Source of the DNA: Sulfurimonas crateris
Lineage (GTDB): Bacteria; Campylobacterota; Campylobacteria; Campylobacterales; Sulfurimonadaceae
Assembly: GCA_945883795.1 (NCBI GenBank)
Contig: CAMCYC010000020.1
Coordinates: 1 to 36,958 of the forward strand
Length of the DNA: 36,958 nucleotides
Direction of reading: 5' to 3'
A model generated the notes under the pieces. That model was not told the DNA's origin, did no database searches, and saw nothing but the letters and a program-made list of their open reading frames with translations. Position numbers and translations under genes: made by a program. Position 1 is the first letter of the stretch. The number at the start of each line of letters is the position of its first letter. Shown in pieces: positions 1 through 36,958 of this stretch.

Positions 1-1095
1 TTTCCAGAACTTCTCAAACTTCATTGCCGACATGGTTTTGATATTTTAGCAGATGAAATAGAGGGGATTGGTGTCAATGATAATATTATAGATTTTTTTA
101 TCAACCAGCTTGAAATACCAAAAGATATAAAACGAACACCACAACAAAATCAACATGTAGATAATGAATTGATTATTAAATTTAAAAAAGCTCTTCAGGA
201 GATAAAAGCACCCCTAAAATTTATTGAAGAAAAATCGTATGATAGAGTGAATAAACTCCTTTTTGATATTGAAGATATTAACTATGCAACAACGAATAAA
301 TTATATGGAAATAGTATTATTTTACAACTCGAAACAGCCACAGCATTAAAAGGTAAAATTTATGTGGAGCAAACAAAAAAAGAGAGAGTTGTAAGTATCA
401 ATATTTTAAGAGATAATCAGCCAATCTATATAAACACTTATGAAAATGAAATCAATAAAAATGATTTAGAACTTATTGTGGGCATGGATGATGAGGACAT
501 CTTGCATAAAGCAAATTTAAAAGATTTAGCACATTTATTGGTCGCTGGAACAACAGGTAGTGGAAAAACAGTTTTTTTACATTCCCTTATTTATCAATTT
601 ATTCAAAAAAATGTTGAGTTATATCTTATTGATGGCAAAAATGGTTTTGAATTTGGACAATATGAAGATGAGGCATCTGTAATCACAGATAGTAAGGAGA
701 TTCGATCGACAATAAAAGAACTCATTGAAGAGATGGAAGAGCGATATTTGAGTAAAAATATTGAACAGTTTAAACCAATAATTATTGTTGTAGATGAATT
801 TGTTGATTTAATTATGGAAAAATCTATGATTGAAGATTTATTTGTAAGATTGGCTCAAAAAGGAAGAGGAGCAAAAATACATCTAGTTTTGGCAACACAA
901 AGACCAGATAGTCAAATCCTAAAAGGTGTTTTACGCTCAAATCTGCCATCAAGAGTTGCATTCAAAGTTCAAAAGTCCACAGAAAGTAAAATCATTTTAG
1001 ATGAAACAGGAGCGGAGAATTTATTTGGAAAAGGGGATATGCTTTTTTCAGATGGAAAAGAGATTAAAAGATTACAGGGATTTTTGGTTGACTAA
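1..1095 (+). CDS. FtsK/SpoIIIE-HerA-like DNA translocase ATPase, 5'-truncated by window
   Basis: The reading frame is open from base 1, so the true start lies upstream; a TTG at 169 is only an internal possibility. The visible 364 residues hold an FtsK/SpoIIIE-type motor domain: Walker A GTTGSGKT (about residues 183-190 counted from base 1), Walker B IIIVVDE (D265/E266), and the FtsK-like stretch HLVLATQRPDSQILKG followed by a GAENLFGKGDMLF segment. The protein ends right after the motor and has no DNA-reading gamma domain, so it is not the cell-division FtsK. Motors of this kind occur in conjugative elements and in phage-defence or DNA-modification islands (the DptH type, for example). Which of these applies cannot be decided without the upstream genes. 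It is convergent with the oxidoreductase operon. Confidence 0.85.
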   Translation, partial: FPELLKLHCRHGFDILADEIEGIGVNDNIIDFFINQLEIPKDIKRTPQQNQHVDNELIIKFKKALQEIKAPLKFIEEKSYDRVNKLLFDIEDINYATTNKLYGNSIILQLETATALKGKIYVEQTKKERVVSINILRDNQPIYINTYENEINKNDLELIVGMDDEDILHKANLKDLAHLLVAGTTGSGKTVFLHSLIYQFIQKNVELYLIDGKNGFEFGQYEDEASVITDSKEIRSTIKELIEEMEERYLSKNIEQFKPIIIVVDEFVDLIMEKSMIEDLFVRLAQKGRGAKIHLVLATQRPDSQILKGVLRSNLPSRVAFKVQKSTESKIILDETGAENLFGKGDMLFSDGKEIKRLQGFLVD

Positions 1096-1120
1096 TTGAT
1101 TCTAAATGGCGGAGCTTTCT

Positions 1121-1155
1121 AACAATTTTTACTCATGATTAGAGTAAAAAATGTT
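1121..1155. terminator. Hairpin between convergent genes
   Basis: The arms AACAATTTTTACTC and GAGTAAAAAATGTT pair over 14 positions with one mismatch around a 7-nt loop. The hairpin lies in the 92-nt gap between the converging stops of the FtsK-like gene and the 154-aa gene. It lacks a clear T-tract, so its terminator role, possibly bidirectional, is inferred from position. Confidence 0.4.
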
Positions 1156-1187
1156 AAAAGGCTTTGAAAGTGGTTGCATCGTTTAGA

Positions 1188-1652
1188 TTAATTAAAAAAT
1201 TCAATAAAAATTTTCTCTAAATAATTTTTAGTATTTTCCGCTTTTTTAATTTTAACATCAAATATTGGTTTACTTGATGGAAAACGCTCAGAGTATTCAC
1301 TATAAAGTTTTATTTTCATATCAATATTTTTACCAAATTGGTCCATAACCAATCGCATGTCATCTGGCGTAGCAACCCATTGCATAAATTTGTTAAACAT
1401 TCGCTCCCGTACATCTAAAGCAAAATGTTCATCAAGTTCTGCTGCCATCGCCTTTAAATCCCAACGAGAAAAATAGATTCCACTCTTAAATGGAGGCATA
1501 ACTTCTTTATAGATAGCAACCATATAATCAGGATAATCTTCACGATTTTGGTCATCAGTTGCACAACTTTCATCAGAACAATCACTGAATCCGACATTTT
1601 TTTGGAGTTGTTCAAATTCACTTCTAAGTTCATTTAAATCTTTAATATCCAT
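1188..1652 (-). CDS. Conserved-operon protein of unknown function, last gene of Mo-oxidoreductase operon
   Basis: The 154-aa soluble protein has no signal peptide or membrane segment. I do not recognise the family. Near the N-terminus, after a short coiled-coil-like stretch (ELRSEFEQLQK), there is an acidic Cys pair (FSDCSDESCATDD, CxxxxC) that could bind metal or form a disulfide. The rest looks helical and includes FSRWDLKAMAAELDEHFAL. The start ATG shares one base with the stop of the upstream TorD-like gene (TAATG), so translation is probably coupled. Being coupled to a cofactor-insertion chaperone suggests a role in maturation or Tat proofreading of the catalytic subunit, but this is inference from context only. 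Confidence 0.75.
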   Translation of the reverse strand: MDIKDLNELRSEFEQLQKNVGFSDCSDESCATDDQNREDYPDYMVAIYKEVMPPFKSGIYFSRWDLKAMAAELDEHFALDVRERMFNKFMQWVATPDDMRLVMDQFGKNIDMKIKLYSEYSERFPSSKPIFDVKIKKAENTKNYLEKIFIEFFN

Positions 1653-2311
1653 TATGCATCCCCTTTTGGATAATTGTATCCATTTTCTTTTAATGCGGTT
1701 AAGTATTCAAAATCACTCAACATAAATTCTAGAGCCAAATCAGCTGCATCAAAATAAAGAGCAGTTCCTGCTTCTGATTTTACATTTAATAAAAACATTG
1801 GCGCCCATTCTAAGAGGTGTTCTTTTAAAAAGTTATATTGAATCTCTGCAATTTCACCTGCAATTTTGTCTTCCCCATCTTGAAGTGCTTTGAATTCTGA
1901 TTCACAAAGCATGTGCATAAATTCTAATTCAATACCAATATGGTCTGCACTCATAACCCTTGCTTTATCAAGTTCTACAATAAAATCAAAATTACTATAA
2001 AGTGCTTGAACAGGATTATCTCCACCCGTTTCCATTTGTTGGTCTTCTCTTAAATAAAACGATTCGTATGGGATTAAATGAAGTAGGAAAAGATTTGTAA
2101 AATCAACATTTAACTGTTTCTCAATTAAATCTTTATTACTCATATTTTTTCGTTTATCCCACTTTTCAAATGATGGAAAAAAAGATAAAATATTTTCGTC
2201 AGTTATTATTAAATTTAAAAGTGTTTCATCAACTTCACTCATAAGTATTCGAGAGACTAAAGCATAAATATTTACACGAGCAAGTTGCTCTGTTTTTAAA
2301 TCATCTTGCAT
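1652..2311 (-). CDS. TorD/DmsD-family chaperone for molybdoenzyme maturation
   Basis: The 219-aa all-helical cytoplasmic protein carries the family hallmarks PYESFY (residues ~110-115) and ADHIGIELEFMHMLCESE (~140-157), which resemble the conserved PxES and DHxxxELxFM motifs of TorD-like proteins. Such chaperones bind the Tat signal of a molybdopterin apoenzyme and hold it until the Mo-bis-PGD cofactor is inserted. The expected client is the Tat-signal catalytic subunit encoded immediately upstream in the same operon. The 78-nt gap to that gene contains a hairpin, and the next gene overlaps by one base. An A/G-rich AAAGGT lies about 10 nt upstream of the ATG. Confidence 0.85.
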   Translation of the reverse strand: MQDDLKTEQLARVNIYALVSRILMSEVDETLLNLIITDENILSFFPSFEKWDKRKNMSNKDLIEKQLNVDFTNLFLLHLIPYESFYLREDQQMETGGDNPVQALYSNFDFIVELDKARVMSADHIGIELEFMHMLCESEFKALQDGEDKIAGEIAEIQYNFLKEHLLEWAPMFLLNVKSEAGTALYFDAADLALEFMLSDFEYLTALKENGYNYPKGDA

Positions 2312-2355
2312 AAAAGTTGTACCTTTGTTTAGGATTGGATATTTTGAGAAGTATA

Positions 2356-2383
2356 TTAAAGCACCACTTGAAGTGGGCTTTAA
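2356..2383 (-). promoter_or_regulatory. Intercistronic hairpin between catalytic subunit and chaperone genes
   Basis: Read on the minus strand, TTAAAGC-CCACT / AGTGG-(T)-GCTTTAA forms a 12-bp stem with one bulge and a 3-nt loop, 6 nt past the catalytic-subunit stop codon. It is followed by TATACTT and not by a T-run. An mRNA-stability element or attenuator that lowers expression of the two downstream genes is therefore as likely as a terminator. Confidence 0.5.
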
Positions 2384-2389
2384 TAAAAG

Positions 2390-5300
2390 TTACGCTTTGA
2401 TTTCTACAGCGTAAGCTTTGTTAGAAAGAGGAACAGCAGGTCGTCCAATATGTTGTGGACGACGAAGCGTATCACCAACTGCTAAAGGACGAGTCAATTT
2501 ATCTCTCCATGCTTGAAAAATTTTCATATTATTTTCGTAATTTACAACAATATCACCTATTTTATCACCAGCTTTAGCTTTTTCAATAATAACTTTGTGA
2601 TTCCATGCATGATTTCCTGCAATTGGGTCTGGATGCGAAGGTGCTACAGCATTTTGCCATGAACCACTTAGTCCATCCCACCAAATATTATCAAGGTCTT
2701 TATTGTACTCTTTAAACTGCCATACATCATGGCGAGGTTTAATCCCAGCTACTGGTTTAAGTGTACCAACCTTACCATCATTTGTCATCTCATATCGTGG
2801 AGCACCAACGCCCATAATACCGAGAGCATGTTCGAATCCAGGGATATTTACAGAATCTTTTAATTTCCATCTACCTGCATGGTGAGAACAAGCTAAAACA
2901 CCAGGTCGAGTTGCCTCAGTTGGAACTGCCATAGCTACAAAGTAACCACTCTCAAGTTCAGAAACTGTATCTGTAATATTTACACGAATTGCATCGCCTC
3001 GTTTAATACCAAGTTTTTCTGCGTCTTTTGTATAAATCCAAACTGGATTATGGTTTTGAGAAATTTCCATAAGATGTTTAGAGTTTACTGAACGAGTATG
3101 AATATTGTAAGGTAATCTAAATACTGTATTTAATGCAAACTCATTTGGAGCTTTCATCATACTATGATGAATATGCGTTACAACATGTTCCATTTTTTTG
3201 TATTCACTCTCATTTCGTGGATAAATTGGAATAGCATATTCTGGCCATTTCCACTCCGCAAACCACTCAGAGAAAAATTCAAGTTTTTTACTTAAAGTAT
3301 GAAACCCTTCATGAAGTTTACCATTAATTTCGATACCGATTGATTTTTTAATACCATCAGCTTCAATCCATAATGTACCAAATTTATCTTTTACTACTTG
3401 CTCTTTTGAATATTTTTTACCCTCTGCAATATATGTTTCGCCATCAAATTCAAGCTCTTCTTCTTGAGGTTTATAAACATTTGTTTTTTCTGTCCATGCA
3501 CCATGGTCTCTTAAATAGCTATAAACAGGGAATTCATCATTTTTATACATTCTCTGAGCAGTTTCTTTTAATCTTGGTAAAAGACTAAGTGCCGCATCAA
3601 AATATTCAGGTACAGTTACTGCACGAGATGGGTCTTTTTTAGATGCCCAAAATTTACGAATACCTAAACTTCCATCAGGGTCAATATGGTGAACCATAAT
3701 ATTTGCCCAAAATTCTGTTTCTTCCCAAATTTCACCCAAACCATATTTCATGTGTGCTTCAAGTGTAGCTCTTGCAGGATTTTTTGCTTTCCAGCCCATT
3801 TTTTCAGCTGCAACTCTTAGAACTGCTTGACGGAATTCAATTCTTTGTTCTGGTTTTGATGGAGTTGACTGTTGGTCGTTTCTCTCACCAGAGAGACCAG
3901 TTGGTAAAATGTAATCACAATACCAATTTGTTTCACTCCATGTTGGAGAAAGATTAAAAGACATTTCGATTCTTTTTTCATCTTTAAGAGCTTCAATCCA
4001 TCTAAATCCATCTGGATTAATCCACACTGGATTATACATACGAGGGAACCAAACAGCAAGTTTTCTAGGAACATTTAACCCTTTAGCTATCCATTTTTCT
4101 TGCCATGCATCATCCATAAGTAAGTGAGGCATAATATGACTCATCTCATATGTTGAGAGTGGAAATTCTGGTGGCCAAGCAATCTCATTCCATACATCAA
4201 CTTTAGGAGCAGCTTCACCCGCAACTGTAGCTTTGTCGCCTTTACCAGCAACACTAAGCTCATGCCAATGGTGCCAAGAAGTACCACCGATATCACCACG
4301 AAGTGCACCACGAAGTGCTAATGTTAAGAAACCAGCACGAGTAATCATCCAACCACCACGATTAGCAATTGGTCCAGAACGCCATAAATAAGTGGCAATT
4401 TTATCACCTGCGTCTATGTACATTTCCCATAGTGCGTCAAGCTTATGCTCCATGCCTTCAAGTTTACACTCTTTTACTACAAACTCTTTTGTATATGGCG
4501 CATAAAGTTCTTGTGCTAACTTAATAAAATCTTCATAAGTATCACCAGTAGGCATTTTAGATATATATCCATAACCAACCATCTTTTGAAGATAATCTTT
4601 ATTGTCCATCAAACGGTCCCAGTTTAACCACTCTTTTACAAAATCATGAGCTACAAAGTTTTCACCATTTTTATCTTTTTCGTTTAATACACGATTTGCT
4701 AAATATAAATAAAGTGCCGTTTCAGTTCCAGGCCATGCAGGAATCCAAAGGTCAGCCATACCAGCCGAATTTGACATACGAGGGTCAAGAACAACCATTT
4801 TAGCACCCCGTTTTCTCGCATCCGCAATTAAACCAGCTGATTGTTGAAAGTAGTGTCCAGCATCTGCTGCATGAGATGATTGTAAGAAAATTAAATCTGC
4901 ATTTCCCCAATCTGGTGAATTTCTATCATCATTTGCCCATTGAATCGAACCTTGTCTAGCACCAGCTGAACAGATATTTGTATGTGAATTAAATCCGTCA
5001 ATACCCATAGTATGTGGTACACGGTGACCAAAACCATTCTCATTAGGACGACCAACATGGTACATCATCAATTTTTTAGACATTTCATCGCCAACTTTGA
5101 GTGTATCGTGCATTTTTTTACCGATTTCACTCATAGCTTCATCCCAAGTTACACGAACCCATTTCCCTTCACCACGCTTAGAACCAGGTGCTCTTTTGAG
5201 TGGGAATGGGATACGGTCTGGGTCATACATTTGTGAAGTTACAGCATACCCTTTTGCACAGTTACGACCACGAGAACCTGTATGAAGTGGATTACCCATA

Positions 5301-5665
5301 TACTTACGAACTGTCATAGTATCTTTGTTAACCCATGCGGTTAAACCACAACCTGCTTCACAGTTTGAACAAACTGTAGGAACAAGCATAAAATTATTTA
5401 CTTCAATACCATTTGGATTTTCGGCAGATTTTACACCATGACGACCAATACCACCACGCTTCCAATCTGTTCCATCAAGTTCTTGGAAATTATCCCAATC
5501 TTTATGTTCAGGATAAAATGCAATATTATCTGGAGTATTTGTAAATTTTGACTCTGTAACTGATTGTGCTATAGCATCTGTGCTAAATACGCCCCTGGCA
5601 ATAGCAACGCCTGCAACGCTAAATGCAGCACCTTTTAAAAATGTTCTTCTACTTTGTAAATACAT
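2390..5665 (-). CDS. Tat-exported molybdopterin oxidoreductase catalytic subunit (polysulfide/tetrathionate/sulfite type)
   Basis: The 1091-aa protein starts with a textbook Tat signal (SRRTFLK at residues 5-11, then a hydrophobic stretch), so it acts in the periplasm. Four cysteines at 99, 102, 106 and 136 (CSNCEAGC ... GRNCAKG) would bind the N-terminal [4Fe-4S] cluster. C232 in TNICSAGARQG is at the usual position of a cysteine Mo ligand, as in PsrA/PhsA, TtrA and ArrA. Length and gene order (FeS, membrane, catalytic) resemble TtrBCA more than the roughly 750-aa PsrA. SoeA and ArxA types are also possible. The likely substrate is a sulfur compound (polysulfide, thiosulfate, tetrathionate or sulfite), with electrons passing through the FeS and NrfD subunits to or from quinone. 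GGAGAA lies 9 nt upstream of the ATG, and the gap to the membrane subunit gene is 13 nt. Confidence 0.88.
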   Translation of the reverse strand: MYLQSRRTFLKGAAFSVAGVAIARGVFSTDAIAQSVTESKFTNTPDNIAFYPEHKDWDNFQELDGTDWKRGGIGRHGVKSAENPNGIEVNNFMLVPTVCSNCEAGCGLTAWVNKDTMTVRKYMGNPLHTGSRGRNCAKGYAVTSQMYDPDRIPFPLKRAPGSKRGEGKWVRVTWDEAMSEIGKKMHDTLKVGDEMSKKLMMYHVGRPNENGFGHRVPHTMGIDGFNSHTNICSAGARQGSIQWANDDRNSPDWGNADLIFLQSSHAADAGHYFQQSAGLIADARKRGAKMVVLDPRMSNSAGMADLWIPAWPGTETALYLYLANRVLNEKDKNGENFVAHDFVKEWLNWDRLMDNKDYLQKMVGYGYISKMPTGDTYEDFIKLAQELYAPYTKEFVVKECKLEGMEHKLDALWEMYIDAGDKIATYLWRSGPIANRGGWMITRAGFLTLALRGALRGDIGGTSWHHWHELSVAGKGDKATVAGEAAPKVDVWNEIAWPPEFPLSTYEMSHIMPHLLMDDAWQEKWIAKGLNVPRKLAVWFPRMYNPVWINPDGFRWIEALKDEKRIEMSFNLSPTWSETNWYCDYILPTGLSGERNDQQSTPSKPEQRIEFRQAVLRVAAEKMGWKAKNPARATLEAHMKYGLGEIWEETEFWANIMVHHIDPDGSLGIRKFWASKKDPSRAVTVPEYFDAALSLLPRLKETAQRMYKNDEFPVYSYLRDHGAWTEKTNVYKPQEEELEFDGETYIAEGKKYSKEQVVKDKFGTLWIEADGIKKSIGIEINGKLHEGFHTLSKKLEFFSEWFAEWKWPEYAIPIYPRNESEYKKMEHVVTHIHHSMMKAPNEFALNTVFRLPYNIHTRSVNSKHLMEISQNHNPVWIYTKDAEKLGIKRGDAIRVNITDTVSELESGYFVAMAVPTEATRPGVLACSHHAGRWKLKDSVNIPGFEHALGIMGVGAPRYEMTNDGKVGTLKPVAGIKPRHDVWQFKEYNKDLDNIWWDGLSGSWQNAVAPSHPDPIAGNHAWNHKVIIEKAKAGDKIGDIVVNYENNMKIFQAWRDKLTRPLAVGDTLRRPQHIGRPAVPLSNKAYAVEIKA

Positions 5666-5678
5666 TTATATTTTCTCC

Positions 5679-6581
5679 TTAACTAAGTGGTAATAATTGT
5701 GGAATAACAAGCCAAACATGTTTAACTACCCACAAACCTGCGATTGCTAAAATAGCTGCAAGGCTTAAAATACTACTGCTTTTACTTACTCTGCTCAGTA
5801 CAACTAATAACATTGGCAAAATATAAGCAACCCATTGTCCTACCCAGAACATTGTCGCATATTTTCCATCACCTTTTACATATTCTAATACTGCTGCAAC
5901 TTCTTCAGCTTTCATAGCACCAAAAATATATTCTGACATGTAAATAATAAATGCCATTAAAGCACTTAATCCTAAGATAGCACCAAAAAATCTTTTTGTT
6001 TCATCGCTAAGTTTTGAACCACCAATTAAAATAATTGTAGCCGAACCTGAAAGTGTTGCTGCTAAAATCATCTGAACTGATTCTGTTGGCATTTGCCACA
6101 ATTCTCTAGCGGTTGATTCTGCCATAATACCCGCAGTATAAAGAGTAACAGGAATTGCAAGAAGCGTTACCCAAAATAATAATTTGTCAAATAAAACTGT
6201 ATCTTTTTTCATAATCATAACAGCAATCATAAGCGCTTCAAGACCAACAAATAAAGTAGCCATCCAAGCACCAATTGTAATTGCTGAAGTCATATGAGGA
6301 TAGAAAAAGATATGCCACATTCTCCACATTTGATGTAAATCTAACCAAGTAAATAATAAGAAAACATTCATCATAATAAATGATACAATAATTGTCGGTG
6401 TTCTTAACGATGTCATTTCACTTGAATTCTTTTTAAGCAACAAGAAAATCATAAAGATTAAACCCGTACCAATACTTTTTGCCCACATATTCATGGTAAC
6501 ATACCAACCCCAAAAAATGTCTGGTAACGGTACATCCAAGGTTACTACAGCGTTTGTTGCTGCTAAAGTTTCATGTATCAT
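5679..6581 (-). CDS. NrfD/PsrC-type quinone-interacting membrane subunit
   Basis: The 300-aa protein is almost entirely hydrophobic, with about eight predicted membrane helices separated by short charged loops (for example VMIMKKDTVLFDK). Early conserved NrfD-like features include PDIFWGWYVTMNMW and FTWLDLHQMWRMWHIFF. Such subunits carry the quinone site and anchor the FeS and molybdenum subunits on the periplasmic face. Its ATG overlaps the stop of the FeS-subunit gene (TAATG), so the two are likely translated in a coupled manner. Eight helices would be the PsrC layout; a precise count needs a topology prediction. Confidence 0.88.
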   Translation of the reverse strand: MIHETLAATNAVVTLDVPLPDIFWGWYVTMNMWAKSIGTGLIFMIFLLLKKNSSEMTSLRTPTIIVSFIMMNVFLLFTWLDLHQMWRMWHIFFYPHMTSAITIGAWMATLFVGLEALMIAVMIMKKDTVLFDKLLFWVTLLAIPVTLYTAGIMAESTARELWQMPTESVQMILAATLSGSATIILIGGSKLSDETKRFFGAILGLSALMAFIIYMSEYIFGAMKAEEVAAVLEYVKGDGKYATMFWVGQWVAYILPMLLVVLSRVSKSSSILSLAAILAIAGLWVVKHVWLVIPQLLPLS

Positions 6582-7219
6582 TAGTGGTGCCCTCCTAAAG
6601 GAAGTGTAGTTATATTATTAAATAAATTGAAACCTTCTTCTCTTCTTGAAGCAAGAGGATTCAAAGTTACATTGCCGCCGCCTACATAATAATGATGAGG
6701 ATTCGTACCTTTTTCAGGTTTACGCACTTGTACATTTCCTGCATGGCGTTGAATATATTTAGAAATATTTGAAGTTGGGTCTTCTAAGTCACCAAAGATA
6801 TTTGCTTCAACTGGACAAGCAACAACACACGCAGGCATCATGCTCGATGCGATACGGTGAGCACAGTAAGTACACTTATCAGCAGTTTGAGTTTCAGGGT
6901 CAATATAAATTGCACCATAAGGACAAGCCATAACACAACCAGCACAACCGATACATCTTTCTTTATCAATATTCACAATACCATTTTCAATATAATGTAA
7001 AGCACTAACTGGACAAATTCTCTCACATGGAGCATTTTCACAGTGATTACATCGAAGTGGCGTAAATGTTCTTTTCGTCTCTGGAAATGTTCCAACATCA
7101 ACATACTTTACACGCAATCTCCATGTACTCAATGGAACTTCATTTTCCACTTTACAGGCGATTTCACACCCTTTACATCCCATACAAAGATGTAAATCAA
7201 CTAGGAACCCTAATTGCAT
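6581..7219 (-). CDS. Four-cluster [4Fe-4S] electron-transfer subunit (PsrB/DmsB/TtrB type)
   Basis: The 212-aa protein has four cysteine groups typical of the DmsB family: CMGCKGCEIAC, CNHCENAPCERIC, CIGCAGCVMAC and CTYCAHR with PACVVACP. This gives 16 cysteines for four [4Fe-4S] clusters that wire the catalytic subunit to the membrane subunit. It has no signal peptide of its own, so it is expected to be exported with the Tat-signal catalytic subunit. It is the first gene of the operon. AAAGGGGA lies a few bases upstream of the ATG, a strong ribosome-binding site. Confidence 0.92.
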   Translation of the reverse strand: MQLGFLVDLHLCMGCKGCEIACKVENEVPLSTWRLRVKYVDVGTFPETKRTFTPLRCNHCENAPCERICPVSALHYIENGIVNIDKERCIGCAGCVMACPYGAIYIDPETQTADKCTYCAHRIASSMMPACVVACPVEANIFGDLEDPTSNISKYIQRHAGNVQVRKPEKGTNPHHYYVGGGNVTLNPLASRREEGFNLFNNITTLPLGGHH

Positions 7220-7504
7220 ATATTCCCCTTTAAGCCATTTTATTGGCGAATTTAAGATTTATAACTTGAACTAATTAGCTGTACAAGAAACTTTTATAAA
7301 ATATAAAATATAATAGTATTCTCAACTCTAAAAATGGTATCTAATTTATCTTAAATAATTAGTTAAGATGTAATATTTTTGTGATATTTTTTTTGAAGTG
7401 AGTAGATTTGGAATATTTTTTAATTTAATTTTTTTTTAATATTCTCTTTTATATTTTCGCCTTATAATAACGAAAATTGATTCAAAAAATTGGAAGTTGT
7501 AACT
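7220..7504. promoter_or_regulatory. Divergent promoter region between oxidoreductase and chemosensory operons
   Basis: This 285-bp, very AT-rich region holds the start signals of both operons. On the plus strand TATAAT (7463-7468), preceded by T-runs as in other Campylobacterota promoters, is a good -10 for the chemosensory operon. On the minus strand several TATA-like hexamers occur around 7300-7325, but none stands out. An imperfect CTTG...CAAG dyad at 7265-7287 containing CTAATTAG could be an operator. No gene was found here. Confidence 0.55.
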
Positions 7505-7942
7505 ATGGATGTAATTATTTTTTCCACCAATCAGGATTATTATACTCTTCCTGTAAGTAAGATTATACGGGTTCTTTGGGCAGTTGAAGTAACATTGATA
7601 CCAAAATCTCCAAAAGTTTTATATGGTGTTTTTGATTTACATGGCAAGACAATTCCTGTTGTCTCTATTAGAGAACTACTTTCACTAGAACCAAAACAGA
7701 TGGAACTTGAAGATGCTCTTATTATTTTAGATGTTCATTCTCATCAAATGGCACTTTTAGTAGACAATATTATAGGTGTTTATGAGTTAGAAGAGGAGGA
7801 TTCACGGGAAGCTTCTGAGCTTTTTAAAGAATTAGCTACAACTCATATTGTGAAATATGATGATAGACTAATCCCTGTTTTGGATATAGATAACTTAATT
7901 GAGAGTGATATGCTCAGTTCTATTTCCACTAAAAAGGGTTGA
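7505..7942 (+). CDS. cheW: CheW-like coupling protein, first gene of chemosensory operon
   Basis: The 145-aa single-domain CheW protein (MDVIIFSTNQDYYTLPVSKI...) has the typical GVFDLHGKTIPVVSIRELL and ALLVDNIIGVYEL segments. CheW proteins link chemoreceptors to the CheA kinase at the cytoplasmic membrane. I prefer the ATG at 7505, which has GGAAG 8 nt upstream; an in-frame TTG at 7490 would add five residues and has no good ribosome site. It starts the chemosensory operon and is followed by cheR after 1 nt. It is one of two CheW proteins here, like WspB and WspD in the Pseudomonas Wsp system. Confidence 0.88.
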   Translation: MDVIIFSTNQDYYTLPVSKIIRVLWAVEVTLIPKSPKVLYGVFDLHGKTIPVVSIRELLSLEPKQMELEDALIILDVHSHQMALLVDNIIGVYELEEEDSREASELFKELATTHIVKYDDRLIPVLDIDNLIESDMLSSISTKKG

Positions 7943-7943
7943 C

Positions 7944-9176
7944 ATGTCAATGATTCAGGATGTGCAAACTTTTTTAACTCTAAACTTGGGATGGAAGATA
8001 GAGATTCATGAGCCAACTTTTGAAGTAAAACTCAGAAGAGTTTGCAAAGAGCTTGGATTTTCTGAACTTAACTTTTGTGTCAAATCTCTTCAAAATTTGG
8101 AAAAAAACAGTAAAGTATTACAAGCTTTCGCCCGTGAATATAGTGTTGGTGAAACCTATTTTTTCAGAGACCTTCAGTTTTTTGAATATTTTAAAAATAG
8201 TATGATTCCCCAAATCATCAATAAAAATGAGCGTTCTTTATCAATTTGGTCAGTTGGATGTAGCAGTGGTGAGGAACTTTACTCTATTGCCATCATGCTT
8301 TTGCAAATGATTCCTGATATTGACACATGGGACCTTTATCTACTTGGAACAGATGTCAATCCGCAGTCGATAGACAAAGCTAGACAAGGGGTTTTTACGC
8401 AGTTTTCATTTAGGCAGATGCCTGAAGTTTATAAAAGCTATTTCAAAGAAGATAATGGAATTTTTGAAATTTCGCAAAAGATAAAAAATATGGTTCATTT
8501 TAAATACCACAATATGATGGATGAACCCTATAGTTGTTTACCTTTAAATGGGAATGGATTTGATTTGATTCTTCTCAAAAATGTCCTTATCTACTTCGAT
8601 ACAAAAAAAGCAAAAACAGTAGTAGAATCTCTTTTTAATGTTCTCAAGGAGGGTGGATGTCTTGGAACTACACCAGCTGAATATAGTGTAACAGTATTTA
8701 ATTTCCCCCACACAAAGTGTTCCCAAGATGGATATCTTATACAAAAATCCGCCAAACCAAAAGAAAATATATTTATCCTTCCAGAAGAGCCAAAAATAAT
8801 AGAAATGGTGATTGAAGATTTGGTCGAATCAGAGCCACAAAGTAAGCCTGAGCAACCTAAAGTTGAACAAAAAGACACTCAATACAGCTATTATCATAAT
8901 GCACTTGAGAGGTTAAAACATGAGGACAATGAAGGGGCAAAAGTATTTTTAAGACATGCTCTTTATCTTGATAGAGATTTAGTCATGGCACATATAGTCC
9001 TAGCAAATATCCTTAAAAAAGAGAAAAAATTTGAGACAGCGCTAAAACATGTGAATAATGCCAAAGCAAAACTCAGGCAGATGCCTCCCCAAGAGATAGT
9101 GAAGCTTTCAGGTGACATTACGGCAAGTGATTTGCTAGTGATGATAGATGCGATAAAAGGGGGAACTTTTGAATAA
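7944..9176 (+). CDS. cheR: CheR receptor methyltransferase with C-terminal TPR region (WspC-like)
   Basis: The 410-aa protein has a CheR domain in residues ~10-275: an N-terminal helical part, the SAM-binding SVGCSSGEELYSIAI motif, GTDVNPQSIDKAR, and LLKNVLIYFD. A charged linker (about 280-310) leads to a tetratricopeptide-like C-terminus (YHNALERLKHEDNEGAKVFLRHAL and VLANILKKEKKFETALKHV). CheR methylates receptor glutamates using S-adenosylmethionine. The TPR tail is a feature of alternative-function systems such as WspC and FrzF, not of flagellar CheR. The ATG at 7944 follows AAAAAGGG; a second ATG lies two codons later. It is 1 nt from the previous gene and overlaps the next by 8 nt. Confidence 0.92.
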   Translation: MSMIQDVQTFLTLNLGWKIEIHEPTFEVKLRRVCKELGFSELNFCVKSLQNLEKNSKVLQAFAREYSVGETYFFRDLQFFEYFKNSMIPQIINKNERSLSIWSVGCSSGEELYSIAIMLLQMIPDIDTWDLYLLGTDVNPQSIDKARQGVFTQFSFRQMPEVYKSYFKEDNGIFEISQKIKNMVHFKYHNMMDEPYSCLPLNGNGFDLILLKNVLIYFDTKKAKTVVESLFNVLKEGGCLGTTPAEYSVTVFNFPHTKCSQDGYLIQKSAKPKENIFILPEEPKIIEMVIEDLVESEPQSKPEQPKVEQKDTQYSYYHNALERLKHEDNEGAKVFLRHALYLDRDLVMAHIVLANILKKEKKFETALKHVNNAKAKLRQMPPQEIVKLSGDITASDLLVMIDAIKGGTFE

Positions 9177-9669
9177 TGTACAAAATATACTTAGACAAAG
9201 AGCACTCAAAGCTGCAAAAAAGCTAGAGAGCAATGAAATTATTGATGGTATTGAGCTTATTTTCTTTAGAATTGGAAATGATATATATGCCATTGAAGCT
9301 GGGAGCGTGAGTGAAGTTCATAAGTTTAAAGAGCCTACTCCTGTTCCGTTTACTCCTGCATACATTCAGGGAATTTTCCACATGAGAGGGAAGTTTATCT
9401 CACTTGTAAACCTTAAAAGTTTTTTGGGTATAACTGAGCAAGGTGAAGTAAAAGAAGCTCTTTCTATCGTATTTCTCAGCAATCAAACTATGGAGTTTGG
9501 GATAGCAGTAGATGAAATTCTCGAGCAAAAAAGAATATCAAAAAAAGAGATTCAAACTCTCACAGCGGGTTTTGACCTTCCAAGAGTCGATTTAATTGTC
9601 GGTGTAACAGAAAATGCGGTCATTGTTTTAGACGGCAAAAAAATGTTGACAGATTTTACTATGAAATAA
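9169..9669 (+). CDS. cheW: Second CheW-like coupling protein
   Basis: The 166-aa protein has an N-terminal helix (about 25 residues) ahead of a CheW domain with IELIFFRIGNDIYAIEAGSV, PAYIQGIFHMRGKFISLVNL and FGIAVDEILEQK. The start is a TTG at 9169: it has AAAAGGGGG upstream, no other in-frame start precedes the domain, and the nearby ATG (9176) is in another frame. The gene therefore overlaps the end of cheR by 8 nt. It would couple the receptor array to the CheA encoded downstream, in the position corresponding to WspD. Confidence 0.9.
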   Translation: MNNVQNILRQRALKAAKKLESNEIIDGIELIFFRIGNDIYAIEAGSVSEVHKFKEPTPVPFTPAYIQGIFHMRGKFISLVNLKSFLGITEQGEVKEALSIVFLSNQTMEFGIAVDEILEQKRISKKEIQTLTAGFDLPRVDLIVGVTENAVIVLDGKKMLTDFTMK

Positions 9670-9751
9670 AAATTGAATAATCACTAATTTTATTCTTATT
9701 CGTACAATTGTTCGCAAATGAAAAAAATTACAACCTTATAGAAAGGAGAAA

Positions 9752-11749
9752 ATGATGTTAAGTAATGTAAGTTTGAAAAAAAAGATATTAGTAGGTGGGT
9801 TATTACCTCTCTTGCTAATTGGGTTGGTAAATGTTGTTGGTTTGATTAATTTTAATGGCGTTATAGAGAGTTACCAATGGGTGTCTATTACAAACAAAGT
9901 TATTGAAATGGGAGGTAATATTGAAAAATCTGCTTTAAATATGCAAACAGGAGAAAGAGGCTATCTACTTACAGGAAATAAAGAATTTTTAGAACCCTAT
10001 ACAAACGGTGTCCAAAACTATAAGCAAATATTTAAAGAGCTAAAAGCTCTTATAACTATCAAAGAATCATTAGATGCAATTACAGACGCAGAAGAGATAC
10101 TCGATGGATGGAAAATAAATATTGCAGAACCTTTTATTCAAAGGCGTAGCAGTCTTGACAATACGCCAGATAATTTAAAAATAATAAGTGATATGGTCTC
10201 AACAGAAAAAGGGAAAGAGTATTTCGAAAAGTATCGCCAAAAGATGAATATATTTGAAAAAAATGAAAAAAATATTCTTCAAGAACGAACAAAAGATGCC
10301 GACGATGTGGCAACTACGACCAATTATATTATTATTTTTGGAACTGCTACCGTAGTTATACTAGCTCTTTTTATCTCCATGTTTTTTGTTAAAATGATTA
10401 CTAATCCTATTTTAAAAATCAAAGAAGCCGCTTTGAAAATAGGCAAAGGCGATATTGATGTTGCCATTGATATTGAGAGTCATGATGAAGTGGGTGAAAT
10501 GGCAAAAGCGTTTATGGCTATGAGTGAAAGATTAAATAAAATGTCAAGAATTGCACATCAAATCGGTGAAGGTAATTTTAATATTACCGTAGAAAAATAC
10601 TCTGATAAAGATATTTTAGGCAACTCTTTTGAAGACATGATAAAAAATTTAAACAATATTGCTCGTATTGCGCATCAAATTGGACAAGGTAATTTGAATG
10701 TTACATTTACAAAACGCTCAGACAATGACATATTAGGCAATGCCTTTGAAGACATGATAAAAAATTTAAACAATATCGCCAGTGTTGCACATCAAATTGG
10801 GCAAGGTGATTTGAATATTAAATTTACAAAACGCTCAGACAATGACTTATTAGGAGTTGCCTTAGAAAATATGCTCTCCAATCTTAATACAATTATGTTT
10901 GAGTTAAAACATGGTATTCTTTCTCTAAACAGTGCTACAACTGAGATTTTAGCGACTACAACAGAAGTAGCTTCAGGTGCATCTCAAACTTCTTCGGCTG
11001 TTGCGCAAACATCGGCTTCGATAGAGGAGATAAAGCAAACAGCAAAATCAAGTAGTGCTAAAGCAGTACAAACAGCAGAAAGTACAAGCAAAGCAATAGA
11101 GATTGCTAAAAGTGGAACTTTAGGATTAATTGAAAATATGCAAGGACTTGCTCAGATAAAAGAGAAAATGGATTTAATCGCTTCAAATATTATACTTTTA
11201 AGCCAACAAAGCCAACAAATAGGTGAGATTACAAGCACAGTAGAAGATATAGCCAATCAATCAAACATGCTTGCAGTAAATGCTTCCATAGAAGCAATAA
11301 AAGCAGGCGAACAAGGCAAAGGGTTCTCTATTGTAGCCTTGGAACTCAAAAACCTCTCTGAACAGTCAAAACAAGGTGCAAAACAAGTTCAAAAGATTCT
11401 TACAGATATACAAAAAGTAACGGGAACTTTGGTGATGGCGGCAGAACAAGGTGCAAAAGCAGTTGAGAGAGGCGTAAAACAGGCTCAAAGTGCCAAAAAT
11501 TCAATGGACCAACTTAATACAACCGTACAAAGTGCAGCAAATGCAGGCAAACAAATTGCAGCTTCGTATGAGCAAGAACTTGCTGGTATGGACCAAATTT
11601 CAGGGGCGATGAACAGCGTAAGAGAAGCAACCATTCAAAATCTAAGTAGTATAAAACAAGTTGAAGAATCAGCCCATGACCTCAACACCTTAAGCCAAAA
11701 ACTAAGAGAAATTATGGAACATTATACAATAGCTGAAAATAAAAGATAA
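9752..11749 (+). CDS. Methyl-accepting chemotaxis protein with CHASE3-like sensor and triple HAMP-like repeat
   Basis: The 665-aa receptor has a membrane helix at ~12-34; a periplasmic helical domain with the CHASE3-like signature MQTGERGYLLTGNKEFLEPY (64-83); a second helix at ~191-213; a HAMP domain (214-264); three tandem 39-residue HAMP-like units (265-381); and a cytoplasmic signalling domain. The hairpin tip (IANQSNMLAVNASIEAIKAG, near residue 505) departs from the usual IAxQTNLLALNAAIEAARAG. There is no C-terminal CheR-docking pentapeptide. WspA-like placement suggests sensing of surface or envelope state, which is inference. AAGGAG precedes two adjacent ATGs (9752 and 9755); spacing favours the second. 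Confidence 0.92.
   Translation: MMLSNVSLKKKILVGGLLPLLLIGLVNVVGLINFNGVIESYQWVSITNKVIEMGGNIEKSALNMQTGERGYLLTGNKEFLEPYTNGVQNYKQIFKELKALITIKESLDAITDAEEILDGWKINIAEPFIQRRSSLDNTPDNLKIISDMVSTEKGKEYFEKYRQKMNIFEKNEKNILQERTKDADDVATTTNYIIIFGTATVVILALFISMFFVKMITNPILKIKEAALKIGKGDIDVAIDIESHDEVGEMAKAFMAMSERLNKMSRIAHQIGEGNFNITVEKYSDKDILGNSFEDMIKNLNNIARIAHQIGQGNLNVTFTKRSDNDILGNAFEDMIKNLNNIASVAHQIGQGDLNIKFTKRSDNDLLGVALENMLSNLNTIMFELKHGILSLNSATTEILATTTEVASGASQTSSAVAQTSASIEEIKQTAKSSSAKAVQTAESTSKAIEIAKSGTLGLIENMQGLAQIKEKMDLIASNIILLSQQSQQIGEITSTVEDIANQSNMLAVNASIEAIKAGEQGKGFSIVALELKNLSEQSKQGAKQVQKILTDIQKVTGTLVMAAEQGAKAVERGVKQAQSAKNSMDQLNTTVQSAANAGKQIAASYEQELAGMDQISGAMNSVREATIQNLSSIKQVEESAHDLNTLSQKLREIMEHYTIAENKR
10544..10894 (+). 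repeat. Three tandem 117-bp in-frame repeats in the MCP gene
   Basis: The units start at 10544, 10661 and 10778, each encoding 39 residues of the pattern RIAHQIGxGNxNxTxxKxSDxDILGNxFEDMIKNLNNI. Units 1 and 2 share a long identical stretch across GAAGACATGATAAAAAATTT, and units 2 and 3 share AAACGCTCAGACAATGAC. This high DNA identity points to recent duplication or ongoing homogenisation. Confidence 0.9.
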
Positions 11750-11760
11750 GTGAGCATATT

Positions 11761-13971
11761 ATGGATATGAAAAATGAAGCTTTTCTAAAGAGGCTTCTTG
11801 AAACTTTTGCACAAGAAGCTAAAGAGCATATAGACAGGCTTTCTGATGGACTTCTAAACCTAAAAAAGAGTAGTGACAGTAACGCTGACAAAGTGCTTGT
11901 GGAAGCTCTTTTTAGAGAAGCACATAGTTTTAAAGGTGCATCTCGTTCTGTAAATATCTCAGAGATTGAAGAACTATGTAAAGCCATGGAAGATATCTTT
12001 AGCCACACCAAACAATCAGGTGAAAAGATACTCAACTCTCAAATAGAGGTGATGCTAGAGATAAATGACATGTTAACTATTTTAAGTACCTCAAATGAGG
12101 AAAAAAGAAGGGATTTAAAACCAAAGGTTCAAGAGCTTATAGAAGCTCTCTATCTAAAAACGCAAATAAAAAGTGATATACAAAAAAAAGTCACTCCTCA
12201 ACCACAAACAAGTACTCTAGTAGCACCAATAGAACTGCCAGAAGAGATTATCCAAGAAGAGGTTCAAAAAGAAGAACTTCCAGAAATAGTAAAAGTGGAT
12301 AGTGCAGAACCTCTACTAAAAGTTGAGGAAACTATACGAATTCCAATAGAAAAGCTCAATTCAATCATGCGTCAATCTGAAGAGATGCTCTTTGCAAAAA
12401 TGGTTGCAAAGCGTCATGTCAATGAATTGAATATAATTGAGAATGAAGTAGCAGACCTTATAAAAACTCTTAAAAATAGTACGCAAGATGAAATACTCAA
12501 AAAATTAACAACAACAGAGTTACTCCTAAGTAAATCAATCAAGCAAACAAAAGGCGATGCAAGAGAAATAAATTTAATGGTAGACCACCTTATCGAGGAC
12601 ATGAAAGAAGCTTTGATGCTCCCATTTTCGACAATTTTTTCCACTCTACCAAAAATCGTCCATGACATGGGCAAAAGTGTTAGTAAAGATATAAGTTTAA
12701 CAGTCATTGGTGGTGACATACAAATTGATAGAAGAATTTTAGAGCAAATGCATGACCCACTTATCCATCTTTTACGCAACTCAATCGACCATGGGATAGA
12801 GCATCTTGGAACTATTACCTTGACGCTTATTCAAAAAAGTGCATCAAAAATACAACTCTCAGTACGAGATGATGGCAGAGGAATTGATACCCAAAAAATA
12901 CGCCAAAATGCTGTAAAAAAAGGGATTCTTACTCAAAAAAATGCTGATATATTAGACGAAGAGAGCGTGTTAAATCTCATTTTTCAATCAGGTGTCTCAA
13001 CGGCTAAAATTGTAACTGATTTATCTGGCCGTGGATTGGGATTAGCAATAGTCAAAGAAAAAACTGAACAGCTTGGCGGTCAAGTGCAAGTGAGCAATAA
13101 TAAAAATGCAGGGTGTACCTTTACAATAACTTTACCTCTGAGCATGTCAACTTTTAGAGGGGTTATAACCTCTTTAGGAAAACAAAAATTTATATTTGCA
13201 AGTGAACGCATTGTGCGTGTCATGACACTAGAGAAAAAAAACATTAAAAATATTGAAGGGAAAGAGATGGTTGTAGTAAACCACCTTGTAGTACCTTATT
13301 ATCATTTGAGTAATATTCTAAGAGTTCCATTCACACAAAATGAATCTACCAAGATTTCTATCGTTGTTCTAAAATCGGCTGATGAAATGCTTGCTGTTGG
13401 TGTAGATACGGTTGAATATGAAGAAGAGGTTATGGTAAAATCGCTTGGAAAACAGCTTGAAAAAGTTCAAAATATTTCTGGTGTTTCACTATTGGCTTCA
13501 GATATGCCAGCACTTATTTTAAATATTTCTGATATTTTCAAATCGCTTGGAACTGTTTCATTTAAAACAACAATTGCACCAAAAAAAGAGATTTTATTAA
13601 AAGAAAAATCGAAGATACTGGTTGTAGATGACTCCCCAACAACACGAGCATTGCTTCAAAATGTTTTGGAGATGGTCGGATATAATATTGTAGCTGCTGT
13701 TGATGGTTTGGAAGCTTTTGAAATACTTAAAAAAGAGCATTTTGATTTACTAGTTTCAGATGTAGATATGCCCAGAATGAATGGATTCGAATTGACAGAA
13801 TCTATCCGTAAAGATACTAAAATCTCAGAGTTGCCAATTATTTTAGTAACATCTTTGGAATCGGAATCAGACAAAGAAAAAGGGATGCATGCGGGTGCAA
13901 ATGCTTATCTTTCAAAAAGTACATTTGACCAAAACAATCTTATTGATAACATTCAATCGCTGATTGACTAA
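11761..13971 (+). CDS. cheA: CheA-REC hybrid chemotaxis histidine kinase (WspE-like)
   Basis: The 736-aa protein contains an Hpt domain with the phosphorylatable H55 (AHSFKGAS); a linker without a recognisable P2 domain; a dimerisation region; a HATPase domain with N-box HDPLIHLLRNSIDHG (~331-345), DDGRGID (~370) and GRGLGLAIV (~422); a CheW-like regulatory domain (~460-600); and a C-terminal receiver with D623/D624 and phosphoacceptor D667 (VSDVDMP). Receptor state controls autophosphorylation at H55, followed by transfer to receivers. The fused receiver is typical of WspE and FrzE and may act as a phosphate sink. It lies 11 nt after the MCP gene and 15 nt before cheB. Confidence 0.95.
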   Translation: MDMKNEAFLKRLLETFAQEAKEHIDRLSDGLLNLKKSSDSNADKVLVEALFREAHSFKGASRSVNISEIEELCKAMEDIFSHTKQSGEKILNSQIEVMLEINDMLTILSTSNEEKRRDLKPKVQELIEALYLKTQIKSDIQKKVTPQPQTSTLVAPIELPEEIIQEEVQKEELPEIVKVDSAEPLLKVEETIRIPIEKLNSIMRQSEEMLFAKMVAKRHVNELNIIENEVADLIKTLKNSTQDEILKKLTTTELLLSKSIKQTKGDAREINLMVDHLIEDMKEALMLPFSTIFSTLPKIVHDMGKSVSKDISLTVIGGDIQIDRRILEQMHDPLIHLLRNSIDHGIEHLGTITLTLIQKSASKIQLSVRDDGRGIDTQKIRQNAVKKGILTQKNADILDEESVLNLIFQSGVSTAKIVTDLSGRGLGLAIVKEKTEQLGGQVQVSNNKNAGCTFTITLPLSMSTFRGVITSLGKQKFIFASERIVRVMTLEKKNIKNIEGKEMVVVNHLVVPYYHLSNILRVPFTQNESTKISIVVLKSADEMLAVGVDTVEYEEEVMVKSLGKQLEKVQNISGVSLLASDMPALILNISDIFKSLGTVSFKTTIAPKKEILLKEKSKILVVDDSPTTRALLQNVLEMVGYNIVAAVDGLEAFEILKKEHFDLLVSDVDMPRMNGFELTESIRKDTKISELPIILVTSLESESDKEKGMHAGANAYLSKSTFDQNNLIDNIQSLID

Positions 13972-13986
13972 AAAAGAGGAAACACT

Positions 13987-15039
13987 ATGATACGATTAAT
14001 GATTGTTGATGATTCAGAAACTGTCATTGAGTTATTAACTTACTCTTTTGCAACAGAGTCTGACATAGAAGTTGTTGGGATAGCAAAAGATGGTCGAGAA
14101 GCTGTAAAGATGGTAAAAGAACTCAAACCTAATATTATTCTTATGGATATTAACATGCCAAATCTCAATGGCTATGAAGCTTCTGAAATAATTATGAATG
14201 AAAGCCCTACTCCAATTCTCCTGATGAGTGCCACTTGGGATATAAAAGAAGTTGAAAAAATTCTTGAAAGTATGCATATTGGGGTACTTGGAGTATATGA
14301 AAAACCTTATGGGCTTAGACATCCAAAGTACAAAGAACTCTATGATAGAATAGTTGCAGATATTAGAGTATTATCTGATGTCAAAGTAATTCGTCGATTT
14401 AATACCAATTTAAAAAAACAAGAGTTAAATTTCAAACCCATAGAAAATGTAAAATGCGTAAATAATTATGGCGTTGTATTAATCGGTGCTTCAACTGGCG
14501 GACCGCCAGTTCTTCACACCATTTTGAAAACACTTAGTGCTGATTATCCTCTACCAATATTAGTAGCACAACACATGAGCAAAGAATTTATTGACACATT
14601 TATACAGTGGTTAAATGGAGAGTGTAAAGTGCATGTGAAAGAAGCAGAAGATGGGGAAAAAATATCTGCAGGAAATGTCTATATCGCACCTGCAAACTAT
14701 CACTTATCGCTTTCAAATAAAAGAATCAAACTTCTTAAAGCTGAGGCAAGTGATTTGTATGTTCCCTCTGTTTCAAAACTATTCTCTTCTGTAAGTCAGG
14801 CTAATGCAAGTGAAACCATAGCTATTTTGCTTTCTGGCATGGGAAATGATGGTTCTGAAGAGATTACAAAACTCAAACTTGCTGGTGCTATTACAATTGC
14901 ACAGAATAAAGAAACTTCTGTAGTTTTTGGGATGGCAAATGAAGCAATAAAAAAAAATGGAATAGAATTTATTTTATCGCCAGAAGGGATTGCGGAATTT
15001 TTATTAACCATCAAAATTAATAATAGGGGTATCATCTGA
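13987..15039 (+). CDS. cheB: CheB protein-glutamate methylesterase (WspF-like)
   Basis: The 350-aa protein has an N-terminal receiver (D8/D9; phosphoacceptor D54 in LMDINMP) joined by a linker to the methylesterase domain. Its catalytic triad is visible: S169 (GASTGGPP), H196 (AQHMS) and D288 (GMGNDG). It removes methyl groups from receptor glutamates, opposing the CheR encoded in the same operon; phosphorylation of the receiver by CheA would activate it. GAGGAAAC precedes the ATG, and the stop overlaps the start of the downstream hybrid kinase (TGATG). In Wsp, loss of WspF locks the system on; the same adaptation role is expected here. Confidence 0.95.
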   Translation: MIRLMIVDDSETVIELLTYSFATESDIEVVGIAKDGREAVKMVKELKPNIILMDINMPNLNGYEASEIIMNESPTPILLMSATWDIKEVEKILESMHIGVLGVYEKPYGLRHPKYKELYDRIVADIRVLSDVKVIRRFNTNLKKQELNFKPIENVKCVNNYGVVLIGASTGGPPVLHTILKTLSADYPLPILVAQHMSKEFIDTFIQWLNGECKVHVKEAEDGEKISAGNVYIAPANYHLSLSNKRIKLLKAEASDLYVPSVSKLFSSVSQANASETIAILLSGMGNDGSEEITKLKLAGAITIAQNKETSVVFGMANEAIKKNGIEFILSPEGIAEFLLTIKINNRGII

Positions 15040-16721
15040 TGAATACGCAAACATACAAAAAAATAAATGTATCTATTCTAGTCGTTGAAGACAGTCTTAC
15101 TCAAGCAACAGAAGTTCAATATTTCCTTGAACAAAATGGTTATAAAGTTACTCTCTGTCATGACGGACAAGAAGCATTAACATGGCTTCAAAACGCAAAA
15201 ATATTACCTGATGTTATTGTGAGCGATATAATCATGCCACATTTAGACGGGTATCAATTTTGTAAAGCAGTCCGTTTAGATGAGAAGCTTAAAAATCTTC
15301 CCGTAATTCTTTTGACCTCACTCTCAGAGCCTCATGACATTATAAAAAGTATAGAAGCGGGAGCAAATAAATTTCTTACAAAACCTTTTGACCATAAACG
15401 ACTCCCTGAAGTTATAGATGAACTTTACATCAATACACAGCGAAGAAGCGTGGAGCGAATGGAGATGGGAATTCGGCTGATGTTTGGTGGAAAAGATTTT
15501 CTTATCACCGCAGATAAAGTACAGATACTCGATTTGTTATTGTCAAGCTATGAAGATTCCTACTATAAAAATATTCAGCTTCAAAAGAGCCGAAGTGCAC
15601 TTGAGAGATTAAATGCAGAGCTTGAGCAAAAGATTCAAGAACGGACACAAGAACTTAAAGTTCAAGAAAAACAGTATAGAACTCTTACCGAACACACTCC
15701 TGATTTGATTTTTAGAATAGATAAAAATATGAATTTTATTTATGTAAATAGAGCTGTTGAAAAGCTGTTTGATATACCTCGTACAAAATTAATTAATCAG
15801 CCGATAAGTATAATAGAAGAAATAGAAAAAAATTACTCATTCACAACTACTGTAAGCAAAGTTTTTAAAACAAAGAAGATGATTCGATTGGAGGTTGAAA
15901 TTAACACACCTCATGGGATGAAATGGATAGATTCCACTTGTGTCCCTGAATTTAATGAAAATAATGAAGTGGAATATGTTTTAAAAGTTTCCCGTGATAT
16001 TAGCGAGCTTAAAGAAAAAGATAAAATCCTGATGGTTCAATCTCGCCAAGCCGCCATGGGAGATATGATTGCCATGATTGCCCATCAATGGAGACAGCCA
16101 CTTTCTGTTGTGAGCATGGAAGGAAACAATCTTAGAGCCTCCATTGAGCTTGAAGAGAAGATAACAAATGAGTATCTTCTTCAATATATAGAACGGGTAA
16201 ATCTGCAAATTCAACAACTCTCAAAAACAATTGATGATTTTAGGAACTTTTTTAAACCAAAGCAGGATAAAGAGATAGTTAGCGTTGGAGATGTTGTTGA
16301 AAAAGTGATGACGCTGATTCAAAAGAGTTTGGAAAACAATAATATTCTTGTAGAAATTGACAATAGAAGTAAAACTAAAATCTCAATATATGCAAATCAA
16401 CTCCTCCAAGTTTTCATCAACATCATCAATAATGCCAAAGATATATTACAACGCAACAAAATTATGAATGCAAAAATAAGTATCACAATTGATGAAACGC
16501 AAGATTCAGTTATGACAACTATCTGCGATAATGGCGGAGGAATCCCAGAAAATATCATAGAAAGAATTGGCGAACCATATTTCACAACAAAACAAATCAA
16601 TGGAACAGGACTTGGCATCTATATGTCCAAAACAATTATCACAGAACATTTAAATGGACAGATAACTTGGCAAAATAAAAATGATGGGGCTTGTTTTACA
16701 ATAACATTACCTAGACAATAA
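15039..16721 (+). CDS. REC-PAS-histidine kinase, probable output of the chemosensory system
   Basis: The 560-aa soluble protein has an N-terminal receiver (E17/D18, phosphoacceptor D63 in VSDIIMP, KPFD loop); a coiled-coil linker (~185-215); a PAS domain (~215-330); a HisKA-type dimerisation helix with H349 (IAHQWRQPL); and a HATPase domain with NIINNAKD, DNGGGIP and GTGLGIYMSK. No membrane segment is seen. The start ATG overlaps the cheB stop, so it belongs to the operon. Its receiver is a plausible target of the CheA phosphoryl group, which would make it a kinase controlled by the array. It occupies the place of WspR but has no GGDEF domain. Its own partner response regulator is not in the window. 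Confidence 0.92.
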   Translation: MNTQTYKKINVSILVVEDSLTQATEVQYFLEQNGYKVTLCHDGQEALTWLQNAKILPDVIVSDIIMPHLDGYQFCKAVRLDEKLKNLPVILLTSLSEPHDIIKSIEAGANKFLTKPFDHKRLPEVIDELYINTQRRSVERMEMGIRLMFGGKDFLITADKVQILDLLLSSYEDSYYKNIQLQKSRSALERLNAELEQKIQERTQELKVQEKQYRTLTEHTPDLIFRIDKNMNFIYVNRAVEKLFDIPRTKLINQPISIIEEIEKNYSFTTTVSKVFKTKKMIRLEVEINTPHGMKWIDSTCVPEFNENNEVEYVLKVSRDISELKEKDKILMVQSRQAAMGDMIAMIAHQWRQPLSVVSMEGNNLRASIELEEKITNEYLLQYIERVNLQIQQLSKTIDDFRNFFKPKQDKEIVSVGDVVEKVMTLIQKSLENNNILVEIDNRSKTKISIYANQLLQVFINIINNAKDILQRNKIMNAKISITIDETQDSVMTTICDNGGGIPENIIERIGEPYFTTKQINGTGLGIYMSKTIITEHLNGQITWQNKNDGACFTITLPRQ

Positions 16722-16741
16722 AATTACAAAAAAGGAAAACA

Positions 16742-17494
16742 ATGGAAGATTCAAAAGAATATTTAGACAAAAAAGCGTATTTCGAAAAAATAATTACACT
16801 CTATGGCAGAAATGTTGTTATAGAAGTTTTACAAGATAAAAGCATAGAGATTCATAAAATCCACCTAGCAGAGAGTAACAAACCAGATGGTGCAATTAAA
16901 GAGATAATGGCTCTTGCAAACAAAAGAGGGGTTGAAATATCTTATCATGACAAAAATGCCCTCAGTCGAATAAGTAAAAACGCCAAACAAGACCAAGGTG
17001 TCGCCATAGATATTATTGCTAAAAGTTACCAAAATGCCAAAGAAATTACCAAACTCAAAGCTTTTAGATTGATTGCACTCGATGGGATTCAAAACCCACA
17101 AAATCTGGGCATGATAATCCGCTCATGTGCTGCTGGAAATATTGATGGAATTATTTTACCAAAAAAAAGTAGTGCAAAAATTTCGCCACTTGTTATAAAA
17201 GCAAGTGCGGGAACACTTTTTAAAATTCCAATCTATTTTTGCAATACACTCGAAGAGATACTTCCAACCATTGAAGATGTTAAAATTTATCTGCTCTCTT
17301 CCCATGCAAAACATACAATTCATGAGATAGCACCAGATAAAAAAACTATTTTTGTTTTAGGAAATGAGAGTGATGGTGTAAGTCATGAGGTGGAAAAACT
17401 ATGTAACGATTCACTCTCTATCCCCATGAATAGAGGTGTAGAATCATTAAATGTTGCAGTTACTGCCTCACTTATCGCTTTTATGAAACCATAA
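16742..17494 (+). CDS. SpoU/TrmH-family RNA 2'-O-ribose methyltransferase
   Basis: The 250-aa protein has an N-terminal substrate-binding domain (YGRNVVIEVLQD..., ~20-90) and a C-terminal SPOUT knot domain with the three family motifs: DGIQNPQNLGMIIRSC, VLGNESDGVS and IPMNRGVESLNVAVTASL. The family methylates 2'-OH groups of rRNA or tRNA using S-adenosylmethionine; RlmB (23S G2251) is the closest well-known type, but the exact target cannot be told from sequence. AAAGGA lies 7 nt before the ATG. It starts 20 nt after the chemosensory kinase and may be co-transcribed with it. Its 3' end overlaps the convergent thioredoxin-like gene by 14 bp. Confidence 0.88.
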   Translation: MEDSKEYLDKKAYFEKIITLYGRNVVIEVLQDKSIEIHKIHLAESNKPDGAIKEIMALANKRGVEISYHDKNALSRISKNAKQDQGVAIDIIAKSYQNAKEITKLKAFRLIALDGIQNPQNLGMIIRSCAAGNIDGIILPKKSSAKISPLVIKASAGTLFKIPIYFCNTLEEILPTIEDVKIYLLSSHAKHTIHEIAPDKKTIFVLGNESDGVSHEVEKLCNDSLSIPMNRGVESLNVAVTASLIAFMKP

Positions 17495-17801
17495 TATCAT
17501 AAGGGCGTTTTATCTCACGCATAACTTCATCTACACTCATGTGGCGAGATTTTCTTAAAAATTCTTTGCCATCAAGAAAAACAAGCACAGTAGGAATAGC
17601 AAAAACTCCAAAATGTGCTGATACTTCTTGTTCTACTGAAGTATCAATACTTACAATTTCAAACTTCTCAAAGTTTTTCTCAATTGCATCTAAAAGTTTT
17701 GGTTTAAGCGCATGACAGACATTGCATGTTGGTGCAGAAAAATAGAGCATCACCGCTAAATTTTCATTGATTATTTGATTTGTATTTTCTATTGTTTGCA
17801 T
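17481..17801 (-). CDS. Thioredoxin-like protein
   Basis: The 106-aa single-domain protein has the thioredoxin fold signature: active-site C26/C29 in SAPTCNVCHALKP, and the cis-proline segment AIPTVLVFLDG. The CNVC active site differs from the CGPC of general thioredoxin, so a specialised thiol-disulfide or monitoring role is likely. There is no signal peptide, so it is cytoplasmic. AGGAT precedes the ATG, and TATAAT on the minus strand (17835-17830) is a good -10. It is divergent from the AEC permease and overlaps the methyltransferase gene tail to tail. Confidence 0.88.
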   Translation of the reverse strand: MQTIENTNQIINENLAVMLYFSAPTCNVCHALKPKLLDAIEKNFEKFEIVSIDTSVEQEVSAHFGVFAIPTVLVFLDGKEFLRKSRHMSVDEVMREIKRPYDIMVS

Positions 17802-17829
17802 CTATTCATCCTATTTTATTGAAGCCGAA

Positions 17830-17858
17830 ATTATACACTATTTGCTATAATCCCACAC
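17830..17858. promoter_or_regulatory. Overlapping divergent promoters of the thioredoxin-like and AEC permease genes
   Basis: Minus strand: TATAAT at 17835-17830, about 29 nt from the thioredoxin-like ATG. Plus strand: extended -10 TTTGCTATAAT with TATAAT at 17846-17851, only 7 nt before the permease ATG at 17859. The two sites are so close that one polymerase would block the other, and the plus-strand transcript would begin at or next to the start codon. Confidence 0.6.
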
Positions 17859-18767
17859 ATGAATTCAATTATTTACTCCATTATCAGCGTCTATATTTTT
17901 ATCATTTTAGGGTTTGTTGCCAAAATGAGTTTTAAAGAAAAAATTGATGATAAAACTATCACTATTATCAATGTTTATTTTTTACAAGTTTTTCTCACAT
18001 TTTGGGGACTTTTAATCCATCCTGTGGATATTACACTCCTTATTGCTCCAAGTATTTATTTTGGAATTGTCTTACTTGTTGTAATTTTTTCAGCACTTCT
18101 TGCACGAAAACTCTTCAAAGATAAAAAAGAATATTCGATTGCAACTGTAGCTGTAATTATTGGTAATACTGGAAATCTAGGAATTCCACTCAATATTGCT
18201 ATTTTTGGAGAACAATCTATTCCTTACACAACCGTTGTCAATCTTGTCAATGTTTTTGTAGTTTATACCATTGGAGTTTATTATTACTCCAGAGGCAATT
18301 TTGATGCGAAAACATCGCTCATGAATATTGTAAAACTCCCTATTCTTTGGGCTGCAATAGTTGCCATTATTTTAAGTGCAAATCAGTACAAACCCTCAGA
18401 CGAAATTTTGCAAATGCTCATGATGGGAGCGTATGCTTCTATGACTATGCAACTTTTTTTATTTGGAATTTATTTGTATGGAACAAAAATTAAAGAGTTA
18501 AATAAAACACTTATAAACTGGACTTTAAGTATCAAATTTTTAGTTTTACCACTTATCACATTTATTGTGCTTTATAATATTGAACTAGATTCCATGATAA
18601 AAGGGATTATTTTTATAGAGCTTATTATGCCTCTTGCAGTTGCAAATGTAAATATCGCTTCTTTGTATGATTGTGAGCCAAGAGTGGTAACTGCTCTTGT
18701 TTTTATCTCTTCTATAGTATTTTTAGGGATTATTTTTATAGCCATTGAGGCTATAAAATTTTTATAA
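17859..18767 (+). CDS. AEC-family (auxin efflux carrier-like) permease
   Basis: The 302-aa integral membrane protein has about ten predicted helices in two halves, as in the AEC family. The conserved unwound-helix motif GNTGNLGIPLNIAIFGE (~107-123) and the late segment IELIMPLAVANVNIAS support the assignment. Bacterial members export or import small organic acids such as malate or malonate; the substrate here is unknown. The start at 17859 keeps the first membrane helix intact, yet no Shine-Dalgarno sequence precedes it and a -10 box ends 7 nt upstream, so the mRNA may be leaderless. Confidence 0.85.
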   Translation: MNSIIYSIISVYIFIILGFVAKMSFKEKIDDKTITIINVYFLQVFLTFWGLLIHPVDITLLIAPSIYFGIVLLVVIFSALLARKLFKDKKEYSIATVAVIIGNTGNLGIPLNIAIFGEQSIPYTTVVNLVNVFVVYTIGVYYYSRGNFDAKTSLMNIVKLPILWAAIVAIILSANQYKPSDEILQMLMMGAYASMTMQLFLFGIYLYGTKIKELNKTLINWTLSIKFLVLPLITFIVLYNIELDSMIKGIIFIELIMPLAVANVNIASLYDCEPRVVTALVFISSIVFLGIIFIAIEAIKFL

Positions 18768-18783
18768 CCATCATTTTCTTAAA

Positions 18784-18866
18784 CACTCTCGTGAGCAAAG
18801 CCCACAAGAGTGGCAGGGACAATTTGTCCCTACAACCCCCTAAAGCTACATAAAACTTGTTTTATG
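18784..18866. repeat. Cluster of three inverted repeats between convergent genes
   Basis: Hairpin 1 (18784-18812): CACTCTCGTG / CACAAGAGTG, 9 of 10 pairs, loop of 9. Hairpin 2 (18815-18831): AGGGACAATTTGTCCCT, a perfect inverted repeat about one base. Hairpin 3 (18849-18866): CATAAAAC-TT-GTTTTATG, perfect, 6 nt past the transketolase stop. Hairpins 1 and 3 are placed to terminate the permease and transketolase transcripts. The middle one is more GC-rich than its surroundings and may be a copy of a dispersed repeat. Confidence 0.6.
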
Positions 18867-18871
18867 AGATT

Positions 18872-20788
18872 TTATAACTTTGCTAAAATAGCCTCTACTG
18901 AAAAACCAAATTTCTCAAAAAGTTTCTCAGCTGGAGCTGAAGCACCAAATGTTTCCATCCCAATTACCTCATCTGCAAATCTATACCATTCTAACCCTCT
19001 CGCTGCTTCGATTGCAACTTTTTTAGTTGCTGGGATAATAATTGAATCAATATAGGATTTATCTTGCTCAAGGAAAAGGTCAAAACATGGAATAGAAACC
19101 ACATTAGCAAATATCCCTTTTGCATTGAGTGCATCTTTTGTTTTGAGTGCGAGTTCAACTTCACTTCCCGAAGCCATAAAAGTGAGAGTTGCATTTGCAT
19201 CACTTGCCAACAAATACCCACCTTTACTTGCATCCCCCAAAATTGGTTTTGGAAGAATTGCGAGATTTTGTCTTGAACATACAAATGCTGATGGAGATTT
19301 ACTCATCTCTAATGCCACTTTCCAAGCTACAACATTTTCTGCACCATCGGCTGGTCGCCATACATAAAAGTTTGGCAAAGCTCTAAATTGGCTTAAATGC
19401 TCAATTGGTTGGTGTGTTGGTCCATCTTCACCAACGCCAATGCTATCATGTGTCCAAATAAAAAACTGCTGAATTCCCGCAAGAGCAGCAATTCTAGCTG
19501 CAGGTTTGAGGTAATCTGAAAATACAAAAAAAGTGGAAGTAAATGGCATAAGTGGACCATATAAAGCCATCGCATTCGCTATTGAAGCCATAGCATGTTC
19601 ACGGATTCCAAAATAGATATTTCTCCCTTTTGGATAAACTCCCATATCATTTAAAAAAGTTTTATTAGATGGACTCAAATCTGCCGAACCTCCCAAAAAG
19701 TTTGGAAGAGCTTTTGCAATAGCATTTAAAATTTTGCCATTTGTATTTCTTGTTGCATCGGCTTTTTCAAATTCTGGCCATTGAATTCTTGAAAAATCAG
19801 GATTTTGTAAAGCGGATAATGCCTCATTTTGCTCCATAAGAGGAAGAGTTTTGAGTCTATGAATCCACTCTCTCTCCAATAAATCACCCGCTTCTATTGC
19901 ACATCTAAATCGTGCCATCACATCTTCATCCACATGAAATGATTTTTCTGGGTCAAATCCAGCAACAATTTTTGCATCTCTAATTACATCCACGCCAAGT
20001 GGCGCACCGTGTGCATGGTGTGAACCTTCAAGTTTACCAGCACCTTTTGCAATGATTGTATTGGCTATGATAATGGTAGGTTTTGTATTTGCTTTTGCAG
20101 TTGTGATTGCTTTATCAATTTCTTTGAAATTATGTCCATCACACTCTAAGACATCCCAACCTTGAGATTTAAATCTTTTTGTAATATTTTCGCTGATACT
20201 TAAATCTGTTTTACCTTCAATAGTAATGCGGTTTGAATCATAAATAAGGATTAAATTATCAAGTTTATTATGCCCAGCGATTGAACATGCCTCATACGAA
20301 ATTCCTTCTTCCAAATCGCCATCACCACAGAGACAATAAACATGATGGTCAATCACTTCTGCCATGTCAGAGTTTGTTTGAGCACCTACAAATTTACTAG
20401 CCATTGAAAAACCAACAGCATTTGCAATCCCCTGACCTAATGGTCCTGTCGTAATTTCAATACCTGCAGTATGCCCATATTCAGGATGCCCTGGAGTTTT
20501 GGAATCAAGCTGACGGAAGTTTTTTAAATCATCAAGCTCTAAGCCATATCCCCAAAGATAATACAATGAATAAATAAGACCAGTAGCATGACCACCTGAA
20601 AAAACTAATCTATCACGGTTGAGCCAAAAAGGATTTTTAGGATTATGACTGAGGTGTTCACTCAAAACTACTGCAATATCTGCCAAACCCATAGGTGCAC
20701 CAGGATGTCCTGAATTGGCATTTTGAACCATATCTGCCGCTAAAAATCTTATACTGTCCGCCATTTTTTGACGCATTTTATTACCCAT
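18872..20788 (-). CDS. tkt: Transketolase
   Basis: The 638-aa protein is close to the usual transketolase length (~660). It transfers two-carbon units between sugar phosphates in the pentose phosphate pathway using thiamine diphosphate. Visible motifs are NSGHPGAPMG near the N-terminus, FSGGHATGLIYSLYYL, the diphosphate-binding GDGDLEEGISYEA, the central YFGIREHAMASIANA, and the DSIGVGEDGPTHQPIEHL substrate-site segment. AGGATAA lies just upstream of the ATG. It is the last gene of a six-gene operon, 19 nt after the prenyl synthase gene, and is followed by a hairpin. Confidence 0.96.
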   Translation of the reverse strand: MGNKMRQKMADSIRFLAADMVQNANSGHPGAPMGLADIAVVLSEHLSHNPKNPFWLNRDRLVFSGGHATGLIYSLYYLWGYGLELDDLKNFRQLDSKTPGHPEYGHTAGIEITTGPLGQGIANAVGFSMASKFVGAQTNSDMAEVIDHHVYCLCGDGDLEEGISYEACSIAGHNKLDNLILIYDSNRITIEGKTDLSISENITKRFKSQGWDVLECDGHNFKEIDKAITTAKANTKPTIIIANTIIAKGAGKLEGSHHAHGAPLGVDVIRDAKIVAGFDPEKSFHVDEDVMARFRCAIEAGDLLEREWIHRLKTLPLMEQNEALSALQNPDFSRIQWPEFEKADATRNTNGKILNAIAKALPNFLGGSADLSPSNKTFLNDMGVYPKGRNIYFGIREHAMASIANAMALYGPLMPFTSTFFVFSDYLKPAARIAALAGIQQFFIWTHDSIGVGEDGPTHQPIEHLSQFRALPNFYVWRPADGAENVVAWKVALEMSKSPSAFVCSRQNLAILPKPILGDASKGGYLLASDANATLTFMASGSEVELALKTKDALNAKGIFANVVSIPCFDLFLEQDKSYIDSIIIPATKKVAIEAARGLEWYRFADEVIGMETFGASAPAEKLFEKFGFSVEAILAKL

Positions 20789-20807
20789 TGTATTATCCTA
20801 TTGTGAT

Positions 20808-21659
20808 TTATTTATGTCGATTTATATATTTTAAAAGAATAACAGAGAGTTCAATTTTTAAGCACTCATCAAAATTCTCTAACTCAATTGTTAATTCATC
20901 CGCTAAAATATTCGCTTCACTCATCGCTTTGTCAAGTCCTAAAATTGTTACAAAACTATTTTTTGATTCATCATTATTTGTAAGTTTACCCGCTTCAAGT
21001 GAGCTTTGTGTTACATCCAAAATATCATCTTGAATTTGAAACAAAAGACCAAGTTTTATCCCAAAATCATACAAACTTTGGGATACTTTTTCTCGACCTA
21101 CTATTATCGCCCCCATTTTAAGTGAGGCAGCAATCAGCTTTGCTGTTTTATTTATGTGAAGTATTTTAATATCTTCAAGTTTAAGAGGCTTATTTTCAAA
21201 ATAACAATCAATCGCTTGACCCAAAACCATCCCATTTAAGCCACCATTACTAGCAAGCTCTCGAATCAATTGTACTCGAACATAATCAGAAAATGGAGCA
21301 TTACTCAAAACTTCAAAAGAATAAGTATTTAGTGCATCACCTACAAGGATGGCTGTTACCTCATCAAATGCCACATGTAAAGTGGGTTTACCTCGACGAA
21401 GTGGCGAATTATCCATAGCAGGTAAATCATCATGAATAAGCGAATAAGTATGCAACAACTCAATCGCATAAGCCACATGCCGAGCACCATCAAGTAAAAG
21501 TGGATTATAAGCGTTTACAACACTCAAAAGCAACGCAGGACGGAATCTTTTTCCCCCTGCTTCTAACATCCTACAAAGTGCCTCTTGGTAAGTTGGATGG
21601 ATACTTTTTGAGATTGGTAAATTATCTAATAAAAACTGTTCAAATTTTTGCATCTGCAA
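20808..21659 (-). CDS. ispA: Polyprenyl (farnesyl-type) diphosphate synthase
   Basis: The 283-aa protein contains both aspartate-rich motifs of short-chain trans-prenyl synthases: DDLPAMD (D77/D78/D83) and DDILD (D211/D212/D215). The residues before the first motif (HTYSLIHDD, Tyr at -5, two-residue insertion in the motif) match E. coli IspA, so farnesyl diphosphate is the likely product; geranylgeranyl diphosphate cannot be excluded. GGKRFRP and RRGKPT are the IPP-binding segments. It supplies isoprenoid precursors for quinones and undecaprenyl carrier. It starts 6 nt after the PDZ-protein gene. Confidence 0.92.
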   Translation of the reverse strand: MQMQKFEQFLLDNLPISKSIHPTYQEALCRMLEAGGKRFRPALLLSVVNAYNPLLLDGARHVAYAIELLHTYSLIHDDLPAMDNSPLRRGKPTLHVAFDEVTAILVGDALNTYSFEVLSNAPFSDYVRVQLIRELASNGGLNGMVLGQAIDCYFENKPLKLEDIKILHINKTAKLIAASLKMGAIIVGREKVSQSLYDFGIKLGLLFQIQDDILDVTQSSLEAGKLTNNDESKNSFVTILGLDKAMSEANILADELTIELENFDECLKIELSVILLKYINRHK

Positions 21660-21665
21660 TCCTAA

Positions 21666-22652
21666 CTAATTAATTTGTACAAAAAACTGAAACTTATTTC
21701 TCTCAAACAATAAAGAGGATAAATCTTTTACAGTTGCTATATGTTTGATTAAATTTTCTTGATTTGTGACTTTAATACCATTGACTTGCATTAATCTATC
21801 GCCAACATGTAAACCATAATTTTTAAAATTTTTTTCTATTTTTGTAATTTCCAAATTCGCATTAAAGAATATCCCTTTTTGCTCTAAAAAAGTATCACTT
21901 ACATAACCGCCACCAAATCTTTTTTTAGTTTGGAGAAAAAAAGTCATTACTTCTGAATTGCGTTTTATTTTAACACTATGTTTTGAGCCAACATCTGCAA
22001 ATAGCACTTTTTTCATAAATGAGGATGCGTCTTTTACATTTTGTTGATCATAAGCTAAAATAACATCCCCTTTTTGAAATTTGTTATTTTCCATAAAAGG
22101 GTCACTCAATACCACAACAACAGACCCTTTTTCATCTTTTACTCGAACACCAATATCCGAATAATCACTATTTTTTGCTTGAATAAATCTTTGTAAATAC
22201 TCTTTTTGAATTATCCCTTTTGAAGTAACTACCCCTTCTAAAGAGCAACAAATTCCATTTATAAGTGCTGGAGATACAAGAGCTTTATTCGCCTGTGCAA
22301 ATTGATTTAAGCCAACCTGATTTTTTGTAATTTTCATCGCTGTAACTGTTTTATTAGTAAATGAGGCTATTTCTAAAATATCTTTACTCGTAAAAGTAAA
22401 AGGGTATGGAAAACCTTTTGTGTCTTCAACTAAATATAATGATAAAAAAGGGTTACTTTTAATAATTTTGAATGTAGAGGGAACAGAAGTGGAAAATACC
22501 AATCGTTGGTGTTTCGTAACTGGAACTTGAACGGTTTGATTGTGAATTGATTTGGAGTCAGTTATTTTTTGCAAGCAAAGGTCGTACCCTTCATTGCTTG
22601 CAGAGTAAAGGTTAAAAACGAGAATCCCTAAGGCTATAAATGTGCGAAACAC
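21666..22652 (-). CDS. Exported or membrane-anchored PDZ-domain protein
   Basis: The 328-aa protein begins with a short hydrophobic signal or anchor (MFRTFIALGILVFNLYSA). Two PDZ-like units are visible: one around 165-245 (GVRVKDEKGSVVVVLSDPF ... KFQKGDVILAYDQQNVKDASSF) and one near the C-terminus (NFKNYGLHVGDRLMQVNGIKV). No protease catalytic motif is seen, so it is a PDZ scaffold and not an HtrA protease. It resembles the Campylobacterota family that includes HP0036 of H. pylori, which as I recall also follows panD and ybaB. Its function is unknown; a periplasmic adaptor role is inference. It abuts ybaB with no gap. Confidence 0.8.
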   Translation of the reverse strand: MFRTFIALGILVFNLYSASNEGYDLCLQKITDSKSIHNQTVQVPVTKHQRLVFSTSVPSTFKIIKSNPFLSLYLVEDTKGFPYPFTFTSKDILEIASFTNKTVTAMKITKNQVGLNQFAQANKALVSPALINGICCSLEGVVTSKGIIQKEYLQRFIQAKNSDYSDIGVRVKDEKGSVVVVLSDPFMENNKFQKGDVILAYDQQNVKDASSFMKKVLFADVGSKHSVKIKRNSEVMTFFLQTKKRFGGGYVSDTFLEQKGIFFNANLEITKIEKNFKNYGLHVGDRLMQVNGIKVTNQENLIKHIATVKDLSSLLFERNKFQFFVQIN

Positions 22653-22961
22653 CTATTTTGCCCCAAACGGATTCATCCCACCTAACATGCCCATAGCACT
22701 CGTTTGCTGATTTTGTTGCACCATTTTATTGGCATCATTCAAAGCACCGATAAGTAAAATCTGAAGTGAATCTTTATCGCTCATGAGAGAATCATCAATA
22801 ATTATATCAATAACTTCCCCTTTGCCATTCATCTGTACTTCAACCATACCACCGCCACTTTTGACACTAAAACTTTTAGATTCAAGTTCAGCCTGAAGTC
22901 TTGTTGCATTTTCTTGCATCCCTGCAAGCATTTTTCCCATGTCACCTAAGTTTGAAAACAT
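22653..22961 (-). CDS. YbaB/EbfC-family nucleoid-associated protein
   Basis: The 102-aa protein matches the family in length and pattern: an N-terminal helix (MGKMLAGMQENATRLQAELE), a central strand region (MVEVQMNGKGEVIDIIIDDS), and a C-terminal helical part (LLIGALNDANKMVQQNQQ). YbaB proteins form dimers that bind DNA. The ATG shares one base with the panD stop. The panD-ybaB-PDZ order agrees with H. pylori HP0034-HP0036 as I recall it. Confidence 0.93.
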   Translation of the reverse strand: MFSNLGDMGKMLAGMQENATRLQAELESKSFSVKSGGGMVEVQMNGKGEVIDIIIDDSLMSDKDSLQILLIGALNDANKMVQQNQQTSAMGMLGGMNPFGAK

Positions 22962-23326
22962 TATATACTCTCTGCTATTTTTTCTATATCATTGTTATCG
23001 TTTAAAATAACAACTTTAGGCTTGTAATTTTCAAGCTCTTTTTCATCATAAGTTGCATAAGCCACAATGATTACTTTATCACCTTTGTGAACTTTTCTAG
23101 CGGCTGCACCATTAAGACAAATATCTCGTTTACCCCGTTCACCAAGAATGACATAAGTTGAAAATCTTTCTCCGTTATTGACATTCAAAATTTCAACTTT
23201 TTGTCCAATTCTCATTTGAGAAGCTTCTAAAAGTTCCTCATCAATTGTAATAGAGCCAACATAATTTAAATTTGCATCAGTAACAGTAGCACGATGAATT
23301 TTACTATATAACATTTCAATTAACAT
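22961..23326 (-). CDS. panD: Aspartate 1-decarboxylase proenzyme
   Basis: The 121-aa protein has the family N-terminus ([20 protein letters not shown]) and the self-cleavage site G24-S25 in [11 protein letters not shown]. Cleavage turns Ser25 into the pyruvoyl group that decarboxylates aspartate to beta-alanine for pantothenate and coenzyme A synthesis. The downstream [21 protein letters not shown] segment is also typical. It lies 8 nt after the [2Fe-2S] protein gene and overlaps ybaB by one base. No panC or panB is in the window. Confidence 0.96.
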
Positions 23327-23334
23327 AATTTTTC

Positions 23335-23709
23335 CTATCTTCCCATCTGCTTTTTCATATCAGCTGGAGTTATTGGCTTGTCCCACATTTCAGAATCTAT
23401 AACAAACTCCTCAACTACATGACCGCCAATAATATGTTCAGTGATAATACGGTCAATTTTTTCTTTTGTCAAACCTGCGTACATAATATGACCTGGTTCA
23501 ACCAACATAATAGGACCTACACTACAACGATTCATACATGAAGTACGAATTGGTTGCACTGTTCCCATAATTCCCTCTTTCATGATAGTTTGTGCTAAAT
23601 ATTGAAAAAGGTCTTGAGTTTGAGCGGTTACACATGAGGGCTTTGGCATACCTGGAGGAGCTGATTGTTCACATTTAAACATGTAAAATGCTGGTTGTGG
23701 GATTCCCAT
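23335..23709 (-). CDS. Thioredoxin-like [2Fe-2S] ferredoxin
   Basis: The 124-aa protein has four conserved cysteines, C13, C26, C58 and C62 ([16 protein letters not shown] ... [13 protein letters not shown]), spaced as in thioredoxin-fold [2Fe-2S] proteins such as the C-terminal part of NuoE and the Shethna-type ferredoxins. It is a soluble electron carrier or cluster protein; its partner is unknown. It is the first gene of the operon running to tkt. AAGGAT precedes the ATG, and TATAAT (minus strand 23743-23738) lies about 28 nt upstream. Confidence 0.87.
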
Positions 23710-23737
23710 TAAAATTATCCTTAAAAATTTTTACGAA

Positions 23738-23750
23738 ATTATAGCAAAAA
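23738..23750 (-). promoter_or_regulatory. Promoter of the fdx-panD-ybaB-PDZ-ispA-tkt operon
   Basis: On the minus strand TTTTTTGCTATAAT gives an extended -10 with a T-rich upstream tract, the form common in Campylobacterota. The predicted start lies about 20 nt before the ATG of the first gene. All six genes are spaced 19 nt or less or overlap, so one transcript is expected. Confidence 0.6.
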
Positions 23751-23780
23751 ACACTTTTATATAAAACATCCAAATAAATA

Positions 23781-23808
23781 AGTTTAAAGTTTTATTTTTA
23801 TTTAAACT
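23781..23808 (-). terminator. Candidate terminator after murE
   Basis: AGTTTAAA and TTTAAACT form an 8-bp stem with a 12-nt loop just beyond the murE stop. Flanking A/T sequence extends the pairing to about 16 positions with two mismatches. It is AT-only, so termination strength is uncertain. Confidence 0.4.
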
Positions 23809-23811
23809 ATT

Positions 23812-25119
23812 TTATTCTTGTTTTGTTCTAAGAGCCAACAATTCCCGTACCACTTCTCTATCATCAAAAGGAAATTTTTTATCATAGATTATTTGATACG
23901 CTTCATCCCCTTTGCCTAATATCACAACTACTTCATCGTTTCGTTGATTTTCAAGAGCCATTTGAATCGCTTTTTTTCTATTAAGTTCTACAAAAACATT
24001 TGTTCTATCTTCAATTCCAGCAAGGATATCCTCGATAATTAACTCAGGGTCTTCTGTTCTTGGGTTATCGCTTGTGATATATATTTTTTTAGCCAAACTT
24101 ACAGCAACTTTACCCATAAGTGCTCTTTTACTTCTATCTCTATCACCACCTGCGCCAAAAACTACAAGTAACTCTTTTTCTTTTAAGGCATTTAAAACTT
24201 GTTGCATCCCATCTGGCGTATGAGCAAAATCAACTATCACATTTGGTTTTACACTTACCTGCTCCATTCTGCCACTCACACCAGCAAAGTTATCCACAAC
24301 TGCAACCACTTCTTCTAATTTTTTACCAGTTAAAAGATGCACTGCACCAATAGCTGCTAAAAGATTATAAAGGTTAAAAAAACCATGTAAAGAGGATGTA
24401 AAAGGGACAATCTCTTGAAAATGTTGCAAAATACCACTTGATGCTTCATTCAATGAATACGCCATCAATTTATAACTCGCTGGATTTTCAATCCCATAAG
24501 TGTAAGTATTTTTGATATTAAAAGAGGCTTTTGGTTCATCTTTATTGATAAGTTTTTTACTGTTGTCTTGAAAAAAGCTATTTTTAACAGAGATATATTC
24601 ACCCATTGTTTTATGGTAATCAAGATGGTCCTGCGTAATATTTGTTAAAATCTTCAATGCAAAAGTAAGCCCTTCAACTCTTTTTTGCACGATTGCATGA
24701 GAACTTACTTCCATAATAAAAAAGTCACATCCAGCTTCAACTGCTTGATATATATGTTTGTAAGTATTTAAAACAGAGGGTGTTGTAAGCGTTTTTCCCT
24801 CTTCCATGGCATCATTCATAAAAAAACCACGCGTTCCCTGCATGGCAACTTTATACCCTAAATCAAGCAAAAATGAATAAATTGCACTTGCAGTAGTTGT
24901 CTTACCATTAGTACCCGTAATCCCAACTATTTTAATATTGTCAACTCCAAAAAGTTCAGCAACATCTGTTATTTTGATAATAGAATGGGCTTGATTATCT
25001 TTTGCATTTTGTAGATATTTTTCATTTTGTGTTGTGACTACAAAGGCTGTTTCTTTATCACACTCTTTAGAATCTTCAGTAATATATAAAAAATCTTGCA
25101 TTGGTACTTTAATTTTCAA
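23812..25119 (-). CDS. murE: UDP-N-acetylmuramoyl-tripeptide synthetase MurE (meso-diaminopimelate adding)
   Basis: The 435-aa Mur ligase has the ATP-binding GITGTNGKTTT (residues ~66-76), the EVSSHAIVQKRVEGL motif, NITQDHLDYH, and SDNPRTEDPE near the C-terminus. The DNPR motif marks meso-diaminopimelate as the added amino acid. It acts in the cytoplasm on UDP-MurNAc-L-Ala-D-Glu in peptidoglycan synthesis. The start is a TTG (25119) with AAAGG 8 nt upstream, overlapping the preceding gene by 11 nt; an in-frame ATG six codons later has no ribosome site. The N-terminal UDP-binding domain is short compared with E. coli MurE (~495 aa). Confidence 0.95.
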   Translation of the reverse strand: MKIKVPMQDFLYITEDSKECDKETAFVVTTQNEKYLQNAKDNQAHSIIKITDVAELFGVDNIKIVGITGTNGKTTTASAIYSFLLDLGYKVAMQGTRGFFMNDAMEEGKTLTTPSVLNTYKHIYQAVEAGCDFFIMEVSSHAIVQKRVEGLTFALKILTNITQDHLDYHKTMGEYISVKNSFFQDNSKKLINKDEPKASFNIKNTYTYGIENPASYKLMAYSLNEASSGILQHFQEIVPFTSSLHGFFNLYNLLAAIGAVHLLTGKKLEEVVAVVDNFAGVSGRMEQVSVKPNVIVDFAHTPDGMQQVLNALKEKELLVVFGAGGDRDRSKRALMGKVAVSLAKKIYITSDNPRTEDPELIIEDILAGIEDRTNVFVELNRKKAIQMALENQRNDEVVVILGKGDEAYQIIYDKKFPFDDREVVRELLALRTKQE

Positions 25120-25702
25120 TACTTACACCTTTGGCTAATTTTCTTAATAATTTTCTTAATAAATCATCACTAGGATATGCAGCTAATGCACTTTCAATAT
25201 AAGTAAGTGCCATTTCAGAAAAGTTATGTTCAATTAAATTATCTAAAAAATCAATAAAATCTTCTTTTCTAGTAATAATGACACGCGTTGAAAACATAAT
25301 ATTTTCAAATGTTTCCTTAAAACTTTTTCCACTTTCAATAATAGATTTGAAATCTTGATAAAGTATCCCATCTTCAAACTCCAACCTATTGCGAAGTGGT
25401 TCAGCAAAAACTTTACTCAGCTTTTCCAAAGTGCCATCCATATTTTTGAGTATTTCACTCATAATCTCATCAGCCTCTTCTTTATTTTCATCTTTTAATA
25501 TTTCATAATAATCAAAAAGAGCCTCAGCACCACCTTCTCCACTTAAGGCCATTTCAGAGAGAATAACCCCGTTATAAGCTTCTTTTGAGTTTGGATAATC
25601 TTGCAATACAGTAGCGAATTGCTCAAGGGCATGTTTATAGTCTGATTTTGAAAAGCTATTACTTGCTTGGGTTAATATTTTATATTTACTAATTGTACTC
25701 AT
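25109..25702 (-). CDS. Conserved Campylobacterota protein with tetratricopeptide-like helices
   Basis: The 197-aa, all-helical, acidic cytoplasmic protein begins with a TPR-like repeat (YKHALEQFATVLQDYPNSKEAYNGVILSEMAL) and ends with another helical hairpin (MALTYIESALAAYPSDDLLRKLL). I recognise the neighbourhood, NifU-like protein then this gene then murE, from memory of H. pylori HP1492-HP1494. The function is unknown; TPR folds usually mediate protein contacts. It starts 11 nt after the NifU-like gene and overlaps murE by 11 nt, so the three genes are one operon. Confidence 0.8.
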   Translation of the reverse strand: MSTISKYKILTQASNSFSKSDYKHALEQFATVLQDYPNSKEAYNGVILSEMALSGEGGAEALFDYYEILKDENKEEADEIMSEILKNMDGTLEKLSKVFAEPLRNRLEFEDGILYQDFKSIIESGKSFKETFENIMFSTRVIITRKEDFIDFLDNLIEHNFSEMALTYIESALAAYPSDDLLRKLLRKLAKGVSIEN

Positions 25703-25713
25703 CTTTTTACTTT

Positions 25714-25989
25714 TTATAAATTATCTATATCGTTTTCCATACCGATAGGTACATTTACTACGCTTATTTCTGGATGAATATCCATTCTTAGTTGTCTCTC
25801 AACACCATATTTTAGCGTACTTCCACTACTAGAACACCCTATACATGCACCTTTGAGCTGTACATACACATTTCCATTCTTCACTGTTATAAAATCTATA
25901 TTACCGCCATCGAGTGCTAACGATGGTCTTACCTTATCTATAACCATTTGTACTGGGGTCATAAGTTCTTCATCAGAAAACGGAATCAT
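25714..25989 (-). CDS. NifU C-terminal-domain iron-sulfur scaffold protein
   Basis: The 91-aa protein consists only of the NifU-like domain: VIDKVRPSLALDGGNIDFI and the cluster-binding CxxC pair C49/C52 (LKGACIGCSSSGSTLK). Such Nfu proteins carry [4Fe-4S] clusters to target enzymes. It is the first gene of a three-gene unit with the TPR protein and murE. AAAGGAT lies just upstream of the ATG. Confidence 0.92.
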   Translation of the reverse strand: MIPFSDEELMTPVQMVIDKVRPSLALDGGNIDFITVKNGNVYVQLKGACIGCSSSGSTLKYGVERQLRMDIHPEISVVNVPIGMENDIDNL

Positions 25990-26040
25990 AAACTATCCTT
26001 TAAATTTTTTAAGAGCATAAAATATGACAATAACGCTTAA

Positions 26041-26071
26041 CAAGTAATAAAAATTTTAATTAGATTACTTG
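26041..26071 (-). terminator. Candidate terminator after the aldo/keto reductase gene
   Basis: CAAGTAAT and ATTACTTG form a perfect 8-bp stem, with AAAATTTT inside the 15-nt loop, directly after the reductase stop codon (minus strand). The T-tract is weak. Confidence 0.4.
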
Positions 26072-26073
26072 CT

Positions 26074-27291
26074 TTAGCCTTTTAGTGCCATTACTTCATG
26101 AACATAAGATTCTTTTCTCATTCCCACAAGAATATAATCAATAACATTTTGGTTCATTAAATATTCAAGCGCTATTTTTTGCAAACTATTTTCATTGTCG
26201 CCTAGCAATGGTTGTAATTTTTGTTTTGTAGTTTGAGAACACTCGTAGAGTACCATTTTTCTATATTCTTGAAGAAATATATCTAGATAAGGCAATATAT
26301 TTTCTTGTTTAGAAGATTCAAGCTTTGTTAAACGCTCTTTTATGTGAGGTATTATTTGTGAATATAAAAATGTCTCATAATCTCCAATCCAACCAAATTT
26401 GTGCTTATTGGCATCGAGTTGTTCTAATAAATTATAAAGAGATTTTAAATTTTCATTTTCACAAAACTCCATAAGTTCATTCAAACTATGATAGTAATCA
26501 AAACTTTGTTCATAATCAGCCAAACGATACATCATCCCTTCATGTTGAGCATTTAAAGGTCTATTGATTAAAACTCTCAATCCATTTGCTTTTGCCCAAG
26601 TAGCACAATGCAATCCATCCCGTTCTAAAAAATTGATAGGTAACTCTATTGTAGAAAAACTATGTTGATTATTTCCAGCTTGTTTCGCTGCCTTTTCTGC
26701 TAGTGTCACTAAATCTTCGTATGGCAAAAATTCTTCTGAATCATGAGGTTTTGAAAAACTATTTGAACTAATCCCATACGAACCGATTCTGGCATTATTG
26801 ACCTCGTTTTCTAAAGCTACAAAGACCTCATACAACCGTCTATACATCTCATCCATTCGTGTGTCATAATCAATATTTTTATTGATAGCATCAAGTAAAT
26901 AATATTCTGGATTATGGATTAAATAGCAATCAATTTTTTTCATCTCTAATCGTAAAAGTGACTCACTCAATTGATTTTGCATAAAAGATGGTGCAATGGA
27001 GTGATAACAATTATCATCATATTCAACCACCTCTTCAAAATTGGTTTCTTTATGAGACAACATGTTACTACCTTGAATATATCCAAACTTACTAACAATC
27101 TGAATCGTCGATTTTACTTCATCATCAAACTCTCTCAAAGCAAGTGCAATAGCTCGTTCTGCTCCACCATCCATATAATTAGAAGATGTATCAATCAGCT
27201 TAATACCAGATACTATAGCAGATTTAAGAGCTTCAATATGTTGTCGATTATAATCGCTTATTCTGTATGTTCCAAATGCAAAATCACTCAT
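26074..27291 (-). CDS. Aldo/keto reductase with helical insertion
   Basis: The 405-aa cytoplasmic protein has a complete aldo/keto reductase tetrad: D34 and Y39 (LIDTSSNYMDG), K68 (VSKFGY) and H126 (YLIHNPEYY). RIGSYGISS and the late MNQNVIDYILVGMRKESYV also fit the NAD(P)H-dependent TIM-barrel family. It is longer than the usual ~320 residues because of a mostly helical segment around 240-345 before the last barrel elements, which contains no known motif. The substrate is unknown. It seems to be transcribed alone: hairpins lie on both sides, after rplQ upstream and after its own stop. Confidence 0.87.
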   Translation of the reverse strand: MSDFAFGTYRISDYNRQHIEALKSAIVSGIKLIDTSSNYMDGGAERAIALALREFDDEVKSTIQIVSKFGYIQGSNMLSHKETNFEEVVEYDDNCYHSIAPSFMQNQLSESLLRLEMKKIDCYLIHNPEYYLLDAINKNIDYDTRMDEMYRRLYEVFVALENEVNNARIGSYGISSNSFSKPHDSEEFLPYEDLVTLAEKAAKQAGNNQHSFSTIELPINFLERDGLHCATWAKANGLRVLINRPLNAQHEGMMYRLADYEQSFDYYHSLNELMEFCENENLKSLYNLLEQLDANKHKFGWIGDYETFLYSQIIPHIKERLTKLESSKQENILPYLDIFLQEYRKMVLYECSQTTKQKLQPLLGDNENSLQKIALEYLMNQNVIDYILVGMRKESYVHEVMALKG

Positions 27292-27373
27292 GATGTTATA
27301 TCCTTATTTAGAATAAATACATGCTTTAGTAATTTAGCATGCGGAAGTTTTTTTGGGAAGTTTATAAAGATTT

Positions 27374-27401
27374 TATCAGTGAAGCAAAGCTTCACTTGAT
27401 A
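27374..27401 (-). terminator. Terminator of the ribosomal alpha operon
   Basis: AGTGAAGC-AAA-GCTTCACT forms a perfect 8-bp stem, extended by ATC/GAT with one bulged base, 9 nt past the rplQ stop on the minus strand. It is followed by AAAATCTTTAT. Position and strength suggest a factor-independent terminator. Confidence 0.6.
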
Positions 27402-27410
27402 GAAGTTGAA

Positions 27411-27761
27411 TTATACTAATTCAACAAACGCCATAGTTGTAGCATCACCACGACGAATACGAGTTCTTTGAATTCTAGTATAACCACCAGCACGATCAAC
27501 ATAAGTTGGTGCAATTTCGTTTACTAATTTTTTTGTAGCTTCTTTACTTTGAAGCGCTGCAAATACCGCTTTATGTGCGTTAGAATCATTCTTACCAGCA
27601 ATTGTGATAAGTTTTTCAACATAAGAACGAAGTTCTTTTGCTTTTTCAATAGTAGTTTCAATTTTACCATGTTCAATTAACGAAATACTTAGGTTTTTAA
27701 GTAAAGCTGCACGATGTGAACTTGTACGACCTAGTTTACGATATCCATGACGATGTCTCAT
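27411..27761 (-). CDS. rplQ: 50S ribosomal protein L17
   Basis: The 116-aa protein has the family N-terminus [20 protein letters not shown], and [20 protein letters not shown] near the C-terminus. It is the last gene of the alpha operon, 15 nt after rpoA, the classic bacterial order, and a strong hairpin follows. Confidence 0.98.
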
Positions 27762-27776
27762 CTGTAATTCCTCTTA

Positions 27777-28775
27777 TTAAGCTTCTTTAGCTTCTATTTT
27801 CTTTTTTAATGCAATAACTACATCATCTGGGAGATCAGCACCAACTGCAAAACCGTATTCTTGCACTTTTTCTACTATCTCATCGTATGACTTTTTACCA
27901 AGATTTTTTACATTTTTTAAGTCGTTATGACTCATTAATGTTATTTCACCAATAAGTTTAATATCTGAACGATCAAGGCAGTTAAAACTTCTTGCACTTA
28001 ACCCTAAGCTATCAATATTAGCAGTTAACTTTTTCAAATCAGGATTTTCTTCAACTCTTTCTATTGTTGCTGGAGCTTTAATACTGATTTCACTATTAAA
28101 TACGGCTAACTGAGCATACATAACTTCTAATGAATTTCTAAACGCATCCAAAGGAGAAATTTGTCCATCAGTTCTAATATTTAAAATAACTCTTTCAAAA
28201 TTAGGATTATCTTCAACAAGTACATTTTCAATTTTATAAGTTGCACTACGAACAGGTGTAAAATACGCATCAAGTGCTATATATCCATCCTCTAAATCAG
28301 GACTAATATCTTCACTAGGAACATATCCAATCCCTTGTGCAATTTTAATTTTGAAATTAAGCGTTGAGTCTTCGTTTAATGTAGCAAGATGTAACTCAGG
28401 TGTGACAACTACTACTTCATCATTATTAAGGTCACTTCCCTTAACAGTACAAGGACCAGTAAAGCTATAACTTATTTCTGTTTCACTTACATCACCTAAT
28501 AACTTAAAGCGAATATCTTTAAGATTAAGGATAAAGTCAGAAATATCTTCTAGCATACCACGAACAGAGTCAAACTCATGTTTTGCACCCTCTATTTTAA
28601 TAGCTATCGGAGCGTATCCAACAGAACTACTTAATAAAAAACGGCGAAGTGGATGAGCTAAAGAAATAGCATATCCTGTTTCAAAAGGAAATGCTATTAT
28701 ATTAGCTTCATTCTCACTAATCTGTTCTACCTCAAACTCCTGAGGAGCAAGTGGAGTAGTTTTAATTTTCTTCAT
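27777..28775 (-). CDS. rpoA: RNA polymerase alpha subunit
   Basis: The 332-aa protein has an N-terminal assembly domain ([48 protein letters not shown]) and a C-terminal domain with the two helix-hairpin motifs that touch UP-element DNA and activators ([41 protein letters not shown]). I start it at the ATG at 28775 ([14 protein letters not shown]) with AAAGGGTG 7 nt upstream. A TTG two codons earlier would overlap the ribosome site. It is co-transcribed with rpsD and rplQ. Confidence 0.98.
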
Positions 28776-28799
28776 TCTCAAACACCCTTTATTTAATGA

Positions 28800-29426
28800 T
28801 TATTTTGAGTAAAGCTCAACGATTAAACGCTCTTCAACTGGAATAACAACCTCTTCACGCTCTGGCAAACGAGTAAAAATACCGAATACTTTTACAGCAT
28901 CAATATCAACCCATGGAGCAAGACCAGTTTGATTTGTTAGTTCAATAGCACGAACGATTTGTGCGTTCGTTTTTGAGCTTTCACGAACTTCAACTTTTTG
29001 ACCTGGTTTTACACGATAAGAAGGGATATCTAATCTAGTTCCATCTACTAATATATGACCATGTGTTACAAGTTGGCGAGCAAAACGACGAGTCGTTGCG
29101 AATCCCATTCTATAAACAACATTGTCTAGTCTTTGCTCGATTAATGTAACAAGGTTTGTACCTGTGTTTCCTTCACGACGCTTTGCTTCAAAGAAAACTG
29201 CATGAAATTGCTTTTCAGAAATACCATACATGAATTTTGCTTTTTGCTTTTCATTCAACTGTAAACCATACTCAGATACTTTTTTACGGCGCTGACCATG
29301 TTGACCTGGAGCATAAGGACGCTTTTCTAATGCAGATTTACCTGCTAAACGACGCTCACCTTTTAGGTTAAGACTAACACCAAATCTTCGCTCAATTTTT
29401 TCTACTGGACCTCTATATCTTGCCAT
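28800..29426 (-). CDS. rpsD: 30S ribosomal protein S4
   Basis: The 208-aa protein starts [19 protein letters not shown]. It contains the S4 RNA-binding domain ([40 protein letters not shown]). It is a primary 16S rRNA-binding protein; in many bacteria it also represses its own operon. It lies 11 nt after rpsK and 24 nt before rpoA. Confidence 0.98.
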
Positions 29427-29437
29427 CAGTAATCTCC

Positions 29438-29830
29438 TTAAACTCTACGACGCTTAGGTGCGCGACAACCATTATGTGGTAAAGCAGTAACATCTTTCAT
29501 AAATGTAACACGAATACCTTCGATTCCACCTACAGCTTTAGTTGCTGTTTCACGACCTGAACCAGGACCTTGAACTTTAATACCAAGTTCTTTTATACCA
29601 TGCACTTGAGCTTTAGCTACTGCATCTTCAACAGCTGCTTGAGCTGCGAACGGAGTAGATTTTTTACTACCTTTAAAGCCTAAACTTCCAGCCGAACTCC
29701 AAGCAATCAAGTTACCCATATCGTCTGTGATAGTTACAAGTGTATTGTTAAATGATGCAGAAATGTGGCAAATACCACGAGCAATATTTTTCTTTACTAC
29801 TTTTTTTCTAACAGCTTTTCTTTTTGCCAT
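29438..29830 (-). CDS. rpsK: 30S ribosomal protein S11
   Basis: The 130-aa protein has a basic N-terminus and the S11 core: [38 protein letters not shown], and the C-terminal [18 protein letters not shown]. The gene lies 10 nt after rpsM in the canonical S13-S11-S4-alpha-L17 order. Confidence 0.98.
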
Positions 29831-29840
29831 ATGCTAATCC

Positions 29841-30203
29841 TTACGCTGCGCCGACAGTTTTGCGTTTACCCTTACGAGTACGCGCATTTGTCTTTGTTTT
29901 TTGACCACGACATGGAAGACCACGACGGTGACGAAGACCTCTATATGAACCTAAATCCATAAGTGCCTTGATATCCATAGCAACTTTTTTACGAAGATCA
30001 CCCTCGACCATATGGTTGATACGAATTTCATTCGTAATCGCAGCAATATCATCTTGTGAGAGTTCGTAAACTCTTTTGTTGTAATCTATACCTGTTGCAT
30101 CTAAAATTAGACGAGAAGCATGTAATCCTATTCCGTAGACATATGTTAGACCATATTCTATTCTTTTCTTTTTAGGTAAATCGACACCAGAAATACGAGC
30201 CAT
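29841..30203 (-). CDS. rpsM: 30S ribosomal protein S13
   Basis: The 120-aa protein begins [20 protein letters not shown] and ends with the S13 tail region [20 protein letters not shown] followed by [13 protein letters not shown]. It contacts the small-subunit head and tRNA. It starts 2 nt after the rpmJ stop, so translational coupling is likely. Confidence 0.98.
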
Positions 30204-30205
30204 GA

Positions 30206-30319
30206 TTATCCTTGTCTTTGTTTATGTTTTTTAACTTTGCAGATTACTCTTACAATGCCTTTGCGTTTAACAACTTTACAGTCGTCACACATCTTCTTTA
30301 CTGAAGCGCGTACTTTCAT
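30206..30319 (-). CDS. rpmJ: 50S ribosomal protein L36
   Basis: The 37-codon gene reads [20 protein letters not shown] followed by [17 protein letters not shown]. The zinc-binding set C11, C14, C27 and H32 is that of the C+ form of L36. GGAGACTTTC precedes the ATG. It is the first gene of this run. infA, usually just upstream, is not present in the window. Confidence 0.97.
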
Positions 30320-30693
30320 TGAAAGTCTCCTACTATTATTAATCTCTTAAAAGACAGACTTATCCGCCTTCTTTTATTTAGTCACTAAAGCTCTCACATC
30401 CAAAATCATGGAAGAAGTTAAATAACTTCTATAAGAAAACTTTACACAGTTGGCTTATTCTTAAATCTTTGCTGCTTTTAGGCAGTCATAGCTTGCCAAT
30501 ACTTTTATCTTTATATAGACTATAAAAATAGAAATACTCTCTCGTTTGTTAAAACAGCAAAGCGGAATGGAATTATACATAAATAAATGTAAAAATTTTA
30601 TTAAGATAGTATAATTTTTTGATATTTTTAGTATTAAGTTTTCTTTTAAGATTAGTTTTGATACTATTTCTCTTATTACATAAGGATAGTTTG
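30320..30693. other. 374-bp intergenic region upstream of rpmJ and the c'-like cytochrome
   Basis: No convincing gene is seen. It must carry the rpmJ-operon promoter (minus strand) and the cytochrome promoter, for which TATAAT at 30610-30615 is a good candidate about 80 nt before the ATG. A perfect inverted repeat, AGAAGTTA-AA-TAACTTCT, sits at 30413-30430, where it would fall in or near an rpmJ leader. No trace of infA is found. Confidence 0.5.
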
Positions 30694-31086
30694 ATGAAAA
30701 AGTTTTTTTTCGGTTTAAGTATTTTAGCAACATTAGGGTTACAAGCGAGTGATTCGCTTAGTTTAAATATGGCGAGTATGCGAGATGGAATGCAGTCTGT
30801 TCAAGATGGTTTTTTATATAACAATAAAACCACTATACTTGACGGCTTAAAGAAAATTACAAAAGCTAATGAGATGTTTCATAATGAAGCATCTGCTGCA
30901 GAATTTTTACCTAAAGAGAAAAAAACACTCTCAAAAGTAGCATATTTAAGCAGTAAGTCTTTAAATATATATTTGTCTGAAATGGAAGAATATGTAAAAG
31001 AAAATAGAATTATTGAAGCTTCATCAAGCTTTTCTGGTGTTGTACATAGCTGTACCCGCTGTCATGCAATTGTAAGAGGTTGGTAA
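30694..31086 (+). CDS. Small periplasmic cytochrome c, c'-like
   Basis: The 130-aa protein has a Sec signal peptide (MKKFFFGLSILATLGLQAS, cleavage near 18-19), so the mature protein is about 112 residues and periplasmic. The only haem site is at the C-terminus: C120, C123, H124 in SCTRCHAIVRGW. A helical body with a C-terminal CxxCHxxxR matches the four-helix cytochrome c'/c556 fold. Such proteins bind gases or carry electrons; the partner is unknown. I chose the ATG at 30694, which has AAGGAT 6 nt upstream and a clean signal peptide, over a longer frame that starts upstream. Confidence 0.82.
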   Translation: MKKFFFGLSILATLGLQASDSLSLNMASMRDGMQSVQDGFLYNNKTTILDGLKKITKANEMFHNEASAAEFLPKEKKTLSKVAYLSSKSLNIYLSEMEEYVKENRIIEASSSFSGVVHSCTRCHAIVRGW

Positions 31087-31106
31087 CTCATTTGAGTTAC
31101 CAATTT
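31081..31106 (+). terminator. Terminator of the cytochrome gene
   Basis: TGGTAACTCA-TT-TGAGTTACCA is a perfect 10-bp inverted repeat that includes the stop codon of the cytochrome gene. It is followed by ATTTTAAAAATATTT. Confidence 0.65.
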
Positions 31107-31107
31107 T

Positions 31108-31138
31108 AAAAATATTTGACTTAAGAAAGTTTCTTAAG
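31108..31138 (-). terminator. Terminator of rpsB-tsf
   Basis: CTTAAGAAA-G-TTTCTTAAG (31120-31138) is a perfect 9-bp inverted repeat spanning the tsf stop codon. On the minus strand it is followed by TCAAATATTTTT. It lies 18 nt from the opposing cytochrome terminator. Confidence 0.55.
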
Positions 31139-32186
31139 CCATTTGAGCAGCAACTTCTGCAGCGAAGTCATCTACTTTCTTTTCAATACCTTCACCAACT
31201 TGAAGACGAATGAAATTTACAATTTCTGCAGTTCCACCAAGTGCTTTAGCTGCTTCTTCAACAGCTTGTGCGACTGTTAATTTGTCATTTAAAACATAAG
31301 TTTGATCCAATAAAGCTAACTCTTTATCTAAAGTTGTATTATCATCAATATAACGAGCAAGTTGACCAGGAATAATTTTATCCCAAATTTTTTCAGGTTT
31401 ACCTTGTGCTGTCAATTCTGCTTTAATCGTTGCTTCTGCTTCAGCCAATATGGCATCAGTTAATTGACTCATAGAAATATATTGAGGTACATTTTTAAGA
31501 GGTTTTTTAAGACGAGCAAGTTCTTCGTTTTCTTTTTTAATTATTTCAATTCTTCCTACTGTTTCAGACTGAACGAAATCAGGAGTAAAATCTTTATAAG
31601 AAAGTGTCTTTGGCTTCATAGCAGATGCATGCATTGCAATTTGCTTTAAAGTATCTCTCATCCCATTTGCAGTTTTAGCACTGTCACATTTAGCCTCTAG
31701 AATAACTGCTATGCGATTATTTGAGTGAATATAACCGTTAAGTGCTGTTGTTTCATCTGCAGTCAAAGTAGCAAAACGGCGAACTTCTATTTTTTCACCA
31801 ATTTTTGTAACAGCTTCTGTAAATTTTGAGCCAAACGGAGTTGCCATCAAAGTTGCTACATCCGCAGGATTTGTATTATAAATCTCTTCTGTTGTATCTT
31901 GTACAAGTTTTTTGAAACCATCATTTTGTGCAACGAAATCTGTTTCAGAGTTAATCTCAGCTACAGTTGCTTTACTAAAATCATCAGCTATTTTAAACCC
32001 TGCAAGACCCTCAGCAGCCACTCTATCAGCTTTTTTAGCTACTTTAGCAATACCACGCTCTTTTAAAAGTTCTGTTGCTTTTGCCATGTCACCATCAGCT
32101 TCAACAAGAACTTTTTTACAATCCATCATAGGTGCATCAGTTGCTGAACGCAACTCTTTTACCATTGCTGCCGTAATATCTGCCAT
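31134..32186 (-). CDS. tsf: Translation elongation factor Ts
   Basis: The 350-aa protein has an N-terminal UBA-like module ([19 protein letters not shown]) and the EF-Tu contact motif [12 protein letters not shown], followed by two core repeats. Elongation factor Ts reloads EF-Tu with GTP. It is longer than E. coli EF-Ts (283) because of a longer central part, as in other Campylobacterota. It follows rpsB by 2 nt, the usual pair. Confidence 0.98.
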
Positions 32187-32188
32187 GA

Positions 32189-32959
32189 TTATTTTTCCTC
32201 TGTTTCTACTGGGAAATCTATCTCTTCAGTAGTAGTTTCTTGTTCAAATTCTACCTCTTTTGAATCAGTAGAACCACCATTCATTAATGCTTTACCTTCG
32301 TTGATTGCAGCAGTCATTTCACGACAAAACAGTTGAATTGAACGGATAGCATCATCATTTCCAGGAATTGGGTAAGTAATTAAATCTGGGTCACAGTTAG
32401 TATCAAGTGGAGCAACAACTGGAATACCTAAACAACGAGCTTCTAAAACAGCGATATGTTCTTTTGCAGCATCAACAACAAACATCATATCAGGAAGTTT
32501 TTTCATACCACGGATACCACCAAAATATTCTTCAAGTTTCTCTTTTTTACGAGAAAGCATTAAAGCTTCTTTTTTAGTTAAAAGGTCAATTTGACCATTT
32601 TCTTGCATCTCAGTAATAACATCAAGTTTACGAATAGATTTTTGAATAGTTGGAAAATTAGTAAGCATACCACCTAACCATCTGTTATCAACATACGGCA
32701 TACCACAAGCGATAGCTGCATCTCTAACAGAAGCACGAGCTTGTTTTTTTGTCCCAACGAAAAGCACAGTTTGACCTTCAGCTGCTGCATCAACAACAAT
32801 TTGGTATGTATTACGGAAATAACGAAGAGTTTTTTGTAAATCTATAATATAGATATTTTTACGAACACCAAAAATGAATTTTTTCATTTTTGGATTCCAA
32901 CGACGAGTTTGGTGTCCGAAGTGTACACCACATTCTAAGAGGTCTTTCATAGTTACCAT
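32189..32959 (-). CDS. rpsB: 30S ribosomal protein S2
   Basis: The 256-aa protein contains [39 protein letters not shown] and the later [19 protein letters not shown] motif. The C-terminus is an acidic tail rich in Glu and Thr, which is common in the phylum. Its ATG follows AAAGGATACCCT. It is co-transcribed with tsf. Confidence 0.98.
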
Positions 32960-33130
32960 AGGGTATCCTTAAAGGTTATTTTTCAAACCAGAGTTTTATC
33001 AGTTAAACTTCAGCAATATCGGACAATTAAATCTTAAAAAAGAGGTTGCACTGATTTTTGATATATGCCTGTAAATATTTTCAAATTGCATTCGAATAGA
33101 GCGAAAAGAAAAATTGCGGAATTTTAGCAA
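32960..33130 (-). promoter_or_regulatory. rpsB promoter and long leader
   Basis: On the minus strand TTTTTTGCTAAAAT (-10 TAAAAT at 33126-33121) is a typical promoter form of this phylum. It would give an rpsB leader of about 150 nt, long enough for autoregulation by S2. No defined leader structure was recognised by eye. Confidence 0.45.
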
Positions 33131-33177
33131 AAAATTATTTAAATTTCACTGACTGAAGTTTGGAGTTAATGGTCGAA

Positions 33178-33312
33178 TTAGAAATTATAGGTCATATATT
33201 GTTTTTTATCAAGCATAAAGTTATACACAAATCTACAAGAACCAAAATATTGTGATAAAAGCTGTTGTTGTTCTTTATTTGGATAAAGTCTAACTTTTAC
33301 GACTTGTAACAT
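33178..33312 (-). pseudogene. TnpB (IS200/IS605 OrfB) N-terminal fragment
   Basis: The 44-codon frame starts MLQVVKVRLYPNKEQQQLL and continues into GSCRFVYNFMLDKKQYM, which matches the N-terminal helix-turn-helix region of TnpB proteins (YRIYPTKEQ...RFVYNW). It then hits a stop, with none of the RuvC or zinc-finger domains (~350 further residues). AAAGGAG lies 6 nt before the ATG, so a peptide could still be made. It is a decayed remnant of an IS200/IS605 or IS607 element inserted upstream of rpsB. Confidence 0.85.
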
Positions 33313-33368
33313 TTTAACTCCTTTGCTATTTAGTATTCACATGATATTATATCTATCAACAAAGCTGA

Positions 33369-33412
33369 TGTTTCTTATATCCCCGCCATAAATGGCAGGG
33401 CTTTACGAAACA
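33369..33412. mobile_element. Stem-loop resembling an IS200/IS605 element end
   Basis: An inner stem CCCGCCAT-AA-ATGGC(A)GGG is nested in an outer pair TGTTTC...GAAACA, giving a long imperfect hairpin of about 44 nt. GC-rich stem-loops followed by a short AT stretch are typical of IS605-family ends, where TnpA or guide-RNA structures act. It lies 57 nt from the TnpB fragment, which supports a shared origin, but exact element ends cannot be set. Confidence 0.5.
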
Positions 33413-33528
33413 GTTGCTAAAAAAAGACAACTAGAGCAAAAATTAAATCAAGAAAATAAAAGAAGTAAATTTAGTCAAAAATCAAGAAATATGCAACAAT
33501 CATATTCATCTTTTTATAAGGAAAGGTC

Positions 33529-36192
33529 ATGCAACATTTAATTGGACAAAATTGGCACAGTATAGATTACAAAGAGGTCATTGAAATATTTGAAAGTGAC
33601 AAAGATGAGGGGCTAGGAAAGCTTAGTATCAAACATAGAAAAGAGTTTTTTGGTGAAAATATTCTATCTCAAAAAAAACAATCTTCAAAAATTCAGAATT
33701 TTTTTCTTCAATTTCACAACTCTTTGATTTATATTTTACTTTTAGCTTCACTTGTAACTGCCTATCTTGATGAGTGGGTTGATAGTAGTATTATTTTTGC
33801 AGTTGTCCTTATCAATGTGATAGTTGGTTTTCTCCAAGAAGTAAAAGCTCAAGAGGCGATTGATTCTTTAAAAAATATGATGGTTTCAGAAGCTATTGTG
33901 ATTCGTGATGGAAAAAAAGTAACACTCTCTTCTGTTGATGTTGTCCCTGGTGATATTGTTTTTCTTGAGTCTGGATTTAAAGTTCCTGCGGATATCCGAC
34001 TTTTTGAAGTGAAGGATTTGAAAATAGATGAATCTATGCTTACTGGAGAATCTCTAAGTGCTTCAAAAAATAGTGGTATTTATTCCCAAGATATTACACT
34101 TAATGATAGAAAAAATATGGCATATTCTGGAACTTTTGTAACATATGGTCGTGCCAAAGGGATTGTGGTTGCAACAGCTCAATATACCCAAATAGGGAAA
34201 ATCGCACATTTGATTGATTCTACTATCTCATTAGAAACCCCTTTGACACAAAAAATCGCAAGCTTTTCCAAAGTACTTCTTATTGTTATTTTAGTTCTAG
34301 CGTTTTTTACTTTTATAGCTGGTATTTTGCGTTCCCAGAGTGCTATTGAAACTTTTATGGCATCTGTAGCTTTGGCTGTTGGAGCTATTCCTGAAGGGTT
34401 GCCAGCAGCTGTTACGATTACTTTAGCAATTGGGGTGAATCGTATGGCTCTAAAGAATGCGATTATACGAAAGTTGCCAGCTGTTGAAACATTAGGAAGT
34501 GTGACAACTATATGTTCAGATAAAACAGGAACACTTACCCAAAATAAAATGACTGTTACTAAAATATATTTTCCAAACCATGTCTATGAAGTTACAGGAA
34601 ATGGTTATGAGCCAGAGGGGGAGTTTTTTGAAAATGGTATAAAAATAACTGAACAAGAATCACAATTACAAGAGCTTCTTCAGGCTGGCTATTTATGCAA
34701 TGAATCTTATTTGGTAGAAAATAATGAAGGCTATAAAATCAATGGAGACCCAACAGATGGTGCTTTGATAGTGAGTGCTTTAAAAAGTGGATTAGCAGAG
34801 CATGCCTTAAATACACAATTTCCTAGAATTGATATTTTACCCTTTGAATCCGATAGACAATATATGGCAACTTTACACAAAGATAGCAATACAACTGAAA
34901 AAGTTTTGTATCTTAAAGGGTCTGTTGAAAAAGTTTTAGCATTGTGCAAATCGCCATTTGATGGAAAAAGTGTTTCGGAAGAATTTGCCAAAGAGGGTTT
35001 AAGAGTTTTAGCAATTTGTAAAAAAATCATACAAAAAGAGAGTATAGAAGAGGCTGATTTAAAAGATGAATTTGTTTTTTTAGGACTCCAAGCGATGATG
35101 GACCCTCCACGAGTTGAAGCTATAAAAGCTGTCAAAGAGTGTCATGGTGCTGGTATAAATATTATTATGATTACAGGAGACCATGGATTGACGGCGTTTT
35201 CTATTGCAAAAATGATGTCGATAGTTCCAAAAGATGCTTTGTTTGAAACTTCTGTTTTAACAGGTTCTCAACTTTTTACTTTAACCGATGAGGAGCTTAT
35301 AAACAAAGTAGCTTCTATAAAAGTGTTTGCAAGGGTAGAACCTGAACAAAAATTACGAATCGTAGATGCATTACAAGCACGAGGAGAAATAGTTGCTATG
35401 ACAGGAGATGGTGTCAATGATGCACCAGCTTTAAAACAAGCAAATATAGGAATCGCCATGGGAAATGCGGGAACAGAGGTTGCTAAAGAAGCAGCGGACA
35501 TGATACTTAGCGATGACAATTTTAGTTCCATAGCCCATGCGGTCAAAGAGGGACGAAATGTTTTTGATAATTTAGTGAAGTTTATAACTTGGACGCTCCC
35601 TACAAATCTAGGTGAGGGGCTTGTGATACTTGTGGCTATTATGTTAGGCATATCACTTCCAATTTTACCTATTCAGATTTTGTGGATTAATATGTCAACA
35701 GCCGTTATGTTAGGATTGATGTTGGTGTTTGAACCCATAGAAAAAGATATTATGCACCGTACTCCGAGAAATCCAAAGAAACCTATTTTGAGTACACATT
35801 TGGTAATTCAAATGATAGTTGTAGGCATTTATATGCTTATAACTACTTATGGAATGTATTCTTATAGTATCTCTTCTGGATATAGTGAAACTTATGCACG
35901 AACAACGGCTGTGAATATTTTTGTTTTTACTGAAATTTTTTATCTTTTTAGTTGTAAAGAGTTGCACCAATCAATTTTTAAGACAAATCTTTTGAACAAT
36001 ACAATGTTGCTTTTAGGGGTTACTTTGATGGTTATATCCCAAATTATATTTACTCATACAGATTTTATGAATAGTATTTTTAAAAGTGAACCATTAGATT
36101 TATTAACATGGTTGATGATTTTAGTCGTATCAGTAAGTGTTATTTTTATAGTTGAACTCAAAAGATATATTCAAATAAGGATGAGAAGCTAA
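33529..36192 (+). CDS. P2-type cation-transporting ATPase
   Basis: The 887-aa protein has a cation-ATPase N-terminal domain, the TGES loop (MLTGESLSAS), PEGLP in M4 (E289), phosphorylation site D331 (CSDKTGTLTQNKMT), and the hinge TGDGVNDAPALKQAN (625-639). M5 keeps the SERCA-like N693 and E696 (TNLGEGL). In M6 the motif reads NMSTA (721-725), not NLVTD, so the Ca-site aspartate is replaced by Ala725. The substrate may therefore not be Ca2+. AAGGAAAGG lies just upstream of the ATG. It is a single gene, with a hairpin after the stop. Confidence 0.92.
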   Translation: MQHLIGQNWHSIDYKEVIEIFESDKDEGLGKLSIKHRKEFFGENILSQKKQSSKIQNFFLQFHNSLIYILLLASLVTAYLDEWVDSSIIFAVVLINVIVGFLQEVKAQEAIDSLKNMMVSEAIVIRDGKKVTLSSVDVVPGDIVFLESGFKVPADIRLFEVKDLKIDESMLTGESLSASKNSGIYSQDITLNDRKNMAYSGTFVTYGRAKGIVVATAQYTQIGKIAHLIDSTISLETPLTQKIASFSKVLLIVILVLAFFTFIAGILRSQSAIETFMASVALAVGAIPEGLPAAVTITLAIGVNRMALKNAIIRKLPAVETLGSVTTICSDKTGTLTQNKMTVTKIYFPNHVYEVTGNGYEPEGEFFENGIKITEQESQLQELLQAGYLCNESYLVENNEGYKINGDPTDGALIVSALKSGLAEHALNTQFPRIDILPFESDRQYMATLHKDSNTTEKVLYLKGSVEKVLALCKSPFDGKSVSEEFAKEGLRVLAICKKIIQKESIEEADLKDEFVFLGLQAMMDPPRVEAIKAVKECHGAGINIIMITGDHGLTAFSIAKMMSIVPKDALFETSVLTGSQLFTLTDEELINKVASIKVFARVEPEQKLRIVDALQARGEIVAMTGDGVNDAPALKQANIGIAMGNAGTEVAKEAADMILSDDNFSSIAHAVKEGRNVFDNLVKFITWTLPTNLGEGLVILVAIMLGISLPILPIQILWINMSTAVMLGLMLVFEPIEKDIMHRTPRNPKKPILSTHLVIQMIVVGIYMLITTYGMYSYSISSGYSETYARTTAVNIFVFTEIFYLFSCKELHQSIFKTNLLNNTMLLLGVTLMVISQIIFTHTDFMNSIFKSEPLDLLTWLMILVVSVSVIFIVELKRYIQIRMRS

Positions 36193-36224
36193 GATGTTAG
36201 AAAATTCCAGTAAACCATCCTGTA

Positions 36225-36256
36225 TTTTCACTCAATATTAGTGTGTTGAGTGAAAA
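36225..36256 (+). terminator. Candidate terminator after the ATPase gene
   Basis: TTTTCACTCAA and TTGAGTGAAAA form a perfect 11-bp stem with a 10-nt loop, 32 nt past the ATPase stop. It also faces the end of the small zinc-ribbon gene, so it could serve both strands. Confidence 0.5.
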
Positions 36257-36304
36257 AGGTATGATGAAAGGAAGTTTGTATGGTTTCGTTGATTGATTCT
36301 TTGA

Positions 36305-36412
36305 TTATATTTGACCAATATCTTGCTCTTTTTGGGTAGTGAATTTCATGCCACAATCTTTGCAAAAATTGGCAGTATCTTTGTTGGTTGCACCACAATG
36401 TAAGCAAATCAT
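36305..36412 (-). CDS. 35-residue zinc-ribbon protein
   Basis: The short gene reads MICLHCGATNKDTANFCKDC followed by GMKFTTQKEQDIGQI. Two CxxC knuckles (C3/C6 and C17/C20) in the CxxCG...FCxxCG pattern match the zinc-ribbon family often found at the end of larger proteins. Here it stands alone. AAGGAT lies 6 nt before the ATG, which supports real translation. The function is unknown; it could be a zinc-binding adaptor. It is divergent from the SQR-like gene and convergent with the ATPase gene. Confidence 0.75.
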   Translation of the reverse strand: MICLHCGATNKDTANFCKDCGMKFTTQKEQDIGQI

Positions 36413-36486
36413 GTTGTATCCTTATTTGTTTTTTAGTAAAAAATGTTAGAAGTGGTATTTTAGTGAGTATTGGCTTAATTTTATTA

Positions 36487-36504
36487 ATCTTTAAATTTAA
36501 AGAT
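36487..36504. promoter_or_regulatory. 18-bp perfect palindrome, candidate operator
   Basis: ATCTTTAAATTTAAAGAT is its own reverse complement. It lies between the divergent zinc-ribbon and SQR-like genes, 74 nt from the first start and 78 nt from the second, a common place for a dimeric repressor or activator site. AT-richness makes chance palindromes more likely, so confidence is moderate. Confidence 0.4.
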
Positions 36505-36582
36505 ACAATATAAATCTGCATAACTAATCTTAAGAAATTAATCTGTAAAATGAACTATCATGAATATTTATAGGGAGAAAAA

Positions 36583-36958
36583 ATGTCAAAAAACAATATG
36601 TCTCGTAGGGATGCACTGAAATTTATAGGGTTATCGCCTGTTGCAGCTTCAATTATTGCTTCTACAAGTGGTAGTTCAATTGCAGAAGCTAGCGAAGATG
36701 TTAAGGGAAAAGTGGTAATAGTTGGAGGTGGAGCGGGTGCTATTATGGCTATTTCTCGTATTAAACGGGCAATTACAAATCCTGATATTACTATTATCGC
36801 ACCAAATGAGATTCATTTATATCAACCAGGGCAAGTGTTTATTGGAGCTGGTGAACTTAGGATGGAAGATATTATTTTGGATAATAACCACTATAGTGAC
36901 AAAGATGAAGTTACTTGGATTAAAGATGAAGTCAATGAGTTTAATCCTGATAATAACT
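36583..36958 (+). CDS. Tat-exported FAD-dependent oxidoreductase, sulfide:quinone oxidoreductase-like, 3'-truncated by window
   Basis: The visible 125 residues begin with a Tat signal (MSRRDALKFIGLSPVAASII), followed by a Rossmann FAD-binding motif (VVIVGGGAGAIMAISRI, about residues 44-60) and IHLYQPGQVFIGAGE, which resembles the segment after the first FAD strands in SQR and flavocytochrome c subunits. The expected role is periplasmic sulfide oxidation with electrons to quinone or cytochrome c. The catalytic cysteines lie beyond the window, so SQR and FccB cannot be separated. GGGAG lies 6 nt before the ATG. Confidence 0.75.
   Translation, partial: MSKNNMSRRDALKFIGLSPVAASIIASTSGSSIAEASEDVKGKVVIVGGGAGAIMAISRIKRAITNPDITIIAPNEIHLYQPGQVFIGAGELRMEDIILDNNHYSDKDEVTWIKDEVNEFNPDNN

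Follow-up and report, generated by a model that had tools for sequence, protein, structure and literature searches.

The window analysed here is a stretch of 36,958 nt from Sulfurimonas crateris, in which five open reading frames, all on the minus strand, run from position 7219 to 1188 in the order FeS-NrfD-catalytic-TorD-154 aa. The FeS subunit (B, 212 aa, 6581..7219) scores 78.6 bits on Fer4_11, has TtrB as its best NCBIfam match (206 bits, cut-off 416) and shows a mean pairwise identity of 83% over 40 loci. It is followed by an NrfD-type membrane subunit (C, 300 aa, 5679..6581; PF03916, 53.2 bits, cut-off 25.8) and by the catalytic molybdopterin subunit (A, 1091 aa, 2390..5665), assigned by Pfam, NCBIfam, tree and alignment, with a Tat signal at residues 5-11. 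The TorD-like chaperone of the initial annotation is upheld as a TorD/NarJ-type protein (219 aa, 1652..2311) by PF02613 (Nitrate_red_del, 68.8 bits, cut-off 22.2), and the last gene (1188..1652) encodes a helical 154-aa protein, called x154 below, with no signal motif seen and no family match. The FeS/NrfD and TorD/154-aa genes overlap by one base each; 13 bases separate NrfD from the catalytic gene and 78 bases the latter from TorD. Together, the five proteins reach the Pfam cut-offs of Molybdopterin, Molybdop_Fe4S4, Molydop_binding, NrfD, Fer4_11 and Nitrate_red_del, and with molybdopterin, FeS and membrane anchor subunits all above them the enzyme belongs to the complex iron-sulfur molybdoenzymes (CISM). 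The operon is real: its gene order is found again in numerous genomes and is therefore not due to chance, and the five reading frames lie in the B-C-A, TorD and 154-aa arrangement described initially.

The gap that separates the catalytic stop codon from torD contains a predicted RNA hairpin (2354..2385, minus strand; -16.7 kcal/mol, z of -5.2, none of 200 shuffles as good). Of 65 catalytic-torD gaps of at least 25 nt in relatives, 57 carried a structure whose z fell below -2, other intergenic gaps being outside this comparison. Scanning for sigma-70 promoters gave no excess (26 vs 27.2 in shuffles), the terminator scan returned 5 vs 3.6 in shuffles, and no Rfam match was obtained.

The catalytic subunit carries the Tat motif SRRTFLKG at residues 5-12 and a CxxCxxxC motif with one later cysteine. 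The codons of C99, C102, C106 and C136 (5258..5371, minus strand) would specify a [4Fe-4S] site, as judged from alignment columns, and the codon of C232 in NSHTNICSAGAR (4970..4972, minus strand) the putative Mo ligand, which occupies the column common to Cys-ligated references; both cofactor assignments are thus alignment-based predictions, consistent with the Cys-ligated, Tat-exported subunit proposed earlier. No NCBIfam cut-off is reached by this protein. On the PhsA model it scores 123 bits against a curated cut-off of 694, while a Campylobacterota reference (L217) attains 1032, and this score, together with its separation from the PhsA sequences in the tree described below, bears out the earlier view that a PhsA/PsrA-type enzyme does not fit. 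The ArrA model gives 64.5 bits (cut-off 1600) and the TtrA model 58 (cut-off 1750), the latter cut-off being strict, since TtrA-like references also fall short of it, at 960. Known gene orders are ttrBCA for tetrathionate reductase and ABC for PsrABC and PhsABC, so that the designation 'Ttr-like' holds for gene order but not for the TtrA score. The Tat motif also sets the protein apart from SoeA, defined as a cytoplasmic catalytic subunit without Tat signal. By sequence, the closest solved relative is Thermus 2vpw, with 120 bits across residues 95-338.

A DMSO-reductase-family tree, proposed in the initial annotation, was built from 40 rows; SoeA, SreA, ArxA and the Wolinella and Thermus PsrA were not among them, ArrA was represented by one ArrA-like row, itself under the ArrA cut-off, and group names were assigned once the topology was known. 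The catalytic subunit is nested in none of the sampled clades and stands outside the PhsA, TtrA, ArrA, DmsA, NapA, Fdh, TorA and type II rows, i.e. on an enzyme branch of its own among the rows sampled. Its sister group, with support of 100/100, consists of Tat-less enzymes of Rhodococcus jostii, Thermomicrobium roseum and haloarchaea, and the joint clade meets TtrA and ArrA with support of 99/98. Long end branches (ArrA, DmsA, Azoarcus and one BisC row) and an odd amino-acid make-up in the four Tat-less relatives are to be kept in mind when reading this topology. Holding the 15-row clade together with PhsA was rejected in the AU test (p 0.012), and its placement as direct sister of TtrA was not (p 0.228). 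Two earlier AU tests, with p of 4.5e-77 and 1.2e-113, are no fair test of membership, because their constraint split the Campylobacterota rows from their sister group. Around the Mo ligand, 21-26 of 31 residues are identical between the catalytic subunit and the Tat-less relatives, at most 10 of 31 are common with TtrA rows and only 8 of 31 with a relative from Azoarcus KH32C. Sulfur genes (rhodanese, TusA/DsrE or TauE/SafE) adjoin three of five loci of the Tat-less relatives, and arsenic genes adjoin the Azoarcus one. Plain membership in PsrABC or TtrBCA was rejected on the missed cut-offs and the absence of nesting; three plasmid matches considered as SoeA candidates (H81, H84, H15) proved to be other enzymes, judging by their neighbour genes.

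In a search of 397 Campylobacterota genomes the catalytic subunit, called at E<=1e-100, was found in 85. Of these genomes, which are related and were counted with kinship ignored, 82 contain x154 and all 85 a multi-cluster ferredoxin. SoxB occurs in 46 of the 85 and in another 46 genomes without the catalytic subunit, and a tie to SoxB-dependent thiosulfate oxidation was discarded on the former count. The initial description of the operon, correct for its five genes, turned out to be incomplete: the commonest layout, in 40 of 80 named loci, has seven genes (FeS-NrfD-catalytic-TorD-ferredoxin-pseudoAroE-154), two more between TorD and the 154-aa gene, and the five-gene order of the window is found in 5 of 80. 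The window lacks ferredoxin and pseudoAroE; in the same genome they lie as a pair on a separate contig (C8) and belong to the other Sulfurimonas subtype, with identities of 73% and 56% to the main type, and the window's catalytic subunit, TorD and x154 are 88, 81 and 78% identical to those of a vent-type genome (G116). Another genome (G037) has the same pair in a main-type accessory locus with conserved flanks, without TorD and x154; reciprocal loss was seen in two genomes. In two further genomes (G333 and G319) the FeS-NrfD-catalytic trio stands alone and TorD, ferredoxin, AroE and x154 form their own cluster, and in one (G210) TorD, ferredoxin and AroE are present and x154 was not found. Pairwise distance correlations lie at 0.91-0.94 among the four accessory proteins and at 0.83-0.90 inside the trio, the gap between within-block and between-block values being modest. 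TorD and x154 follow the subtype of the catalytic subunit and remain beside it, and the ferredoxin-AroE pair would be exchangeable. The 154-aa protein, noted before as a coupled protein of unknown family, is indeed coupled and matches no family, but rather than a stray fifth component of the enzyme it is part of the conserved TorD/ferredoxin/AroE-like/x154 accessory set.

The accessory ferredoxin (about 366 aa) has four four-cysteine motifs, three canonical and one variant, plus a CxxC pair at its C-terminus. It resembles NapF, a cytoplasmic multi-cluster FeS protein which, in the part of the literature consulted, has been suggested to help mature a Mo enzyme exported by Tat (PMC10609526), but scores 36 bits on the NapF model, below its cut-off of 102. 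The AroE-like protein shares the fold of shikimate dehydrogenase AroE (Foldseek E 2.8e-14), with weak NCBIfam AroE matches, and 37 of 50 copies are of 121-189 aa, one (L140) being cut by a contig end. Catalysis by AroE depends on the motifs NxTxPxK and NTD; both occur in the AroE proper of this genome (L261) and are absent from the aligned AroE-like proteins, which by their sequences are non-catalytic shikimate-dehydrogenase look-alikes.

For x154, nothing in Pfam or NCBIfam exceeded a cut-off; RhoGEF (Pfam, 15.4 of 27.6 bits) and a T4SS protein (NCBIfam, 16.2 of 206 bits) were dismissed as below threshold. The structure model (pLDDT 85.6) is helical, found no PDB fold at E<=0.001 with Foldseek, and its best Z in VIA, 7.2, is inside the noise for helical proteins. 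Residues P54, G58, Y60, S62, D65, R82, M85 and Y117 are invariant and C30 nearly so. Its operon with the enzyme and the 82/85 co-occurrence would also suit a structural subunit or redox partner, but we regard this as improbable: the split genomes place x154 with TorD, ferredoxin and AroE-like protein, away from the trio, no N-terminal signal motif was seen, and no conserved cofactor site is evident in the alignment. Probably x154 is a client-matched assembly factor beside TorD.

We infer that TorD, x154, the NapF-like multi-cluster ferredoxin and the non-catalytic AroE-like protein act in maturation, and that the four would carry out assembly in the cytoplasm. There the FeS cluster and bis-PGD cofactor would be inserted into the catalytic subunit, followed by Tat export, and the enzyme would swap electrons with the (mena)quinone pool via subunit B, with its four clusters, and the NrfD-type subunit C. 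By a narrow balance of probability, the five-gene operon specifies a complex iron-sulfur molybdoenzyme together with some of the proteins devoted to its assembly, with sulfur-oxyanion oxidation toward quinone favoured. The enzyme is most likely a quinone-linked periplasmic sulfur-compound oxidoreductase acting on an inorganic sulfur compound. The likeliest direction, held at somewhat below even chances, is oxidation of a sulfur oxyanion of sulfite or thiosulfate type with electrons passed to quinone, because of the fully supported Tat-less sister clade, the shared ligand residues and the sulfur genes at three of five loci. Counting against it are the independence of SoxB (46/85) and reports, in the portions seen of PMC7952632 and PMC4584964, of Sulfurimonas members that fail to grow on sulfite.

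Polysulfide or sulfur reduction, with electrons from menaquinol passing through NrfD and FeS to periplasmic polysulfide, has the psrABC annotation of Sulfurimonas and Sulfurovum behind it, as well as the Thermus 2vpw match and, in the excerpts available, psrA1 reported as highly expressed and present in all Sulfurovum. We consider it rather unlikely given the PhsA score, the separate PhsA rows and the rejected grouping with PhsA; in the same excerpts psrA1 is without significant change between sulfur and nitrate reduction, and the families of other PhsA/TtrA/ArrA-like enzymes (f5 and f10) lack the catalytic subunit at E<=1e-100. Still less probable is a reductase of tetrathionate or another oxyanion on a TtrA-related branch: the B-C-A order, the TtrB match, the 99/98 junction and the surviving TtrA sisterhood speak for it, while the TtrA score and the scarcity of common ligand-region residues do not, and S. 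hydrogeniphila is described, in the text accessible to us, as unable to use tetrathionate as an energy source, a statement silent on acceptor use. A substrate other than sulfur (arsenic, selenium or nitrogen oxyanion) appears comparably doubtful; the arsenic genes beside the Azoarcus relative and the TtrA/ArrA tree neighbours point to it, but that relative is poorly matched in the ligand region and nearer ones have sulfur-gene neighbours at three of five loci.

The enzyme is very probably already in the literature, the psrABC annotated in Sulfurimonas and Sulfurovum including its family. As far as the sources were seen (PMC4584964, PMC10045233, PMC9122950), the annotated genes and those of this family are very probably one and the same, and they are universal across the sampled genera; their function rests there on annotation and transcripts, and the NBC37-1 PsrA ligand is given as Cys-257, near the ligand Cys at 247-253 of Sulfurovum members of the family. 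In the same passages the annotated PsrAs are described as having no typical twin-arginine motif; the catalytic subunits here carry one. Metagenome and transcriptome studies have read Sulfurimonas psrABC as sulfur reduction; should the enzyme not be a polysulfide reductase, or run in reverse, the picture such studies give of sulfur cycling at redoxclines and vents would change. It may also be asked why a Mo enzyme exported by Tat would need an inactive shikimate dehydrogenase and, beside TorD, another helper matched to its client, and the fact that two genomes carry the four accessory genes at two separate loci predicts which partners can be exchanged. As a tentative proposal, which we think unlikely to hold in full, the Campylobacterota 'polysulfide reductase' would be a separate family passing electrons from a sulfur oxyanion to quinone, with uncharacterised cytoplasmic members in aerobic bacteria and haloarchaea, its Campylobacterota branch being matured by a new crew of TorD, helical client-matched x154, multi-cluster ferredoxin and, as binding scaffold, an inactive shikimate dehydrogenase.

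Compared with known systems, PsrABC and PhsABC resemble the window enzyme as CISM with FeS and NrfD subunits and a Cys ligand, but differ in the PhsA cut-off, clade and gene order. TtrBCA with TtrD shares the gene order and a TorD-type chaperone, the latter cited for archaeal Ttr (PMC4464133, seen in part), and departs in the TtrA cut-off and the Mo-ligand surroundings. With SoeABC a chemistry in common is possible, electrons from sulfite reaching quinone by way of FeS and membrane subunits; the literature places SoeA in the cytoplasm (PMC10100899, in the section consulted), and its contrast with the Tat motif is drawn from that description, not from sequence. The enzymes of R. jostii pRHL3, T. 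roseum and haloarchaea, themselves uncharacterised, form the sister clade and have near-equal residues around the Mo ligand, although their loci have no Tat motif, a fused FeS-NrfD and no TorD seen, with an Mrp ATPase beside three of the five.

The operon is a real, conserved system. We recovered the whole five-gene set claimed in the initial annotation on the minus strand, with Pfam support for the FeS subunit (7219-6581), NrfD (6581-5679), the catalytic subunit (5665-2390) and the TorD-like protein (2311-1652), while for the 154-aa protein (x154, 1652-1188), an ORF only, the Pfam scan gave no support, unlike for the other four. Upstream, the ORFs from 7490 on run on the plus strand, opposite to the operon, and downstream an FtsK/SpoIIIE-family gene (169-1095) also has the opposite orientation. 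The adjoining divergent cluster (7490-16721) carries, by look, CheW-, CheR-, MCP- and CheA-like chemotaxis genes. PF00384 proteins number four in the genome, and the catalytic subunit is encoded there once.

This subunit begins with MYLQSRRTFLKG and carries CSNCEAGC followed by a further Cys; C232, within NSHTNICSAGAR, falls in the same alignment column as the ligand Cys of Cys-type references, in line with the predicted Cys ligation claimed earlier. In the NCBIfam scan it scored below every cut-off, including those of PhsA (123 bits, cut-off 694), TtrA (58, cut-off 1750) and ArrA (64.5, cut-off 1600), and among solved structures the sequence search gave Thermus 2vpw as its top relative (120 bits, residues 95-338). 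A tree of 40 catalytic subunits was built with IQ-TREE, which flagged long branches and odd composition; reference labels came from NCBIfam scans of some rows and family searches, the remaining rows being labelled by look and by their place in the tree. The ten Campylobacterota rows formed one clade (100/100), which grouped with four Tat-less enzymes of Thermomicrobium roseum, Rhodococcus jostii RHA1 pRHL3 and two haloarchaea (14 rows, 100/100), then with Azoarcus KH32C (15 rows, 100/99), and finally with TtrA and one ArrA-like row (20 rows, 99/98). The catalytic subunit clade lies outside every reference group sampled, in a tree that lacks PsrA of Wolinella and Thermus as well as SoeA, SreA and ArxA. 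Constraining the 15-row clade with PhsA was rejected (p 0.012), which together with the PhsA score upholds the claimed misfit to classic PsrABC in a tree without those two PsrA proteins; the constraint with TtrA alone was not rejected (p 0.228), so that the proposed tree check gave no nesting in PhsA, TtrA or ArrA, and the clade may be a direct sister of TtrA.

Among 397 Campylobacterota genomes surveyed, the catalytic subunit was found in 85, x154 in 87 and both in 82. Three genomes have the catalytic subunit without x154; in G047 and G390 the catalytic gene lies near a contig end, and in G210 x154 seems truly absent or unrecognised. The five with the reverse pattern comprise two fragmented genomes (G199, G389), one with a weak paralogue type (G394) and two with short matches inside 500-aa frames at E about 1e-4 (G194, G263). 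A multi-cluster ferredoxin accompanies the enzyme in 85/85 genomes and occurs in 17 others, most matches in the latter being weaker. Among 80 named loci, retained out of 317 relatives, 40 have the order FeS-NrfD-CAT-TorD-ferredoxin-AroE-like-154 (CAT, catalytic subunit) and five that of the window; the remaining 35 miss genes at one end or mid-operon, many because of a contig end, and four of these 35 (L123, L131, L139 and L155) have no accessory genes in about 9 kb past the catalytic gene. Distance correlations over 40 linked loci, with kinship ignored, were 0.91-0.94 within the accessory four, 0.83-0.90 within the FeS-NrfD-CAT trio and 0.73-0.90 across blocks. The claimed coupling of x154 to the enzyme is borne out by the genomes that have both, with x154 as a member of the accessory set: in G333 and G319 the trio forms one cluster and x154 sits in another with TorD, ferredoxin and the AroE-like gene. 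A small cytochrome c gene, adjoining or inside the operon region, was Pfam-confirmed in L067 (7212-7568) and L078 (566-928), and L064, L069 and L079 have a similar gene by look.

The AroE-like protein scored below the cut-offs of shikimate dehydrogenase NCBIfam models (best 70 bits against 252), and a Foldseek search with the predicted structure of the L090 copy (pLDDT 82.6) ranked shikimate dehydrogenases first (E 2.8e-14). The genome's own AroE (220.7 bits, cut-off 200.2) has NITIPHK and NTD, which we take to be catalytic, and neither motif was found in the aligned AroE-like proteins. Since these motifs are missing and 37 of 50 copies (121-189 aa, including the contig-end-truncated L140) have no Rossmann half, it is probably not an enzyme of the shikimate dehydrogenase type.

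Twelve regions with weak x154 matches (L177-L188) were retrieved; an x154-profile ORF was present in nine and a Mo subunit of a different kind in all twelve. That of L177, the only one scanned, scores best against type II DMSO reductases (800 bits, cut-off 984.75), with a rhodanese protein, an LRV-repeat protein and an Mrp/NUBPL ATPase as neighbours. These regions represent another Tat-type Mo enzyme, accompanied by a rhodanese, an LRV-repeat protein, an x154 paralogue and an Mrp-type ATPase. Ferredoxin paralogues (about 28-35% identical) lie 5-10 kb from several of them, among the matches listed. The x154 and ferredoxin families are thus found again next to another Mo enzyme, in agreement with a maturation role.

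The window's genome is a mosaic of two subtypes. Its catalytic subunit, TorD and x154 are 88, 81 and 78% identical to those of the vent-type genome G116, which carries the full set of seven genes, and only 62-63, 54-56 and 28-31% to the main Sulfurimonas type. On another contig (C8, 14792-16584; L189) ferredoxin and AroE-like genes stand side by side between SbcC-like and AcrB-type genes; the ferredoxin is 73% identical to the main type and 46% to the vent type, and the AroE-like protein 56% to the main type. This main-subtype pair in a vent-type genome is a trace of gene exchange between subtypes. How the mosaic came about is shown by G037, whose main-type accessory locus keeps its flanking genes (51-82% identical, pgpA among them) and the ferredoxin-AroE pair, TorD and x154 being missing there and present in the vent-type operon; one complete accessory four is thus retained, split over two places. 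TorD and x154 travel with the catalytic subunit, and the ferredoxin-AroE pair is exchangeable.

Sister enzymes were sought by tblastn of plasmid records, with at least 80% coverage in 9 of the best 50 of 706 matching records (one Sulfurovum, one Azoarcus). Over 31 positions surrounding the Mo ligand, the window protein has 22, 26, 22 and 21 residues in common with the four Tat-less sister rows and at most 10 with any of the 26 remaining tree rows (overall identity 37-42% against 18-30%), and judging from these residues and identities the chemistry is probably common. Neighbours were compared at five loci, two further haloarchaeal matches lying outside the comparison. The R. jostii gene stands near DsrE-like, TusA, rhodanese-metallo-beta-lactamase and Mrp genes, those of Halomicrococcus and Natrinema caseinilyticum adjoin rhodanese and TauE/SafE sulfite exporter genes, and that of T. 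roseum neighbours a metal-sensitive repressor; none of these neighbours was found at the Natrinema halophilum locus. FeS and NrfD parts form a single protein in 4/4 sister loci compared. Such settings in aerobes suggest sulfur oxidation and are the main reason for preferring sulfur-oxyanion oxidation towards quinone. On the Azoarcus KH32C plasmid pAZKH (L170), three hypothetical genes accompany an FeS-NrfD-Mo-TorD operon, as do genes for a 132-aa protein and for a ferredoxin akin to the accessory one (phmmer 7e-24); arsenic genes and a set of PhnD-like, kinase and sigma-54 regulator genes adjoin it.

The observed part of the mechanism consists of gene content, linkage and clade membership. TorD would hold the Tat peptide and apo-subunit, the accessory ferredoxin, in the way suggested for NapF (PMC10609526), may supply or repair the FeS cluster, and the AroE-like protein and x154 might hold cofactor or client; the finished catalytic subunit would be exported and act with the B and C subunits on the quinone pool. 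A hairpin follows the catalytic stop codon (-16.7 kcal/mol in the window) and is conserved in the CAT-TorD gap (z below -2 in 57/65 gaps, with no control gaps for comparison); it may set chaperone-gene expression lower. In this gap of Sulfurovum-type loci TTATCTTGAAAGTGGTAT is conserved (e.g. L129 12381-12398, L171 9401-9418), past the hairpin and ahead of torD, with an inverted partner upstream and a single copy per locus in 19/260 loci.

Within the available portions of the non-subscription literature searched (PMC10045233, PMC7952632, PMC4584964, PMC9948710, PMC12998232, PMC9122950, PMC8359478, PMC10100899, PMC10609526, PMC4464133), the accessory set appears undescribed: no description of it was found, and the matches listed for a molybdoenzyme with shikimate dehydrogenase and TorD made no mention of shikimate dehydrogenase. 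The system itself is partly known already. In the portions available, psrABC of Sulfurimonas and Sulfurovum is treated as polysulfide reductase (PMC4584964, PMC10045233, PMC9122950), psrA1 is highly expressed without significant change (PMC10045233), and Psr, Phs and Sre are held to be indistinguishable by sequence and possibly reversible (PMC8359478). For that known part, polysulfide reductase is a label that the present evidence does not support.
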